Below the pieces are notes generated by a model that searched no databases, had not been told where the DNA came from, and saw nothing but the letters and a program-made list of their open reading frames with translations. DNA of 64,000 nt from Bacteroidales bacterium (GTDB lineage: Bacteria > Bacteroidota > Bacteroidia > Bacteroidales > F082). Of this stretch, positions 1 to 64,000 are shown one piece after another. Where the stretch lies: the NCBI GenBank assembly GCA_017530365.1, contig JAFXMK010000014.1, forward strand, positions 56,829 through 120,828, read 5' to 3'. Position numbers and translations under genes: made by a program. Positions within the stretch are counted from its first letter, which is position 1. The number at the start of each line of letters is the position of its first letter.

Positions 1-1365
1 ACACTGGACTTCCTTGCCGACGTCTATCTCCACAAAGAGTACAACCCCATGGGCAACCTGTGGAATCCTAACGAAGGTGATGAAATTGTTCAGGAGCTGT
101 ACCAGGTCTTTCTCCCGATGCTGAAAGAAAACGGCCTCGAAAAGCTGTTTTACGAGATTGAGATGCCATTGGTCACGGTGCTGAGCATCATGGAAGAAAA
201 TGGCGTGAAGATCGACAGCCAGAACCTTCATAACATCAGCGAGGAGTTCGGTCAGCACATCCGTGAGCTGGAGGAACGCATCTACGACATGGCAGGGGTG
301 AAGTTCAACATTGCCTCCCCGAAACAGCTGGGTGAGGTGCTCTTTGAGAAGTTGCACCTCGACGCCAAAGCCAAAAAGACCAAGACGGGACAATATGCCA
401 CAGGTGAGGAGGTGCTTCAAAAGCTTGCTGGGAAGCATCCCATCATCAACGCCATCCTGGATTATCGTTCCTATACCAAGCTGAAATCGACTTATCTCGA
501 TGCCCTGCCGGCTTTGATCAGTCCCAAGGACGGCCTTATCCATACTTCTTTTAATCAAGCGGTGACAGCTACGGGACGTCTGAGTTCCAATAATCCCAAC
601 CTGCAGAATATCCCTGTGCGCACTGCAAACGGACGTGAGATCCGTCGTGCTTTTGTGCCTCGTAGTCCGGAATACACCTTGATGGCCGCCGACTATTCGC
701 AGATCGAACTGCGTATCATCGCCCATCTGAGCGGTGATCCGGCCATGATCGCCGACTTTAACCTTGGTCACGATATCCATGCCGCCACCGCCGCCAAGGT
801 GTTCCATGTGCCACTTGACCAAGTCACCAAAGAACAACGCAGCCGTGCCAAGGCGGTCAATTTCGGCATCATATATGGTATGTCGGCCTTTGGTTTGGCG
901 GAACGCATGGAGATCTCACGCGGTGAAGCCGCCGACATCATCAAGAAGTACTTCGAAGAATATGCCGGCATCAAGGAATACATGAATCGCAGCATCGCGC
1001 TCGCAAAAGAGAGAGGCTACGCTGAGACCATCTTGGGGCGCCGCCGTTATCTCCGCGACATCAATGCCGCCAACGGTACAGTGCGCAACTTCGCCGAACG
1101 CAATGCCATCAACGCGCCCATCCAAGGCTCCTCGGCGGATATGATCAAGATTGCCATGATCGGCATACAACAGGAACTGACACGACTCAAAATGCAATCC
1201 AAGATGATACTGCAAGTGCACGATGAATTGGTTTTCGATGCCCACCTCAATGAACTTGACACACTGAAAACGCTCGTCAACGACAAAATGGTGAACGCCT
1301 TGCCGCTCTCGGTTCCAGTCATCGTGGAGATCAATACCGGCGAAAACTGGCTGGAAGCGCATTAA
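1..1365 (+). CDS. polA: DNA polymerase I, C-terminal part (5' truncated by window)
   Basis: This is the 3' part of a family A DNA polymerase gene, used in Okazaki fragment maturation and repair synthesis. The reading frame is open from base 1, so the first visible ATG (49) is internal. Visible polymerase motifs are motif A (DYSQIELR, around base 691), the O-helix/motif B (KAVNFGIIYG, around 850-880) and motif C (QVHDELVF, around 1213). The part before motif A contains the palm/thumb region (TGRLSSNNPNLQNIP, around 570-620). About 454 codons are in view, roughly half of a typical bacterial PolA, so any 5'-nuclease and most of the 3'-5' exonuclease domain lie outside. The C-terminus ends normally in ENWLEAH. 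dnaG follows 62 bases later behind its own promoter. Confidence 0.97.
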   Translation, partial: TLDFLADVYLHKEYNPMGNLWNPNEGDEIVQELYQVFLPMLKENGLEKLFYEIEMPLVTVLSIMEENGVKIDSQNLHNISEEFGQHIRELEERIYDMAGVKFNIASPKQLGEVLFEKLHLDAKAKKTKTGQYATGEEVLQKLAGKHPIINAILDYRSYTKLKSTYLDALPALISPKDGLIHTSFNQAVTATGRLSSNNPNLQNIPVRTANGREIRRAFVPRSPEYTLMAADYSQIELRIIAHLSGDPAMIADFNLGHDIHAATAAKVFHVPLDQVTKEQRSRAKAVNFGIIYGMSAFGLAERMEISRGEAADIIKKYFEEYAGIKEYMNRSIALAKERGYAETILGRRRYLRDINAANGTVRNFAERNAINAPIQGSSADMIKIAMIGIQQELTRLKMQSKMILQVHDELVFDAHLNELDTLKTLVNDKMVNALPLSVPVIVEINTGENWLEAH

Positions 1366-1400
1366 AGTTGACAGTTGACAATTGACAGTTGAAAGTTTTC
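1366..1400 (+). repeat. Short degenerate TTGACAGTTGA-type repeat
   Basis: The polA-dnaG spacer begins with iterations of the word TTGACAGTTGA/CAATTGACAGTTGAAAG. Related wording (AACTTTCAATT) occurs downstream of the GIN lipoprotein gene (about 40686-40711) and before gldK's downstream neighbour (about 52472-52486). It looks like a short intergenic repeat family with no coding role here. Confidence 0.5.
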
Positions 1401-1401
1401 G

Positions 1402-1409
1402 TAATTTTG
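1402..1409 (+). promoter_or_regulatory. -7 box TAATTTTG for dnaG
   Basis: TAATTTTG matches the Bacteroidota -7 consensus TAnnTTTG and lies 18 bases before the dnaG ATG, so transcription should begin about a dozen bases ahead of the start codon. It suggests dnaG-map can be transcribed independently of polA. Confidence 0.6.
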
Positions 1410-1427
1410 CAACGCAAAAAATAAACA

Positions 1428-3386
1428 ATGCCGATACCAAGGGAAACAGTAGATCAAATCTTGCAGGCCGCCCGTATTGAGGAGGTTGTGGGTGAGTTTG
1501 TCTCGTTGAAGAAACGCGGGGCGAACTACATCGGACTGTGCCCTTTCCATAACGAGAAGACGGGCTCGTTCAACGTGAACCCTGCCCGTAACATTTTCAA
1601 GTGCTTCGGCTGCGGCAAAGGTGGCGACTCGGCCAAGTTCCTCATGGAACACGAGCATATCACCTATCCTGAAGCGCTACGTTACCTCGCCAAGAAATAC
1701 AACATCCAGATCGAAGAGAAGGAGTTGACGCCGGAAGAACGGATGGCCCAAACCGAGCGCGAGAAGATGTTCAACATCAACGCCTTCGCCGACAAGTTCT
1801 TCGTGGATACCTTGTGGAACACCGACGAAGGCAAGTCGGTAGGACTGGAGTATTTCCGTGAGCGCGGCTATCTCAACCCCATCATCGAGAAGTTCCATCT
1901 GGGTTACAGTCTCGAAAAATGGGAGGCCTTCACCGATTACGCCAAGCAGAACGGCTACGATCCTGAATTTCTTGAAAAGGTGGGCTTCTCCATCAAACGG
2001 CAGAACGGCGAGTATTACGACCGCTACCACGGCCGTGTGATGTTCCCCATCCATAACCTTACGGGTAAGGTCATCGGCTTCGGCGGACGTATCCTGCAAT
2101 CCGATCCGGAGAAGAAATTAGCCAAATACCAGAACTCGCCCGAGTCGGAGATCTACCAGAAGAAAGAGACGCTGTACGGCATCTATTTCGCCAAGAGCGC
2201 CATCGTCAACAAAGACGAATGCATCCTGGTGGAAGGCTATTTCGACGTTCTGCGGATGCACCAGCTGGGCATCGAGAATGTCGTCGCCAGCTCCGGAACT
2301 TCGCTGACTACGGAACAGATTCGGCTCATCAAGCGCTATACTAAGAACATCACCATGCTGTATGACGGCGACGCTGCCGGTATCCATGCTGCTTTGCGTG
2401 GCACTGACATGATCCTCGCCGAGGGCATGAACGTCCGTGTGGTGGTGCTGCCTCCTGAACACGATCCCGATTCCTTTGGGAAAGCTTATCCCATCGAGGA
2501 AGTGGAGCGTTATCTGAAAGCCAATGTAAAAGACTTCATCCGATTTAAGACGGAGCTGCTGCTTAAGGATGCTGCCAACGACCCCATCAAGAAAGGGCAG
2601 GTGGTGCGCAACGTGGTGGAGACCATCTCGGTGGTGCCCGACCCCATCTTCCGCATCGCCTACGTCAAGGAGACCAGCCGTCTCATGGACATGCCGGAAG
2701 AGACACTGATGATGGAGCTCAATAAGCTGCTTCGTGCCAAGTTCAAGAAGTCGCTGGGCGTCGAAGGCGAGGTGATCCCCGACGAGCCTGTCACCACATC
2801 ACCACAGGAAAAGCCGGAAGAAGAGCTGCTTCCCGTAGGGTACTATCAAGAACGTGAATTGGTGAAGCTGCTGCTGGTCTATGGCTCAGAGAAGATCGTT
2901 GACATCCGCAAGAACGAAGAAGGACAAGAAGTGGAGGAAGAGATGTCCGTGGCGCAGATGATCATCGACGATTTGCTCAACGACGAGATCGTGTTCTTGG
3001 ATCCCGTCAACCGTAAGGTCTTTGATATCTATGATCAGGCGCTGAATACGGATAAACTGCCTGACGATCAATATTTCATCTCAAATGAAGATGAGCAGGT
3101 CTCGCAGCTGGCCACGGATTTGTTGATCTCTCCCTATAAGCTTGACCAGTGGGAAAAACATGGCATTTTTGTGAAAAAGGAAGAAGACATGCTCAAGATG
3201 GCGGTGCAAAGCGCTATCTTACGTTATAAGGACCAGATCATCGATGCACGTCGCAAAGAAATACAAGATCAATTGAAACTCGAACAAGATGTTGATAATC
3301 AAATAATTTTATTAAAACAGAAGAAACGTTGGGATGATCTCAGAGTTCAAATCAACAAATTGTTGGGAATCGTAATAGCAAAATAA
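1428..3386 (+). CDS. dnaG: DNA primase
   Basis: DnaG makes RNA primers at the replication fork for the lagging strand. The 652-aa protein has the N-terminal zinc-binding domain at about residues 38-66 (CPFHNEKTGSF then CFGCGKGGD, a CX2H...CX2C pattern). The catalytic TOPRIM region includes ILVEGYFDVL (about residues 266-275) and MLYDGDAAGIHAA (about 310-322). The C-terminal 200 residues are charged and weakly conserved, as expected for the helicase-interacting domain. The start at 1428 gives the canonical MPIPRETVDQI N-terminus and follows a good -7 box. Length is normal for the family. map follows after 14 bases, so the two are probably co-transcribed. Confidence 0.97.
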   Translation: MPIPRETVDQILQAARIEEVVGEFVSLKKRGANYIGLCPFHNEKTGSFNVNPARNIFKCFGCGKGGDSAKFLMEHEHITYPEALRYLAKKYNIQIEEKELTPEERMAQTEREKMFNINAFADKFFVDTLWNTDEGKSVGLEYFRERGYLNPIIEKFHLGYSLEKWEAFTDYAKQNGYDPEFLEKVGFSIKRQNGEYYDRYHGRVMFPIHNLTGKVIGFGGRILQSDPEKKLAKYQNSPESEIYQKKETLYGIYFAKSAIVNKDECILVEGYFDVLRMHQLGIENVVASSGTSLTTEQIRLIKRYTKNITMLYDGDAAGIHAALRGTDMILAEGMNVRVVVLPPEHDPDSFGKAYPIEEVERYLKANVKDFIRFKTELLLKDAANDPIKKGQVVRNVVETISVVPDPIFRIAYVKETSRLMDMPEETLMMELNKLLRAKFKKSLGVEGEVIPDEPVTTSPQEKPEEELLPVGYYQERELVKLLLVYGSEKIVDIRKNEEGQEVEEEMSVAQMIIDDLLNDEIVFLDPVNRKVFDIYDQALNTDKLPDDQYFISNEDEQVSQLATDLLISPYKLDQWEKHGIFVKKEEDMLKMAVQSAILRYKDQIIDARRKEIQDQLKLEQDVDNQIILLKQKKRWDDLRVQINKLLGIVIAK

Positions 3387-3400
3387 AAATCGAGATACAC

Positions 3401-4261
3401 ATGGGAATGTTTAACAATCGTAAAAGATGGCGTGTTCCGGCTGGACAAGAGCCGACTGCCTTGGACAAAAGAGTGATGGCTTTTGAGAGTCGCGGTGCTT
3501 TGGTGCCGAGACGTTCTTTGATTCGTACCCCAGAGGAGATTGAGGGTATCAAACGGAGTGGTGTCATTAACACCGCGATTCTCGATCTGGTAGGCGAGAA
3601 GATACATGCGGGCATGAGCACCTTGGAGATCGATGAGCTGGTACACAGCTATACCATCGAACATGGCGCCATTCCTGCCACTTTGGGCTATGAAGGCTAT
3701 CCCAAGAGCGTTTGCACCTCCATCAACGAGGTGGTTTGCCACGGCATCCCCTCTGCTAAGGAGATCCTGAAGGAAGGCGACATCATCAATGTGGATTGCA
3801 CCACCATTTTGGACGGCTTCTACGCGGATGCTTCACGCATGTATGTCATCGGCGAGACCACGCCACGCAAGCAGAAACTGGTGGATGTGGCCAAGGAATG
3901 CCTCGAGATCGGCATGGCTGCTGCCAAGCCCTTCGGCTTTGTGGGTGACATCGGCAATGCCATCGAGCAACATGCTCACAAGAACGGCTTCAGCGTGGTG
4001 CGCGATCTCTGCGGACATGGCGTGGGCGTGAAGTTCCACGACGACCCCGAGGTGCTGCACTATGGCAGGAAAGGCACGGGAATGCTGCTGGTGCCCGGCA
4101 TGGTGTTCACCATCGAGCCGATGATCAATATGGGCACCTGGAAGGTCTTCATCGACAGTGCCGATGGTTGGACCGTCATCACCGAAGACGAATTGCCCTC
4201 TGCCCAATGGGAACACACCTTCCTAATGACCGAAACCGGGCTGGAGATACTGACTTATTAG
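3401..4261 (+). CDS. map: Type I methionine aminopeptidase
   Basis: This enzyme removes the N-terminal methionine from nascent proteins. The 286-aa protein shows the metal ligands of the pita-bread fold: Asp in INVDCTTILDGFYADASR (about residues 130-148), His in HGVGVKFHDDPEV, Glu in FTIEPMIN and Glu in the WEHTFLMT segment near the C-terminus. Compared with the roughly 250-aa minimal form it has about 40 extra N-terminal residues (MGMFNNRKRWRVPAGQEPTA...), a basic extension of unknown role without the Cys motifs of the zinc-finger MetAPs. It follows dnaG by 14 bases and ends at a strong hairpin shared with the convergent next gene. Confidence 0.95.
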   Translation: MGMFNNRKRWRVPAGQEPTALDKRVMAFESRGALVPRRSLIRTPEEIEGIKRSGVINTAILDLVGEKIHAGMSTLEIDELVHSYTIEHGAIPATLGYEGYPKSVCTSINEVVCHGIPSAKEILKEGDIINVDCTTILDGFYADASRMYVIGETTPRKQKLVDVAKECLEIGMAAAKPFGFVGDIGNAIEQHAHKNGFSVVRDLCGHGVGVKFHDDPEVLHYGRKGTGMLLVPGMVFTIEPMINMGTWKVFIDSADGWTVITEDELPSAQWEHTFLMTETGLEILTY

Positions 4262-4280
4262 TTAGGAGTGAGGAGTAAAT

Positions 4281-4310
4281 TCTCCCCTCTCCCTAGGGAG
4301 AGGGGCCGGG
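4281..4310. terminator. Hairpin between convergent genes
   Basis: A perfect inverted repeat with 11-base arms (left arm CCCCTCTCCCT, 4284-4294; right arm AGGGAGAGGGG, 4295-4305) sits between the convergent map and EEP-family genes, followed by a GC-rich tail (CCGGGGGTGAGG). The element and tail resemble a hairpin repeat common between Bacteroidota genes. It probably terminates transcription from both sides, although a T-run is visible only toward 4321. Confidence 0.6.
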
Positions 4311-4317
4311 GGTGAGG

Positions 4318-5559
4318 TCAATTTTTGACGAATTTTTTGCTCATCCCGTCAACCTGGATGAAATAAATCCCGGCGGGCAATGCCGACACATCAATGGTTT
4401 GGGAAACCTGTCCCGTCATCAGGATTTGGCCCATCACATTTGAAATCCGATAGATGGATGGATGTGGGAAATCAAAATGCAACACTCCCGTGGTGGGATT
4501 GGGATACACCTTCAGCCGATCTTGGTCGATCTCTTCCACGCCCCAATTGCCATAGACCCTCATCTTCATGGTGACGGGCAAGTGGTCCGAGGCATCGAAC
4601 AAAGCTTCGAGAACATCGGCAGGGACGGAATTGTTGCCGTTTTGGTCGATGCTTTGGTTGAAATGCTTTCCGTCGTTGCCCACGGCATGGTAGGAACCGC
4701 CGACATATCTCAAGTTGTTGAAACCCATATAGATTTCGTCCGACATCAGAATCATGTCGAAACGGTCATCCATGCCACCAGAAGAGAAACACTCGTTGGA
4801 GTATCTTCTGGTGGATTGGGTATGGAAAGGCGCAAACTGGCTATTGCCGTTCCATTCTCCTACGCCTCCCACGTTGGAAAGGGGATCGACAAACAAAGCA
4901 TCGGAATTTGAATAGGTACGTGTGAGACATTGGTATCCGGTCTCACTGGCACGATACATGTTGAAATCGCCCATGATCAGTATGTTGTCATTGGCATAAT
5001 GCTGATTGATGTAACCCATCACGGTTTGCATTAAAGTAAGTCGGTCGGTCTCGTAGTATGTGCCTGCCTTGGGGTGGGCTACGATGCAGACCAGTTTAGT
5101 GGTGTCGCCCGACTGAAGGCTTGTCGTCTTCAGATACAGCTCATATATGTCGGTGTCCCTAGGTCTGGTGCGGAGTGCCACATGGCTTTTTAGCACCAGC
5201 TTACGTGAATCGTAGAAGATATGGTTGATGATGCTGCTACTGGCATAGTTGATGATGTTGTCTGTCTTCCAGTAATCCACGCCATTGACATTCAGGTTGT
5301 GTCTCAAAAAATCGTCTTGAAGCTGCTGTGTTTTGCCAAACTCACATACGGTAAGGATGTCGGGCTTCACATAGTCCATCAAGGTGCGGATGCATTCGTC
5401 CTTGCGCTGTGTGTTGTTGTTGGTTTCATAGCAGTCGGCGTAGCCACTGCTGTAGTTGCCGTATTGCAGCAGGTTATATTGCATCACGGTGAGGGTATCT
5501 TGGGCCTTGACGCCCAAAACCACCATCAAGGTGGCTAGAAAACAGAAAAAACGTCTCAT
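4318..5559 (-). CDS. Secreted endonuclease/exonuclease/phosphatase family protein with T9SS sorting domain
   Basis: The protein (413 aa from the start chosen) has a signal peptide (MRRFFCFLATLMVVLGVKAQ) and an EEP fold. Visible motifs are VMQYNLLQYG (metal-binding Asn strand), CEFGK (Glu), VAHPKAG, GDFNMYRASETG (Asp/Asn) and the catalytic SDHLPVTM near residue 335. The last ~70 residues form a type A T9SS sorting domain (VYPNPTTGVLHFDF ... GIYFIQV ... KKFVKN), so the protein should be exported by T9SS and cleaved or anchored at the surface. An in-frame upstream ATG at 5580 lies inside the -7 box and cannot be transcribed from it, so 5559 is the start. The substrate could be extracellular DNA or a phosphoester; the sequence does not decide. 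Confidence 0.85.
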   Translation of the reverse strand: MRRFFCFLATLMVVLGVKAQDTLTVMQYNLLQYGNYSSGYADCYETNNNTQRKDECIRTLMDYVKPDILTVCEFGKTQQLQDDFLRHNLNVNGVDYWKTDNIINYASSSIINHIFYDSRKLVLKSHVALRTRPRDTDIYELYLKTTSLQSGDTTKLVCIVAHPKAGTYYETDRLTLMQTVMGYINQHYANDNILIMGDFNMYRASETGYQCLTRTYSNSDALFVDPLSNVGGVGEWNGNSQFAPFHTQSTRRYSNECFSSGGMDDRFDMILMSDEIYMGFNNLRYVGGSYHAVGNDGKHFNQSIDQNGNNSVPADVLEALFDASDHLPVTMKMRVYGNWGVEEIDQDRLKVYPNPTTGVLHFDFPHPSIYRISNVMGQILMTGQVSQTIDVSALPAGIYFIQVDGMSKKFVKN

Positions 5560-5577
5560 CTTAATACTTTTTATACG

Positions 5578-5585
5578 CAAAAATA
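5578..5585 (-). promoter_or_regulatory. -7 box TATTTTTG for the EEP gene
   Basis: On the minus strand this reads TATTTTTG, a TAnnTTTG match 18 bases upstream of the chosen ATG (5559). It is separated by only 2 bp from the oppositely oriented box at 5588-5595. Confidence 0.6.
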
Positions 5586-5587
5586 GT

Positions 5588-5595
5588 TATTTTTG
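5588..5595 (+). promoter_or_regulatory. -7 box TATTTTTG for the small lipoprotein gene
   Basis: TATTTTTG on the plus strand, 25 bases before the ATG at 5621. Together with 5578-5585 it forms an 18-bp palindrome-like pair of divergent promoters. Confidence 0.6.
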
Positions 5596-5620
5596 CCGTG
5601 TCATCAAAAAAAACACAACA

Positions 5621-6208
5621 ATGAAAAAACTTACTTTGATTGCAAGCTTATTCGCAGTTGTCTTCTGCCTAGTGTCCTGCAAACCCGATTCCAACGACAG
5701 TTATAAGAAATTTGTCGGCAAATGGGGCGTTGAACGTCTTGAATACTATACCGCCGACTATGCTGGTAATCCGATTCCCAATACAGTTGACATCCGTGAG
5801 TTCCCACTTGGGGATCCTCATGACGGTATCGACATGATCTTTTACGACAATGACAAGAGAACAGGTGAGATGCTTCGCCGTGACATTGACACGTTCTACG
5901 TTCAAATCAGTCTGGACCCCGAGGAGTATGATACCATCATCAACCCCGATTCCACGGTAAGGATCACTTTCAATTACATGTATGATACCGACTTGTCAGC
6001 ACTCTACGTCAACATGCACGATGACATGCATACCTTTATGATGAAGGTCAGCAATTTTACAGACAATTCGTTCATGTACGTCAACGAATATGACCTCCAC
6101 CTCGTGGAAAAGGCTTACCTGAAACGTCTCGAGGGCAAAGACGCTCCGAAGTCATCCTCCAAGCCAACCTATAGGCCTCGGAAGCCAGGCTCTTTCATGA
6201 GCAACTGA
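5621..6208 (+). CDS. Small lipoprotein, lipocalin-like
   Basis: A 195-aa protein with a lipoprotein signal peptide: MKKLTLIASLFAVVFCLVSC with lipobox LVSC and lipidated Cys20. The mature part opens with YKKFVGKWGVERLEYY, the kind of G-x-W strand seen in lipocalin-like lipoproteins of Bacteroidota. Acidic strands and a short basic tail (RPRKPG) follow. It probably sits in the outer or inner membrane facing the periplasm; I cannot assign a ligand. The start at 5621 is chosen because it follows the -7 box and gives the signal peptide directly. It converges on ade with 2 bases between the stop codons. Confidence 0.7.
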   Translation: MKKLTLIASLFAVVFCLVSCKPDSNDSYKKFVGKWGVERLEYYTADYAGNPIPNTVDIREFPLGDPHDGIDMIFYDNDKRTGEMLRRDIDTFYVQISLDPEEYDTIINPDSTVRITFNYMYDTDLSALYVNMHDDMHTFMMKVSNFTDNSFMYVNEYDLHLVEKAYLKRLEGKDAPKSSSKPTYRPRKPGSFMSN

Positions 6209-6210
6209 CT

Positions 6211-7845
6211 TTATTCGGTCAATGATGTGAAGCCGAATCGGGTCACATCGAACAGGCCTTTGTCGCTCAGTTTCAATTCCGGAATCACTAGCAGCGCCAT
6301 GAACGAAAGTGTCATGAAGGGGCTGTATAGTGTGCAGCCGAATTCATGTGCCAGCTGGTCAGCCCGCTCATAGTCTTCAGCCACGCGTCGTCCCTCTTCC
6401 AAGCTCATCAGTCCGGCGATAGGCAGCGGCAACAAGGCGAATTCGGTCTCGCTGCATGCTACCATGCCGCCTTTAGTATAGACCAACAAGTTGATAGCCC
6501 GTGCGATCTCTTCGTCGGAGCAGCCCACGGCCACGATGTTGTGGCTATCGTGTGCCACGGAAGTGGCGATGGCTCCGCGTTTCATCCCGATGTTATGGAT
6601 GAAGCCGATGGTGGGTTTGGAAGGCGCATAACGGTTCATCACCACCATCTTTAGGATGTTGCGGGTGGTGTCGCTTACCATGTTGCCGTCCACCACTTTC
6701 GGGTTCGTGACGATGGTGTTAGTGATGAGGTTGCCATCCATGCAGGCAATAACCTTGATGCGTTTGCCTTCATATTCAACACGCAGATCTTCCTTTGTGA
6801 TGGTCTTTGCATGGAAGTTGTTGCATGCATCCTCTTTCCTGCGAGGGATGCAGGTAGTGCCGTTTTCTGCTACCAGACGGCCCTTGATGTATGTTTGCAG
6901 TACATTGAGTTCATTGAAGCTGTCCACTACGATAAAGTCTGCATCGTTGCCTCGTTGGAGGAGCCCCACATCCAGATGGTAGTGTTTCACTGCGTTGAGC
7001 GAAGCTGCCCGTAGCACGTCCATGAGCTTGTAGCCTTTTTTAAGGGCGCGTTTCACCAAAAGGTTGACATGACCTTTGATCAGGTCGTTGGGATGCATGT
7101 CGTCGGAACAAAACATGAGTTGATCGGGATACTGCGCCATGAGTGGGATCAGTGCATCAAAGTTTTTGGCAGCGCTGCCTTCGCGGATCAGGATCTTTGT
7201 GCCGAACTTCACCTTTTCCAGCGCATCATCGATGGCGTAGCACTCATGGTCGGTGCTGATGCCTGCATTGATATATTTCTTGATGTCATTACCGGTCACC
7301 ATGGGGGCATGGCCGTCGATGGGCTTGCCGTTTTTCTTGGCGGCTTCCAGTTTTTTAAGGATCTCAGGATCGTTGGCCAACACACCGGGGTAGTTCATCA
7401 TCTCGGCGAGATAATAGATGTCATCTCGTGCCATGAGCGTTTCGATGGTCTGGGCATCGAGCGTTGCTCCTGATGTCTCGAACGGGGTGGCGGGCACACA
7501 GCTTGGAGCGCCGAAATAGAACTTGAAATGCCCGCGTTTTCCGCTTCGTATCATGTAGTCGATGCCTTCCACACCCATCACATTGGCAATCTCATGCGGA
7601 TCGCTCACCGTGGCTACCGTGCCATGGCATACCGCCATCCTAGCAAACTCGGTAGGCGGCACCATGGAACTCTCGATGTGGATGTGCGCATCGATGAAGC
7701 CAGGCAAGATGTAACGCTGTTCGGCCATCGGCAGCTCCTCTATTTCAGTGATTTTGCTGTCGTTGACGGTGATACGTCCGGGATAGATGCGGGAATGGAC
7801 CAAATCGACGATTTGTCCGCTCAATGAAAAGGTATTTTCACTCAT
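6211..7845 (-). CDS. ade: Adenine deaminase
   Basis: Ade converts adenine to hypoxanthine and ammonia in purine salvage. The 544-aa protein belongs to the amidohydrolase-fold, Mn/Fe-dependent bacterial family. Visible motifs: GFIDAHIHIESSM (metal-binding HxH, about residues 48-60), VSDPHEIANVMG (about 81-92), PIDGHAP, STDHEC and FCSDDMHPND (metal Asp). The C-terminal Ade-specific domain contains GFIHNIGMKRGAIATS and AHDSHNIVAVG. Length is usual for the family (about 540-600 aa). It is transcribed divergently from rlmI. Confidence 0.95.
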   Translation of the reverse strand: MSENTFSLSGQIVDLVHSRIYPGRITVNDSKITEIEELPMAEQRYILPGFIDAHIHIESSMVPPTEFARMAVCHGTVATVSDPHEIANVMGVEGIDYMIRSGKRGHFKFYFGAPSCVPATPFETSGATLDAQTIETLMARDDIYYLAEMMNYPGVLANDPEILKKLEAAKKNGKPIDGHAPMVTGNDIKKYINAGISTDHECYAIDDALEKVKFGTKILIREGSAAKNFDALIPLMAQYPDQLMFCSDDMHPNDLIKGHVNLLVKRALKKGYKLMDVLRAASLNAVKHYHLDVGLLQRGNDADFIVVDSFNELNVLQTYIKGRLVAENGTTCIPRRKEDACNNFHAKTITKEDLRVEYEGKRIKVIACMDGNLITNTIVTNPKVVDGNMVSDTTRNILKMVVMNRYAPSKPTIGFIHNIGMKRGAIATSVAHDSHNIVAVGCSDEEIARAINLLVYTKGGMVACSETEFALLPLPIAGLMSLEEGRRVAEDYERADQLAHEFGCTLYSPFMTLSFMALLVIPELKLSDKGLFDVTRFGFTSLTE

Positions 7846-7866
7846 GATGTTGGATTATTTCTGAGG

Positions 7867-7874
7867 CAAAGATA
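7867..7874 (-). promoter_or_regulatory. -7 box TATCTTTG for ade
   Basis: Minus-strand TATCTTTG followed by C, 21 bases before the ade ATG at 7845. It faces away from the rlmI box 20 bp further along. Confidence 0.6.
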
Positions 7875-7894
7875 ATCAATCCTGTGCAAATCCG

Positions 7895-7902
7895 TATCTT
7901 TG
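7895..7902 (+). promoter_or_regulatory. -7 box TATCTTTG for rlmI
   Basis: TATCTTTGC on the plus strand, 14 bases before the ATG at 7917. It rules out translation from the open frame that extends upstream to about 7884. Confidence 0.6.
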
Positions 7903-7916
7903 CAAAAACTGATCTT

Positions 7917-9119
7917 ATGAACAACACACCTCTTTATCCCGTCATCCGCCTCCACAAAGGAAAGGAGGAGGCGGTGCTACGCTTCCATCCTTGGATTTTC
8001 TCTGGGGCTATCGCCAACGGTCCGGAAGGGCTGCAAGCCGGCGACACAGTCACGGTGACCGACTATCATGACAATATTCTTGGAACCGGCTTTTGTGAAA
8101 CGGAAAGCATTGCCGTGAAACTGCTTTGTTTTGAGAACCGCAAGATCGACGAATGGTTCTTTTTGGACAAGATAAAAGCTGCTTTTGAGGTACGGCGAAC
8201 GATAGGTCTGGTTAGTAATCCGCATACCAACTGCTATCGCTTGGTCCATTCCGAGGGCGACGGCCTGCCTGGGCTGATCGTTGACGTTTATGGCCACACT
8301 GCGGTGGTACAGGCGCAAACGGAAGGGATGGCCCTGCATTTGATGGAGATTGTCAGGGCGTTGAAACTGGTCCCCGATCTGAAGTTGGAAGCGATTTACA
8401 ACAAAAGTGCGGAGGCCATGAAGCGTATGGGCAAGGAAGATGCCATTGAGGACGGCTATCTTTTCGGTTCCCGTTCGGATGAGCCGGTCCTTGAAAACGA
8501 CATGCGTTTTTTGGTGGATTGGGAGAATGGCCAAAAGACTGGTTTTTTCCTCGATCAGCGTGACAACCGTGCCTTAGTAGGCTGTTTCTCGAAGGATAAG
8601 ACGGTGCTCAACGCTTTTGGGTACACGGGAGGCTTCTCGGTGGCAGCGTTGCAAGGTGGCGCCAAGCGGGTGGTCACGGTGGATGCTTCAGGCAAAGCCA
8701 TGGAGGCGGCAGCTAACAATTTGCGTCTGAACGGTTTTTCGGCCACTGACAATCCTTGTCTTACGGCGGATATGAAAGACTATGTGAAGGAGATGGGGGA
8801 TGGGGAATTCGATGTGATCGTGTTGGATCCTCCGGCGTTTGCCAAGCGGCACCAAGACCGACATCGTGGCTTGCAGGGTTATCGCTTTCTCAACGCTGAG
8901 GCCATCAAGAAGATCGCCAAGAGAGGCTTATTGTTTACCTTCAGCTGCTCGCAGGCTGTTGACAAAGCCACCTTCCAGGGAATCGTGACGGCTGCTGCCA
9001 TTGAGGCGGGACGCAAGGTAAGGATTCTTTATCAGCTTTCCCAGCCGGCGGATCACCCGATTAACATTTTCCATCCCGAAGGAGCTTACCTTAAAGGTTT
9101 GGTATTGATTATCGATTAG
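7917..9119 (+). CDS. rlmI: 23S rRNA (cytosine-C5)-methyltransferase, RlmI family
   Basis: A 400-aa class I SAM-dependent rRNA methyltransferase of the RlmI/YccW type, which in E. coli makes m5C1962 in 23S rRNA. The N-terminal PUA-like domain (about residues 1-80) contains RLHKGKEEAVLRFHPWIFSGAI. The Rossmann core has DQRDNRALVG, VLNAFGYTGGFSVAAL (SAM-binding loop), VTVDASGKAMEAA (acidic loop) and VLDPPAFAKR (catalytic DPPxF motif). A late FSCSQAVDK segment supplies the expected Cys. The start at 7917 is chosen because the -7 box overlaps any earlier start. It is convergent with the giant gene downstream and shares a terminator with it. Confidence 0.9.
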   Translation: MNNTPLYPVIRLHKGKEEAVLRFHPWIFSGAIANGPEGLQAGDTVTVTDYHDNILGTGFCETESIAVKLLCFENRKIDEWFFLDKIKAAFEVRRTIGLVSNPHTNCYRLVHSEGDGLPGLIVDVYGHTAVVQAQTEGMALHLMEIVRALKLVPDLKLEAIYNKSAEAMKRMGKEDAIEDGYLFGSRSDEPVLENDMRFLVDWENGQKTGFFLDQRDNRALVGCFSKDKTVLNAFGYTGGFSVAALQGGAKRVVTVDASGKAMEAAANNLRLNGFSATDNPCLTADMKDYVKEMGDGEFDVIVLDPPAFAKRHQDRHRGLQGYRFLNAEAIKKIAKRGLLFTFSCSQAVDKATFQGIVTAAAIEAGRKVRILYQLSQPADHPINIFHPEGAYLKGLVLIID

Positions 9120-9142
9120 TTTTTTTATCGAAAGAGGGTAAC

Positions 9143-9175
9143 AAAAAAGGGTGGTCAATTTGACCACCCTTTTTA
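9143..9175. terminator. Bidirectional intrinsic terminator
   Basis: Near-perfect inverted repeat: GGGTGGTCAA (9149-9158) pairs with TTGACCACCC (9160-9169), flanked by A and T runs (about 9143-9148 and 9170-9174). It therefore has a U-tract in both directions, between convergent rlmI and the 2595-aa gene. Confidence 0.9.
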
Positions 9176-9193
9176 ATGTGACGCTGTCAATGA

Positions 9194-12100
9194 TTATTTG
9201 ACAACTGTCACGCGTTTCACGCTAACACCTTCCTCGGTGTTGATACGCACCATGTAAACGCCTGGCTTGTATTGGCCAAGGTTCAGCTGGGTCATATCAG
9301 CGGTGAGGTCAGTATCGTAAACCACTTGGCCGAGAGCATTCACCACAGTGATGTGCTTCATGTTGGCGGCTTCGATGGTCACGGTGCTGTTGGTCGGGTT
9401 AGGATAGATAACGACCTTGCCGTTGATGTCGTTCACACTGGTGACGTTCACGTCGGCATACACAGGCTCGGATTCGCAGTTCGGATAGACTGCAGTAACG
9501 CTGTAGGTGTATTCACCTGGGTTACCAGTCATCTCAATGTAGTGTTCGAGTTCGGTGACGCCAGAGACGATGGTGTCGCTGTAGTAGATGTTGTAGTACA
9601 GCACGTCGTCAGCATGTTCGCATTCCCAAGTGAGGGTTACGCCGTAGTCGTCAGCTGAGTTGTAGGTGTATTCAGCAACAAGGTTGTTGACCGGGATGCA
9701 CTCGTACTCGGTTTCAGCGCAGACTGGGCAAGACATTGCATAGTATGAGGTGTCAGGAATACCGTCGTAAACCACTCTCACGCAGTATTCGTTGTCACCG
9801 GCGGGAGCGTCGGTATCGACGAAGGTGGTGGTGGTCAACGGGGTGGTACCACTGATGAGTTCACCGTTACGGAATACGTATGCACCAAGGATGCCAAATT
9901 CGCCAGTAGGACCAACAGGACCAGTGCCGTTGCCATCGAGTTCATAGATACCGATGAGGTTAGGATCCTGCTGAACGTTAGCAAAGAAGCAAGTCTGTCC
10001 ATTGTAGTTACCAACGAAGCAACCACCAGCGATACCATTAGTAGCATCGTATCCTGGAATGTCAGAAAGAACTCTCACTGGACCGCTACTCAATGTGTTA
10101 GAAGCGATGTTATAGTCATAAACTTCAACTCTATTGGGTGAGCTTGAACCAGGAGTCTGGCAGAACAGGAAGAGGTGTTCAACGTCGTCAGCATCTTTGT
10201 AGTAAGCTGAACCGTAAGCGCTTGTTGGTGCAGGACCGCTCTGGATCAAAGCACCAGTACGGCTGTACAGAGCCAATGTAGTCCAGTTGCCTGACCAGAA
10301 GCCGTCGCGTTCAGGATCGTAGCTGACGTGACGTGAGGTCAAACCTGAGCAGTTGATGGTGCTCACCAGAGTTCTGGTGGTGAAGTCCATGCAGAAGATC
10401 TGGGCACCGCCTGATGAACCATAGAAGTACTCGCCATCGGTTGTGAGGTCGCGGATACCAGTTGCACCAGCGATATTGAAGCCTTCGATGAAGTTGCCTT
10501 CAAGGTCATACTGATAGAAGGTGTAACCACCTGTAGGAGTTTCTTGCCAGCTTGCAGTATAGATGTATGTGCCATCAGTAGCAACAGCTTGCTGACCGGC
10601 GCTTGAACCGCTAAAGTTGTTAACAAAATCCCACATGGCTCTGTTGCCACGGTTTGCAACAACATTTTCCGCAACTCTGCAGTCGCTGTTGTCTTGGCCC
10701 ATGCTTCTTTGTACGTTCTTAGCACCACCAGTGATGGTGACATCGACGCCGTCGTTGCCGCCAAACATGCCCACAGTAAATGTGTAGGAGTTGCCAGCTT
10801 CGAATACGTAGTCGTCATAACGACCACCGACATTACCGTTCGATGCAGCAATCCAAATACGATCGCCAGGAGTCGGGTTGGTAATGCACCAGTCGTAAGT
10901 GCCTGCCGGGATGGTAATAGACACGGCAGTGGAATTCACCATATTTGTGGTTGAGCAGTTGCCATCGGCATTCTCCGGAATCTTGTGGCTGAACTGAGCG
11001 TAGATAGCTTCGTTGCCAGAGCAGTTCGTGCTGAGAGCGCCAGTAGTAGGAATGACTGAGCCATAAAGTGAATGTGTCTCATCGAGCAACATCTGGTAAC
11101 CAGAGCCGTCACCCCAAATATCGGTAGGAACATTCAAGGTAACTGTCACTTCTCCAGTTGGAGGAGGCGTTGGGCCAGGGCCAGGACCTGCGGGCATCTC
11201 CCAAGCGAGGTTCACAACATTTCCGCTTTGTTCAGCGGTCACGTTGGTAGCGCCAGCGAAGTTCTCGCATGAAGTGTAGGTCCAGGTGTAGTCAGTCCAG
11301 TCGCCCATGCCAGTAGCATAGATGGCAGCCACTGAGGTGGTGTGGACAGAACCTTCCTCGAAGCCTTCCACATTGTGCTGGAAGTAACCGTTTCTGGTCT
11401 CACCTTCGTAGGTACCGTCGAGCATGACCTTGAAGCTCAAAGCAGCGCGGGTGCTCTTAGCTGCAGAGGTCTTCAAAGTACCCATCTTATAGTCCTTGGT
11501 AGGAACTGAAATCTCGTGGACTTCGCCCTTAGCACCATTGGAGACGTAGGCGCGAACCATGTTGGTATAACCAGGTACACCAGCTGTTGCCATGTCCATC
11601 CATTGACCGCTGAGGCCAATCCAACGACCATTAGGATCACCTGTAACATCTGCACTGCATGCTGCTGGATATTCATCACCGCTAGCATTGTCGAAGATAA
11701 CCCACAAGTTCTTTGAAGGATCAATTGTAACAGGTGTTGCGAACTCAACCTCAACAAAGTCATCTACACCAGTAAAGGTGCAGTTGGCTGTGCCGACAGC
11801 TGTTGTAGGAGCGGTAGTGCTATTGTCGTTGTAGATAGTAACCGAACCTGTCATGGGTTGTCCAACTGCATCAAACTTAGATACCTTGGTCACAGTGTTG
11901 CCTTCGTATGTACCTGCTGGGAACATAACGCCGAAGTAGAACTGACCACCACCTAAGCCAACGCCTGTAGCGTAAGTACCATCGTCATACTGATACCACT
12001 GACCAGCGCCTGGTGTAGGAGTAGGTGTGCTACCACCGCTTGTAGCGCCAGACCACATGGCCCAGCCGGTAGGTGACACGTAGAGGTCAGCAACAGGACC

Positions 12101-15100
12101 AACAAGCTCCATCAAAGTGACGTTGATGGTTTGTTCGTCTTCGTTGATCGTGACGGTCTCGTTGTAGTCAGCAAATTCAGGCATGGTAACAGCGAGTTCG
12201 TATTCGCCCTTGCGGACGTGTTCGAATACCAACGTGCCAGTTTCATCCATCGTTTCGGTGTTGTCACCAAAAGCAACGGTGGCACCTGCAGGGCTCTGGC
12301 CGTTGTTCAAGGTCACGTTTACAGTGACGGTGGAGTACATATCCTTCTCGATAGTGTTGGACCAGAGGATCTCTGACAGACCATCACCAGTAGGTGTTGG
12401 GATAACAGGAGTGTCACCACCGCCAGAAATTGTCACATCGTCGATGAACAGGAAGTTAGCATCATAATCAATGTGGTGGAATGCCACGTACTTGGTGCCT
12501 TCTGGGAGATCAATGGTTCTCTCTACCCAAGCACTCATTGCACGAGTGTTACCATTGTTGTGGCCCTTAACAACCTTCTGACCATTGTCGCCCTTTGAAG
12601 CAGGTGCTGTTTCTGAGAATACGACAGTGAAGTCGCTGCTATTGACGCCTGTGGAGGAAGTCATGATCTCATAGAAATCAGGATAACTGGTATTAGTGGC
12701 AACAAAATAGTTAACGGTGGTAGCACCTTCAACCAGCGGTGAAATCATGTAAGCATCCTGGTCGATAGCAGCACTATTCCATGACCATGAGGCAGCTACG
12801 CCAACACCACTATGGGCATTACCAATGTCATAATCAGCAGGTGAAGCATAACCCCAGCCATCACCACTCGGATAACCATTATCAATCAAAGTCCAGTTGG
12901 ACAAGCTACCGCTTTCGAAGTCATCGGAGAAAAGGACATCGCGATTTTTGGAAGGAGCGTTGCCTTCGTAGAAGGCTTGGATACCCCACTGGTAAGCACC
13001 GTATGGGAGATCAGCCCAAGCTTCGTCGGTGTATTCAAACACATCGGCAGCGGGTTGAGCGATGCAAACGGCTTCAGCAGTTTCCTCACCGTCCTTGATG
13101 TCTCTACGGTAGAGATTGAAGTGCTGGAAGCTACGATCGTTACGGACGATGTTCTTTGAACCGCCAGTGGCAACAGTGATGTCGTCCACATTAAGGATGA
13201 ACATGTCGTTACAGTCGTAGTGGCGGATGGCCACCCAGATCTCCTGGCCAGCGTATGAGCTAAGGTCAGCGGTATATTGATACCATGCACCTTGGTCTTT
13301 ACCGTCGCCACGGAAAGCTTTTTCTGCAGTTGCAGCTCTCTTGGCAGTCATTGTCCAAGGACCTGCAACCATCGTGAAGTCAGCAGCATTGGTGTTGCTG
13401 GCAGTTGAAACGGCGACGCCGAAGACTTCAGCAGCATAGCTGGCATCTTGTGCGCAAGCCCAGAAGTTGATCAATGCACCATCTTCTGCAGCGATCTTGG
13501 TTGGTGACACCAGGTAGTTGTCAGGAGTGATGGCGCTTTGGGTGGCATTGGAGAATGAGCCAGAGCAAACCATGTCATTTGATGCGTTGTGGCCTGAACC
13601 AGCGAGGCTGGCACCTGCTACCAGGTACACGCCGCCGATTTGTGAACCCAACACCCAGCCATAACCGTCGTTGTTAGCATCGAGAGAGGTCCAGCCCATC
13701 ATGGTGCCATCGTCGAAGTTATAGTCTGTTGCACCAACAACCGGAGGAGCAGGAATATCTTGACGGTACATGGTAATGTCGTCAACATAGACGCAGTCGT
13801 CACCGCTGTTTACGGAGCTGTCCTTCTGGTATGACCACTTGTAGGTGTGAGTGCCAGCGCTCAAAGCATACTCTTTGTAGGTGTACGGGTTGTTGCCAGA
13901 TATGGCAGCGCCTTGCGCTACACCATCAATGTAGAAGAAGAACTTGTCATAGTTTGATTCGGTGGAAGTCTTTACATAGAAGCCCATCTTGGCGTCGAAA
14001 GGAACATCGACGGTAACCTCGATTTCTGAGATGCCGCTGGCGATGCCTTCGCAAGTTGACTTCATGCAGTAGGTGCCTTCATGTGCGTTGGTGTTAGTGA
14101 TGGCCCAAGGATAGGTGGCGGGCAGGGTGAATTCGGCTTGGCTGAAGTCGCCAGTCTCGAAGTCAACGATCATTTCGCCAGGAGTCCAATCCCATTCCAC
14201 TAGGACGTTGTTCTCTTCGGTCTGTTCCGTAGCGCGGATCTGTCCGAGCGGGAAGTAGTTTTCGTAAACGATGATGTCGATGCCAGTCAGATTGTCACCG
14301 TAGGCAACGGTCACTTCTGGACCTGGGGTCTCTTGATACACATCGCTGTAGGCGTAGGTCTGGTAGGTACCTGCGAGGACTTCACCAGCGTATGCACCGG
14401 TTTCGTCGGTGGTGAAGGTGAAGCTTTGGCTGGCGCCGTGTTCGTCAGTACCGCGGTATTCGACGGTGACGCCTGGGACAACGGTGGTTTCGTCTTGTTC
14501 ATAGACGGTACCGCTCACGTTGCCGAAGCCGGTCATCTTCACGACGATAGGTTCTGACAGCAAGGATTCGCCAGTGCCATATTTGGCAGAGATCTGGAAG
14601 CTGTAGCCGGTCATGTTATAATCGAGACTGTCAACAGCATATTCAGTGCTGGTGATAAGCTCGTCGTTGACTAACGCGCCGTCCATGTAGAGGTTATAGC
14701 CTTCGAGGCTACGGTTGGCTTCCCAAGTGAATTCAGCAGCATCGCCAGGATACAGCTTGTCGGTGGCAACAGCAAAGCCCACAACGGGATCGATCGGGGT
14801 GGTGAAGCCGTAGATTTCGCTTGCAGTTGTACCAGCGGCGTTACGCTCGTTGATCTGGATGAAATAGGTCTTGTTGTTCAGGAGTGTGCTGACATTGGCA
14901 TTTTCAACCAGTTCGTCAGTCCAGTCGATAAGGATATCGGTGGGTGGGAACTGAGTGCCGAAGAGCACTTGCATCTCTTGGGTGTAGTTGCCAAGAACCC
15001 ATTCAATACTCAGAGGAGCAGTTACGTTAAAGGCGGCATCCTCAGGATTGATCACCACAGCCGGTTCCGGAGCGGGAACCTCTGCAGCTTCTATGTTCAC

Positions 15101-16981
15101 AGTGAAAGGAGCACCTGTTGCAGCGGCGACTACATAGTAGGTACCGGCAGGAACGAAGGTGCCTTCAACTGGAGTGTTGGCACGGTTGCCTTTGGCAGCC
15201 AGATGCTTCTGAGCAATTGAAACACCGTTCACAGTAGCATCGATGGCATCCATCTCACCAACTGCGGAACCATTGAGTTCTCTGAGTTTCAGATTGGCAT
15301 TGACAGCAAAATCACGACCTCTGTTGAACTCCATGAAATGAGTGTAGATGATAGGTGTGTAATCAGCGCTGTTCATCCATGTTTCCAGGTCACGTGTGTA
15401 CCAAATCTTACCATTGGGATCCTCGGGATCTCTACCGCACACCATTCTATTGCTGTCGGTGATAAACATCACCCAGATGTTTTCTTCGGCACCTAAGAAG
15501 AGAGGCTCTTCAAGGTTGACGGTGAAATAGCTACCTGGTGTGTATTCGGCATCCTGTACATATACTAAGTTTTCAATGTCAGGTTCGTTGCCGCCTTGTA
15601 AAATAAACAGCTGATAGAAAGTGCTTGGGGATGATGAGGTAGCTGCAGCATAAGCTTCAACAGCTGTGATGGCGCATTCGCCCATGCCGTTTTCCTGAAG
15701 GTATGAAGCAGGAATCATATAACCATAAGCCCATCCATTTCCTGAAGAAGAGCCATAATTGACCATGTTACCTGCAAACTCATAATATACCCAGGCATTA
15801 ACAGGACCTTCGCCAATTTCCGGGCCTTCATACGTATAGACGTTTTCCATATCGGGGCCGCCGACATTGTTGAAGTCTTGGTTATAGATGGCGCTGACAC
15901 CGCTGTTGCCAACGGTGACGTTGAGCATGGCGTCTTCAGCAACGGTCACTTTATAGACAGCGTCCTTAGCGTCAGCAGCGGCGCCGGGGATGTCGTAGTT
16001 CTTGTAGATCGTTGCAGGAGCAGTTCCTGAATAAGGGAAGGAAGTCACTTCCTGAGCCTTTTCCCAAACGTCGGGAGTGGTAGGATCGTAAGCTTGAGCT
16101 GTAACGTCAACAGTGGTGAAGTTTCTGTCGCCGAATGAAATCATAACCTGACCATTCTGAGCACCAGCTGTGGCCGTACCAGTTCCAATCTCAATTTCTT
16201 TCGACTCACCAAAGGGCAGGACGAAAGGAACCTGTGTGTTAACAGCAAAGAAATTGTTGTTGACATCGAAAGCTGTAACAGTGCCGTCACCACCATCGTT
16301 GGTAAGGGTGAAAGTGGCAGGTTTCATCCATGCACCATTGGGGCGTGCACCTAAATCGACAGGATTTGGTGTAACAACCATGGCAGCAGGTCCTAACTCA
16401 ACTTCCATAGACACTTTCATGTGGTTCTTGAAATTGATCATTGCGCCACCACTCATGTTTGATACATCGTATGTGGAAGGATCACGATAGACACGAAGAG
16501 CGCCATTGGTAGCTGCGTAAACGCGGAATGACACTGAACTTGCCCAGCTGCCCGTAACATCCTGAACGCAGATGAGAAGGTTGTCGGTTCCGTTGTACTC
16601 AAATGGAGTGCTCAAGGTGATGTTTGCCCAACCGGCAGCGAAAGAAATGGTTCCAGCGAACACTTTGTCGCTTTCAGCCATGGATTCCCAATCGTTTATG
16701 CCGCTGAATGAGCTTCTTGTCACATGTTTCATGAACACGTTCAAATTACGTGTCTGTGCGCCTGAAGCTACGTCAAAGCTGATGGCGTTGATCGTACCCG
16801 CATACTGCAATTCCTCAGGGGTGAAGATCTGCTGCGACACAGAGTAATTGTAGTAAGTATAAGTAGGAATGTAGGTGTTTGTTGTTGAAGCTGTTCCTAC
16901 TTCTACCTCTCTGTTTACGGCTTTTACGGTGCCCAAAAAGGCCAGTAAAAGCATCGTCAAGGTTAGAAATACTTTTTTCAT
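9194..16981 (-). CDS. Giant gingipain/hemagglutinin-like T9SS adhesin (2595 aa)
   Basis: A secreted multidomain protein with signal peptide MKKVFLTLTMLLLAFLGTVKA. Approximate order: an N-terminal beta module opening with TNTYIPTYTYYNYS (residues 22-190); a flank-type segment; Fn3-like stretches (640-820); carboxypeptidase-regulatory-like domain (820-910); three cleaved-adhesin/MAM-like jelly-rolls (939-1073, 1085-1272, 1350-1520), each ending in a DDITM/DDITV/DDVTI strand; a second regulatory-like domain (1547-1625); a module shared with the next gene (1659-1820); DUF2436 (1955-2085; GDGSGYQMLLD ... GRYDDYVFEAG); a propeller-like repeat region (2114-2343); Fn3-like tails; and a type A T9SS sorting domain (about 2519-2595, YPNPTNSTVTIEA ... 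VKRVTVVK). DUF2436 and the cleaved-adhesin folds are hallmarks of P. gingivalis HagA/gingipain adhesins. I infer a surface adhesin; no protease domain is visible. Confidence 0.85.
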   Translation of the reverse strand: MKKVFLTLTMLLLAFLGTVKAVNREVEVGTASTTNTYIPTYTYYNYSVSQQIFTPEELQYAGTINAISFDVASGAQTRNLNVFMKHVTRSSFSGINDWESMAESDKVFAGTISFAAGWANITLSTPFEYNGTDNLLICVQDVTGSWASSVSFRVYAATNGALRVYRDPSTYDVSNMSGGAMINFKNHMKVSMEVELGPAAMVVTPNPVDLGARPNGAWMKPATFTLTNDGGDGTVTAFDVNNNFFAVNTQVPFVLPFGESKEIEIGTGTATAGAQNGQVMISFGDRNFTTVDVTAQAYDPTTPDVWEKAQEVTSFPYSGTAPATIYKNYDIPGAAADAKDAVYKVTVAEDAMLNVTVGNSGVSAIYNQDFNNVGGPDMENVYTYEGPEIGEGPVNAWVYYEFAGNMVNYGSSSGNGWAYGYMIPASYLQENGMGECAITAVEAYAAATSSSPSTFYQLFILQGGNEPDIENLVYVQDAEYTPGSYFTVNLEEPLFLGAEENIWVMFITDSNRMVCGRDPEDPNGKIWYTRDLETWMNSADYTPIIYTHFMEFNRGRDFAVNANLKLRELNGSAVGEMDAIDATVNGVSIAQKHLAAKGNRANTPVEGTFVPAGTYYVVAAATGAPFTVNIEAAEVPAPEPAVVINPEDAAFNVTAPLSIEWVLGNYTQEMQVLFGTQFPPTDILIDWTDELVENANVSTLLNNKTYFIQINERNAAGTTASEIYGFTTPIDPVVGFAVATDKLYPGDAAEFTWEANRSLEGYNLYMDGALVNDELITSTEYAVDSLDYNMTGYSFQISAKYGTGESLLSEPIVVKMTGFGNVSGTVYEQDETTVVPGVTVEYRGTDEHGASQSFTFTTDETGAYAGEVLAGTYQTYAYSDVYQETPGPEVTVAYGDNLTGIDIIVYENYFPLGQIRATEQTEENNVLVEWDWTPGEMIVDFETGDFSQAEFTLPATYPWAITNTNAHEGTYCMKSTCEGIASGISEIEVTVDVPFDAKMGFYVKTSTESNYDKFFFYIDGVAQGAAISGNNPYTYKEYALSAGTHTYKWSYQKDSSVNSGDDCVYVDDITMYRQDIPAPPVVGATDYNFDDGTMMGWTSLDANNDGYGWVLGSQIGGVYLVAGASLAGSGHNASNDMVCSGSFSNATQSAITPDNYLVSPTKIAAEDGALINFWACAQDASYAAEVFGVAVSTASNTNAADFTMVAGPWTMTAKRAATAEKAFRGDGKDQGAWYQYTADLSSYAGQEIWVAIRHYDCNDMFILNVDDITVATGGSKNIVRNDRSFQHFNLYRRDIKDGEETAEAVCIAQPAADVFEYTDEAWADLPYGAYQWGIQAFYEGNAPSKNRDVLFSDDFESGSLSNWTLIDNGYPSGDGWGYASPADYDIGNAHSGVGVAASWSWNSAAIDQDAYMISPLVEGATTVNYFVATNTSYPDFYEIMTSSTGVNSSDFTVVFSETAPASKGDNGQKVVKGHNNGNTRAMSAWVERTIDLPEGTKYVAFHHIDYDANFLFIDDVTISGGGDTPVIPTPTGDGLSEILWSNTIEKDMYSTVTVNVTLNNGQSPAGATVAFGDNTETMDETGTLVFEHVRKGEYELAVTMPEFADYNETVTINEDEQTINVTLMELVGPVADLYVSPTGWAMWSGATSGGSTPTPTPGAGQWYQYDDGTYATGVGLGGGQFYFGVMFPAGTYEGNTVTKVSKFDAVGQPMTGSVTIYNDNSTTAPTTAVGTANCTFTGVDDFVEVEFATPVTIDPSKNLWVIFDNASGDEYPAACSADVTGDPNGRWIGLSGQWMDMATAGVPGYTNMVRAYVSNGAKGEVHEISVPTKDYKMGTLKTSAAKSTRAALSFKVMLDGTYEGETRNGYFQHNVEGFEEGSVHTTSVAAIYATGMGDWTDYTWTYTSCENFAGATNVTAEQSGNVVNLAWEMPAGPGPGPTPPPTGEVTVTLNVPTDIWGDGSGYQMLLDETHSLYGSVIPTTGALSTNCSGNEAIYAQFSHKIPENADGNCSTTNMVNSTAVSITIPAGTYDWCITNPTPGDRIWIAASNGNVGGRYDDYVFEAGNSYTFTVGMFGGNDGVDVTITGGAKNVQRSMGQDNSDCRVAENVVANRGNRAMWDFVNNFSGSSAGQQAVATDGTYIYTASWQETPTGGYTFYQYDLEGNFIEGFNIAGATGIRDLTTDGEYFYGSSGGAQIFCMDFTTRTLVSTINCSGLTSRHVSYDPERDGFWSGNWTTLALYSRTGALIQSGPAPTSAYGSAYYKDADDVEHLFLFCQTPGSSSPNRVEVYDYNIASNTLSSGPVRVLSDIPGYDATNGIAGGCFVGNYNGQTCFFANVQQDPNLIGIYELDGNGTGPVGPTGEFGILGAYVFRNGELISGTTPLTTTTFVDTDAPAGDNEYCVRVVYDGIPDTSYYAMSCPVCAETEYECIPVNNLVAEYTYNSADDYGVTLTWECEHADDVLYYNIYYSDTIVSGVTELEHYIEMTGNPGEYTYSVTAVYPNCESEPVYADVNVTSVNDINGKVVIYPNPTNSTVTIEAANMKHITVVNALGQVVYDTDLTADMTQLNLGQYKPGVYMVRINTEEGVSVKRVTVVK

Positions 16982-17041
16982 AATTGAAAATTTAGTTAAT
17001 ACTTATTGTTAATTGATATATTGATTTCAATTTCAAGTTCA

Positions 17042-17077
17042 ATAAGGAGCGTCGCTTGTTGGGGCGACGCCCCTTAT
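17042..17077 (-). terminator. Strong hairpin between the two giant genes
   Basis: Arms of 14 bases (ATAAGGAGCGTCGC, 17042-17055; GCGACGCCCCTTAT, 17064-17077) pair with one mismatch around an 8-base loop, directly after the 1875-aa gene. There is no clear U-run after it on the minus strand, so it may attenuate readthrough or stabilise a 3' end rather than stop transcription fully. Confidence 0.6.
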
Positions 17078-17092
17078 ATTAATAGGTGTGCA

Positions 17093-20000
17093 TTATTTGG
17101 TCACGACCACACGTTTCACGCTGGAACCGTTGTTGGTGGTGATATTGATCATATAGACGCCTGCTTCGTAGCGAGCCATGTTGAGGATGAGTTCATCGCC
17201 CTTCACAGCTTGGTCGAATAGGATTTGGCCGAGGGTGTTGAGCACGCTGACGCGGACCATGTCGGCAGCCACGATGTGGAGGTCGCCGCTGGTCGGGTTA
17301 GGATAGATGCTGCTCACGATCTCGTTGCTGCCAACGCTGGTCAGCGGCACTCTGATCACGAGACCCATCGGGCAGGAGATGTTGTAGTTGGCATCCACAT
17401 AGACCACTTCATAGAGGTGCTCATCATAGTCGGTAGCAGTGACTGTGAAGGTGTTGTCGTTGGTTGCGCCGACCACTTCGCCATCAACAAGGATGTTGAA
17501 CTTGCCAGGAACGTAGGTCGAAGCACCAGCGCCGCCGCCACCACCTGTTTCGATGTAGGCGCGGACCATGAAGGTGTTGCTCAATCCAGCAGAGGCCAGA
17601 TCCATCCATGAAGAACCATCGGTGGAGACCCAGCGGCCGTTGGCATCGCCAGTATTGGCGCAGACAGCTGCAGGATAGGTAGCACCGCTGCCGTTGTAGA
17701 AGATCACCCAAAGGTTTTGAGTAGGATCAACGGTGATAGGATCAGCAAAGGTGAACTCGACAAAATCACCTATACCTGTGAAGGTAACATTGGTTTGACC
17801 GAGTGATGTGCCAGGAGCAGTATTGCCACCTTGGTAGATGGTCACATTACCAGTCATGGCCATGTAGTCGTATGCAGCAACCTTGGTCAGTTTGGTGCCA
17901 TCGTAGCTGCCAGCAGGCAACATGATGCCCCACCAGAAGTTACCACCACCAGTTCCGATAGCATCTTCGTTGATGCCGTTGTCATAGTAGTACCAGTTAC
18001 CGTCTTCGGTGAGGGCGCTGTTGGCGTTGCCGAAGCCCACGCCAGCGCTGCCGAGGTTACCGCCACGGAACGTGCTGCTGGTTCTGTTGTCCAAGCTCAT
18101 GAGACCCATGTTGGGTTGGTACAAGCACTTGCCACCAGTGACAGTGACATCAACGCCGTCGTTGGAACCATACATGGAGACGGTGAACTCATAGATGTGG
18201 CCACCTTCGAACACGTAGTCGTCATAACGACCGCCAACGTTACCGTTAGCTGCGGCAATCCAGAGACGATCGCCAGGAGTCGGGTTGACAATGCACCAGT
18301 CGTAGGTACCTGCGGGGATGGTGATCTCAACAGTGTTCATGAGAACGATGTTGGATGTTGTGCAGTTGCCATCGGCGTTGGTCGGGATCTTGTGGCTGAA
18401 CTGAGCGTAGATGGCATCGTTGCCAGAGCAGTTCATACTCAAAGCGCCAGTGGTAGGAATGACTGTGCCATAGAGTGAGTGAGTATCGTCAAGCAACATT
18501 TGGTAACCAGTACCGTCTTGCCAGATGTCAGGAGCAGTCAACTTAACGATGACATCGCCTGTAGGAGGTGTTGGTGGAGTCGGAGGAGTTGGGGTGCCGC
18601 CGCCATTGTTCCAGTTGAGGGTGATGTCCATGCTTTCGTCTTGGATAGGATCGTACCACAAGGAGTCAACCTGCGTGCCAACGGCATCGCAGCCGATGAA
18701 GGTGAAGTTGGCGGTCTTCCATGGGCTCATGCCAGTGGTGTAAATTACAGCGACCTTGGCTTGGTAGGTTTCACCAACGGTGAGGCCTTCCGTATTGAGC
18801 TGCATGAAGTTGTTAGTGGTCTCTCCTTGGAGAGCGTCGTTCATGTTGACGATATATCTTTCAGCGACTTCGCTGGCAGCAGGAATCATGTCGGTCCATC
18901 TAGCGAAACCAGTGCCGGAGACAACAAGGTTGTCAACAGGAGCGAAGATTTCGGTGAAGTGAGCCGTGATGGTGGTTTCGTTCCAGACGCTGATTTCAGT
19001 TTCGGTGAGATCGGATTCCATACCTTCAAGAGCCACGGTGATCTTGTATTCGCCCTTACGGAATTCTGGGAAGATCACAGCACCTGTGGTGTCGATGGTG
19101 CCGTTGAAGTTGGCGTTCTCGTTGAGGTTGGTCAAGGTGACGGTGGCGCCTTCGACAGAACCTGTGGAGGCGATAGCGTTCACGGTGAGAGCAGTGGTCA
19201 TATCCTTAGGCAGGACGTTGGACCAGGTGATGTCGGTGTTGGGGTTGTCGTTACTGCCTGCGCCGGACACATAATCGAAGGTGGTCTTAGGCAGGAAGTT
19301 GCGTTGTGAAGGTGAAACGCCATTTAAGGCATCGTAGCTATAACCTTGTACTGAGGCGCCAGTTACATTTTGGCCTACCCATGTGCATGATACGTATGAT
19401 CCCTTCACTGTGTTGTAGAATCCAACGAGGAGGTTGCCTCCATTATATGTATAAGGTGTGGAGAACTCAACCAGCATTTCGCCGCCGCTGATGCTCAAAG
19501 CACCTTCATAAACCACGGTGCCGCCTTCTGGACCAGCAAATGCACTGATCGTTGGGTCGCTCACTTCCTTCATGAAGACTTGGAAGTTGGCAGCGCCCCA
19601 GCTTACGCTAGGTGATGACGGAGCATAGAACTTCATGCTGCTGATGGTACCACCGGCCATTTCACCAATTTCAGTGGCGGGATACACCATCTCGCTCTTC
19701 AGGTAAGCATCGCAGTAGAAGCCATAAACCGGCACATAACCGTTAGTGGCAGTTCCATCAAAGACGGTGAATTCATCGCGATTGCCCTTGGCATCGCCAC
19801 CAGGATAAACGGCTTGGACACCATATTGATAGAGACCAGGTTCGACGTTGTTCCAGTCGAAGTCGGCATACAGGGTATCAGTGATAGGCAGGTTGGCAGC
19901 GAGTTTGAGTGAATCTTCAGCGACCAGATCATTCTCTTTCAGGATAGCCTTTCTATAGAGGTTGAAGTAGGCAACGTCACGGTTGGCCTTGCTGTTGACA

Positions 20001-22720
20001 GAGAGTTCGATATCGTCAACGCACATGATGTATTGGTCGTTGCAGTTGAAGTGACGGATGGCGATGTACTTTTGACCAGCGTAGTTGCTGAGGTCAACGC
20101 TGAATTCATGCCATGTGCCAATCTTGGCACCATTGCCATCGCGTGAGGTGTTGCTGCCTTTAGCGTTGTATTCTCTTTCCTTTGCTGTCAGTGTCCATGC
20201 CTGAACTTCAGTCCAGTCGCTGGTTCCGTTGTCGGAGACAAACACACCAAAGTGGTCAGCAGGATAGCCGGCGTCGCAAGCGGCAGCCCAGAAAGTGAAG
20301 GTAGAGCCATTGGCGATGGTCACTTGTGGGGTAACGAGATAGTCATCCGGAGTGATAGCGCCGATGCCGTTGATATAGGAACCGCTGCAGATGGCATTGC
20401 TGCCGGTGCGATACCAGTCAAGAGTCATACCAGCATAATAAGTCCAAGTGGTAGGAATGTCGCTGGTTAAAGTCCAAGTTGCAGCATCGTTGTTGGCGTT
20501 GATAATTGTCCAGCCGGTAGGCATGCCGCCTTCAAAGCCTTCGGTGAAGGTGCTGGCGCTTCCGCCGCCACCGCCGCCACCAGGAGTCGGGTTGACAAAG
20601 TCGTACATTGACCAGGTGACTTTAGCTGTGGAAGGATCCAATTCTTGTGCATATACCTTATATACAGGGTTGTAAACCTCGTGGAGCTGGAAGTCAACTT
20701 TGGTTACACCGTTGTAGGCAACTTCTTGAGGAGCGCTCATGAGAGCGTTTTCGAAGCCAGCCAGGCTAGCGACGCCTCTGTGATAGGTACCGGCAGCAAC
20801 ACTGACGGAATAAGCGCCTGTAGCGTTGGTGGTGGTGGTGAATTGAACGTCGTTTTCGAATTCGTCCTTACCATAGAACTTCACTTCGACATTCTCCATA
20901 GGCTCGCCGCTGTTCAGTTCAGTGACAGTGCCTTCGAACTTGCCGTAGCCAGTGACCTGTACTTTCACATGACCGTTGTCGAAGTTGGATTCACCTTCGT
21001 CATAGACGGCAGTGACGTGGATGTCGAGACCTGGATCAACGTTGTAAGGAAGTTCGGTGAGGGTGTATTGCTTTTCGACGATGAGCTCTTCGTTAGCCTT
21101 CACGGTATCATTACCGTTCACATAGTACACGTTGAAGCCGTGGATGTTACGGTTGCCACCCTTGCCACCGCAAACGAAGGTAGTCTTGGGCAGGAAGTCG
21201 CGCTGGGTATAGCTTGCTGCCGTAGCTGAGCTGCTACTGTAACCAGAAGCGGAGCTGCCAGTGGAGTTGATGCCGTAGAAAGAGCAGGAATGATAGGTGC
21301 CTTCGACCAACTGTTCGAAACCGACGAGGAGGTTGCCTCCGGTATATGTATAAGGTGTATCGAAGATGATGTCCATTGTGGTGCCACTACCATCGATTGC
21401 TCCGGTGTAAACGACTTGGCCATCGGATGGCATGTAATAGGAGGTCATCGTGGCGTTATCAACTTCCATCAGGAAGACGTTGAAGGTAGCAGGTGCCCAT
21501 GAAGCGCAAGGAGAGCTGATATAGAATGACATGGAGGTGATTTGTCCACCTTCCATTTCTTCGATCATCTCGGCAGGATAGATCATCTCGCTGAGGGTGT
21601 AGTCATCCATCCACAAGCCATAGACAGGAATATAGCTGCTGGTGTTGGTGCCGTCGGCAACGGTAATTTCACCGGTAAATCCACCGCCGGTAGAAGCGCC
21701 TTTCCATTTTACCAAGGTGCTTTGGTCGGTGTAGATCTGTGCTTCAGTGACCTCGACATTGGTAGGAGCGGCCAGTGTGGTGGTGAAGCCGTACCAATCA
21801 CTGACGAGTTCGCTCACGTTGTTTCTGATGGAGATTCTCCAGAAGTAGTGAGTGCTGGGCACGATGTATTCGGTGACATCGAAATAGCTGGGATCAGCAG
21901 GATAGTTTTCATCGATGGCAGTCCAATCAATCAAAGTGCCAGGATAATATTCTGAACCGAATTCAATCTTATATTCAGCTGCGTTGGGGTCAGTGATCCA
22001 TTGCAGATAGACGGAACCACCGACGTTCATGGCGCCAAACTCAGGAGAAAGGAGCTCAAGTGTGGTCATTGGCACATTCGGGTCACCCATCACCCAAGGA
22101 ACGAACTCTGGGGCAGGCATGGTGCCGCCACCACCACCAGAATATGTAAAGGTGGTCTTGGGTAAAAAGTTACGTTGGTTGAATGAAACACCATCGAGAG
22201 AGCTCGAATTGGCACCAGCGCCACTAGCACCTGTTACGTTCTCTCCGAAGAAATAGACAAATTGATAAGTGCCATCAGTGATGTTGTACACACCAACAAG
22301 CAAATTGCCACCATTGTAAGTGTAAGGCGTGGTAAATGTGATTTCCATTTCACCTACACCAGAGGGAGCGGTAAGAGATCCCTCGTAAACAATCGTAGCA
22401 CCTTCAAGACCTGAATAGGCATCGAGGGAAGCTGAAGCGACTTCCTTCAAGAAAACTTGTTGGGTGCTAGTCCATCCATTCGCAGAGCCAATGCTATGCA
22501 CATAGAATTTCATGCTTGTGATGGTGCCGCCATTCATGTCGGCAAGTTCACTTGCAGGGAATACGAACTCGCTCTTCGTGTAATCATCGAAGTAGCCACC
22601 ATACATGGGGATATAACCATTGTTGGCTGTCCCGTCATGAATGGTCAGTTCGTCTGCTCTCAAGAAGCTTGTGCTTCCGAAGAGAGCTAGCATCAAAAAG
22701 AGAATAAGTTTGTTTCTCAT
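17093..22720 (-). CDS. Giant gingipain/hemagglutinin-like T9SS adhesin (1875 aa)
   Basis: Secreted paralogue of the neighbouring 2595-aa protein. The signal peptide is about residues 1-22 (MRNKLILFLMLALFGSTSFLRA). A module of about 170 residues occurs three times (about 23-195, 350-517 and 983-1152). It begins DGTxxNGYxPxYG...SE, contains GGxIxSMxFY and TPYTYNGGNLLVG, and ends QRNFLPKTTF (QRDFLPKTTF in the second copy). Between copies lie a carboxypeptidase-regulatory-like domain (586-685) and a cleaved-adhesin jelly-roll (721-913). A second regulatory-like domain (1171-1263), DUF2436 (1395-1530; GDRLWIAAANGNVGGRYDD), the shared WYYYDNG module (1572-1730) and a type A sorting domain (about 1800-1875, YPNPTSGDLHIVA ... 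VKRVVVTK) complete it. Proline/glycine linkers (PTPPTPPTPPTG) separate domains. I infer a T9SS surface adhesin; the ligand is unknown. Confidence 0.85.
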   Translation of the reverse strand: MRNKLILFLMLALFGSTSFLRADELTIHDGTANNGYIPMYGGYFDDYTKSEFVFPASELADMNGGTITSMKFYVHSIGSANGWTSTQQVFLKEVASASLDAYSGLEGATIVYEGSLTAPSGVGEMEITFTTPYTYNGGNLLVGVYNITDGTYQFVYFFGENVTGASGAGANSSSLDGVSFNQRNFLPKTTFTYSGGGGGTMPAPEFVPWVMGDPNVPMTTLELLSPEFGAMNVGGSVYLQWITDPNAAEYKIEFGSEYYPGTLIDWTAIDENYPADPSYFDVTEYIVPSTHYFWRISIRNNVSELVSDWYGFTTTLAAPTNVEVTEAQIYTDQSTLVKWKGASTGGGFTGEITVADGTNTSSYIPVYGLWMDDYTLSEMIYPAEMIEEMEGGQITSMSFYISSPCASWAPATFNVFLMEVDNATMTSYYMPSDGQVVYTGAIDGSGTTMDIIFDTPYTYTGGNLLVGFEQLVEGTYHSCSFYGINSTGSSASGYSSSSATAASYTQRDFLPKTTFVCGGKGGNRNIHGFNVYYVNGNDTVKANEELIVEKQYTLTELPYNVDPGLDIHVTAVYDEGESNFDNGHVKVQVTGYGKFEGTVTELNSGEPMENVEVKFYGKDEFENDVQFTTTTNATGAYSVSVAAGTYHRGVASLAGFENALMSAPQEVAYNGVTKVDFQLHEVYNPVYKVYAQELDPSTAKVTWSMYDFVNPTPGGGGGGGSASTFTEGFEGGMPTGWTIINANNDAATWTLTSDIPTTWTYYAGMTLDWYRTGSNAICSGSYINGIGAITPDDYLVTPQVTIANGSTFTFWAAACDAGYPADHFGVFVSDNGTSDWTEVQAWTLTAKEREYNAKGSNTSRDGNGAKIGTWHEFSVDLSNYAGQKYIAIRHFNCNDQYIMCVDDIELSVNSKANRDVAYFNLYRKAILKENDLVAEDSLKLAANLPITDTLYADFDWNNVEPGLYQYGVQAVYPGGDAKGNRDEFTVFDGTATNGYVPVYGFYCDAYLKSEMVYPATEIGEMAGGTISSMKFYAPSSPSVSWGAANFQVFMKEVSDPTISAFAGPEGGTVVYEGALSISGGEMLVEFSTPYTYNGGNLLVGFYNTVKGSYVSCTWVGQNVTGASVQGYSYDALNGVSPSQRNFLPKTTFDYVSGAGSNDNPNTDITWSNVLPKDMTTALTVNAIASTGSVEGATVTLTNLNENANFNGTIDTTGAVIFPEFRKGEYKITVALEGMESDLTETEISVWNETTITAHFTEIFAPVDNLVVSGTGFARWTDMIPAASEVAERYIVNMNDALQGETTNNFMQLNTEGLTVGETYQAKVAVIYTTGMSPWKTANFTFIGCDAVGTQVDSLWYDPIQDESMDITLNWNNGGGTPTPPTPPTPPTGDVIVKLTAPDIWQDGTGYQMLLDDTHSLYGTVIPTTGALSMNCSGNDAIYAQFSHKIPTNADGNCTTSNIVLMNTVEITIPAGTYDWCIVNPTPGDRLWIAAANGNVGGRYDDYVFEGGHIYEFTVSMYGSNDGVDVTVTGGKCLYQPNMGLMSLDNRTSSTFRGGNLGSAGVGFGNANSALTEDGNWYYYDNGINEDAIGTGGGNFWWGIMLPAGSYDGTKLTKVAAYDYMAMTGNVTIYQGGNTAPGTSLGQTNVTFTGIGDFVEFTFADPITVDPTQNLWVIFYNGSGATYPAAVCANTGDANGRWVSTDGSSWMDLASAGLSNTFMVRAYIETGGGGGAGASTYVPGKFNILVDGEVVGATNDNTFTVTATDYDEHLYEVVYVDANYNISCPMGLVIRVPLTSVGSNEIVSSIYPNPTSGDLHIVAADMVRVSVLNTLGQILFDQAVKGDELILNMARYEAGVYMINITTNNGSSVKRVVVTK

Positions 22721-22807
22721 AATTTTAATGATTTTGTTAATATGATAGTTAATTGTCGATTATGTTCTGTTTTTGCTTGTTATAGGCTATAATTAACCTT
22801 TAGCAGG

Positions 22808-22815
22808 CAAAGATA
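22808..22815 (-). promoter_or_regulatory. -7 box TATCTTTG for the 1875-aa adhesin gene
   Basis: Minus-strand TATCTTTGCC about 88 bases upstream of the ATG at 22720, preceded on that strand by a T-run. It implies an AT-rich 5' leader of about 80 bases. I see no recognised riboswitch in this leader. Confidence 0.5.
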
Positions 22816-22878
22816 AAAAAAAAACAATTACACATCAATTAATAAAAGAAACTTTTTTTTCAACAATCGGGAAAAAAT

Positions 22879-24507
22879 TCACTTTTTCAGTTCCCATGGT
22901 GCATCCAAATCGATGTCCCAACCCGATTTCACTTCCAGTAAGTCTTTGTATTCGAGGCACTTTTCTGGTAAAAAGCGCTTGTGTAAGTCGCCACTGCTCC
23001 AACGACCATTTTTATCGTTATCTATGATGGCTTTGAGCTGGTATTTCTCAGGAAGCAGCTGCCGAAACTCCAGACGCATGGTGGAATCGACGATCCGCTG
23101 CTCCATGACAGCCTTCTTGCTGTTGAGCAACTGTACGACGACCTGGGTGTTTTCAGGCGGCACCACAGTGATGAAAATGTTGCCCAGATCGGTCTCCTTG
23201 GCCCTCCGAAACTTGAGACTGATAGAGTCGTTGGTGCGACCGCGGACGCTGAAAAAGACGGAGTCTGAAAGGTTAAGGGAATAGCCCACAGAGTCGTTGC
23301 CGAAGGGCGTAATACGATACGCCATGCCATGCTCGTCAACCCGCTCAAAATGAACTGAATCAGGCAGCCTGAGGTCAATGACGGGCTCAGTGAATTTCAG
23401 CTGGAGATCGTCTCCGGGCATCAATAGCTTGTTGCGCAGGTTGTCGGCCACCTTCAATGCCTTGGTTGACTTGCCTCTGGCGGGTTTGGTGTCCTTGTAT
23501 TTCAAACTGAAAACGGTGCTTTCCTGAATGGTGTCGTATTGGATGTCCACGCGAAGACTATCCATCACCCCAGGAGTAAAATGCCAGCAGAGTGTGTCAT
23601 GATCTTTTGACCAGACTTGGATGAGTTGAAAATTATCATTTAACACACTTGTAGTCACTATGTTAGCGTTGTTAGCGGGCCTTCTAAACACAAAACGGAG
23701 CAAACCCTCATCAATAAGTTTCTTTTCCAACAACATTTGTGTTGTGTCAGTTGCTTTGAAAGCGTATAGCGTCAATTTTTGGTTTGTGGTATTGATGCTA
23801 TCATATTTGGTTGATACAACTGTGTCAAGAAAAGCCACTGTTTCGTTGGGTAGATCATAATAATAGTTGGCGTTCATGTCGTTCAAGGCGAAGACCAAAA
23901 ACGACGCGTCGGGAAGTCCATGGAAGGTGAAATTTCCGTCTTTATCCGTCTTGGTAATGAAGTCGGGAGCTTGTTGGCAGGGTAGGAGGAAAAGACTGTC
24001 GGGGTTATTGTTGGCGTCATAGAGGGTCACGAAGAGGTCGGAGGCGGGTTTTTGATCATCGGCGTTGAGCACCTTGCCGGCAAGCGTCAAGGTGTCGATA
24101 TGATCGCCAGTGGAGAAGCTATAGACGTAATCCTTGAGTTGGTTGCCTTCGTGCAGGTCTTTGATCGCGGCACCGAAATCGATGGTATAGGTGGTGTTGG
24201 GTTGCAGATCTTCCTTGAACTTGACGACCACCGTCTTGCCACTCAGCTTGATGTCGGGTTTCTCTTTTAACAAAGGTGAGATGATTACGTTTTGGTTGGC
24301 ATTGTTGAGGGTCACATACTCATCGAAGGTAAGCTCGATTTTCCTTCCGTTGAATCCAGTGCCTTGATTGGCAGGCACGGCCTCCGTCACCTTGGGCGGC
24401 GTGACATCCTTGGCGCCTCCTGTCGGCGCTACCACGTTGGCGCAAGCCGAGAGAAGCAATGCGGCTGCAAGGGCGAAGAAAACGATATGGCGACCTCGAA
24501 GAATCAT
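22879..24507 (-). CDS. Ig-like domain lipoprotein
   Basis: A 542-aa lipoprotein: the signal sequence ends in LSAC with lipidated Cys22, followed by the tract VVAPTGGAKDVTPPKV. This opening and the Big_5-like domain after it (FNGRKIELTFDEYVTL ... VVKFKEDLQPNTTYTIDFG ... YSFSTGD, about residues 55-135) are typical of a widespread Bacteroidota family. A carboxypeptidase-regulatory-like domain follows (about 140-225; KTDKDGNFTFHGLP). The rest is beta-rich and ends in a region with DNDKNGRWSSGD. The role is unknown, probably a surface or periplasmic structural lipoprotein. The ATG at 24507 lies only four bases after the -7 box, so the mRNA may be leaderless. Confidence 0.8.
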   Translation of the reverse strand: MILRGRHIVFFALAAALLLSACANVVAPTGGAKDVTPPKVTEAVPANQGTGFNGRKIELTFDEYVTLNNANQNVIISPLLKEKPDIKLSGKTVVVKFKEDLQPNTTYTIDFGAAIKDLHEGNQLKDYVYSFSTGDHIDTLTLAGKVLNADDQKPASDLFVTLYDANNNPDSLFLLPCQQAPDFITKTDKDGNFTFHGLPDASFLVFALNDMNANYYYDLPNETVAFLDTVVSTKYDSINTTNQKLTLYAFKATDTTQMLLEKKLIDEGLLRFVFRRPANNANIVTTSVLNDNFQLIQVWSKDHDTLCWHFTPGVMDSLRVDIQYDTIQESTVFSLKYKDTKPARGKSTKALKVADNLRNKLLMPGDDLQLKFTEPVIDLRLPDSVHFERVDEHGMAYRITPFGNDSVGYSLNLSDSVFFSVRGRTNDSISLKFRRAKETDLGNIFITVVPPENTQVVVQLLNSKKAVMEQRIVDSTMRLEFRQLLPEKYQLKAIIDNDKNGRWSSGDLHKRFLPEKCLEYKDLLEVKSGWDIDLDAPWELKK

Positions 24508-24511
24508 GAAG

Positions 24512-24519
24512 CAAAAATA
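24512..24519 (-). promoter_or_regulatory. -7 box TATTTTTG four bases before a start codon
   Basis: The minus strand reads TATTTTTG-CTTC-ATG. A start site at the usual distance from the box would fall at or next to the ATG of the Ig-like lipoprotein. Confidence 0.55.
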
Positions 24520-24542
24520 GATAATAATTTGAGATTATTTCT

Positions 24543-24550
24543 TAATTTTG
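24543..24550 (+). promoter_or_regulatory. -7 box TAATTTTG for aspS-pfkA
   Basis: TAATTTTGC on the plus strand, 41 bases before the aspS ATG. The leader consists of AATTCT-type short repeats. Confidence 0.55.
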
Positions 24551-24591
24551 CATTCTTAATTCTAACTCCTGAATTCTAAATTCTTAAAAAT

Positions 24592-26349
24592 ATGTATAGA
24601 ACTCATACTTGTGGCGAACTTCGTCTTGCCGACGCTGGCAAGGAAGTGACTTTGGCAGGCTGGGTCCAGCGCGTGCGCGACAAGGGTGCCCTCGTTTGGA
24701 TCGACCTCCGTGACCGCTATGGCATCACCCAACTTTTATTGGATGAAAACTCCGATCCCAAACTGGTGGAACAGGCCCGTAACTTCGGCCGTGAATACGT
24801 GATCCAAGCCAAAGGCACCGTCATCGAACGCGAATCGAAGAACCCCAAAGTGCCTACCGGCGAGATTGAAATCCGCGTGAAGGAATTTACCTTATTAAAT
24901 AAAAGCAAGACCCCTCCATTCACCATCGAAGACGTTAGCGACGGCGGCGATGACCTTCGCATGAAGTACCGCTACTTGGACATCCGTCGTAACCCCGTTC
25001 GCCAAAACCTTGAGCTGCGTCACCGCATGGCCATGTTAGTGCGCAATTATTTGAGCAACCTCAACTTCCTCGAAATCGAGACCCCGATGCTCATCAAGAG
25101 CACACCTGAAGGCGCCCGCGACTTCGTAGTGCCGAGCCGCATGAACCCCGGTGAGTTCTACGCTCTGCCGCAAAGCCCGCAGCAGTACAAGCAGCTGCTG
25201 ATGGTGGCTGGCATGGACCGCTACTTCCAAATCGTGCGCTGCTTCCGCGATGAGGACCTCCGCGCTGACCGTCAGCCCGAGTTCACGCAAATCGACTGCG
25301 AGATGTCATTTGTGGAGCAAGAGGATGTTTTGAACACCTTCGAAGGTCTGACCAAACACCTCTTTAAAGAAATGAAAGGCTTGGAATTCGACCAATTCCC
25401 GCGCATGACTTGGCATGATGCCATGAAATACTACGGCTCCGACAAGCCGGACATCCGCTTTGGGATGAAGTTCGTGGAACTCAACAATGTGGTGAAAGGC
25501 AAGGGCTTCGGCCTCTTCGACAACGCCGATTTAGTGGTCGGTATCTGCGCCGAGGGCTGCTCGGAATACACCCGCAAGCAACTCGATGCCCTAACGGAGT
25601 TCGTGAAACGTCCGCAGGTGGGTGCCGGTGGCATGGTCTATATCAAATACAACACCGATGGCTCGTTCAAGTCGTCCGTCGATAAGTTCTACACGCCTGA
25701 AGACCTGAAGGTCATCGCCGACAAGTTCGGTGCCAAGCCCGGCGACCTGATGCTCATCCTCTGCGGCGAGGCCATGAAGACCCGCGTGCAACTTAACGCA
25801 CTCCGTCTTGAGATGGGCAACCAACTCGGCCTGCGCAACCCCGATGTGTATGCCCCGTTGTGGGTCATCGACTTCCCATTGCTCGAATGGGATGAAGAGA
25901 CGCAACGCTACTACGCCATGCACCATCCTTTCACCGCACCGAAACCCAAGGATGAGGCTTTGCTTGACGACCCGACGAAGTGGGGCGACATCCGTGCCAA
26001 TGCCTACGACATCGTGATGAATGGTGTTGAGGTGGGTGGCGGCTCCATCCGTATCCACGACCGCACCTTGCAGAACAAGATGTTCCACACCCTTGGCTTC
26101 ACTGACGAGAAGGCCCAGGAGCAGTTCGGCTTCCTGATGGGCGCCTTCGAGTATGGCGCTCCGCCTCACGCTGGTCTGGCCTTCGGCTTCGACCGTCTCT
26201 GCTCGCTCTTCGGTGGCGCCGACAGCATCCGCGACTTCATCGCCTTCCCGAAGAACAACGCCGGTCGCGACGTGATGAGCGGCTCGCCCGCCCCGATTGC
26301 CCAAGAACAGTTGGATGAATTGCAAATCGCCTTAAATCTGAAATCATGA
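24592..26349 (+). CDS. aspS: Aspartyl-tRNA synthetase
   Basis: AspRS charges tRNA-Asp. The 585-aa protein is the bacterial type: N-terminal OB-fold anticodon-binding domain (about residues 1-105, with [19 protein letters not shown]), class II motif 2 ([20 protein letters not shown], about 212-231), the bacterial insertion domain and motif 3 (GLAFGFDRL, about 530-538). [19 protein letters not shown] and GGSIRIHD are also diagnostic. Length fits the family. The stop overlaps the pfkA start in an ATGA, so the two are translationally coupled. Confidence 0.97.
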
Positions 26350-27440
26350 AAAGACTACTCGTATTAACTGGCGGTGGTGACTGTCCCGGATTAAATGCAG
26401 TCATTCGCGCCATCGTCAAGAGAGCCGCCCAAGAGAAAGATTGGGAAGTGCTCGGCAGCATACAAGCCTATAACGGCATCCTGTGGGAACCCACCGAGGT
26501 CGTCAGGCTGACGCCAGAGGTGGTGCGCGGCATCCACTTCCGTGGCGGCACCATCATCGAGACCACCAACAAGGGCGGCCCGTTCAGTTGGCCCGTAAAG
26601 AACAACGACGGTACTTGGACCACCGTGGATCGCTCCGACGAGATGCTCCGCAAGCTGCAATACATGGGCATCGACGCGGTCATCAGCATCGGTGGCGACG
26701 GCTCGCAGCGTATCTCACAGAAGCTCTACGAGAAGGGACTCAATATAATAGGTGTGCCCAAGACCATCGACAACGACCTCTCCATGACGGAATGCACCTT
26801 CGGTTTCCAGACCGCCGTGCAGATCGCCACCGAGGCCGTCGATAAACTGGTCACCACGGCAGCTTCGCACAACCGTGTTTTCATCCTCGAAGTCATGGGC
26901 CGCGATGCTGGCTGGATTGCCCTGCATTCTGCCATCGCCGGTGGTGCCGAGGTCTGCCTCTTGCCGGAGTTCCCCTATGACATCAACGTGGTGAAGGAAC
27001 GTCTGGAGAAGCGTTTCGACCACGACCGCGGCTTTGCCGTTATCGTGGCCTCCGAAGGTGCTCGTCCCAAAGACGGACAGCAGATCTATGAGATCAGCAC
27101 CGAGGTGGGTTACGAGAACAAGAAGCTGGGCGGCATCGGACGCGCCCTCATCAGCCAACTGAAGGCAGCCGGCTTCAAACACGACCTGCGTGAGACCATC
27201 TTGGGTCACCTGCAACGTGGCGGCGTGCCGATTGCCTACGACCGTGTGCTTTCTTCGGAGTTCGGCGTGAAAGCCTTCGAGATGGTGCTCAACGGACAGT
27301 TCGGACAGATGGTGGCTTACCATCACCCGAACCTCGTTGCGGTTCCGCTCGCCGAGGCTATCGCCAAGCCCAACTTGGTTACCATCGACAGCGACTTGGT
27401 CAATACCGCCAAAGGCGTTGACATCTCCTTGGGTATTTGA
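26346..27440 (+). CDS. pfkA: 6-phosphofructokinase
   Basis: Phosphofructokinase phosphorylates fructose-6-phosphate in glycolysis. The 364-aa protein shows [16 protein letters not shown] at the N-terminus, GGDGS at residues 116-120 and PKTIDND at 138-144 with catalytic Asp142, plus [14 protein letters not shown]. Gly119 is the residue of ATP-dependent enzymes (PPi-dependent ones have Asp), but Lys139 is the residue of PPi-dependent and group III enzymes. I therefore expect ATP use, with altered regulation possible. The C-terminal [13 protein letters not shown] motif is present. It is coupled to aspS by a 4-base overlap and ends before a strong hairpin. Confidence 0.93.
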
Positions 27441-27456
27441 AATACGGTAAAAAGGA

Positions 27457-27521
27457 ACGGCGAATTTAACGAATTGATTTAATTTTAAAATTCGTCCAAT
27501 TCGTAAAATTCGCCGTTAAGT
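27457..27521 (+). terminator. Long inverted repeat downstream of pfkA
   Basis: 20-base arms (27457-27476 and 27497-27516; ACGGCGAATTT... pairing with ...AAATTCGCCGT) match with one mismatch and are followed by TAAGTTTTTG. A third, partial copy of the right arm (ATTCGTAAAATACGCCGT) sits at 27531-27548. It is probably a terminator built from a mobile or amplified palindromic repeat. Confidence 0.7.
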
Positions 27522-27552
27522 TTTTGTTCCATTCGTAAAATACGCCGTCTCT

Positions 27553-28206
27553 ATGAAGAATAAGTACTACGTCGTCTGGAAAGGCCGCACCCCAGGCATA
27601 TATGATAACTGGGAGGCTTGCAAAAAGGAAGTCGAAGGCTTCCAGGGGGCGTTGTACAAAGGCTTTCCCGACAGGGCTAGTGCCGAGGCGGCATACGCTC
27701 AAGGCTATGATTATGATAAGGTGAAAGGTGAGAGATTAAAGGTTAAAGGAAAAACCCCACCTTTAACTTCGCCCTTCATCGCTGTGGATGCCGCCTGTTC
27801 GGGTAATCCGGGAAAGATGGAATACCAAGGGGTGTTTGTGGCTCTTGGAGAGGAACAGCTGGTGACGACGACCTTGTTCAAGAGTCCGGTGTTCGAGCAT
27901 GGGACCAACAACATCGGTGAGTTCCTCGCCATCGTCCATGCTTTGGCTTGGCAGAAACAGAAACGGACTATGTATCCCATCTACAGCGACTCTGTCAATG
28001 CTCAGAAGTGGGTAAGGGAGAAACAATGCCGGACCAAACTGCAGCCAAATGAGAAAAACGCCTATCTTTTTGAGTTGATAGAACGTGCCGAGAAATGGCT
28101 CCGCGAGAATGAGGAGTGGATGAAGGAAAACGCCAAGACCATTCCGGTATTGAAATGGAAGACAGAAATCTGGGGAGAAATTCCAGCCGATTATGGTCGC
28201 AAATAA
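27553..28206 (+). CDS. rnhA: Ribonuclease HI with N-terminal viroplasmin domain
   Basis: This enzyme cleaves RNA in RNA-DNA hybrids. The 217-aa protein starts with the hybrid-binding/caulimovirus viroplasmin domain (KYYVVWKGRTPGIYDNWEACKKEV...GFPDRASAEAAY, about residues 4-52, split here for length). The RNase H fold follows: VDAACSGNPG (first Asp, about residue 78), NNIGEFLAIVHAL (Glu, about 120), YSDSVNAQKW (Asp, about 143) and a late Asp near EIPADYGRK. The linker (about residues 56-66, KVKGERLKVKG) is encoded by a short repeat that elsewhere in the window is intergenic (27719-27750). Confidence 0.9.
   Translation: MKNKYYVVWKGRTPGIYDNWEACKKEVEGFQGALYKGFPDRASAEAAYAQGYDYDKVKGERLKVKGKTPPLTSPFIAVDAACSGNPGKMEYQGVFVALGEEQLVTTTLFKSPVFEHGTNNIGEFLAIVHALAWQKQKRTMYPIYSDSVNAQKWVREKQCRTKLQPNEKNAYLFELIERAEKWLRENEEWMKENAKTIPVLKWKTEIWGEIPADYGRK
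27719..27750 (+). repeat. GGTGAGAGGTTAAAGG-type repeat inside rnhA
   Basis: The bases match, with few differences, the intergenic repeat at 28985-29015 and (as reverse complement) those at 45418-45457 and 45851-45887. Here the repeat is in frame and encodes the basic linker between the two RNase HI domains. Confidence 0.6.
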
Positions 28207-28215
28207 GAAAAACAT

Positions 28216-28223
28216 TATCTTTG
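28216..28223 (+). promoter_or_regulatory. -7 box TATCTTTG for the zinc-ribbon protein gene
   Basis: TATCTTTGC 22 bases before the ATG at 28246, in the 39-base gap after rnhA. Confidence 0.6.
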
Positions 28224-28245
28224 CGTTTTAATCCCCTGACGGAAA

Positions 28246-28986
28246 ATGCTGAAATACGACTCCTATTATTTCCAATGTCCGTGCTGCCATGCTTGGCTTG
28301 AAGGCCGTAACCTTAAGTCGGAGCTGGTCAATGAGGCGATTCTGTACTCCGATGGGAAGGTGTTGTATGACAACTACATCACCACCCGTCAGAAGATGAT
28401 ACTTTGTCCTTCTTGCGGTCATGTCTTCTGGGTCGAGAATCCGACAGAACCCTTCATCACCTGGGACAAGCCCGAGGCGGCCGTATATTCATGGAACACC
28501 TGGCGTTTCTTCGGCATCAATTTCTCTGACAACAAAGGCAAGCTGGCGCTGATCAAGCACTATCAGTATTTCCTGAAGAAGAGCTCCTACGACCCGAAGA
28601 AAGAGATCTACCTGCGTCGGCTGTTATGGTGGGCCTATAACGACCTGCACCGTAATTTCCAGTACATCCGCTGGAAGTATTTCCTCAACGGATTCATGAG
28701 TTATGGGGTGTGGTCGAGCTATCGCCGCATGCTGTTGGAAGGGGAGAAGCTCTTTTTGAAAAACCTGAAGAGTTTCAACGAAAACCTGAACCGATTGCTT
28801 GTCCTGCTTGAGAAGCACCCGGGTGAGCAGATCGACTTGGAACTGCCCGAGATCTATCGAGAGATGCGGCAATTTGACAAGGCCAAGGAGCTGCTCGACC
28901 AGGCATCGAGCCGTACCCATTTCACCAATCAGATGCTCAAGCGTTCCAAGTGGAAGGACGGAAGGGTGTTTATGGTGACGGGGTAG
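28246..28986 (+). CDS. Uncharacterised protein with two CxxC zinc-binding pairs
   Basis: A 246-aa cytosolic protein without a signal peptide. The N-terminus has two cysteine clusters, FQCPCCHAW (about residues 9-17) and LCPSCGHVFW (about 53-62), a zinc-ribbon arrangement. A mostly helical, aromatic- and lysine-rich region follows (RRLLWWAYNDLHRNF, RWKYFLNGFM). The C-terminus has the repeat-like stretch PEIYREMRQFDKAKELLDQA, reminiscent of a single TPR helix pair. The layout recalls DUF2225-type proteins, but I do not assign a function. It has its own promoter and is followed by a repeat-containing gap. Confidence 0.6.
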   Translation: MLKYDSYYFQCPCCHAWLEGRNLKSELVNEAILYSDGKVLYDNYITTRQKMILCPSCGHVFWVENPTEPFITWDKPEAAVYSWNTWRFFGINFSDNKGKLALIKHYQYFLKKSSYDPKKEIYLRRLLWWAYNDLHRNFQYIRWKYFLNGFMSYGVWSSYRRMLLEGEKLFLKNLKSFNENLNRLLVLLEKHPGEQIDLELPEIYREMRQFDKAKELLDQASSRTHFTNQMLKRSKWKDGRVFMVTG

Positions 28987-29031
28987 GTGAGAGGTTAAAG
29001 GTTAGAGGTTAAAGGAACCTGATGGGGTTCC
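28985..29031 (+). repeat. GGTGAGAGGTTAAAGG repeat plus short hairpin
   Basis: A copy of the degenerate repeat (28985-29015) overlaps the stop codon of the preceding gene. It runs into a small hairpin, GGAACC (29014-29019) pairing with GGTTCC (29026-29031). It may act as a weak terminator. Confidence 0.5.
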
Positions 29032-29048
29032 ATTAAAATATAAAAGAG

Positions 29049-29645
29049 ATGAGAACGATCGTTTTAGTATTAAGCATCTTGATGATGACCGCTTGTGGCG
29101 GAAAGGCCAACAATGTGAAAGACGGTGAGGTGGCGAATGACACCATCCAGAAGGAAGAACCTGTAGTGTTTGGCTCGTTGGTGGACAAAAACAACTGTTT
29201 CATTGTAATTGACAAGCCAGCCTTGAACCTCAGTGTGTATGAGGACCAGTCGGGTGACACGGTGCTCATCGCGCGTTATCCTGTCTGTGTTGGCAAGAAC
29301 TACGGGCAGAAGCAGAAGTCAGGTGACATGAAGACTCCTGAGAGCACCTTCGCCAATCCATTCTCCATCACGCAGATTCAGCCCGCTGCGAGCTGGACCC
29401 ACGACTTTGGCGATGGAAGAGGCAGCATAGCTGCTTACGGCAACTGGTTCATGCGACTCAAGACTTATGATTTCAAGGGTATCGGCATCCATGGCAGCAC
29501 CAACAACGAAAGTTCAGTTCCGGGTCGTGGCAGCGAGGGTTGCATCCGACTGTTGAATGACGATCTGGATGAGCTGAAGGACAAATATGCTTTCGTCGGG
29601 ATGAAAGTGGTTATTTTGGCAGATCCTGTTGAAAACAAGCAATAA
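29049..29645 (+). CDS. L,D-transpeptidase (YkuD family) lipoprotein
   Basis: A 198-aa lipoprotein (signal sequence MRTIVLVLSILMMTAC, lipobox MTAC). The YkuD catalytic domain spans about residues 55-190: CFIVIDKPALNLSVYE at its start and the active-site motif GIGIHGSTNNESSVPGRGSE followed by GCIRLLN, with catalytic Cys and upstream His. Such enzymes make 3-3 cross-links in peptidoglycan or attach proteins to it. Here it is a lipid-anchored periplasmic enzyme without a separate peptidoglycan-binding domain. The next gene starts 5 bases after the stop, suggesting co-transcription. Confidence 0.88.
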   Translation: MRTIVLVLSILMMTACGGKANNVKDGEVANDTIQKEEPVVFGSLVDKNNCFIVIDKPALNLSVYEDQSGDTVLIARYPVCVGKNYGQKQKSGDMKTPESTFANPFSITQIQPAASWTHDFGDGRGSIAAYGNWFMRLKTYDFKGIGIHGSTNNESSVPGRGSEGCIRLLNDDLDELKDKYAFVGMKVVILADPVENKQ

Positions 29646-29650
29646 TTGCC

Positions 29651-31711
29651 ATGAGAAAGTTGTTTTTGGTATTTGTCTTGGGCATTTCTGTTCTGACGGT
29701 TTTTGGCCGTCCTAAAATTGCAAATCTTTCGTTCCCTAATACGGTTAATCTATTCGATTGTTATGAGATCGCTTTGGAAACTGATGTGTACGACAATCCA
29801 TACGATCCAGATGTCATAAGGGTTTTTGCCGAGTTTTTCGGACCCGACAATCGTTCGTTTATCGTTGAAGGTTTTTATTATGAAGGTTATGGCTTTAGCC
29901 GATCCGACAAGATTGAGGTGGCGGTTCGCAATAGGGATCAAGGGTGGCGTATCCGTTTCACACCTGTCATGGCAGGTAAATGGTCTTTCGTGGTCCATGC
30001 TGTTGACAAAACCGGTGAGACAGTAGTGTCGTCGTCGGATTCTAAGCTTTTGTCATTTCAGTGTCAATCCGTTGATTCCGCAAAAGGCTTTATTACCATG
30101 GCTAACACCATGTTCCTGAAAAGAACTGTTGTGGAAGACGGCAAGCTTCAAAATCGTTCGTTCTTTCCAGTAGGTCCCAATATCGCTTGGTATGATTGTG
30201 CAGATTATAACAAATACACCAAGCCGTACGGCATCTACGATTACGAAAAGTATATCGATGCCCTTTCGGGCAATGCCAACTACATGCGTATCTGGCTGAA
30301 CCGATACCAGTTTTTGTCGCTTTACGGTCCCGAGCACACTCAGTTTAAGAACGGCAAGCCGGTGATGTATTTCGATGCCACGCTGAATCAGAAGGATGCT
30401 GCTGAGCTTGACTACATCATGGATTATGCCGCCCGGAATGGGATAACCATTATGCCTTGCATCTTCAACTACCGAAACTTCCAAACCAAAAGCTCTGTTG
30501 CCAGTCTCCCTGAGTCCGTCATGCCGAGTGATTGGATCAACAATCCTTACCATACTGTGTTGGGACTTCGTTCGAACGCCGAGTTTTTCACCGATCCCGA
30601 GGCCATTCGAATTTCAAAGAACCTGATCCGCTACATCGTTTCGAGATGGGGTTTTGCCACCAATATTGTGTGTTGGGAGCTTTGGAATGAATGCAATAAC
30701 ATGTTTGACGAAACCCCTAGCAAAAAGGTCCAACAGGATATTATCAATTGGCATCGTGAAATGGCGGATTACATCCGTTCCTTGGATCCTTATCATCGTC
30801 CGCTTACCACTTCTCTTGGAAAGATGGTGGAATCGCTTTACCAAGGGGTTTTCGAGCATCTTGACATTGTTCAGCAGCACAACTATCAGAACATCTATAA
30901 AGCAGCCTCCAGGGAACAGTTCTCCCATGTGTTGATGCAGGCCAGTGCTGCTGCCCGACAGGCTTTTTCTGACAAACCTTTTTTCATGGGAGAGTTCGCT
31001 TTTAGCCAGAGTAAGCCTGGACATTCGTATGCTGAGAAGGATCCTCATGGCATTGACATCCATAATTCCTTGTGGTCATCGTTGTTCTCTTGTTCGATGG
31101 GCCCTGCATCTTTCTGGTATTGGGATTTTCTAAGGAAAGCCAATTTGTTTGACTGCTTTAAGCCCATGACGGCATTCTGTGAAAACATGCCGCTTCTGTC
31201 GGACTCTTTTGTTCCCAAGACTACCGGGACTATTTATCGCAAGTCGATATTGTTTCCAAATCATCTTGAGACCTATTACATGATCAATGCTACCGAAGAT
31301 ACCATTTTTGGATGGAGTCAGGACACAGCTTTCTGCTACCAGTCGCTGCGCATGTTGGCTGACCCCATGGGCAAGAACGGGCATTTTGTAGAGAAGGCTG
31401 TCAACGACAGGGAGGCATACGTCTATACCATGAAAGAGAGCAAGAAACCTGGACCTAGCTCAGGGAGTAATACCATCTCGATCCCGATTGGTAACCAACC
31501 GCGTGGGACCAGATATGTCGTTAGATGGTTCGATGCTGAGACAGGATTGGAGATGAAAGACGAGGCGGCAGAAGCTGTGGTTAGAAATGGATTCCTGTAT
31601 CAAAAGAATCTGTCGTTCGAGTTCCCATCGTCGGTGAGAGATTTGAAACGCTCACGTATCAACAACACGTATGGCGACGCGGTCTTTGTGATCTATAAAA
31701 TCAGCCATTGA
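29651..31711 (+). CDS. Secreted DUF5060-type glycoside hydrolase-like protein
   Basis: A 686-aa secreted protein: signal peptide about residues 1-19 (MRKLFLVFVLGISVLTVFG), an N-terminal beta-sandwich with RIRFTPVMAGKWSFVVHAVD (DUF5060-like, about 25-130), then a TIM barrel (about 165-480). YMRIWLNRYQF, GITIMPCIFNYRNF and CWELWNECN mark barrel strands. Glu347 (in WNE) is the likely acid/base and Glu448 (in FFMGEFAFS) the likely nucleophile, as in GH5/GH39-like retaining enzymes. A C-terminal beta domain follows. There is no T9SS sorting domain or lipobox, so it is probably periplasmic. The substrate is not evident. The 3' end overlaps the convergent TatD-type gene by 60 bases. Confidence 0.75.
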   Translation: MRKLFLVFVLGISVLTVFGRPKIANLSFPNTVNLFDCYEIALETDVYDNPYDPDVIRVFAEFFGPDNRSFIVEGFYYEGYGFSRSDKIEVAVRNRDQGWRIRFTPVMAGKWSFVVHAVDKTGETVVSSSDSKLLSFQCQSVDSAKGFITMANTMFLKRTVVEDGKLQNRSFFPVGPNIAWYDCADYNKYTKPYGIYDYEKYIDALSGNANYMRIWLNRYQFLSLYGPEHTQFKNGKPVMYFDATLNQKDAAELDYIMDYAARNGITIMPCIFNYRNFQTKSSVASLPESVMPSDWINNPYHTVLGLRSNAEFFTDPEAIRISKNLIRYIVSRWGFATNIVCWELWNECNNMFDETPSKKVQQDIINWHREMADYIRSLDPYHRPLTTSLGKMVESLYQGVFEHLDIVQQHNYQNIYKAASREQFSHVLMQASAAARQAFSDKPFFMGEFAFSQSKPGHSYAEKDPHGIDIHNSLWSSLFSCSMGPASFWYWDFLRKANLFDCFKPMTAFCENMPLLSDSFVPKTTGTIYRKSILFPNHLETYYMINATEDTIFGWSQDTAFCYQSLRMLADPMGKNGHFVEKAVNDREAYVYTMKESKKPGPSSGSNTISIPIGNQPRGTRYVVRWFDAETGLEMKDEAAEAVVRNGFLYQKNLSFEFPSSVRDLKRSRINNTYGDAVFVIYKISH

Positions 31712-32368
31712 GTAGTCGAGTTTGATCTCTCCAGTATTCCATGTTGAGAGTATTAAGCGTGTAAAGTTAGCGAATATTGTTTCTTTCAGGTCCTTTAGGG
31801 GAAGGTTTAACAGTTCGGAGGCCTTCCCGTAGATTTCTTGAATGCTTCTTTCCGACACATCCGTCTCCAGAAACAATTGGTTCAAAGGGATGGATGATAT
31901 TGATTTTGTGATTTTCCTATTCGGGTAAAATATGCTTTCTCCGACAGAAAGGCAGATTCCACGTTCTGTCAGCTGTCGGACCTCTTGATCGGTGCCGTTG
32001 AACCCGTGGATGATCCAGGTTTGTCGTGGCCGGTGTTTTTTGTGAAGACGAAGGATGTCGGCGGTGGCCTTGACATTGTGGATGATCAATGGCTTTTGGT
32101 ATTGTTCGGAGAGAAGGATGTGCTTTTCGAACACCTCTAGCTGAAGGTCGATGGTCTCTTTATGATTACGGTCGAGGCCAGTCTCGCCTATGGCGATGAT
32201 CTTGTTTTCTTTCAAGAGGGATTCAAGTTTTTCAATTAGTGGATTGCTTCGGCCAAAGGCCTCGCAATGACGCCAAGCGTCATCAAGCCGCCAAGGGTGG
32301 ATGCCGAAGCAATTCCATCGTTGTTGGTGCGTATGAATATCAATAAAAGGAACTTCCGAGCGAATCAT
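31652..32368 (-). CDS. TatD family metal-dependent hydrolase
   Basis: A 238-aa amidohydrolase-fold protein. Metal-ligand motifs: FIDIHTH (HxH, about residues 8-14), IIAIGETGLDR (Glu), LIIHNVKA (His), TWIIHGFNG (His) and FLETDV (Asp). TatD proteins act as DNases or D-aminoacyl hydrolases; the substrate here is unknown. The start at 32368 is required because DIHTH begins only ten residues in; an upstream open extension lies beyond the -7 box. The segment encoding RHCEAFGRSNP is a palindromic genomic repeat (32236-32277). The last 20 or so residues are antisense to the end of the glycoside hydrolase gene and are probably a non-conserved tail. Confidence 0.8.
   Translation of the reverse strand: MIRSEVPFIDIHTHQQRWNCFGIHPWRLDDAWRHCEAFGRSNPLIEKLESLLKENKIIAIGETGLDRNHKETIDLQLEVFEKHILLSEQYQKPLIIHNVKATADILRLHKKHRPRQTWIIHGFNGTDQEVRQLTERGICLSVGESIFYPNRKITKSISSIPLNQLFLETDVSERSIQEIYGKASELLNLPLKDLKETIFANFTRLILSTWNTGEIKLDYSMADFIDHKDRVAIRVVDT
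32236..32277 (-). repeat. Palindromic CGTCATTGCGAGG...GAAGCAATCC element in the tatD-like gene
   Basis: On the minus strand, CGTCATTGCGAGGCC is followed by a loop and GGCCGAAGCAATCC; ATTGC/GCAAT and GGCC/GGCC arms pair (32243-32268). The wording matches a palindromic repeat seen in many bacterial genomes between genes. Here it is in frame and encodes RHCEAFGRSNP in a loop between the first and second metal motifs. Confidence 0.65.
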
Positions 32369-32372
32369 GTTG

Positions 32373-32380
32373 CAAAAATA
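32373..32380 (-). promoter_or_regulatory. -7 box TATTTTTG four bases before the tatD-like ATG
   Basis: The minus strand reads TATTTTTG-CAAC-ATG (start codon 32366-32368), predicting a leaderless or nearly leaderless transcript. Two base pairs separate it from the divergent box at 32383-32390. Confidence 0.55.
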
Positions 32381-32382
32381 AC

Positions 32383-32390
32383 TAATTTTG
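32383..32390 (+). promoter_or_regulatory. -7 box TAATTTTG for the BASS-type transporter gene
   Basis: TAATTTTGCC on the plus strand, 17 bases before the ATG at 32408. Its position excludes translation of the open frame upstream of 32408. Confidence 0.55.
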
Positions 32391-32407
32391 CCGACAAATT
32401 CATAGTG

Positions 32408-33304
32408 ATGCAGCGTTACAGGAGTTGGATTCTTCCCATAGCCATTCTGTTGGGCTTTTTCTTCCACGAGTACATCGTGGTGTTGGCGCCTGCCTTGCCC
32501 TATCTGATCGCGTTGATGCTGTTTTTCTCATTTAATTCATTGGATGTTCGCAAGATGAAGTTCAGCATGTTTGATTGTTGGCTTTTGCTTTTCCAGCTGG
32601 TGGTCTCAACGGCGGTGTATCTTTTGCTGAGGCCGTTCGACGAGATAGTTGCTGAGGGTGCTTTCATCACGGTGCTGGCTCCAACGGCAGCTGCGGCCAT
32701 CGCCGTGTCACTCATCTTGGGTGCCAATATCAGCATGATGAGCACCTATCTCATTGCCTGTAACCTGATGGTGGCTGTGGTAGCACCTTTGTCGTTCACC
32801 CTCATCGGTGCCGATCCCAACATTTCATTTTGGGCCTCGTTCTTCGCTATCCTGAAAAAGGTGTTTCCTTTACTGATTGCCCCCTTTATCTTGGCAGTGC
32901 TGACCCGTTGGCTTTTCCCTAAAGCCAACGAAACCATCAATAGACACAAGAACATCTCCTTTTATATCTGGGCGGTCTCGCTGACAGTGGTCATCTCCCG
33001 TGCCATTGGTCTGCTACTTACCCAGTTCCAGGAACATAGGATGATGTTCCTCGGGATGGTGGTGGTCTCTATCTTCCTATGTTTCCTGCAGTTCTTTGTG
33101 GGTCATCTTATCGGGAAGCGCTATGGTGACCGTATAGCTGGGGGTCAGGCTTTAGGCCAAAAAAACACTGTGCTTGCCATCTGGATGGCGCAAAGCTACC
33201 TAAACCCATTGTGTAGCATTGTCCCTACGCTGTACGTGATCTGGCAGAACCTTTACAATAGTTTCCAGATGATGCAGAAGGATAGATATAAAAAAAATTA
33301 CTAA
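32408..33304 (+). CDS. Bile acid:sodium symporter (BASS)-like membrane transporter
   Basis: A 298-aa integral membrane protein with about nine or ten hydrophobic segments, the first at about residues 7-35 (WILPIAILLGFFFHEYIVVL). Its signature near the C-terminus, GQALGQKNTVLAIWMAQSYL, resembles the crossover region of BASS-family carriers, and VLAPTAAAAIAVSLILGAN resembles the first crossover helix. The substrate (bile acid, keto acid or other organic anion) cannot be told. The start is set at 32408 by the -7 box. The next gene begins 28 bases later with its own promoter. Confidence 0.7.
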   Translation: MQRYRSWILPIAILLGFFFHEYIVVLAPALPYLIALMLFFSFNSLDVRKMKFSMFDCWLLLFQLVVSTAVYLLLRPFDEIVAEGAFITVLAPTAAAAIAVSLILGANISMMSTYLIACNLMVAVVAPLSFTLIGADPNISFWASFFAILKKVFPLLIAPFILAVLTRWLFPKANETINRHKNISFYIWAVSLTVVISRAIGLLLTQFQEHRMMFLGMVVVSIFLCFLQFFVGHLIGKRYGDRIAGGQALGQKNTVLAIWMAQSYLNPLCSIVPTLYVIWQNLYNSFQMMQKDRYKKNY

Positions 33305-33309
33305 TTTTG
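33302..33309 (+). promoter_or_regulatory. -7 box TAATTTTG for the rluB-like gene
   Basis: TAATTTTGC overlapping the end of the transporter gene (its TAA stop at 33302-33304), 23 bases before the ATG at 33333. Confidence 0.6.
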
Positions 33310-33332
33310 CAGCCCCAAATTTTAAACATATA

Positions 33333-34565
33333 ATGACAGAAAGAGAAAACACTGGCAAGCGTCCGCGCACCAGAAAGACTGCAGAGCACAAAGAAGAATT
33401 CCTGCAGAACAAGTCCTTCAGAATTTCTCACCGTGACGGTGACGAAGAAGGGAAGAGAAGAGAAAGAAAGTTCGGCGACAAACCGAGAGGCGAGCGCCGT
33501 TTCCACGATGACGAGGAGAGACCTCGTCGCAGATTCAACGACGAAGACCGTCCAAGACGTCGCTTTAACGATGATGAGGAGCGTCCACGTCGCCGTTTCC
33601 ACGATGACGAAGAGAGACCGCATAGCCGTCGTTTCGAGAACGACGAGAAACCCCGTCGCAAGTTCAACGATGAAGACCGTCCAAGACGTCGCTTTAACGA
33701 CAATGAAGAACGTCCCCGTCGCCGTTTCCATGATGACGAGCGTCCCCGTGGCCGCCGCCGTTTCGAAGAACGCGAGGAGGAAGAAACACCGAGAAGAGGT
33801 CGTAAAGGCTATGTCCGCGAAAAAGACCCGATGTACGACCGTCCCGCTGCCACTGGCGAGATCCGTCTGAATAAATACCTGGCCGACTGTGGTGTCTGCT
33901 CACGCCGCGAAGCTGACGAGCTGATCAAAGCCGGCTGTGTCACCGTCAACGGTGAACTCGTCACCACCATGGGCTACAAAGTCAAGACTGGCGACAAGGT
34001 GGTTTATGGAGGACAGACCCTCAACCGCGAGAAGCTGCGTTACATTCTGCTTAACAAGCCTAAAGGCTTTATTACTACCGCCGACGATCCGGAAGGCCGC
34101 GAAACCGTCATGGAGCTTGTGAAAGGCGCCTGCAACGAACGTATTTTCTCCGTAGGTCGTCTCGACAAGAACACCACCGGTCTGCTGCTGCTCACCAACG
34201 ATGGCGATTTGGCCAAGAAACTCACTCATCCCAGCAGTGAAGTGACCAAACTCTACCACGTGGTCCTCGACAAGCCTTTGACCCGAAACGACATGCTTCG
34301 TATCTCCGAAGGCATTGAACTTGACGATGGCTTCATCTCAGCCGACAGCATCGCCTACGACGCTGATGACGACAGCAAAAAAAGCATCGGCATCGAGCTG
34401 CATTCGGGCCGTAACCGCATCGTCCGCCGTATCTTCGAACATCTCGGATACGAGATCGAGAAGCTCGACCGTGTGATGTTTGCCGGCCTCGACAAATACA
34501 AACTCCCACGCGGAGAATGGCGCTTCCTCACCGATCAAGAGGTGGCCAAGCTCAAAAAGATTTGA
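33333..34565 (+). CDS. rluB: Pseudouridine synthase (RluB/RsuA family) with long charged N-terminal repeat region
   Basis: This enzyme should convert a uridine of 23S (or 16S) rRNA to pseudouridine. The 410-aa protein has an S4 RNA-binding domain at about residues 175-230 (IRLNKYLADCGVCSRREADE) and a RsuA/RluB catalytic domain with GRLDKNTTGLLLLTNDGD; Asp278 is the catalytic aspartate. The first ~165 residues are unusual: about nine imperfect tandem repeats of RRRF(N/H)DDEERP, rich in Arg, Asp and Glu, predicted disordered, ending in RRGRKGY. Similar charged tails occur on Bacteroidota RluB-like proteins. It overlaps the next gene by one base (TGATG). Confidence 0.88.
   Translation: MTERENTGKRPRTRKTAEHKEEFLQNKSFRISHRDGDEEGKRRERKFGDKPRGERRFHDDEERPRRRFNDEDRPRRRFNDDEERPRRRFHDDEERPHSRRFENDEKPRRKFNDEDRPRRRFNDNEERPRRRFHDDERPRGRRRFEEREEEETPRRGRKGYVREKDPMYDRPAATGEIRLNKYLADCGVCSRREADELIKAGCVTVNGELVTTMGYKVKTGDKVVYGGQTLNREKLRYILLNKPKGFITTADDPEGRETVMELVKGACNERIFSVGRLDKNTTGLLLLTNDGDLAKKLTHPSSEVTKLYHVVLDKPLTRNDMLRISEGIELDDGFISADSIAYDADDDSKKSIGIELHSGRNRIVRRIFEHLGYEIEKLDRVMFAGLDKYKLPRGEWRFLTDQEVAKLKKI
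33488..33790 (+). repeat. Tandem coding repeat RRRF(N/H)DDEERP
   Basis: About nine imperfect 30-36-base units with the wording CGTCGCCGTTTCCACGATGA/AACGACGAAGACCGTCC recur within the rluB-like gene. Some units are nearly identical at DNA level (for example CGTCCAAGACGTCGCTTTAA at 33548 and 33678), pointing to recent slippage or duplication. Confidence 0.8.
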
Positions 34566-35716
34566 TGGACACAAAGCAATTCATAGCGGAGCATCTCAAT
34601 GATGATGTTCGCGAGTTGGCTTTGAAATACAGCAATGCCAAGGTCGATATGGCCTTGGCATTGCGTCAAATAGAAGCTCGTCAGATCCTTCGGAAGAAGG
34701 TCCCGTCGTGGAGCGACAACGAAGACCTGCTGTTCCCGGCCCATCTGTCCATCGAACAATGCTCCTCTGAAGACACAGCCCGATACAAAGCTTCCCTGCT
34801 CCAAGGTCAAACCTTTGTCGACCTGACTGGCGGTTTGGGTGTGGATTGCTTTTTCATCTCGCAAAACTTTCAGCATACCGATTATGTGGAACAAAACGCT
34901 GAACTCTGCGCTTTGGCAGAACACAATTTAAGCAATCCACTGATTATCCATAACGAATCTGCTGAAGAATACCTAACCCATTGCTCTCCTGTTGACGTTA
35001 TCTTTCTGGATCCTGCTCGTCGTGATGCCCATGGACGCAAGACCGTCTCCATCGCAGATTGCACGCCCAACGTGTTGGAGCTACAGAACTTGTTGCTGCA
35101 AAAAGCCCGTCTCGTGATGTTGAAGCTCTCGCCGATGCTCGACATCAGCAAGGCTTTAAAAGAGCTGCATTGTGTGCAAGAAGTTCATGTGGTGGCCGTC
35201 GCCAATGAGTGCAAGGAGTTGCTTTTTCTATTGGAACCAGACTTTGAAGGCGAGCCGACTTTCACCTGTGTCAACCTTCAGACAGACCAGCCTTCGGTGC
35301 GTTTCACCGCCGAAGAAGAGCATTCATGCCATGCGGCATTCAACGAAGTAGTCTCACGGTACCTTTACGAGCCCAACGCCGCCCTGATGAAAGGCGGTTG
35401 TTTTAAATTGCTGACGCAACGTTATGGAGTACAGAAACTCCATCGTAACAGCCATCTCTATACGTCCGATCGGTTGATTCATGATTTCCCAGGACGAGTT
35501 TTCATGGTGGAAGGTTGGGCGTCATTTAACAAGAAGATCAGGCAAACCCTGTTGTCAGGGGTGAAGAAAGCTAGCATCGCCACGCGTAATTTCCCGTTAT
35601 CGGTGGCCGAGTTGAGAAAAACTTTGAAGATTGCTGATGGCGATGAGCTGTTTCTTTTCGCCACGACGTTGACAGGGGAACAAAAAGTCATCATTTCCGC
35701 ACGTAAAGCAAAGTAG
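34565..35716 (+). CDS. Class I SAM-dependent methyltransferase with THUMP-like domain (PG_1098 type)
   Basis: A 383-aa protein. The N-terminal helical part (about 1-85) includes DMALALRQIEARQ. The methyltransferase core has FVDLTGGLGVDCFFIS (SAM-binding loop, about 85-100), the acidic strand VEQNAELCALAEHN and IFLDPARRD (DPxR catalytic-type motif). The C-terminal part (about 290-383) contains KGGCFKLLTQRYGVQKLHRN and FPGRVFMVEGW, consistent with the THUMP-like domain of P. gingivalis PG_1098. The substrate is unknown, probably RNA. The ATG at 34565 overlaps the rluB stop by one base (TGATG), so an earlier in-frame start is unlikely. Confidence 0.8.
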   Translation: MDTKQFIAEHLNDDVRELALKYSNAKVDMALALRQIEARQILRKKVPSWSDNEDLLFPAHLSIEQCSSEDTARYKASLLQGQTFVDLTGGLGVDCFFISQNFQHTDYVEQNAELCALAEHNLSNPLIIHNESAEEYLTHCSPVDVIFLDPARRDAHGRKTVSIADCTPNVLELQNLLLQKARLVMLKLSPMLDISKALKELHCVQEVHVVAVANECKELLFLLEPDFEGEPTFTCVNLQTDQPSVRFTAEEEHSCHAAFNEVVSRYLYEPNAALMKGGCFKLLTQRYGVQKLHRNSHLYTSDRLIHDFPGRVFMVEGWASFNKKIRQTLLSGVKKASIATRNFPLSVAELRKTLKIADGDELFLFATTLTGEQKVIISARKAK

Positions 35717-35731
35717 TTCGGGAATTAATTG

Positions 35732-35739
35732 TATCTTTG
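35732..35739 (+). promoter_or_regulatory. -7 box TATCTTTG for gldFG
   Basis: TATCTTTGC 21 bases before the gldF ATG at 35761, with AAGGA immediately before the start codon. Confidence 0.6.
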
Positions 35740-35760
35740 CAAGTTTAATCCTTGTAAGGA

Positions 35761-36492
35761 ATGTACGCACTTTTTAAAAAAGAAATCAGAAACTTTTTAA
35801 GCTCATTGATCGGCATAATGGTGATCGTGGTGTTTCTGTTGATTACAGGACTGTTTCTCTGGGTGTTTAAAAGCGATTTCAACCTGTTGACATACGGGTA
35901 TGCCAATTTGGATGGCCTGTTCATTATCGCCCCTTGGGTCTTCTTGTTTTTGGTTCCAGCGGTGACAATGCGAAGTTTTGCTGAGGAAAACAGGACGGGC
36001 ACCATAGAAATGCTGCTTACCAAGCCGCTTTCCGACTGGCAGATCATTTTGGCAAAATTTTTGGCAAGCGTGGCGTTGGTGCTGCTTGCGCTCATCCCCA
36101 CGGCGGTCTATTATTTCTCGGTTTATCGCCTTGGATTCCCTATGGGCAACTTGGACAGCGGTAGTATCATGGGCTCTTACATCGGACTCTTTCTGCTGAG
36201 CTCCAGTTTCGTGTCGATAGGTATTTTCTGCTCCTCGGTTACCAACAACCAGATCCTGGCTTTCATCTTGTCGGTCTTTCTTTGTGGGTTCATCTACATC
36301 GGGTTTGAGTTCATCTACTCTCTCTCACTTTTCGGTAGCATCGACTTGTTCATCCAGCGTTTGGGCATGGCGGCACATTACAGCTCCATCAGTCGTGGTG
36401 TGGTCGATACACGCGACATCTTGTATTTTGTGAGCGTTATGGCGCTCTTTTTGAGTATGACAAAACTGGTTCTTGCAAGCCGTAAATGGTAG
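35761..36492 (+). CDS. gldF: Gliding motility ABC transporter permease GldF
   Basis: A 243-aa membrane protein of the ABC-2 permease type with six hydrophobic segments, starting MYALFKKEIRNFLSSLIGI. The family-diagnostic stretch RSFAEENRTGTIEMLLTKPL (about residues 77-96) is present. With GldA (ATPase, not in this window) and GldG it forms an ABC transporter needed for gliding in Flavobacterium, though it is also present in non-gliding Bacteroidota. It overlaps the first possible gldG start and is co-transcribed with it. Confidence 0.9.
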   Translation: MYALFKKEIRNFLSSLIGIMVIVVFLLITGLFLWVFKSDFNLLTYGYANLDGLFIIAPWVFLFLVPAVTMRSFAEENRTGTIEMLLTKPLSDWQIILAKFLASVALVLLALIPTAVYYFSVYRLGFPMGNLDSGSIMGSYIGLFLLSSSFVSIGIFCSSVTNNQILAFILSVFLCGFIYIGFEFIYSLSLFGSIDLFIQRLGMAAHYSSISRGVVDTRDILYFVSVMALFLSMTKLVLASRKW

Positions 36493-36499
36493 GAGGTGA
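36491..36499 (+). promoter_or_regulatory. Perfect Shine-Dalgarno AGGAGGTGA before gldG
   Basis: AGGAGGTGA lies 4 bases before the ATG at 36504 (GGAGG core 7 bases away) and overlaps the gldF stop. Such a full anti-SD match is rare in Bacteroidota. It favours 36504 over the upstream in-frame ATG at 36486. Confidence 0.6.
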
Positions 36500-36503
36500 C
36501 AAC

Positions 36504-38258
36504 ATGGAAAATAAACGCAAGAATCTGAAAAAGAACCAGCTGATAGCCTTTGTCATTACGGTGGTATGCATTGTGGTGATTAATATCATTGGATCATACG
36601 TGTTTACCCGTTTTGACTTGACCAGCGAGAAGCGCTATACACTCTCCGAGACTACTAAGGAGACTTTACGCAACCTTGACGACTATGTCTATTTCAGGGT
36701 GTATTTGGAGGGTGACTTCCCCGCAGGCTTCAAAAAGCTGCGCCGTGAGACCAAGGAAATGCTTGATGAATTCCGTGCCTACTCGAAATATATCGATTAC
36801 GAGTTTATTAATCCTTCAGAAGGCACCGACCCCGCCGAGATCAACGAAAGCTACAAACTCCTGTATCAAGCTGGCTTGAATCCCACCAATCTCATCGACC
36901 AGAATTCGGATGGCAGCACCAAGCAGATGATCATCTGGCCTGGTGCATTGGTAAGTTACAGAAACGACAAAGAGATTGCCGTTGACCTGCTGGAAAATCA
37001 ATTGGGCCAATCGTCGGAAGAGGCATTGAATGCCTCCATGCAGCATCTTGAGTTCCGACTGCTCGATGCCATCAAGAAGGTAACGCGTTTCATGAAGCCC
37101 AACATCGCCTTCATCGAAGGTCATGGTGAACTTACAGAAGCGGAAGTGTACGACATCACGCAGACACTCTCCCAAAATTACAACGTGGGTCGAGTGGAAA
37201 TCAACGGGAAGGTAGATGCCCTCATGCACCGCTCTGAGCCCGACTCAAAAGGCCAGATCAAAGCATTCCCCAGTTTCGACGCCATCATCATCGCAAAACC
37301 TACCGAACCTTTCGATGAGAAGGACAAATTCCTTATTGACCAGTATATCATGCACGGAGGTAAAGTGCTGTGGTTGGTGGAGCCTGTATTCGCCACCATG
37401 GACAGTCTCACCTCGCAGGAGTCCACCATTGGTGTGGAACAAGATCTCAATCTGGATGACATGCTCTTTAGATACGGAGTCCGATTGAACCGCAACCTAT
37501 TGCTCGACATGAACTGCGCTGCTTTGCCCATCCGTACAGGGCAAATGGCAGGACAGGCTCAGCTGGAGTTCTACCGCTGGTTCTACTTCCCTCTAGTGCA
37601 GTCAGCCTCCAACCATCCCATGGTGCGTAACATGAATGCCATCAAACTCGATTTCGTCAGCTCCATCGACGCTACCACCTCTGAAGGCAACATTGTGAAG
37701 ACACCTTTGCTGAAAACCTCCGATTATACCAAGATCTCAGGAACGCCAGTCTTCATCAGCCTTGCCATGCTGCGACAGACCCCTGACAAACGCATGTTCC
37801 CTTCCAGAGGACAGAACGTCGCCTATCTGCTGAAAGGCACTTTCCAGTCACTCTACGCTAACCGGATCACCGCTGAGATAGAAGAAAGCGAGGAAATGAA
37901 GTTCCTTCCAGAGAGCGTTCCTACCTCCATGATCGTCGTTGGCGACGGCGACATCATCCGTAACCAAATTGAGGTCAGAACCAAGAAACCGCTTCCGCTG
38001 GGCTATGACCAATACACTCAAAACACTTACGGCAACAAGGCCTTTATCGAGAATGCCATCAGTTACTTGGTGGATGGTGAAAGCCTTCTCGACATCCGCT
38101 CGCGCGAGTTCAAGATACGTCTCCTCGATCCGGATAAGAAAGTCAACCAAAGACTACGCTGGCAGATGGTCAACATCCTTGTGCCTACAGGGCTGGTGAT
38201 CCTGCTGGGTGTCGTCATGTCTATCATTAGAAAGAAAAGGTTTGGATCAAAGAAATAA
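36504..38258 (+). CDS. gldG: Gliding motility ABC transporter auxiliary protein GldG
   Basis: A 584-aa protein with one N-terminal membrane helix (about residues 13-35, LIAFVITVVCIVVINIIGSY), a large extracytoplasmic region and one C-terminal helix (LVPTGLVILLGVVMSII) followed by RKKRFG. Family features are the FDLTSEKRYTLSETTKETL segment just after the first helix and IAFIEGHGELTEAE. It partners GldF in the Gld ABC system. The start at 36504 is preferred because of the perfect Shine-Dalgarno. A DUF4340 protein follows 12 bases later, as is common for ABC auxiliary proteins. Confidence 0.88.
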   Translation: MENKRKNLKKNQLIAFVITVVCIVVINIIGSYVFTRFDLTSEKRYTLSETTKETLRNLDDYVYFRVYLEGDFPAGFKKLRRETKEMLDEFRAYSKYIDYEFINPSEGTDPAEINESYKLLYQAGLNPTNLIDQNSDGSTKQMIIWPGALVSYRNDKEIAVDLLENQLGQSSEEALNASMQHLEFRLLDAIKKVTRFMKPNIAFIEGHGELTEAEVYDITQTLSQNYNVGRVEINGKVDALMHRSEPDSKGQIKAFPSFDAIIIAKPTEPFDEKDKFLIDQYIMHGGKVLWLVEPVFATMDSLTSQESTIGVEQDLNLDDMLFRYGVRLNRNLLLDMNCAALPIRTGQMAGQAQLEFYRWFYFPLVQSASNHPMVRNMNAIKLDFVSSIDATTSEGNIVKTPLLKTSDYTKISGTPVFISLAMLRQTPDKRMFPSRGQNVAYLLKGTFQSLYANRITAEIEESEEMKFLPESVPTSMIVVGDGDIIRNQIEVRTKKPLPLGYDQYTQNTYGNKAFIENAISYLVDGESLLDIRSREFKIRLLDPDKKVNQRLRWQMVNILVPTGLVILLGVVMSIIRKKRFGSKK

Positions 38259-38270
38259 ACATCACGAATC

Positions 38271-39362
38271 ATGAAAAAAAATAAGTTTGCCATCATCCTG
38301 ACCATCATTTTGATTGCCATTGCGGTACTGCTGATTTGGAACAACCGCTATCTCACCACATTACGCGGCGATTCGGCCGATTTCATGGTGTGGGATACCG
38401 CTTCCATTACCAAGGTTTATCTCGCCGACCGCAGTGATAACGAGACCTTGTTGGAACGTCATGCCGACGGATGGTCACTGAACAAGGATTATAAGGCCCA
38501 TCCCAAGAAAATAGAGCAGCTGTTTTATACACTCTATAGGGTCCGCGTAAAAATGCCCGTTTCCCGCGCCAGCCATGACCACATCATTTCACAAATGGCC
38601 AGCAGAAGCAACAAGGTTGAGGTGTATCAAATGGTTCCACGTATCAACCTGTTTAACAAGATCAAGCTCTTTTATCATGAAAAGCGCACCAAGGTGTTCT
38701 ATGTAGGTGATGCCACTCAGGACAGTAGCGGCACCTTTATGCTTCGTGAAGGAGCTGATCAGGCCTATATCGTCTATATCCCTGGTTTCAGAGGCTATAT
38801 CTCCACCCGTTTCACCGCTGTGCCCGACGATTGGCGCGATCATACCGTTTTCCATGAGTCCATGGGCGATATTCAATCCGTCAGCTTGGAGTTTGGGGGA
38901 CATCCTGAGCTTGACTTCCGGGTGGATAATGTTGGAAAACACCAATTTAAACTGACTCGTCTCGCCGACCAAAAAGAGCTTCCTTTCGATACCTTGAAGG
39001 TCGTCAATCTGATGTCTTCCTTCGGCGACCTGCGTTTCGAAGCACTGTTGAACACCACCATGTCCCAAAAACGCATGGATTCCATCAAGAACTCACCGTA
39101 TCTTCATAAACTCACCTTGGTTGATAAAGACGGGAACGCTACCGAAATGAAAACCTTCACCAAGCGTGTACAGCTGCGATTGGACATCCCTGAGGAACAG
39201 CACGAGTATGACCCCGACAGGCTCTACGGACTGGTCAACGACGGCCGCGACCTGGTGCTGATCCAGCATTATATTTTCGACAAAGTACTGAAAGACGTCA
39301 CCTACTATGAAGCAGGTAATCCTATTCAGTACGAGATAGAACATTACCAGGTCCTGGAATGA
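38271..39362 (+). CDS. DUF4340 domain membrane-anchored protein
   Basis: A 363-aa protein with a single N-terminal membrane anchor (about residues 6-23, FAIILTIILIAIAVLLIW) and an extracytoplasmic DUF4340-type region (ITKVYLADRSDNETLLERHA, then LNKDYKAHPKKIEQLFYTLY, repeated as a second half from about 190). In many genomes DUF4340 proteins are encoded after GldG-like ABC auxiliary proteins, and the position here agrees. Function is unknown, presumably part of the same envelope complex. The stop overlaps the rlmH start in an ATGA. Confidence 0.8.
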   Translation: MKKNKFAIILTIILIAIAVLLIWNNRYLTTLRGDSADFMVWDTASITKVYLADRSDNETLLERHADGWSLNKDYKAHPKKIEQLFYTLYRVRVKMPVSRASHDHIISQMASRSNKVEVYQMVPRINLFNKIKLFYHEKRTKVFYVGDATQDSSGTFMLREGADQAYIVYIPGFRGYISTRFTAVPDDWRDHTVFHESMGDIQSVSLEFGGHPELDFRVDNVGKHQFKLTRLADQKELPFDTLKVVNLMSSFGDLRFEALLNTTMSQKRMDSIKNSPYLHKLTLVDKDGNATEMKTFTKRVQLRLDIPEEQHEYDPDRLYGLVNDGRDLVLIQHYIFDKVLKDVTYYEAGNPIQYEIEHYQVLE

Positions 39363-39832
39363 AAATCCTCCTCCTTGCCATAGGGAAAACCGATGAGGAC
39401 TACCTCATCACCGGCATCAAGAAATATGTCGGGCGGCTAGGACATTACACTCCTTTCGAAATGAAGGAGATCCCCGACATCCGCAACCGTAAGACACTGA
39501 GTGAGGATCAGCAGAAGAAGGCGGAGAGTTTTCTGCTATTGCAACAACTGCAGCCCGGTGATCAAGTGGTGCTGCTGGATGAGAAGGGGAAGCATTTTAC
39601 CTCCGTTGAGTTTTCGGAGACCATCGAAAAATGGGCAGCTTCAGGAGCAAAACGCATTGTGTTCGTGATTGGCGGTCCCTACGGATTCGCCCAGGAAGTC
39701 TATGACAGAGCCGATGCCCAGCTGTCGCTCTCACCTATGACCTTCTCGCATCAGATGGTGCGGCTGATCTTCGTGGAACAACTGTATCGGGCTTTTACCA
39801 TTTTGAAAGGGGAGCCATATCATCATAATTGA
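39359..39832 (+). CDS. rlmH: 23S rRNA (pseudouridine1915-N3)-methyltransferase
   Basis: RlmH, a SPOUT-fold enzyme, methylates pseudouridine 1915 in helix 69 of 23S rRNA. The 157-aa protein has the usual length and the family motifs: MKILLLAIGKT at the N-terminus, VLLDEKGKHFTSVEFS, FVIGGPYGFAQEV (SAM-binding knot) and the C-terminal LSLSPMTFSHQMVRLIFVEQ followed by LYRA and YHH. It overlaps the preceding DUF4340 gene by 4 bases. Confidence 0.95.
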   Translation: MKILLLAIGKTDEDYLITGIKKYVGRLGHYTPFEMKEIPDIRNRKTLSEDQQKKAESFLLLQQLQPGDQVVLLDEKGKHFTSVEFSETIEKWAASGAKRIVFVIGGPYGFAQEVYDRADAQLSLSPMTFSHQMVRLIFVEQLYRAFTILKGEPYHHN

Positions 39833-39852
39833 GAAGACAGAAGAAAGAAGTA

Positions 39853-40701
39853 ATGAGAAAGCAATCAATATTTTGGATTATCATTGGGTTGATGTTATTA
39901 TCGTCTTGTCGCGACAAGGATCTTGACATGACGGTGTTGCATAAGACCCTCTTCGATGGTGCTGCCATCACTGAGATTACCGCGGAAGATGCTTGGAACG
40001 TCACCGTTGTGCAGGATGCCGAGAAGCCGTTTGTGGAACTAGAGTATTCCGCTTTTTTGGAAGAATACCTTCGGGTTGTGGAGGAAGGCTCCGAGCTGAA
40101 GATCGGCTTCAACAGGTATTTGAATCTTCCGGCCAACACCGTGAAAAACGCTATCATTCACACTGCTTCGGTACAAAAACTCGACTTCTCTGAGGCCGTT
40201 ACAGCATTGTTGGTGGGCGACTTCCCTGCTGCGATGTTGGAAATGGAATTGGATGATGCCGCTACCTGTAAAGGTGGCAGTTTCAGTGGTGCTGCACACC
40301 TGAAACTCAATGATGCATCTACCATGGTTGATTTCTGCTTCAACGGCTCGACCTGCATCTTGGAACTTGATGACGTTTCTGTTTTCAAAGGTTTTCTGAC
40401 GGCTTCCGACTCGATGAGTATTCATCTGGAAGATGCCTCACGCTTGACTACGTACGGAGGCACCACGCCAGAGGCCATTGTAGGAGTCCGCGATGCAAGC
40501 CATCTCAATATGGTGAAGACCGCTGTCACCAACATGCACATCAACGTCAGCGAGGCTTCCGAGGCCTGTGTCAACGTCAGCGGAACGCTCTCAGGCATGG
40601 TCACGGGCGTCTCAAAGCTCTATTATCAAGGCAACCCCATCATCAATGTCGATTGCGATGACTTGTCAACCTTCGAACCACTCTCAACTTTCAATTTTTA
40701 A
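39853..40701 (+). CDS. GIN-domain (DUF2807) lipoprotein
   Basis: A 282-aa lipoprotein (MRKQSIFWIIIGLMLLSSC, lipobox LSSC). The mature part is a right-handed beta-helix of short repeats rich in Ser/Asp/Ala (KLDFSEAVTALLVGDFP, LKLNDASTMVDFCF, IHLEDASRLTTYGG, INVSEASEACVNVSG), which is the GIN/auto-transporter-adhesin-like fold of DUF2807. Such proteins are common in Bacteroidota; their role is unknown, perhaps structural at the outer membrane. The in-frame TTG at 39829 is a poor start that would spoil the signal sequence, so 39853 is chosen. The 3' end runs into TCAACTTTCAATT-type repeat wording. Confidence 0.8.
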   Translation: MRKQSIFWIIIGLMLLSSCRDKDLDMTVLHKTLFDGAAITEITAEDAWNVTVVQDAEKPFVELEYSAFLEEYLRVVEEGSELKIGFNRYLNLPANTVKNAIIHTASVQKLDFSEAVTALLVGDFPAAMLEMELDDAATCKGGSFSGAAHLKLNDASTMVDFCFNGSTCILELDDVSVFKGFLTASDSMSIHLEDASRLTTYGGTTPEAIVGVRDASHLNMVKTAVTNMHINVSEASEACVNVSGTLSGMVTGVSKLYYQGNPIINVDCDDLSTFEPLSTFNF

Positions 40702-40715
40702 CTTTCAATTAAGAA

Positions 40716-42041
40716 ATGGGCTCCCGCGAACATATCAAAAAAGGCTTTTCGAAACTTCTCAAGGAAGAGAAGCTCAAGACGATTGCCAATTATTTTGAGA
40801 ATCCTGGTGAGGTTATCAGTTTGCTGAAGAGCTATTGGCATAGCGACAAGAAGCAGCAGAAGCTCTTCGACGAGTTCAGCGAGAATACCATCACCAATTA
40901 CATCATGCCATACGGCATCTCGCCTAATGTGATGATTAACGGGAAGAATTACATCGTCCCCATGGTCATCGAGGAGAGCTCGGTGGTTGCCGCTGCCTCT
41001 GCTGCTGCCAAGTTTTGGGGCGACCGGGGAGGTTTCCATGCCGAAGTGCCTGACGTTCGTAAGGTGGGACAGGTGCATTTTGGTTGGAAAGGCTCGATGG
41101 AACAGATGCAGCAGCTGTTTCCCGACATTAAGGAGCGCCTGCTGAAGGACACCGATACCTTCACTGCCAACATGAAGAAACGCGGTGGTGGCATCCTTGA
41201 CATACAACTTATCGATTATACCGACAAGATTACGGACTACTATCAGTTCCGAGTGGAGTTCAATACCTGCGATTCCATGGGTGCCAACTTCATCAATACC
41301 GTGCTGGAACAGTTCGGGCATAGCCTTCAGGACTTCTTCGCTGAGCGCATCGATCTTCCGGAGGAACTTCGCAAATGCGAGATCATCATGACGATCCTCT
41401 CCAACAATACCCCTGACTGTCGTGTGAAGGTTTGGGTGGAGTGCCCGGTGGAACAGCTGGATGGCATTGATGAGCATCTCACGGGAGCTGAATATGCTTT
41501 GAAATTCAAGAAGGCGGTCGATATCGCCCATATCGACACCGACCGCGCCACGACACATAACAAAGGAATCTATAACGGCATCGACGCTGTGGTCATCGCG
41601 ACTGGCAACGACTTCCGCGCCGTCGAAGCTGCCGGACATACCTACGCCTCGCGCAGCGGACATTACGAAAGCCTTTCTAACGTCACTGTCACCGATGGCA
41701 TCTTCCATTTTGAGCTGGAAGTCCCGATGGCTCTTGGTACTGTGGGCGGACTTACTAGCCTGCATCCGCTTGCCAAGAAATCACTGGAACTGCTGGGCAA
41801 CCCCACGGCTCCTGAGCTGATGATGGTGGCCGCCACCATGGGTCTGGCCAACAACTTCTCCGCCGTGCGTTCCTTGACCACCAAAGGCATTCAGGCTGGT
41901 CACATGAAGATGCACCTCAACAATATTCTCAACCAGCTACAAGCCTCTGAGGAGGACAAACGCAAGGCAAGAGAATACTTCAAAGACAAGACCGTCTCCT
42001 ACGCCGCTGTGGAACAATACCTGGCATCGCTTCGTAAATGA
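40716..42041 (+). CDS. mvaA: Hydroxymethylglutaryl-CoA reductase
   Basis: HMG-CoA reductase makes mevalonate from HMG-CoA, the committed step of the mevalonate pathway. The 441-aa soluble protein is the class II (bacterial) form. Catalytic residues by motif: Glu86/87 in VIEESSVVAAAS, Lys283 in HNKGIYNG, Asp299 in GNDFRAVEA and His396 in AGHMKMH. The spacing matches the Pseudomonas mevalonii enzyme (Glu83, Lys267, Asp283, His381). DSMGANFINTVLEQ is the cofactor-binding stretch; I cannot decide NADH versus NADPH. It opens the mevalonate block, and its stop overlaps the next start (ATGA). Confidence 0.95.
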   Translation: MGSREHIKKGFSKLLKEEKLKTIANYFENPGEVISLLKSYWHSDKKQQKLFDEFSENTITNYIMPYGISPNVMINGKNYIVPMVIEESSVVAAASAAAKFWGDRGGFHAEVPDVRKVGQVHFGWKGSMEQMQQLFPDIKERLLKDTDTFTANMKKRGGGILDIQLIDYTDKITDYYQFRVEFNTCDSMGANFINTVLEQFGHSLQDFFAERIDLPEELRKCEIIMTILSNNTPDCRVKVWVECPVEQLDGIDEHLTGAEYALKFKKAVDIAHIDTDRATTHNKGIYNGIDAVVIATGNDFRAVEAAGHTYASRSGHYESLSNVTVTDGIFHFELEVPMALGTVGGLTSLHPLAKKSLELLGNPTAPELMMVAATMGLANNFSAVRSLTTKGIQAGHMKMHLNNILNQLQASEEDKRKAREYFKDKTVSYAAVEQYLASLRK

Positions 42042-42961
42042 ATACCTATACCGCTAACGGAAAACTGCTGCTGACGGGCGAATACCTCGTCCTGAAAGGC
42101 GCGTTGGCACTGGCCATACCAGTACGTTTAGGACAAACGATGCTGGTTCGTCATTGCGAGGAACATGGCGACATGGCAATCCAATGGCATGCCTACAAGC
42201 CCGACGTCCTCTGGTTCTCAGCTGTACTGAATCCCGATACCCTCGAAATAATTGAGAGTGACGACCAGCCCAAAGCCGAGAAATTGTCGCAAATCCTGAA
42301 AGCTGTCCGTGAACTCAACCCTAAGGCTTTTGGCCCAGGTCTTCGTTTGGAAACGCATCTTGACTTCGATCCGGAATGGGGTCTGGGCAGCAGCTCCACC
42401 CTTATCGCCAACTTGGCGCAGTGGGCGGGAGTCAATCCCTACAAGTTGCTGAAGATGACTTTCGGAGGATCGGGTTACGACATCGCCTGCGCCACTGCTC
42501 AGTCACCGGTTTTCTATCAGTTGGAATACGACGAGCCCCAAGTTCGCCCTGCGGCTTTCGATCCGTCTTTTGCGGACCATCTCTTCTTCGTTTATCAAGG
42601 TAAAAAACAGCGATCCTCCAAAGAGGTGAAGAGCTTCAACGAACGGATGCTGGATTATGACTGTCGGGACGATGTCGAAGCCATCTCCGAAATCAGCCTT
42701 GCCTTGCCCAACATCACAACAATTGACGATTTCCTGCGTTTTATGGATATTCACGAGGACATCCTCGCCCATTGCCTAGACCGTAATCCTGTCAAATCGC
42801 ATTTCCCCGACTTCGAAGGCTCCCTGAAGTCGCTCGGTGCTTGGGGCGGCGACTTCCTGCTTGCGGCCACCAAATGGCCTTTCGAACAGGCCAAAGCCTA
42901 TTTTCATTCAAAAGGATTGGACACCATCTTCAAATATCACGAGCTCTATGGATCTAAATAA
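42038..42961 (+). CDS. GYDIA-type GHMP kinase (likely phosphomevalonate kinase step)
   Basis: A 307-aa GHMP-superfamily kinase. Motif 1 is YTANGKLLLTGEYLVLKGA (about residues 4-22), the ATP-binding motif 2 is WGLGSSSTLIANLAQW (about 111-126), and the family name motif GYDIACATAQSP follows (about 146-157). The C-terminal motif 3 is weak (SLGAWGGDFLLAA). This family sits with mevalonate genes in Bacteroidota. Since separate mevalonate kinase and decarboxylase genes follow, the missing phosphomevalonate kinase activity is the natural assignment (inference). It overlaps mvaA by 4 bases and mvaD by 14 bases. Confidence 0.8.
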   Translation: MNTYTANGKLLLTGEYLVLKGALALAIPVRLGQTMLVRHCEEHGDMAIQWHAYKPDVLWFSAVLNPDTLEIIESDDQPKAEKLSQILKAVRELNPKAFGPGLRLETHLDFDPEWGLGSSSTLIANLAQWAGVNPYKLLKMTFGGSGYDIACATAQSPVFYQLEYDEPQVRPAAFDPSFADHLFFVYQGKKQRSSKEVKSFNERMLDYDCRDDVEAISEISLALPNITTIDDFLRFMDIHEDILAHCLDRNPVKSHFPDFEGSLKSLGAWGGDFLLAATKWPFEQAKAYFHSKGLDTIFKYHELYGSK

Positions 42962-43976
42962 AGGAACAGTGACATGGCAAAGCCCTTCCAACATCGCGTT
43001 GGTGAAGTATTGGGGCAAGAGAGGAAAGCAGCTGCCGCAGAATCCTTCTGTCAGCTTTACGCTTTCAAATTGCAGGACGGAGACTGCTGTCACGTATGAG
43101 CCTTCTGATGCTTTTGTCTTAGAGTTCCGCTTTGATGGCAAAGAAGCCCCGGAGTTTCAATCCAAGATCCAAGATTTCATGATGGCGCATCTCGACAGCT
43201 TCCCGTCGCTTAACAGACTTCATCTCCAGATTGACAGCCACAACACCTTCCCACATTCTTCCGGCATCGCCTCGTCTGCCTCTTCGATGAGCGCGTTAGT
43301 AATGTGCCTGCTCGACATCGAACGTATGGCAAGGAAAGAACAGGATATCGACTTGAAACAGGCTTCCAGCCTCTCGCGTCTCGCTTCAGGTAGCGCTTGC
43401 CGATCCCTGTTTCCCAAGATGGCCTTGTGGGGAAGCACCGAAGCGTTAAAGTGTAGCTCCGACGAATATGCTGTGTCGCTGGAACAGGAGATACATCCTG
43501 TTTTTCAGACCTATCGTGACAGCATCCTCATCATCAGTGACGCCAAGAAAGCCGTCTCCAGCCGTGCCGGTCATGCCTTGATGGACCACAATCCTTACGC
43601 CGAATCCCGTTATACGGTGGCTCGAAAGAATATCGCAGAACTGCTGACCGCTTTGAGGTCTGGAGACTTGGAGCGCTTCATCCAGATCACGGAGTCGGAA
43701 GCCATGCAACTCCATGCCTTGATGATGTGTTCCGAACCCTCTTTTATCTTGTTGAAACCTAACACCTTGCGAATCATCAACAATTTGCATGAGTTCCGCA
43801 AGGAAACGGATATTCCAGTTTGTTTCACTTTGGATGCCGGTCCTAACGTACACATCCTTTATCCCGACCAGCATGCCGAGATGGTGGAGCGCTTCATCAT
43901 GGATGAGCTCGAGCAGTATTGCTTTGAAGGCCGTTGGATTCCCGACCAAGTGGGAGAGGGGGCGTCGAGACTTTAA
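42948..43976 (+). CDS. mvaD: Diphosphomevalonate decarboxylase
   Basis: This enzyme converts mevalonate-5-diphosphate to isopentenyl diphosphate with ATP. The 342-aa protein begins at an ATG 14 bases inside the preceding gene. Motifs: SPSNIALVKYWGKR (about residues 10-23), NTFPHSSGIASSASSMSALV (ATP-binding), LASGSACRSLFPKMALW and the catalytic-region motif SSRAGHALMDHNPYAESRY, then FTLDAGPNVHILYP near the end. These match mevalonate diphosphate decarboxylase throughout. The extended N-terminus possible from further upstream is antisense-free but lacks conservation, so it is not used. Confidence 0.93.
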   Translation: MDLNKGTVTWQSPSNIALVKYWGKRGKQLPQNPSVSFTLSNCRTETAVTYEPSDAFVLEFRFDGKEAPEFQSKIQDFMMAHLDSFPSLNRLHLQIDSHNTFPHSSGIASSASSMSALVMCLLDIERMARKEQDIDLKQASSLSRLASGSACRSLFPKMALWGSTEALKCSSDEYAVSLEQEIHPVFQTYRDSILIISDAKKAVSSRAGHALMDHNPYAESRYTVARKNIAELLTALRSGDLERFIQITESEAMQLHALMMCSEPSFILLKPNTLRIINNLHEFRKETDIPVCFTLDAGPNVHILYPDQHAEMVERFIMDELEQYCFEGRWIPDQVGEGASRL

Positions 43977-43989
43977 ATACAAAACAGAC

Positions 43990-44874
43990 ATGAGCGACGT
44001 CTTCCATAGCAAAATCATCCTGTTCGGCGAGTATTCCATGATATTCGATGGCATGGCTTTGATGATTCCCTTGAGGAGGTACAAGGCCGAGTGGAAGATG
44101 AATCCTGCCTTGAATCAGCCGGGAGAACAAGCATCCAACAGAAGCATCCGTAATTTCAGGCAATATCTCGCCAACGATGTTGAACTGTCACAACTGTTCG
44201 ATTTCCAGCGTTTTGACGCTGATTTGGATCATGGGCTTTTCCTGGATTCCGACGTACCTTCTGGCTATGGTCTCGGTAGCTCTGGCACCCTGACGGCGGC
44301 CGTCTATAAGCGGTTTGCATATACTTCCATCGACGATATGTTGGAGCTGAAACGGATCCTCGGTAAGATGGAAAGTTGTTTCCATGGCAGCAGCTCGGGC
44401 ATCGATCCACTTCAGTGTTATCTCAACAGGCCTTTCAAAATCTCGTCAGCAGGAGTTGCCATGTTGGAAGAAGATTTCATGTCAGCCGACATCCATGTTT
44501 TTTTGGCTGACACGGGCATAAAGAGCAACACCAAACCGCTGGTGCAGTATTTCAAGGGCAAACGCGAGCATCCTGAGTATCTGAATGCCTTTCAGTTGGA
44601 ATATGTGCCATGTGTGAAGGCTTGTATCGAGCAATTGATTGCTGGTGAGAAAGAGACGTTTTTTGCTTCCCTCCGCCAGCTTACCGACGGACAGCTGAAG
44701 TTTCTCCGTCCGATGATCACCGATAACACCATCGATCTCTTCCTTGAAAAGCCCGACTTCCATATCGGATTCAAGATATCGGGCAGCGGCGGTGGCGGCT
44801 ATGTGTTGGGATTCACCGATGATAAGCAGAAGACTAAAGAGTTTTTGGAAGGTTATGAATTGATTTGGGTGTGA
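43990..44874 (+). CDS. mvk: Mevalonate kinase
   Basis: A 294-aa GHMP kinase that should phosphorylate mevalonate. Motif 1: SKIILFGEYSMIFDG (about residues 7-21). Motif 2: DVPSGYGLGSSGTLTAAVY (about 89-107). The FHGSSSGIDPLQCYLNRP segment (about 134-151) with its Asp is characteristic of mevalonate kinases. Motif 3: ISGSGGGGYVLGF near the C-terminus. It starts 13 bases after mvaD and its stop overlaps the gtrA start (TGATG). Together with mvaA, the GYDIA kinase and mvaD it forms a nearly complete mevalonate route; HMG-CoA synthase is not in this window. Confidence 0.88.
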   Translation: MSDVFHSKIILFGEYSMIFDGMALMIPLRRYKAEWKMNPALNQPGEQASNRSIRNFRQYLANDVELSQLFDFQRFDADLDHGLFLDSDVPSGYGLGSSGTLTAAVYKRFAYTSIDDMLELKRILGKMESCFHGSSSGIDPLQCYLNRPFKISSAGVAMLEEDFMSADIHVFLADTGIKSNTKPLVQYFKGKREHPEYLNAFQLEYVPCVKACIEQLIAGEKETFFASLRQLTDGQLKFLRPMITDNTIDLFLEKPDFHIGFKISGSGGGGYVLGFTDDKQKTKEFLEGYELIWV

Positions 44875-45407
44875 TGAATGCTGTTAAAAACATGGAGAAA
44901 AGCTTCGAGAAGTTCCTGACCGCCGTCATCGACTTCTTCTATCCTCCGTTCCGGAAGATCATGCCTTTAGATCTGTTTCGTTACGGCTGTTGTGGCGGCT
45001 TGAACTTGGCGCTGGAATGGGTGTTGTATTATGTGTTCTACCATTTTGTCTTCCATGGTCGGGTGTTCGATATGGGCTTTGTTGCCTTTACGCCCCATAT
45101 CGCCGCTTTCGTCTTCAAGTTTCCCATCACTTTCCTGACGGGTTTCTGGCTGGCACGACATATCAGCTTCTCAGGCTCCACGTTGAGGGGAAGGACGCAA
45201 ATCGTCCGTTATCTGATCGTCACGGTGGTCAACATCTTGATCAATTACCTGGGTTTGAAACTCTTTGTGGAGGTCTTCCAGTGGTGGCCAACCGTGTCGT
45301 ACATCATCATATCCGTCATTTGTGTGACCTTCAGCTATCTTACGAATAAATATTACTCTTTCAAAAAAGCCAAAAACGATGGACAGTCTTCAGCTAATCA
45401 AGAATAA
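44874..45407 (+). CDS. GtrA family membrane protein
   Basis: A 177-aa protein with four hydrophobic segments (for example [55 protein letters not shown] and [18 protein letters not shown]), ending in KYYSFKKA, the usual GtrA C-terminal pattern. GtrA-like proteins are implicated in moving polyprenyl-linked sugars across the membrane. Its coupling to isoprenoid genes (one-base overlap with mvk) fits a polyprenyl-phosphate context. It overlaps rfaE2 by 29 bases. Confidence 0.85.
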
Positions 45408-45867
45408 AATCATAAACACCTCTCACCTCTCACCTCTTACCTCTCACCTTCACCTCTGGAAGGATATGAAAGTGGTCTTCACCAACGGCTGTTTTGATAT
45501 CTTGCATCGTGGTCATGTGGAGTATTTGTCAAAAGCTGCCGACATGGGTGATGTGTTGGTAGTAGGTTTGAACACCGATGCCTCGGTTCGTCGATTGAAA
45601 GGCGATGGGCGTCCCGTCAATAACGAAGAGGCGAGGGCGCTGGTCCTTGCTTCATTGAGCTTTGTGGATGCCGTGGTGTTGTTTGACGAGGACACGCCTT
45701 ACGAGCTGATCAAGGCCATTCGTCCCGATGTGTTGGTAAAGGGGGCTGATTATAAAGTTGAAGAGATTGTAGGCTATGATGTTGTCACTTCATACGGCGG
45801 CAAGGTTGTAACAGTGCCACTGGTGGAAGGGTATTCCTCTTCAAAGTATCTAACCTTTAACCTTTAA
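45379..45867 (+). CDS. rfaE2: D-glycero-beta-D-manno-heptose 1-phosphate adenylyltransferase
   Basis: A 162-aa nucleotidyltransferase that activates heptose-1-phosphate for lipopolysaccharide core synthesis. Motifs: [18 protein letters not shown] (HxGH-type nucleotidyltransferase signature), [36 protein letters not shown] and [10 protein letters not shown]. The start at 45379 matches the family N-terminus ([11 protein letters not shown]). It means residues ~14-28 ([15 protein letters not shown]) come from a short intergenic-type repeat in frame (45418-45457). The C-terminus (KYLTFNL) also runs into a repeat. The sugar kinase partner (RfaE1) is not in view. Confidence 0.88.
45418..45457 (+). 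repeat. CCTCTCACCTCT repeat inside rfaE2
   Basis: Iterations of CTCACCTCTCACCTCTTACC, the reverse complement of the GGTGAGAGG-type repeat at 27719 and 28985. Here it is translated as part of the rfaE2 N-terminal region. Confidence 0.6.
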
Positions 45868-45887
45868 CCCTTAACCCTTAACCTTAC
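45851..45887. repeat. TAACCTTTAACC repeat between convergent rfaE2 and recG
   Basis: Six-base-period wording (AACCTTTAACCTTTAACCC then TTAACCCTTAACC) that supplies the last codons and stop of rfaE2 and reaches the recG stop. It belongs to the same family as the repeats at 27719, 28985 and 45418. Confidence 0.55.
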
Positions 45888-47989
45888 CCGATCTGACTCC
45901 AGTCGAAGGTTTGGGCAAACAATTCCTTGTAATGCTCCCGTAACATCCTGTTTTCCGGCTTGATGAGTTTGGGATCGTCGTTGAGGATCTGGATGGCGGC
46001 ATCCCTCACTTGAGGAATCAGGGCACCATCTTTTTGCAGATCTCCGATGAGCATTTCAATTTGGCCGGATTGGCGCAATCCGCCTGTCTCTCCGGGACCG
46101 CGCAGTTCCAGATCCACTTCGGCGATTTGGAAGCCGTCGTTGGTGGCGCACATGGTTTTCATGCGTTTCTTGCCGTCGTCAGAAAGCTTGTGGTCGGTGA
46201 CCAAGATGCAGTACGACTGGTCGGCGCCGCGACCCACTCGACCACGTAGTTGGTGCAGCTGCGAGAGGCCGAAGCGGTTGGCATTCTCGATGATCATGAC
46301 CGTGGCGTTGGGGATGTTGACGCCCACTTCAATGACCGTGGTGGCTACCATGATCTGTGTGTTTTTCGTGATGAAACGCTGCATCTCGAAGTCTTTGTCC
46401 TCAGGTTTTAGCTGGCCGTGGCAGACGGAGATCTTGTATTCCGGCTCAGGAAAGTCCCTTAGTAGAGCTTCATAGCCCTCCTGTAATGCGATCATGTCGG
46501 TCTTTTCTGATTCCTTGATCAAAGGATAAACCACGTAGATCTGTCTTCCTTTGGCGATCTGTTGTTTCATGAACATCATGATACGATAGCGGTCGTCATC
46601 ATAGACGTGATAAGTCTCTACGGGCTTCCTTCCAGGCGGCAACTCGTCGATTTTCGACACGTCCAGGTCGCCATATTGGGTCATGGCTAGGGTACGTGGG
46701 ATAGGGGTGGCGGTCATCACTAGCGTATGAGGCGGGCGCTCGGTTTTTTCCCAGAACTTGGAGCGTTGTGCCACGCCGAAGCGGTGTTGTTCGTCGATGA
46801 TGGCCAGTCCTAATCTCTTGAATATCACCTTTTCTTCGATGAGGGCATGCGTGCCCACGATGATCTGCAACGAACCGTCTTCCAATCCTTCATGGATTTC
46901 GCGACGATCTTTGGTCTTGGTGGAGCCGGTAAGCAGGGCGAACTTCACGGGCATGTCCTTGAGCAGTTCCTTGAGGGTGGCGTAATGTTGGGTGGCCAGA
47001 ATTTCTGTCGGGGCCATCATACAGGCCTGGTAGCCGTTGTCGAGAGCCAACAACATCACCATCATGGCCACGATGGTCTTGCCACTGCCTACATCACCTT
47101 GCAGCAGGCGGTTCATCTGATGACCGCTGCCGAGGTCGATGCGGATCTCACGGATGACCCGCTTTTGGGCATTGGTGAGTGGGAAGGGAAGGTGCTCTTT
47201 ATAGAAGGTGTTGAAGTAGTCGCCCACTTGGCTAAATACATAGCCTTGGTTGAGACTCTCGCGGCGTTTTTTTGCCCTTAATAGTTTGAGTTGGAAAAAG
47301 AGGTGCTCCTCATATTTCAACCGTCGGGTGGCCTGCTGTATCTCGATGTTGTTGGCAGGGATATGAATTTGGTAATAGGCGTATTTTCTTGGGATGAGCT
47401 GTTCTCGCTGCAATAGGTTCAACGGTAGGGTTTCCGGGATGAAATCCATTACCTGCTGAAGGATTTGGCGTTGTATCTTGGCAATCTGACGGGTGCCTAG
47501 GCCGTGGTCCTTCATCTTTTCGGTGGTATTATACACGCCTTGCAGTCCCTCTCCGATCAAAGGGTCATTGGGGTTGTATTCCTCGATTTCGGGATGAGCG
47601 AAGTTATAGTTGTGGTTGAACTCACTGGCTTTTCCGAATAGGACGTATTTTACGCCCGGCTTGAAGCGGTTCTTGATCCACTTGAGGCCACGGAAGAACA
47701 CTAGCTCGATCGAGCCAGTATCGTCAGAAAAACGGGCTGTTGCCCTTGTTGCCCTTGGAGCCCCTATGAGCTGTACTTGGTCGATGGTACCGATGAGCTG
47801 GTAATACACCAGGTCGTCGTTCACCTGTGCCACCTTGTGGATCTGGCTCTTGTCGATATACCTGAAAGGAAATTGGTTGAGCATATCCATGAAGGTGAAC
47901 ACCTTGAGCTCTTTGCCCAAAATTTCTGCCTTTTTAGGCCCGACGCCTTTCAGGTAGCTGATGTTGGTATGCAACAGGTTGACTTCCAT
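45884..47989 (-). CDS. recG: ATP-dependent DNA helicase RecG
   Basis: RecG remodels stalled forks and branched DNA in recombinational repair. The 701-aa protein has the N-terminal wedge domain (YLKGVGPKKAEILGKEL at about residue 10, OB fold with GTIDQVQLIG), then SF2 helicase motifs: GDVGSGKTIVAMM (Walker A, about 290), MAPTEILATQHY (Ia), LAIIDEQHRFGV (DEQH box), VMTATPIPRTLAM (III), ATTVIEVGVNIPNAT (V) and QLRGRVGRGADQSYC (VI). The start is set at 47989, giving MEVNLLHTNISYLKG, the family N-terminus; the open extension upstream lies within and beyond the -7 box. Only four bases separate the box from this ATG. Confidence 0.95.
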   Translation of the reverse strand: MEVNLLHTNISYLKGVGPKKAEILGKELKVFTFMDMLNQFPFRYIDKSQIHKVAQVNDDLVYYQLIGTIDQVQLIGAPRATRATARFSDDTGSIELVFFRGLKWIKNRFKPGVKYVLFGKASEFNHNYNFAHPEIEEYNPNDPLIGEGLQGVYNTTEKMKDHGLGTRQIAKIQRQILQQVMDFIPETLPLNLLQREQLIPRKYAYYQIHIPANNIEIQQATRRLKYEEHLFFQLKLLRAKKRRESLNQGYVFSQVGDYFNTFYKEHLPFPLTNAQKRVIREIRIDLGSGHQMNRLLQGDVGSGKTIVAMMVMLLALDNGYQACMMAPTEILATQHYATLKELLKDMPVKFALLTGSTKTKDRREIHEGLEDGSLQIIVGTHALIEEKVIFKRLGLAIIDEQHRFGVAQRSKFWEKTERPPHTLVMTATPIPRTLAMTQYGDLDVSKIDELPPGRKPVETYHVYDDDRYRIMMFMKQQIAKGRQIYVVYPLIKESEKTDMIALQEGYEALLRDFPEPEYKISVCHGQLKPEDKDFEMQRFITKNTQIMVATTVIEVGVNIPNATVMIIENANRFGLSQLHQLRGRVGRGADQSYCILVTDHKLSDDGKKRMKTMCATNDGFQIAEVDLELRGPGETGGLRQSGQIEMLIGDLQKDGALIPQVRDAAIQILNDDPKLIKPENRMLREHYKELFAQTFDWSQIG

Positions 47990-47993
47990 ACCG

Positions 47994-48001
47994 CAAAGAT
48001 A
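47994..48001 (-). promoter_or_regulatory. -7 box TATCTTTG four bases before the recG ATG
   Basis: The minus strand reads TATCTTTG-CGGT-ATG, predicting a leaderless recG mRNA. Confidence 0.6.
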
Positions 48002-48018
48002 ATAAAAAACCGATAAAG

Positions 48019-48110
48019 CCATCCGCCTTTGGCGGATGAAAGCTTCATAGAACAAATTCCTTCCATAGAGCTGGCATCCCCTGGGGGATGCTACTACCCT
48101 TGGGGACTTC
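48019..48110. repeat. REP-like double-hairpin element
   Basis: Two perfect inverted repeats: ATCCGCC/GGCGGAT (48021-48027 and 48031-48037) and GCATCCCC/GGGGATGC (48074-48081 and 48084-48091). They are joined by a conserved-looking spacer (GAAAGCTTCATAGAACAAAT...). The element fills the gap between recG and the EamA gene and overlaps the latter's last codons (ARSPQG). I recognise the GCATCCCC...GGGGATGC wording as a dispersed Bacteroidota repeat; it may also terminate transcription. Confidence 0.6.
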
Positions 48111-49005
48111 TAGCCCTGCTCTTGTTCACCAAGATCACTCCAGTGAAAACCAACACCGCCGCTAACAACTTCTGCCAGGTCAAGCGATCCATGCCTAAAA
48201 CGATGGCCGTCACCATGCCGATCAACGGCTGGACGTAGGTGTAGAGGCTCACCACGGTGGGACGAAGTTGCTTTTGCCCGATAGGCAACAGAAAATAGGC
48301 AATGAAGGTGGCAAAGACGATGATATAGCCTAATTGCAGCCAGTAGCTAGTGCTCATCTCAGCGAAAGGCAGATGGGTCAACTCCTTGATGTCGAGCGGA
48401 ACAGCCACAATGGTGGAAAAGAGGAAGATCCACTTCATGAAGGTGACCACGTGGTAACGCTGGATCAAAGGTCTGAAGATGCCGAGATAGGAGGCGAAAA
48501 ACAGGCAGTTGCCAATCATCAGCAGGATGCCGATGGGCTTCGATTGGGTGATACCGTTGCCATGAACACCTATGGTATTAAGTACCAGCAGGATGACGCC
48601 GACAAAACTGATGGCCACACCTCCGGCCTTCTTCAAAGTGATGGGCTCCTTCAGGGCGATGGCCGCGATGAACATGGTAAAAATAGGCGTGGTGGAGGTG
48701 ATGATGGAGGTGTCGAGTGGCGTGGTGAACTTGCTCGACTCTAGATAGGCTAGTTGGGTCAGCAAGAAGCCCAACATGGAAGCGACAAAGATGCCACAAA
48801 GATCTTTGAATGGCACCTTCTCCTTAGGTAGGAATAGCGATATGAGCCAAAACAGCACGCAGGCTCCTACTGATCTGAAGCAGAATAAACCCAAAGAGCC
48901 GACCAACCCACTGTTGGTCAGCTCTTTGCAGATGATGATGTTGAATCCGAAAATGGTATAGGCCCCTAATACCGATAAATGACCTATTAATTTGTTCGTT
49001 TTCAA
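48094..49005 (-). CDS. EamA/DMT family transporter
   Basis: A 303-aa membrane protein with ten hydrophobic segments in two EamA halves (first about residues 9-145, second about 160-296). Characteristic stretches: HLSVLGAYTIFGFNIIICKE at the N-terminus, TTPIFTMFIAAIALKEPITL and YTYVQPLIGMVTAIVLGMDR, each ending a half. These drug/metabolite transporters export amino acids, nucleotides or other metabolites; the substrate is not evident. It lies 29 bases downstream of gldN, separated by short repeats, so cotranscription with the T9SS genes is possible. The last residues come from a dispersed repeat. Confidence 0.85.
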   Translation of the reverse strand: MKTNKLIGHLSVLGAYTIFGFNIIICKELTNSGLVGSLGLFCFRSVGACVLFWLISLFLPKEKVPFKDLCGIFVASMLGFLLTQLAYLESSKFTTPLDTSIITSTTPIFTMFIAAIALKEPITLKKAGGVAISFVGVILLVLNTIGVHGNGITQSKPIGILLMIGNCLFFASYLGIFRPLIQRYHVVTFMKWIFLFSTIVAVPLDIKELTHLPFAEMSTSYWLQLGYIIVFATFIAYFLLPIGQKQLRPTVVSLYTYVQPLIGMVTAIVLGMDRLTWQKLLAAVLVFTGVILVNKSRARSPQG

Positions 49006-49033
49006 CTCCTAACTCCTCACTCCTAACTCCTCA
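49006..49033. repeat. ACTCCTAACTCCTCACTCCT repeat
   Basis: The gap between gldN and the EamA gene consists of iterated AACTCCTCACTCCT. The reverse complement (TTAGGAGTGAGGAGT) occurs after map at 4262-4276, so this is a second dispersed short-repeat family. Confidence 0.55.
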
Positions 49034-49034
49034 C

Positions 49035-49880
49035 TTAATATTCCCAGAGGCTCTGTTCATAGTCGAACATCTCGGTCTTGATGCGCTCTGATTCGTAGAG
49101 AGCGTCGATGTTCAAAGCGTAGGAGTTGATGTAGCGGTCGTACATGTTCTCTTCCTTGACGATGTAGCTATCGAACACGCGTTTGGTGAGGATCTCCTCG
49201 TAGGTGCGGCGTTCGGCGCCGTTCTTGCGGTTGGCTACGAAAGCCTCGGAGAGCACCTTACGGGTTTGGTCATCGTAAGGAATCCAGCAAGCCTGAGAGA
49301 GTCCGTCTTCATCCACGATGATGGGACCGAGGGCGATGATTCTCACGAGGAACTGCGACAAGTGCTTGTCGAAGTACCAGTCTTCCTTGATACGGAGACG
49401 AGAGACGTTGACCATACGGTCCTTGAAGACGATCTCGTTGGCGACTTCCACGCCGTCACGCATGATGACAGGTGGGTCACCGATCTTGGTGTTTTCCTTC
49501 TCGAAGTCATCGCGCGTCAGCGGCGTGACCATATCGTCGATATTGTTCTCCACTCGGTAGGCGGTAATACGTCCGTCAAGGATGCCATCGTAGAGCACCG
49601 TGGCGAGGTTTCTCCAATCTTCGGTAGGGTTGACAGGATAGTAGAACACTTGGTTGATCTTCTGTCGGAAATCGATCTCGCGGATGATGGTCTTCTTCCA
49701 CATCACATACTCCTCACGGATCTCCGGAAGGGGAGAGAGCTTCTTCTCGACCATGATATCTTGACGTTTCGACAGAATGCTGTTCTTGGGAGGCTTGACG
49801 TCGGTGGTCTGAGCGGTGAGGCTCAGCACCATGCCGAAAAGCATCGCGGCTGTCAGTGTTGAAACAAGTGTTTTTTTCAT
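49035..49880 (-). CDS. gldN: T9SS ring protein GldN/PorN
   Basis: A 281-aa periplasmic protein with signal peptide (MKKTLVSTLTAAMLFGMVLSLTAQ, read as two parts). GldN/PorN associates with the lipoprotein GldK/PorK to form the large periplasmic ring of the type IX secretion system. Family features: VMWKKTIIREIDFRQKINQ and FYYPVNPTEDWRNLATVLYD in the first half, DWYFDKHLSQFLVRIIALGP later. Length is near that of PorN-type proteins. It lies 24 bases after gldM in the gldKLMN operon. Confidence 0.92.
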   Translation of the reverse strand: MKKTLVSTLTAAMLFGMVLSLTAQTTDVKPPKNSILSKRQDIMVEKKLSPLPEIREEYVMWKKTIIREIDFRQKINQVFYYPVNPTEDWRNLATVLYDGILDGRITAYRVENNIDDMVTPLTRDDFEKENTKIGDPPVIMRDGVEVANEIVFKDRMVNVSRLRIKEDWYFDKHLSQFLVRIIALGPIIVDEDGLSQACWIPYDDQTRKVLSEAFVANRKNGAERRTYEEILTKRVFDSYIVKEENMYDRYINSYALNIDALYESERIKTEMFDYEQSLWEY

Positions 49881-49904
49881 CTTCTATGGTTTTAAGTTGT
49901 TGTC

Positions 49905-51629
49905 TTATTTGATTTCAACGGCGATCTGAGTGTCAAGTACTTTCTCCTTGTTGTCATTACCACGCACGCGGATGGCGGTGAACACGTAGATGTCGCCTGC
50001 GTTAGCGGAGTTGAACACACTCTTCAGCGTCTCGTTGAACCTTGAACCGGTGACCTTTTCTTCTTTCGTGGTGCCAGCCTTGGTTCTGTATTTCACGGTA
50101 TAGCCGGTCACATCGTAGTGGACACCTTCGAAGTCGAAGTCTTTCATCTCGGCTCTCACCATGTTGGCAGCGAGCAGGGCGCCCTTGGTGACTTTGCCGT
50201 CAGAGCCTACGTTGTCGATCTTGGCAGTCGGTTTTGGCAGTTCCTTCACGCGGAACTTCATGCTGCCCAGTGAGCTACCTTGCGAGCTGACGTGCACCAC
50301 CACTTCGTTGGCGCCGCCATTGACGCGGAGGTTGTAGGTGCCGTTGCCTGTACGAGTTAGGCTAGCGCCGGTGGCAGTGGCTGAGATCTCACCGCCCACA
50401 CCGCCGCCGATGGCAATCGGGTTGTCGATGCCGGCATAGACGACATTCATCTTGGTGGCGGAAACGCTCACCGCAGGAGGTGCCACGGTGAAGGAGTTCT
50501 CAAAAGTGAAGTCCTCCAACTCATTGGTCTTGGGGTTACGCATCTGGATGACGCCGGTGTATTTGTGGGAACCCACACCAACGTTGTATTCCAGGTCGAT
50601 GACGCCTTGGCTGTTGCTGGCATATTCCTTCTCGGGACCACCGTCGAGACGCACTCTTGCTGTGGTCTGGGTGTTTTGCCAAGCTGTAACCATTGCTTGT
50701 GCCTTATATTTCTGTCCAGAGAGGATGTAGCTGCTCTCTGCGAACACCTTGGCACCGATCTCGTCGAAAGTGTAGTCGTCAGCATGGATGTCTGACATCA
50801 ATTCGGTGATAGCGTTCAATTCGGCGGTCTCAGCCTCGGAGATGATCTTGTTGAGCAAGGTCACGTCGGCGACCAACACGGTATGGTGGAAGTTTTCATA
50901 TTCCCAACTGTCTTGCACCGCATCGGTGATGCCAGGATAGTAGCTGATCTTGGCACCATAGACGTCGCCTTCCAGAGGCAACTTCTTCATCTGGCTCTCA
51001 GAATAGCCGTTTTGTTTCAGGTATTCTTTCTCACCATAGATGCTGTCGGTGATCAGTCCGATTTCGTGGATGTGATCGGCCCCCATGGCCTTCACCACTT
51101 CACCGCGGAAGCGTCTGATCTTCTCGGAAAGCTCGTAAGCCTTGCCGCCATTGCCAGGACCTTCTGGATTACCCATCATATATTCTGTGGGACGGTTATA
51201 GTTGTCTCTCGACTTGACGATGGCGGTGTTGATGTCGTAGATCAAACGACCGTTTCGAAGGGTGTCGGCTGATTTCAGCAAGCCACTTTCGAGTGCCTGG
51301 CTGGCATCTTTGCCTTCCACTCTTTTCACGAGGTCCCATTTTAGGGCTTCGACGAAGTTGATCAGGTCATCGGCTTCCTTTCTCAAGTTCTGTGCCTGTT
51401 CCCAGTAGGGGCCGACCTTTTCTTGGTCGAGGCCATACTGTTCTTCAAAGGCGGTGTATTTTTGGTCGATCTGGTTCGACAGCGTGATGTTGGTGGTCTG
51501 GACACCTGCGTTCACTGTGTCGAATGCATCGAGGATATCTTTCGAGACATTCATGGCAAGAAGGGCAGTGTACACGAGGTACATCATGCCGATCATTTTC
51601 TGTCTCGGGGTTTCTTTAGCGCCTGACAT
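49905..51629 (-). CDS. gldM: T9SS inner-membrane motor protein GldM/PorM
   Basis: A 574-aa protein with one N-terminal membrane helix after a short cytoplasmic stretch (SGAKETPRQKMIGMMYLVYT, ALLAMNVSKDILDAF) and a long periplasmic part made of beta domains. GldM and GldL form the proton-driven motor that powers secretion; the GldM periplasmic arm reaches the GldK-GldN ring. It is somewhat longer than the roughly 515 aa usual for this family. It starts 35 bases after gldL and ends 24 bases before gldN. Confidence 0.93.
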   Translation of the reverse strand: MSGAKETPRQKMIGMMYLVYTALLAMNVSKDILDAFDTVNAGVQTTNITLSNQIDQKYTAFEEQYGLDQEKVGPYWEQAQNLRKEADDLINFVEALKWDLVKRVEGKDASQALESGLLKSADTLRNGRLIYDINTAIVKSRDNYNRPTEYMMGNPEGPGNGGKAYELSEKIRRFRGEVVKAMGADHIHEIGLITDSIYGEKEYLKQNGYSESQMKKLPLEGDVYGAKISYYPGITDAVQDSWEYENFHHTVLVADVTLLNKIISEAETAELNAITELMSDIHADDYTFDEIGAKVFAESSYILSGQKYKAQAMVTAWQNTQTTARVRLDGGPEKEYASNSQGVIDLEYNVGVGSHKYTGVIQMRNPKTNELEDFTFENSFTVAPPAVSVSATKMNVVYAGIDNPIAIGGGVGGEISATATGASLTRTGNGTYNLRVNGGANEVVVHVSSQGSSLGSMKFRVKELPKPTAKIDNVGSDGKVTKGALLAANMVRAEMKDFDFEGVHYDVTGYTVKYRTKAGTTKEEKVTGSRFNETLKSVFNSANAGDIYVFTAIRVRGNDNKEKVLDTQIAVEIK

Positions 51630-51664
51630 AGTGTCGTACTCCTTTCTTTAGTTCTTGAAGTAGA

Positions 51665-52423
51665 TTATGCCTTGATATTCATTGCTGACAGCATGCCGCC
51701 ATAGACATTGTTCAATGCGCTCAAGCGTGATGACAGCTGGGTCAGTTGCTTGTTGAGCTCGTTGGCGTTGTTGGCAGAAGCGTTGAGGTTGTCCATGTAG
51801 CTGGTCATCGTAGCGGCGAGCTTGCTGGAAGCGCTGGAAGTCTGCTCCATGCTTTGGAGTTGGATCTCGCAGATCGAATTGAGCGACTGCATGCTGGTGG
51901 CCACTTTTCTGAGCGTGTTGGTGTCCAGAGCGCTGAAGTCGAGCTTGTTCAACGAGTCAGTTAATTGTTGGTTGGATTTGGTATAGTTGTTGGCGAAATC
52001 GCTGATGGTTCTAGTGGCCTGTTCCATGGCCTTGGCGTAGTTATTGGTGGCTGAGGCGGCATTTGACATGGCTTCGTCCATCAAGGGCGAGTTGATGTTG
52101 CTATTGTTGTTGACCGCATTGCCTGTAGTGCCAAAGACTGTGTGTTTCTCACCATCCCAATCTTCCTCAAGTTCCACGAAGACGTTGTCCCATGCATAAT
52201 CAACGTGCTGGGGTTCGAAAGCTGAAAGGAAGAAGATGACAGCTTCAATACCCAGACCCAAAGCCAACATGAAGTCAGCACCTTGGATATGAGTCAGCTT
52301 GAAGTAAGCACCGATCATCACCACTGCAGCACCCCAACCATAGAAATAGCCCATGATTTTCTTGAACCTTTTCGAGACGAGGAATTTTTGGAATCCACTA
52401 AGTTGTTCTTTGTTTTTTGCCAT
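51665..52423 (-). CDS. gldL: T9SS inner-membrane motor protein GldL/PorL
   Basis: A 252-aa protein with two membrane helices (about residues 20-42, KKIMGYFYGWGAAVVMIGAY; and about 50-68, FMLALGLGIEAVIFFLSAF) and a cytoplasmic tail rich in Asn, Ser and Gln that is probably coiled coil. The second helix holds the Glu (in GLGIEAVIF) that is functionally critical in GldL as the proton-channel residue. With GldM it builds the T9SS motor. It lies 61 bases downstream of gldK. Confidence 0.93.
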   Translation of the reverse strand: MAKNKEQLSGFQKFLVSKRFKKIMGYFYGWGAAVVMIGAYFKLTHIQGADFMLALGLGIEAVIFFLSAFEPQHVDYAWDNVFVELEEDWDGEKHTVFGTTGNAVNNNSNINSPLMDEAMSNAASATNNYAKAMEQATRTISDFANNYTKSNQQLTDSLNKLDFSALDTNTLRKVATSMQSLNSICEIQLQSMEQTSSASSKLAATMTSYMDNLNASANNANELNKQLTQLSSRLSALNNVYGGMLSAMNIKA

Positions 52424-52484
52424 GACAAATAATTCTTAAAATGTTCTTTTTTAGTATGTTAATAAATATCTTTTAACTTTCAAT

Positions 52485-53894
52485 TTATCTATAGACTCTC
52501 GAAATCCTCGGATTATCGCCCTTGTTACGACCCATGAAAGGTTGGATGGTACGGAAACCGATATAGCTTCTAGCAGTGTCTTGGTACTCGAAATCGCGGG
52601 TGGTTACTTGGATATAATAGGAGATGTCTTTCCAGGAGCCGCCGCGGATGACTTTACGTTTCATGACCGGAGGGTCGTCATCCTGAGCATTGTAGGTGTA
52701 GTCGGGGTTCATATCCCAAGTGAAGTTGTAGGAGGTGGGATCGAAGGCGCTGTTGGTCCATTCAGCCACGTTGCCCGACATGTCGTACAAGCCGTAGTGG
52801 TTAGGAGGATAGCATCCCACGATGAGTGTTCTCAGGCCGCCGTCGGCAAGATAGTTGCCTCTCAAAGGCTTGAAGTTGGCCAGGAAACAGCCTTTCACGT
52901 TTCTGGTGCCGGGGCCTCCCCATGGATAGGGGTTCAGACGGTCGCCGCCGCGTGCTGCCCATTCCCATTCAGTCTCGGTGGGGAGACGGAATTCAGACAC
53001 CAAGGCACTCTTCTTGGAGGAGAGGAAAGCGTTTCTGAGTTGGGTTCTCCAAGTGCAGAAAGCCCTGGCTTGTTGCCAAGTGACACCTACCACGGGGTAG
53101 TTGTCGTAAGCCTGATGCCAGAAATATCTCTCGGTCATAGGATCGTTGAAGGAATAGGCGTAGTCATGGATCCAGCACAAGGTGTCAGGATAGACGTTGA
53201 TGGCTTCCTGACGGACATACACCGAACGGTCGGTGTAGCCTTGCTTACGGTTGGTCCAAGCTCCCTTCCTGTTTGGGGAGATGCCGTTGTCGGCCTCTCC
53301 AATGGAGTAGTCGTTCGGTGTGAGATCCTCGCCTGCAAACTCCTTGCGAGCAGCAGCCCGTAAGTCAACCCAAAAATATGAATAATACAATTTACGGGTG
53401 TCGATTTCCTTGGCGCGGAAATATCTCTCATGTTCTGGAAGATACATGGGTTCCAAAGCCTCTCTCACTTCCTGGTCCTTACTGTTCCAGTCGATCTTCT
53501 CTTTCCAATTCAGGACTGGTGGATCCAGTGTCTCGCCATTCTTTGTCTCGCTGATGGCATAGACATCGGGGTTGACTTCGGCGAGAATCCTTCTTGCGAT
53601 GGAGTCTCTGACCCAATATACGAATTGCCTGTACTCGTTGTTGGTGATTTCCGTCTCATCCATGAAGAAAGCGGAGACAGAAACAGTCTTCGGCTCATAC
53701 AGCATGGCGGAGTTGATGTCTTCACCACCAACCCCCATGGTATAGCTTCCCATTGGGATGAAAACCATTCCGTACGGGTCGGGCTGGTTGAAAGAAGAGG
53801 ATGATTTGCGTACGCCAACCAATTCCCCTTGATTGCCTCTTCCACAGGATGCAAGCAGCAATGCTACGGAAAAAACAAACAGTAATTTTTTCAT
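52485..53894 (-). CDS. gldK: T9SS ring lipoprotein GldK/PorK
   Basis: A 469-aa outer-membrane lipoprotein (MKKLLFVFSVALLLASC, lipobox LASC, Cys17). The fold is that of formylglycine-generating enzyme/sulfatase-modifying factor: MVFIPMGSYTMGVGGED, FMDETEITNNEYRQFVYW, EFRLPTETEWEWAARGG, GLYDMSGNVAEWTNSAFDP and RKVIRGGSWKD ... YIGFRTI. In GldK/PorK this domain is structural. GldK and GldN form the periplasmic T9SS ring. An upstream in-frame ATG at 53909 would add MIIKK; 53894 gives the cleaner signal peptide. It follows porP by 107 bases. Confidence 0.93.
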   Translation of the reverse strand: MKKLLFVFSVALLLASCGRGNQGELVGVRKSSSSFNQPDPYGMVFIPMGSYTMGVGGEDINSAMLYEPKTVSVSAFFMDETEITNNEYRQFVYWVRDSIARRILAEVNPDVYAISETKNGETLDPPVLNWKEKIDWNSKDQEVREALEPMYLPEHERYFRAKEIDTRKLYYSYFWVDLRAAARKEFAGEDLTPNDYSIGEADNGISPNRKGAWTNRKQGYTDRSVYVRQEAINVYPDTLCWIHDYAYSFNDPMTERYFWHQAYDNYPVVGVTWQQARAFCTWRTQLRNAFLSSKKSALVSEFRLPTETEWEWAARGGDRLNPYPWGGPGTRNVKGCFLANFKPLRGNYLADGGLRTLIVGCYPPNHYGLYDMSGNVAEWTNSAFDPTSYNFTWDMNPDYTYNAQDDDPPVMKRKVIRGGSWKDISYYIQVTTRDFEYQDTARSYIGFRTIQPFMGRNKGDNPRISRVYR

Positions 53895-54001
53895 CTTCTT
53901 GATAATCATATAGTTGTCTATCTTCTAAATGTTCAGGGTCTATTCCAATTAACCACCAAAAGCTTCAAATATTGTATTTACAGGGAATTTTTTTTCAATC
54001 A

Positions 54002-54967
54002 TTACAGATATCTGACGCTTCGGTAGTCTCTCGGCGTTCTGTCGGTGTCTAACTTGAAGCAATAACTCAAAGCGATTTCATGTGAGCCGGGAATATTGTG
54101 GCCCATGGTGTTGATGTCGTATGCATAGCCAAGCACAAAGTCTTTGATGGCTAATCCAATGGTCACGCCAACCGATTCTTGGGGGCGGTAGTTGACACCC
54201 AGTGACAAGAGGTCGTTATAAACCACCTTCATGCCGGCGTTGAGCTGCCAAGAGGAGATGTTGGTCATGAAGTTGACGGATGGGATGAATTTGAATTTCG
54301 ACATGGAATCAAACATGAAAGGATAGCCAACGACTGCATAGAGGGTTCTGTCGGTGGTGAAGCTGGCTGCACTTTCCGACTCGCCCAGGGATCTGCTCGT
54401 GGTGTTGAGGAGGTTGATGCCCGACACGCCAATGTAGAACGATTCGGGAATCTGGAAGAAAAGTCCCGCGCTGAAGTCGAACAGCATGCCGCTCTCTTCG
54501 CCAAGTTGGTTGAGTAAGGGATCACCGGGTTGGCCAGGAACCAAGGAACCGAAATTGACGGCGCGGTTCAGCAACGATGCCGATACGCCAAGTCCCAAGG
54601 TAGAGCCGCCTAAATCGAAATGATAAGCATAACCCAATCCCACGTTGGTGTTTTTCTCATATCCCAATTGGTCGTTCAGCACCGAGAGGCTGATGCCGCC
54701 TCCCAGAGCCGGAATGGGCATGTCAGCTGTAACGAGAAGGGTTTGGGGTGCCAAGCTGTTCCCTAAATCGTCGGTGAATCCACCAGCCCATTGCTGCCTA
54801 TACAAGCCCAGCAGGTTCACGCCTTCGCTCAAGCCGGCAAAGCCAGGGTTGATGTAGGTGTAGGAGTTGTTGTAGTTGGTGAATATCGGAGCCTGCTGCG
54901 CCTTTAATCCCGTCATGGAAAGGATCACGAGGCCAATTGCGAGGACGATGACTTTCAGTTTTGACAT
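54002..54967 (-). CDS. porP: PorP/SprF family type IX secretion membrane protein
   Basis: A 321-aa outer-membrane beta-barrel protein with signal peptide (MSKLKVIVLAIGLVILSMTG, then LKAQ). The mature start QQAPIFTNYNNSYTYINPGF and the later NPGFAGLSEGVNLLGLYRQQW are typical of PorP/SprF proteins. Barrel strands alternate, ending in HEIALSYCFKLDTD. PorP connects the T9SS ring to the outer membrane or anchors cargo. It opens the porP-gldKLMN cluster in the order known from Porphyromonas. Confidence 0.9.
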   Translation of the reverse strand: MSKLKVIVLAIGLVILSMTGLKAQQAPIFTNYNNSYTYINPGFAGLSEGVNLLGLYRQQWAGGFTDDLGNSLAPQTLLVTADMPIPALGGGISLSVLNDQLGYEKNTNVGLGYAYHFDLGGSTLGLGVSASLLNRAVNFGSLVPGQPGDPLLNQLGEESGMLFDFSAGLFFQIPESFYIGVSGINLLNTTSRSLGESESAASFTTDRTLYAVVGYPFMFDSMSKFKFIPSVNFMTNISSWQLNAGMKVVYNDLLSLGVNYRPQESVGVTIGLAIKDFVLGYAYDINTMGHNIPGSHEIALSYCFKLDTDRTPRDYRSVRYL

Positions 54968-55030
54968 ATTCCGACAGACTATGAAACGAGCGGCTAAATT
55001 ACAAAAAATTTATATGCAACAATGAGAAAA

Positions 55031-56506
55031 TCATCTGAAAAGTTTAATAACGTCGTTGCCATTGGCAAAAATCACCAAAGCAAGGACCAAAATCAAGCCG
55101 ATATACTCAGCGATTTCCATGAATTTGTCGCTGGGCTTTCTCCTGGTGATGATCTCGTAGAGGAGGAACAGGATGTGTCCGCCGTCGAGGGCTGGGATGG
55201 GCAATATGTTCATTACGGCAAGGGCGATGGACAGGAAGGCGGTGAGTCGCCAGAACATGCTCCAGACCCAGCTGTCGGGGAAGATCTTGCCGATGGAGAT
55301 GAAGCCTCCCACACTCTCGTATGCCTTGGTGCTCGGGTTGAAGATCAGCTTGAGCTGTTTCCAGTAGTCGGAGATCTCGGAGAAGGTCTTGGAGAATCCT
55401 GCGGGGACTGCCTGCCAGAAGGTGTAGTCTTTGGTCTCCAGGTTGAAATACTCGCTCAATGGAGCTAGATAGGCGCCCACGACAGCGTCTTCACCGAGGT
55501 GCATGGGTAGCGCCAAGGTATCGAAATCGCGGTCAACGACAATACTGACATCTTGGTTTTTAAACTGCTTGATATGCTTGACAAAGTCTTGGTAATACGG
55601 GGTCGGTATGTCGTTGATGCCGATGATGATGTCGCCGACTTCCAGCCCGCCCGCTTGGGCAGCGCTGTTATCGATGATGCCCGAAACCATGAACGGTATC
55701 CTGTAAGAGATGAAAGTGCCGTTTTGGCTGCTCAGTAGCTTGCTCAGCGCATCGTCGGGCAGGGTGACGACCATGGTCTTTCCATCGCGTTCCACCTCGA
55801 TGGTCTTGGCCTTCTCGAGGATGATCTGCATGGGAATTTCCTGGAAGTTGGCGATGGTTTTTCCGTCAACGGAAAGGATCTTGTCGCCGTCGCGGAGACC
55901 GAACTCATACCCCAGGCTATCAACGGTGATACCGTATTTGTTGACCTCAGTGGTGGGCAGGTATTGTTCGCCGTAGTTCGACAACAGCCCGATATAGATG
56001 GCGATGGCGAGCACCACGTTCATGAACACGCCGGCCACCATGATGATGAAACGCTGCCAGGCGGGTTTCGAACGGAACTCCCAATCCTTGGGCGGCTGCT
56101 TCATCTGTTCCTTATCCATCGACTCGTCGATCATGCCGGCGATCTTGTTGTAACCGCCCAGCGGGAACCAACCGATGCCATACTCGGTGGAGTCGCTGCG
56201 ACGCCAGTCGTCTTCAGGCAAGGTGTTCACATCGATAGGCTCGAATTCCACTTCTTTTTTGCCATCCTCATTGCGTTTTTCGATCTTATTGTATTTCTCG
56301 GGGACATTCTTCGAGAAGAACTTGAAACGCCATTTACCGTTCACTTTCTTGCAACGGAAGAGGGAGAAGCCCCAGTCGAAAAACAGATAGAACTTATCCA
56401 CTCTGACTTTGAAGAGCTTGGCGGCGCCGAAGTGACCCAGTTCGTGGACGAAAATCAAAATGGATAGCGCTAAGAAAAATTGAAGGACCTTAGTGAGGAT
56501 GATCAT
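55031..56506 (-). CDS. rseP: RIP zinc metalloprotease RseP (site-2 protease)
   Basis: A 491-aa intramembrane protease. The active-site motif HELGH is at residues 21-25 in the first membrane helix (FVHELGHFGAAK), and the third metal ligand lies in NILPIPALDGGHILFL near residue 440. Two PDZ-like regions lie between (DSLGYEFGLRDGDKILSVDG at about 195-215 and AAQAGGLEVGDIIIGIND at about 285-302). A charged insertion (about residues 70-95, EKRNEDGKKEVEF) follows the first helix. Such proteases cleave anti-sigma factors or signal-peptide remnants. It is 17 bases downstream of the M23-like gene, an evident operon. Confidence 0.93.
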   Translation of the reverse strand: MIILTKVLQFFLALSILIFVHELGHFGAAKLFKVRVDKFYLFFDWGFSLFRCKKVNGKWRFKFFSKNVPEKYNKIEKRNEDGKKEVEFEPIDVNTLPEDDWRRSDSTEYGIGWFPLGGYNKIAGMIDESMDKEQMKQPPKDWEFRSKPAWQRFIIMVAGVFMNVVLAIAIYIGLLSNYGEQYLPTTEVNKYGITVDSLGYEFGLRDGDKILSVDGKTIANFQEIPMQIILEKAKTIEVERDGKTMVVTLPDDALSKLLSSQNGTFISYRIPFMVSGIIDNSAAQAGGLEVGDIIIGINDIPTPYYQDFVKHIKQFKNQDVSIVVDRDFDTLALPMHLGEDAVVGAYLAPLSEYFNLETKDYTFWQAVPAGFSKTFSEISDYWKQLKLIFNPSTKAYESVGGFISIGKIFPDSWVWSMFWRLTAFLSIALAVMNILPIPALDGGHILFLLYEIITRRKPSDKFMEIAEYIGLILVLALVIFANGNDVIKLFR

Positions 56507-56523
56507 TTTTAAAGAATTAAGAA

Positions 56524-57387
56524 TTATTCGGGATGTTCAAAATTGATGTATTTCACGGGATTCAACGACATGCCGTTGTGCCATAGCTCGAAATGGAGTT
56601 GGGGTTCGCTGATGGTTTCGCCCGACTTGCCAAGGATGGCGATGGCTTCTCCTGCTTTGACGAAATCGCCTTCTTTTTTCAGGAGGACTGCATTGTGTTT
56701 GTATGCCGAGAAATAGTTGTTTTCGTGTTGGATTCCAAGGGTATAGCCGAAGTCGTAGGTCCACGAGGCAAAGATGACAGTGCCGTCGAGCACGGCTTTG
56801 ATCACTTGGTTTTCGGGGGCTGCGATGTCAATGCCATAGTGGCCGTTGTCGGGGTCGTAGTCTTGGATGATGTTACCTGTCAGTGGGGTGAAGAAGTTGT
56901 CTGCTCCAAAGGAGTGTGTGCCTTTGACTAGGTTGCTACTCATTCGCAAATTGTAAAGGTTGGCTTCTTCAAATTCTGCCCTCAGGGCTGAATCTTGGAC
57001 TGATTTTCTGATCTCGATGGTGTCGATATCGAACCCGAGCAAGGGGGCGTAGATGTCGCGCTGTTCCAAGCTGTCGGCGGCAAAGTCGTATCCTTCGATG
57101 ACCATTTTCAGGTTTTTGAAATAGATATCCTTTCGGTACAGCTCCCTCTCGATGGAGTCGGTGCGGCGGTGCAGGGCATAGATCTCGCGTTCCATCTTGG
57201 ATTTGTCGGAATAGCCGGGAAGGTATTCGCGTAAAGGCGTGCACAGAAGAACGATGGCAGAGAGTGCCATAGTGACGAGGAGGATGAGAGCGGTGATGAG
57301 GCCGAGCTGCATTGGGCTTAGCTTGTCGAGCTGTTGCCACCACCGGACTTTCTCTGCAGGTTTCTTGTTTTCTGTTGCTTCCGACAT
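56524..57387 (-). CDS. Membrane-anchored M23 (LytM) family protein with an altered active site
   Basis: A 287-aa protein: short cytoplasmic N-terminus, membrane helix at about residues 30-50 (LGLITALILLVTMALSAIVL), coiled-coil stretch (about 60-105) and a C-terminal LytM domain (about 165-282). Zinc ligands by motif are His183 and Asp187 (HYGID) and His265 (LHFELW); His231 lies in YKHN. The first His of the HxH motif is Gln263 (PQLHFEL), so one catalytic His is missing. It may be a degenerate regulator of cell-wall amidases rather than an active endopeptidase. The gene is upstream of rseP. Confidence 0.85.
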   Translation of the reverse strand: MSEATENKKPAEKVRWWQQLDKLSPMQLGLITALILLVTMALSAIVLLCTPLREYLPGYSDKSKMEREIYALHRRTDSIERELYRKDIYFKNLKMVIEGYDFAADSLEQRDIYAPLLGFDIDTIEIRKSVQDSALRAEFEEANLYNLRMSSNLVKGTHSFGADNFFTPLTGNIIQDYDPDNGHYGIDIAAPENQVIKAVLDGTVIFASWTYDFGYTLGIQHENNYFSAYKHNAVLLKKEGDFVKAGEAIAILGKSGETISEPQLHFELWHNGMSLNPVKYINFEHPE

Positions 57388-57405
57388 TGTATGAAATTAA
57401 ACCTG

Positions 57406-57413
57406 CAAAAATA
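57406..57413 (-). promoter_or_regulatory. -7 box TATTTTTG for the M23-rseP operon
   Basis: Minus-strand TATTTTTGC 18 bases before the ATG at 57387, in the 57-base gap behind the C25-like gene. Confidence 0.6.
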
Positions 57414-57444
57414 CATAATTATTGTTTATTCGTCGCAATTATCC

Positions 57445-58785
57445 TTACAACCTTCGTTCAATGAGTGTGATCTGGCCTTTACAAGTACCATTGGTGCAAT
57501 GGAAGAAGTTTACCAACGGGTCGCCGATGATGGTGAGGCCGAAGTTCCAGCAAAGTAAAGAATCTACATTATTGACATTTGTATTTTTGTTTCTCCACCA
57601 ATCAACTAAAGATTGTCCCATTGTTTCTCCATTGTGTAATGAAGAATAAAACTTCGCAAAAGGATACATACCTCCAACTTTTGTACTACCAACAACGGAA
57701 AGCCCTTCTGAATTTGGCGAATAAATATAATCTCCTGCCAAAAAGGCGTGCGAAGGCATTGTGTCTATGGTCCAGCAACAAGCACTGCAACAAAACAAGT
57801 TGAGGCCGAGAGTTTTAATATTATGCGAATATAATTCGCCGCCCCATAAAGTATCATGAGTATATTCATTAATAGGCACATGAGAATAAAAAAAAGAATG
57901 AGCAGCAAGTTGAACGAATTCGTATCTGTAGTTACTTAATCTTTCTAAATAATCAGGTTTTCCATAAATAGATGGATTGCCATCGGGAGTGAAACTTTCT
58001 TTATAACCTCCATATAGATTAGATATGTGGTTTGAAAAGTATGAATTGTTTTGCCAAGATTTATCAGTATATGCCAACGCATATTTTTTATTCACTTTTC
58101 GATGACCAATCCAGTACTTATGGTTTTTATTCAAATACAATCGCATCCCTTCTATTTCACCAATGAGGTTTCCCATGTTGGCGGTTGATATACGTCCAAT
58201 AAATATCTCGGGTTTCATATCTCCCGAATAATGGTCAAAAAAGTTGTCATTATTTTGATCCGACCAAACACCTGTTAGATCCATATAATATAAATCACAC
58301 GGCCAAATCGCTATTTCATTGTCATGGATAGCATCAGCTGTTTTATAGAAAGAGGGGGCGATGTCTCCTATTAAAACACATCCATCCAAATTGTTTTGAT
58401 AGCTAACGATTAAGCTCTTGATGTCGAGACAAGTTTCTGAGTCAACTTGCTCCATAATTACATTGCAACCATATACATAATGAATATCATATGCATATCT
58501 ATTAATTTCAAAATCCAAATCTGAATATAAGGTTGAATCAACAACAATCAATACTTTACGGAGCAAATTTGCTTGATTGGACGCAGGAATGTTCATGATT
58601 TGGGTATGTGAAAACAAGCCTTGTGGTAATTGAGTATAGCGATTACTTACAGTTGTGGGGTTGTGATCATATTCATTGAATAGTCCTGATAAATTAATCT
58701 GACCATTGTTTTCTTGGCTAAATAATAAAGCCGTTTTTACAATATAAATTGATAAAAACAACACGATTCTTATACTTTTTTTCAT
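57445..58785 (-). CDS. C25 (gingipain-fold) peptidase-like protein, copy B, C-terminally truncated
   Basis: A 446-aa secreted protein (signal peptide MKKSIRIVLFLSIYIVKTAL ending near LFSQ). Gingipain-type landmarks: WPCDLYYMDLTGVWSDQNND and PEIFIGRIST before the active-site half; the putative catalytic pair is His296 (AAHSFFYSH) and a Cys in FCCSACCW (residues 331-338), followed by GLSVVGSTKVGGM. Gingipains have GHGS where AAHS lies here. No T9SS sorting domain is present. Relative to copy A, the DNA lacks 176 bp between the codons for TLI and the ancestral C-terminus; the frame shifts and stops at ERRL, while the old end (CKDNCDE codons and stop) remains out of frame downstream. It starts in an ATGA overlap with the partner gene. 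Confidence 0.75.
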   Translation of the reverse strand: MKKSIRIVLFLSIYIVKTALLFSQENNGQINLSGLFNEYDHNPTTVSNRYTQLPQGLFSHTQIMNIPASNQANLLRKVLIVVDSTLYSDLDFEINRYAYDIHYVYGCNVIMEQVDSETCLDIKSLIVSYQNNLDGCVLIGDIAPSFYKTADAIHDNEIAIWPCDLYYMDLTGVWSDQNNDNFFDHYSGDMKPEIFIGRISTANMGNLIGEIEGMRLYLNKNHKYWIGHRKVNKKYALAYTDKSWQNNSYFSNHISNLYGGYKESFTPDGNPSIYGKPDYLERLSNYRYEFVQLAAHSFFYSHVPINEYTHDTLWGGELYSHNIKTLGLNLFCCSACCWTIDTMPSHAFLAGDYIYSPNSEGLSVVGSTKVGGMYPFAKFYSSLHNGETMGQSLVDWWRNKNTNVNNVDSLLCWNFGLTIIGDPLVNFFHCTNGTCKGQITLIERRL

Positions 58786-60176
58786 TGTATTACCACCTTT
58801 CTGGACGCTGTTTGTCCGTTTTCAAAAACAATCTGAATGATAGCCATGTCCTTAAATTCCTTCAAATCAAGTGAGACTTGTTTTGAATTGTAGGATCTGT
58901 TTAGCAATTCGCACCCCATGTAGTCGTAAACATAGATACTATTGATCGGCTGCTCCGAAACAATTTCAACGAACCCTTTTGTTGGATTTGGATAGATCTG
59001 TATTTCAGAAAGTGAGCTTTCTTGTACATTTGTTGTTATAGTCGCTTCAGAGATATAAACACGATAATATGGGTTGAATTCATTGTTGATTTTGAGTGTT
59101 GATGTCAAAGTAGCTGCTAACTCCGCGCCTCTCCATATGGTATCATTGCCAACAATAATTGCGCTACCATAATTAATTCTTTCATTGTCAAGATAATAGT
59201 TTTTGTTACCACTATAAAAAGCCAACTCCAATCCAGGTAATGGAACATGCCCAACAGCCGGGCATGGCGCATCCTGCAATATTCCGTATAAGGTCTTTTC
59301 TTCTAGCGATTGTAAAACAACGATGTCAAAAGAAAGGAATACGCTACCAAATATGTCATAACGAGCGGTTTTCACACCGCCAACCGTAACAGGTGTATTT
59401 TCTTCATAAAGAGCTGAATTGATAAAACCATGTTGTAAGACTTCTTTAATGGTAAGATAATAATAATCGGTTCCATCGTTTACTGCTAGGCATGGAACAT
59501 CCATGTGTAAGCCATTACTAAGGGTAAGGGTACCTTCTATATTATCGGTGGCGACGCCAAATGGAATAGCAAAAACTAAGTTAAAAACAGGAACTGGTTC
59601 GCCATAATAATCAGGCCAAGTTTCATGTGTGCCAACAAAAATATATTGTGAAGTGGAGTTAATAGTAACTCCATTAACTATCCAAGTATAATCCGTTTGC
59701 AATTCGCCGTCAATAGCAACAAAATAAAGGAGGTCGCCATTTATATTATAGATAGCGTATGCTTCAATCGGATCGGGGTTTTGATAAGCTATGGGACTAA
59801 GCCACCCCATCCAATATATGCGAGAATTATAATACAAATAATCGGCATTTATCAGTTCTTGTATATCAATAACACCAAACCTTTCCCCGTTCCCATCTTC
59901 CATTTCCAAAATGGTTCCCACGACCTCAACTTCGTTGCCGACAGGGATGGTATCATAATGAATAACCAAATCTTCCAGATAAGGATTCGGCCAGTAGTTG
60001 TCCACCATGACGTAATAGGTCTCGCCTTCGGCCATAATGGCAAAGCGGCTGTCGCAGACGTTCTGTTCGAAATAGGGAGCGGCGACGCGGCTCACCACGC
60101 CGGTGATGGTGTCCTGGGCGATGCCACTATAGGCAGCGACCAGCAGTGTGATTAATAAAATGAGGTTCTTTTTCAT
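58782..60176 (-). CDS. T9SS-sorted partner protein of the C25-like peptidase, copy B
   Basis: A 464-aa secreted protein of unknown family: signal peptide (MKKNLILLITLLVAAYSGIA), then TGVVSRVAAPYFEQNVCDSR and YYVMVDNYWPNPYLEDLVIH. The middle repeats a loose pattern (G-x-V/L ... YYY/YFI ... IxxG-x-V) two or three times, which could be small beta-barrels such as OB folds (inference). The C-terminus is a type A T9SS sorting domain (IQIYPNPTKGFVEIVSEQ ... KVVIQ). The first ~70 residues are almost identical at DNA level to copy A, whereas the rest is highly diverged and more AT-rich. The stop overlaps the C25-like start by 4 bases, so the pair is translationally coupled. Confidence 0.75.
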   Translation of the reverse strand: MKKNLILLITLLVAAYSGIAQDTITGVVSRVAAPYFEQNVCDSRFAIMAEGETYYVMVDNYWPNPYLEDLVIHYDTIPVGNEVEVVGTILEMEDGNGERFGVIDIQELINADYLYYNSRIYWMGWLSPIAYQNPDPIEAYAIYNINGDLLYFVAIDGELQTDYTWIVNGVTINSTSQYIFVGTHETWPDYYGEPVPVFNLVFAIPFGVATDNIEGTLTLSNGLHMDVPCLAVNDGTDYYYLTIKEVLQHGFINSALYEENTPVTVGGVKTARYDIFGSVFLSFDIVVLQSLEEKTLYGILQDAPCPAVGHVPLPGLELAFYSGNKNYYLDNERINYGSAIIVGNDTIWRGAELAATLTSTLKINNEFNPYYRVYISEATITTNVQESSLSEIQIYPNPTKGFVEIVSEQPINSIYVYDYMGCELLNRSYNSKQVSLDLKEFKDMAIIQIVFENGQTASRKVVIQ

Positions 60177-60187
60177 GGCATTGGGTT

Positions 60188-61718
60188 TTATTCATCGCAA
60201 TTATCCTTACAACCTTCGTTCAATATTTCCAGCGTGCTTCCCGACGGGCAAAGGAATTCCCCGTCAATGACCACGGTTGGGGCGTTGAGGATGCAATGGT
60301 CACCCATGGGAATGGTGAATGATCCTGACGTGGGAGCGACCGTGATGCTCTCACTGGCGAGATAGTAGGACAACGGCGAGTTGGAGTTGTCGTATGAGAT
60401 GAGTGTGATCTGATCTTTACAAGAGCCGTTAGTGCAATGGAAGAAGTTGACCAAAGGGTCGCCGATGATGGTGAGACCGAAGAACCAACATATTTTTTTG
60501 TTTTTAGTCATTGTTCTGTAATAGTTAGTTAGCCACCAATTAACAAACGCTTGTCCCATGGTTTGTTCATTATGAAGATGTTGGTAAAAAGCGGGCATAT
60601 CCAACATGGATCCAACTTTAGTACAACCCATGAGAGATAATACAGAGGATTTGGGACCATAAACATAGTTTCCGCCTAAATATGCGTAACTATACCAGTT
60701 GCAGGCTGAACAGCAATATAGATTCATACCTATGGCATTTACGCCATTAGCGTATATCTTTGAACTATTAATATAGACCTTTAATGTGTCATAGGAATTT
60801 GTGGCGTTAGGGACAAGTGAATCAAAAATATGTGAATATGAAAAAGAATGGCTTGCCAATTGGACAAACTCGTATTTATCATTTTGGAGTCTTTCAAGAT
60901 AATCATCTGCACAAAAAACTACAGAGTCGGATGTAAATGCTTCATATTGATTTGGTCCGTATAAATATTGAATACCGTTGATGAGGTCGTTTTGAGAATT
61001 GTTCCAGGAAGCATTCGTATATGATAATGCATGTTTTTTGTTTACTTGTCGATGTCCAATCCAAAAAGCATGGTTTTTATCCATATACTTCTCAAATAGT
61101 TCCAAGTTCATCACTCTCGTTTCCAACAAATCTTGTGTAAATCCTTCCAACAAATATCTCGGGATTGAAAGAGCCTGTGTAATCGTCAAAAACATTATTG
61201 TGAGTATTATCAATCCAAACATCGTCTAAATCCATATAATACATATCACAGGGCCACGATGTAAATGTGTTATGATTAATGACATCATAAGCCTCGTACC
61301 ATGCTGGTTCAATGTTTCCAATAAAAACCACGCCACCTAAATTAGTAGAGTTGCTTAAAATAATGTTTTTGACATCAACACATGTTTCGCCCTTTATGAC
61401 AATCATTTGTATTTCGCACCCATAAACATTGTAGATGTCGTAAGCATATCTTCTGATAGGATATTCATATAATGAGTATAGTGTGGAATCTGCAAAGATT
61501 AATATTTTGTCTAATGTGTTACTTTGTGTTCTCTCAGGAAGATGCATGACTTCTGAAACATAAAGATCTCCTTCGTTAACATAAGTGTATGTAACATTCG
61601 GAACCGTAAAATCAATTTCATTGAAATAACCGTTTAATTCTATGATATCCGTTTGGTTTTGTGCTTGTGCTGTAACAATGAATAATAGCAAAAAGAATAT
61701 AATGTGGTATTTTTTCAT
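60188..61718 (-). pseudogene. C25 (gingipain-fold) peptidase-like gene, copy A, interrupted by a one-base frameshift
   Basis: The frame starting at 61718 (signal peptide MKKYHIIFFLLLFIVTAQAQ) encodes the N-terminal half through WPCDMYYMDLDDVWID and PEIFVGRIYTRFVGNESDE, then runs to a stop at 61092. The continuation (LELFEKYMDKNHAFWIGHRQ) is in another frame. Removing one base at about 61106 joins the two exactly in register with copy B. The rest has SHSFSYSH and CCSACNW (putative catalytic His and Cys) and a C-terminal extension (about 55 residues, ITVAPTSGSFTIPMGDHC ... EILNEGCKDNCDE) absent from copy B. It is either a true pseudogene, a phase-variable gene or a sequencing error. The intact gene would encode roughly 510 aa. 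Confidence 0.7.
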
Positions 61719-63163
61719 TTGACAATTATTTTTGAAGTTATAACATTACAATTACTTAATTCTATTTGGATAAATAATAAACCATGGATTCCAAGATTAC
61801 TGAATTGAATGTTATTATCCCTGCATGGTTTTGATATAATGAGACATCCTTTAGAATCCATTATGTCAACATGTGTGATGACATGGCCTTTGCTGTAAAT
61901 GTATATAACATCATCTGCCGGGTTTGGAAATACTTGAATTTCTGGTAAATCCAACTCATCAACTCCAGTCAAACCATCTATTCCCGTAATAATAATATAG
62001 AAAACAGGATTTCTATAGTTGTTCATTACGATACTTGGAATAAAGGTAGCTGTTGCTTCTTGGCCAAAATCATAATAAATGGTATCGTTGCCTATTATAA
62101 AGGCATTATATAAATAACTGTAAGATTGAGGATCCCAAACTTTAGGATTATCAATATAAAACTCCATATAATAATCTCCATAACAGCTAAATGCCATGTC
62201 TGCGCCTGGTATTGGAGGCCCCATACCTATATATGGCGTTCCTGCAACTGTCAACGTTCCAGCGAGAGTTGTTTGCTCCTCCGTTTCCATTTTTATGACT
62301 TCAAATGCATTGAAAGGTGCGCCAAACAAGTCATAACGGATAAACGCAAAGCCACCAGCATCAACTGTTGTGTTGTTTCCAAAGGCATTCCTGATGTCAT
62401 AAAGCGTGTATCTGTTTTGAAGTGCTCCTTTGTTCGTGACATAATGATGTGCCTCTCCATCAAAAACTGAAAGGTAAGGCGATTCCTCACGAGGCCAAGA
62501 AAGGCATAAATCGTTTTCAGTAGTAAGAATTCCGTTTATGCTTAAATCTTCTTGATCCATTGGTTGAGCATCAATCAGTTCGTAGACGAGGAAAGTGTTG
62601 CCGTTATAGTCGGTCAAGCTGTCACTTTCGCCAACAAACAGATACCGTTTGTCCTCAACAAGTGTTCGGCCATTGATGACAAATGGACGTTCTGTCTGGA
62701 GTTCTCCATTTATAGTAATGAAATAGAATTCTGTTCCGGTGTATTTGTCAAAACTTGCTGCCAAAACAGGATCTGGTCCCGAATACGAAACACTGCGATA
62801 GCCAAAAAAACCAGGAATATGCCGATGTGTAGAGTTCAGGTTCTTGCTGATGTCAATAGTCCGAAAAGCATCCCCATTCCCATCTTCCATTCCCAAAATG
62901 GTTCCCATGACTTCAACATCGTTGCCGACCGGAATGGTGTCGTAATGGATGACCAGTTCCTCCAGATAAGGATTCGGCCAATAGTTGTCCACCATGACGT
63001 AATAGGTCTCGCCTTCGGCCATAATGGCAAAGCGGCTGTCGCAGACGTTCTGTTCGAAATAGGGAGCGGCGACGCGGCTCACCACGCCAGTGAGGGTGTC
63101 TTGGGCGAAGCCTTGGAAGGCTATCGCCAGCAGTATGAATAATAGAGTAAAGGTCTTTTTCAT
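61715..63163 (-). CDS. T9SS-sorted partner protein of the C25-like peptidase, copy A
   Basis: A 482-aa secreted protein, paralogous to the 58782-60176 gene. The signal peptide is MKKTFTLLFILLAIAFQGFA; the start at 63163 gives it directly. The following TLTGVVSRVAAPYFEQNV and NYWPNPYLEELVIHYDTIPV are shared with copy B. Later segments (RTLVEDKRYLFVGESDSLTD, HHYVTNKGALQNRYTLYDIR) correspond only loosely. The C-terminus is a type A sorting domain (IQVFPNPADDVIYIYSKG ... SKIIVK). It overlaps the C25-like start by 4 bases, the same coupling as in copy B, suggesting that partner and peptidase are made in fixed proportion and may act together at the surface. Confidence 0.75.
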   Translation of the reverse strand: MKKTFTLLFILLAIAFQGFAQDTLTGVVSRVAAPYFEQNVCDSRFAIMAEGETYYVMVDNYWPNPYLEELVIHYDTIPVGNDVEVMGTILGMEDGNGDAFRTIDISKNLNSTHRHIPGFFGYRSVSYSGPDPVLAASFDKYTGTEFYFITINGELQTERPFVINGRTLVEDKRYLFVGESDSLTDYNGNTFLVYELIDAQPMDQEDLSINGILTTENDLCLSWPREESPYLSVFDGEAHHYVTNKGALQNRYTLYDIRNAFGNNTTVDAGGFAFIRYDLFGAPFNAFEVIKMETEEQTTLAGTLTVAGTPYIGMGPPIPGADMAFSCYGDYYMEFYIDNPKVWDPQSYSYLYNAFIIGNDTIYYDFGQEATATFIPSIVMNNYRNPVFYIIITGIDGLTGVDELDLPEIQVFPNPADDVIYIYSKGHVITHVDIMDSKGCLIISKPCRDNNIQFSNLGIHGLLFIQIELSNCNVITSKIIVK

Positions 63164-63170
63164 GGCTCCG

Positions 63171-63384
63171 TTATTTTGAGGTAATAACCATCCGCTTGGT
63201 GTCAATTAGTTTTCCGTCCACCAACGTTGGGTTCAAAGCTGCTTTTGCCTGTATTATCAATCTGAACTCCTCCTGAAGTAGTTGTGGACTGAATGCTCAC
63301 TTGTCCGCTGGGATGCATCTTGATTTGTGCATTGGACATGATGCATAGTGCGGATAGGATAATGAAAAAGAGTGTTTTTTTCAT
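63171..63384 (-). pseudogene. Remnant of a T9SS-type secreted protein gene
   Basis: A frame of 60 codons starts with a signal peptide (MKKTLFFIILSALCIMSNAQ), continues IKMHPSGQVSIQSTTTSGG and ends GKSSFEPNVGGRKTN-stop. In the next frame the same DNA reads LVDGKLIDTKRMVITSK-stop (stop at 63171-63173), which looks like the last beta strands of a T9SS or tail-fibre-type secreted protein. Head and tail of one such gene thus appear to be joined out of frame after loss of the middle. If translated, it makes a short secreted peptide. Confidence 0.45.
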
Positions 63385-63411
63385 AATATATGAGTTTTTA
63401 TCGGTTTGCCG

Positions 63412-63419
63412 CAAAGTTA
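63412..63419 (-). promoter_or_regulatory. -7 box TAACTTTG for the C25-like/partner operon
   Basis: Minus-strand TAACTTTGC 27 bases before the ATG of the remnant. It is the only good box seen upstream of the five-gene array, whose gaps are short (down to overlaps of 4 bases), so it probably drives the whole operon. Confidence 0.5.
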
Positions 63420-63463
63420 ATGATTTTAAGAAACGATGTCAACCCCTATCCAAACTTTTGTAA

Positions 63464-63496
63464 TAATAAAAAAATCCCGCCATCGCTGACGGGATT
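63464..63496 (-). terminator. Intrinsic terminator of groL
   Basis: On the minus strand, AATCCCG and CGGGATT (63490-63496 and 63473-63479) form a stem with a 10-base loop followed by a run of T's, just after the groL stop codon. Confidence 0.85.
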
Positions 63497-63520
63497 CTTT
63501 CTTCTGTCTTCTCAAAGGAA

Positions 63521-64000
63521 TTACATCATTCCATCCATTCCGCCGCCCATGGGCATCGGAGGTGTAGGAGGTGTAGGCTCCTTGTGGTTGCTGATGACGC
63601 ACTCGGTGGTCAGCAGCATGCCAGCGATGGAGGCGGCGTTCTCCAAGGCGACTCTCGATACCTTCACAGGGTCGATGACACCGGTGGTGAGCAGATTCTC
63701 ATACACCTCGGTGCGGGCATTGAAGCCGAAGTCGTTCTTGCCTTCCTTCACCTTGTTGATGACGACCGAGCCTTCCAGTCCGGCGTTCTCAACGATCTGG
63801 CGCAGCGGCTCTTCCAAGGCGCGCTTGATGATGGCGATACCCGTGGTTTCGTCCTCATTGTCGCCCTTCATCTTCTCGATGGCCTTGATGGCACGGATGA
63901 AACCGACACCGCCGCCAGGGATGATACCCTCTTCGATGGCAGCGCGGGTGGCGTTCAAAGCGTCCTCGACGCGGTCTTTCTTCTCCTTCATCTCGACCTC
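63521..64000 (-). CDS. groL: Chaperonin GroEL, C-terminal part (5' end beyond window)
   Basis: The frame is open to the window edge ([20 protein letters not shown]), so about 160 codons of the 3' end are seen. Features: [77 protein letters not shown] and the flexible Gly/Met tail [11 protein letters not shown] with a preceding Pro-rich stretch (PTPPTPP). GroEL forms the cytosolic folding chamber. The terminator follows 25 bases after the stop. Confidence 0.97.

Follow-up and report, generated by a model that had tools for sequence, protein, structure and literature searches.

The locus analysed here, on the minus strand of a 64,000-nucleotide stretch of DNA (the window) from a gut bacterium of the Candidatus Limimorpha group, is the decayed form of a three-gene set. 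We read it tentatively as a decayed duplicate of a genus-specific module composed of a gene termed X, a partner gene and a peptidase gene, and propose that in relatives the peptidase is displayed in trans, through the CTD-bearing partner and/or X; we place the probability of this reading at about 0.4. T9SS substrates carry, within their own chain, the C-terminal domain (CTD) by which they are recognised, and cargo prediction relies on finding this domain. If an enzyme devoid of a CTD rides with a CTD-bearing neighbour, such prediction misses enzymes; the T9SS would take in cargo whose sorting signal lies on another chain, and its translocon would have to pass a two-chain complex. Undamaged gene sets in three relatives make display in trans testable, whereas the damaged copies of the window do not.

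The window carries two damaged partner-peptidase units behind a truncated gene X

Two partner-peptidase units follow each other on the minus strand, on which all features given below are located. This outline had been proposed in an initial annotation of the DNA and was borne out by the open reading frames (ORFs), as was the four-base overlap (ATGA) between the start of the peptidase and the stop of the partner in both units. Ahead of the locus, where a promoter had likewise been placed, we detected by pattern match a promoter-like site, TTG-N20-TAACTTTG (63412-63442, 27 bases from the ATG at 63384), which is of the Bacteroidota -33/-7 promoter type. The match is weak by itself, since the pattern occurs twice in the window against 0.51 expected occurrences and 9 of 100 shuffles also reach two. 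Between this site and partner A sits the truncated gene X (63202-63384). Its 60-aa ORF matches, in tblastn searches, residues 1 to 52-56 of X in four relatives (G079, G067, G087 and G081), where the full secreted T9SS protein comprises 327-330 aa, lies 7 bases upstream of a partner in each genome and, in the two of the four that were scanned, has CTD scores of 30.0 and 31.5 bits.

Partner A (61715-63163; ORF, Pfam, alignment) has 482 aa, consisting of a signal peptide (assigned by eye), repeats and a T9SS type A sorting domain at 61721-61933 (PF18962, 29.8 bits, cut-off 27; TIGR04183, 21.5 bits, cut-off 23). A TTG start at 63205 was considered and rejected, the alignment favouring the ATG at 63163; in the partner tree and some alignments, the protein was entered from 63160, lacking the first Met. 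Peptidase A follows in two pieces, an N-terminal one (61092-61718; ORF) whose frame breaks near its end, and a C-terminal one in another frame (60188-61120; ORF, alignment), which contains the His codon (60848-60850), the Cys codon (60710-60712) and a tail of about 75 residues. In the second unit, partner B (58782-60176, 464 aa; ORF, Pfam, alignment) carries its type A sorting domain at 58788-58997 (PF18962, 28.6 bits; TIGR04183, 23.0 bits; same cut-offs) and precedes peptidase B (57445-58785, 446 aa; ORF, alignment), which retains the whole catalytic domain, with codons for His296 at 57898-57900 and for Cys333, the second Cys of a CCSAC motif, at 57787-57789, and has lost the C-terminal tail. 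The initial annotation had assigned a T9SS CTD to both partners and to neither peptidase, and the scans agree: with Pfam and NCBIfam, neither the window peptidases nor those of three relatives showed a CTD in cis. Of note, the same window also holds genes for the T9SS ring and motor and for the PorP family, at 49035-54967.

The outline anatomy of the two units stands; the damage to both peptidases and the truncated X had been overlooked. A break near 61.1 kb divides peptidase A between two different frames (61092-61718 and 60188-61222), and the relatives align across both. Peptidase B closes with a short foreign stretch (ERRL) at the point where about 75 conserved residues are found in peptidase A and in those relatives whose 3' end is whole. 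Part of the lost tail persists behind its stop codon as out-of-frame debris (57426-57461); over 38 bases, this debris shares 97% DNA identity with the end of peptidase A. With peptidase A split, the tail of peptidase B lost and X reduced to a 60-aa head, the locus is a decayed form. The unit ends are alike at the DNA level over 291 bases (88%) and 38 bases (97%), compared to 65-81% in aligned columns for most of the rest. Programmed frameshifting was rejected because the frame breaks fall at three different places, near residue 60 in G099, 125 in G081 and 200 in peptidase A of the window. The frame break or deletion in the window could be an assembly error; the genomes are largely MAGs, and single-base breaks may therefore arise in this way. 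Undamaged full-length peptidases are encoded in G067, G079 and G087, all three of which have the X-partner-peptidase set intact. Taken by small numbers, the peptidase is damaged in all three copies that lack a full X (both window copies and G099) as compared to one of four copies that have it, the exception being G081, with a full X and a broken peptidase.

Profile homology supports a relationship of the peptidase to C25

The peptidases had been annotated as C25-like (gingipain-type), and their profile homology to C25 proteins from the family of bacteria to which the genome belongs supports this, together with an invariant His and Cys. Pfam scans with the Peptidase C25 model (PF01364, cut-off 23 bits) were borderline: peptidase B scored 22.7 bits and the N-terminal piece of peptidase A 27.5 bits, while the relatives G067, G087, G079 and G503 reached 29.3, 27.3, 22.0 and 40.8 bits, respectively; the C-terminal piece of peptidase A had no Pfam match, and the relatives G318, G339, G456 and G219 gave none to this model. 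When an eight-member peptidase profile was compared by hhalign with 24 C25 rows, all from the peptidase's own bacterial family and 22 from its genus, 280 columns were aligned with a score of 85.8 (96.6%, E 7e-10), whereas the controls scored at most 25.8 (20 column shuffles), 16.1 (reversed) and 30.6 (unrelated partner profile). PF01364 scores of 141-155 bits were obtained for two of these 24 rows and for L004, a C25 that the window genome itself encodes. In the family alignment, all 10 rows keep the catalytic His, and all nine rows that reach its column keep the Cys. Both annotated motifs, AHS/SHS and CCSAC, are present, but across the wider family the second is the sole CCSAC cysteine that never varies; hhalign sets the third opposite the C25 Cys, while the C-x4-aromatic spacing favours the second. 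The likeness to C25 thus includes the 280-column homology with the His aligned, the Cys motif and a GDP motif near the domain end. In contrast, the Limimorpha peptidase is 446-516 aa long, has no CTD in cis and carries AHS/SHS instead of the GHG motif of C25. It also differs by the C25 propeptide PF08126, which all three classic C25s that were scanned possess and which had no match in the window peptidase pieces or the three intact relatives.

A PDB sequence search with the peptidase returned weak unrelated matches alone and none to a C25 structure, the sole match to a model of the T9SS sortase PorU was to NF052318 in the N-terminal piece of peptidase A (15 bits, cut-off 40), and the AlphaFold2 model, computed from an alignment of 5 sequences, was too poor to judge a caspase/gingipain fold (mean pLDDT 32.6). 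The dN/dS ratio of peptidase B was 0.10-0.16 against G079, G087 and G099 and saturated against G067; over all ten pairs among peptidase B, G067, G079, G087 and G099, three were saturated and the other seven gave 0.10-0.19, values that are rough because dS exceeds 1.4 in six of these seven. By eye, the Limimorpha peptidase has a Sec-type signal peptide. Lipoprotein anchoring was rejected, likewise by eye, as no lipobox form is seen; the G081 and G099 peptidases contain a Cys inside the signal-peptide region, again not in lipobox form.

Kin of the peptidase seen here mostly carry a signal in cis

Strong matches to the peptidase (E<1e-40) are confined to six of 149 genomes of the family, all of the same genus (G000, G067, G079, G081, G087 and G099); at E 0.001, 95 of the 149 match, the other 89 weakly and mostly in large open frames. 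Using the peptidase profile, six of 344 genomes of the order matched at E 1e-12, the window's own included, and the window's own was the sole match in 395 genomes of the phylum. A wider profile matched at least 87 of 395 class genomes at E 1e-10 among the matches listed, in most cases across the domain's first half. The family, order, phylum and class sets are all samples of larger groups. Of the five distant members matched in the order, G503 (L115:3812-5359; profile E 6.6e-34), of the same subfamily, shares the invariant His and Cys, but combines its C25 domain with a CTD of its own (58.3 bits) in a single chain and has no partner gene beside it. The N-termini of G318, G339 and G219 (the latter partial) look lipoprotein-like by eye, and G456 contains a hemopexin insert and no evident signal. 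Among wider relatives, all five that were scanned have a CTD in cis, and the His/Cys pair is replaced in eight that were read by eye. Judged from the kin seen, a cis signal is thus usual, which makes the Limimorpha form the exception. Because its kin carry a CTD or an apparent lipobox in cis, the initial proposal that the peptidase is carried through its partner stays plausible.

The peptidase follows a partner, and partners also stand alone

In 7 of 7 copies, coming from six genomes and at least three chromosomal places, the peptidase is encoded directly behind a partner with the ATGA overlap. The gene pair, suggested at the outset to be conserved, is so from the side of the peptidase but not from that of the partner: of the 20 compact partners (frames <600 aa) in the partner tree, 7 lie directly upstream of a peptidase and 13 do not, two of the latter (G087b and G067C20b) lying directly downstream of one. 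The initial annotation had also held that the two-component idea would fail if the partner family were widespread without a C25-like neighbour, and this is largely what we find. Compact partners occur in at least 15 genomes, and among the matches listed, 9 of 15 such genomes have no strong peptidase match; the partner module is additionally found, among the matches listed, within proteins of 750-990 aa that have a propeller-like N-terminal part (by eye). One chromosomal site, beside M23-RseP, is shared by G000, G099, G100 and G143, the last two having a partner without a peptidase. A second site, between diacylglycerol-kinase-like and acetate-CoA-ligase-like genes (labels by eye), is occupied in G087, G081, G067 (over two contigs), G041, G102, G014 and G114, with partners lacking a peptidase in the last four, and the G079 locus is found at a third place. 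The reading frame of the G099 partner extends without a stop beyond its first ATG on the upstream side. Among named records, the partner is matched best by L084, Ca. Limimorpha equi, which is the contig also represented by G133 in the genus of the window; further matches are rumen and gut Bacteroidales MAGs.

The partner repeats form two related pairs, first with fourth (89%) and second with third (63%), cross pairs reaching at most 14% (hhalign). They have no Pfam, NCBIfam or PDB family match, and a PDB sequence search with the partner returned matches to the CTD region alone. Over 17 partners, the first repeat has a mean identity of 81%, compared to 38-48% for the other repeats and the CTD. 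As solo partners share the same constant repeat, its job, judging by these alignments, cannot solely be to hold the peptidase.

Proposed display in trans and its alternatives

In the intact relatives, the peptidase would be exported by Sec, would bind a CTD-bearing product of the same message, either the partner and/or X, and would be shown at the surface together with this protein, the sorting signal acting in trans. In the window genome, where peptidase A is split, peptidase B is tailless and X is gone, display is probably failing or reduced. We consider display through the partner and/or X to be the most likely single mechanism, although still a tentative one in which the binding step is inferred; it is favoured because of the overlap in every copy, the partner always being upstream, the cis signals of the kin and the confinement of strong X matches to peptidase genomes. 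A stricter version, in which the sorting signal of a T9SS protease has moved to another gene, so that the surface is reached solely via interchangeable co-translated CTD proteins (with a near-constant first repeat and variable others) and X is a second carrier, seems somewhat unlikely.

The peptidase might instead export and anchor itself, its tail of about 75 residues being an undescribed sorting domain and the partner merely a co-expressed neighbour. The tail was found in six of 99 genus genomes, the same six that have the peptidase, and was unmatched elsewhere among them at E 0.01, in a search that would miss peptidase copies with the tail lost. At about 75 residues, it falls within the range of 67-88 reported for CTDs that PorU processes (PMC11285876). 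In the tail region, the low-quality AlphaFold2 model weakly predicts strands (pLDDT about 57). However, the tail had no match in Pfam or NCBIfam at E 10, NF045639 (GCX_COOH) included, and its hhalign scores against CTDs (14.1) and GCX_COOH domains (15.3) lie within those of shuffled controls (best of 40 against the GCX_COOH profile, 16.2). On this score, we also rejected its assignment as a GCX_COOH domain, also named three-coathanger-stack tail, which had looked right by eye. Moreover, a sorting domain serving one protein family would be odd, and peptidase B has lost the tail, leaving self-export unlikely in our view. Even less probable is that X, and not the partner, represents the cognate companion of the peptidase. 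Strong X matches (E<1e-100) occur in 4 of 99 genus genomes, all of them peptidase-bearing, and X is missing at the kinase/ligase site from the four genomes where partners stand alone (G041, G102, G014 and G114); yet the partner separates X from the peptidase, and a full X is absent from G099 and the window genome, all numbers here being small.

There may also be no complex at all, the genes being independent members of a recombining array of T9SS cargo, in which the ATGA junction and the repeated partners ease insertion and the peptidase remains periplasmic. Similar four-base junctions link two partners in G114 and, in G143, lead from another gene that ends in a CTD into a partner, solo partners occupy both main chromosomal sites in other genomes, and the high DNA identity of the unit ends fits this picture as well. 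On the partner tree, paired partners are scattered (7 changes, shuffled mean 6.0), and four of the seven have a solo partner as neighbour, for example G087a with G041; the tree gives no sign of co-evolution between partner and peptidase. Together, the scattered tree, the many solo partners and the G114 and G143 junctions speak against a dedicated partner-peptidase pair. Full independence, in turn, is at odds with the constant place of the peptidase behind a partner and with the tie of strong X to peptidase genomes, and since most of the kin bear surface or lipid signals, it would be uncommon for such an enzyme to stay free in the periplasm. We thus regard independent genes as rather unlikely and retain display in trans, through the partner and/or X, as the favoured reading.

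Among the top matches of a search covering mostly open-access literature, we found no T9SS protease that lacks a CTD and is carried by a CTD-bearing partner encoded next to it. A works-like model for a non-covalent protease complex is offered by RgpA/Kgp of Porphyromonas gingivalis, whose functional domains associate non-covalently into complexes (PMC9963840); the adhesin domains there derive from the same precursor chains, whereas here two genes with unrelated repeats would be involved. Gene-linked T9SS pairs are likewise known for type B CTD substrates, which are paired with PorP/SprF-like shuttles (PMC12618676). There, the neighbour is the shuttle, whereas the Limimorpha peptidase adjoins a type A CTD protein.

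Repeat architecture and gene junctions of the partner

Comparing the repeats of the partner, the compact protein that carries a T9SS C-terminal sorting domain (CTD), across both window copies (58782-60176 and 61715-63163) and related sequences (L085-L098) revealed that repeat 1 is almost invariant, with a mean identity of 81%, and that repeats 2-4 are variable, at 38-48%. This pattern of a constant first repeat followed by variable ones also holds in partners found without the peptidase, the small C25-like protein lacking a CTD. Four-base overlaps resembling the partner-peptidase junction were present between other genes in two genomes, joining partner to partner in G114 (L071:8289-8292) and a different CTD-ended gene to a partner in G143 (L075:2796-2799).

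The partner repeat module is also contained in secreted proteins of 750-990 aa (L021, L022, L023, L028, L073, L083), where it is preceded by an N-terminal part that looks propeller-like by eye. In Ca. Limimorpha equi (L080:4214-5752), a partner carries an in-frame fusion to a foreign leader that is similar to the beginning of proteins like gene X, the third CTD-protein gene. This partner runs on into a different C-terminal part in place of its normal CTD, and the contig stops at that point.

Relatives of the peptidase and genomic surroundings

A T9SS protein family that is widespread at class level is related to the C25-like domain of the peptidase (L133, L134, L137-L140, L145, L155). Judged by eye, these proteins seem to lack the His/Cys pair, and a Pfam scan of five of these proteins returned a C25 match that was absent or under the cut-off. 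In three peptidase-like proteins, so labeled by eye, of about 575 aa (L122, L123, L124), the GCX_COOH region, a domain type once compared with the ~75-aa peptidase tail, precedes a CTD-like end and is not itself C-terminal.

T9SS core genes, namely PorN, PorM, PorL, PorK and one PorP/SprF-family gene, lie at window positions 49035-54967, just downstream of M23 and RseP, and the cargo genes therefore adjoin the secretion machine. Two very long ORFs of 2595 and 1875 aa occupy the minus strand at 9194-22720.
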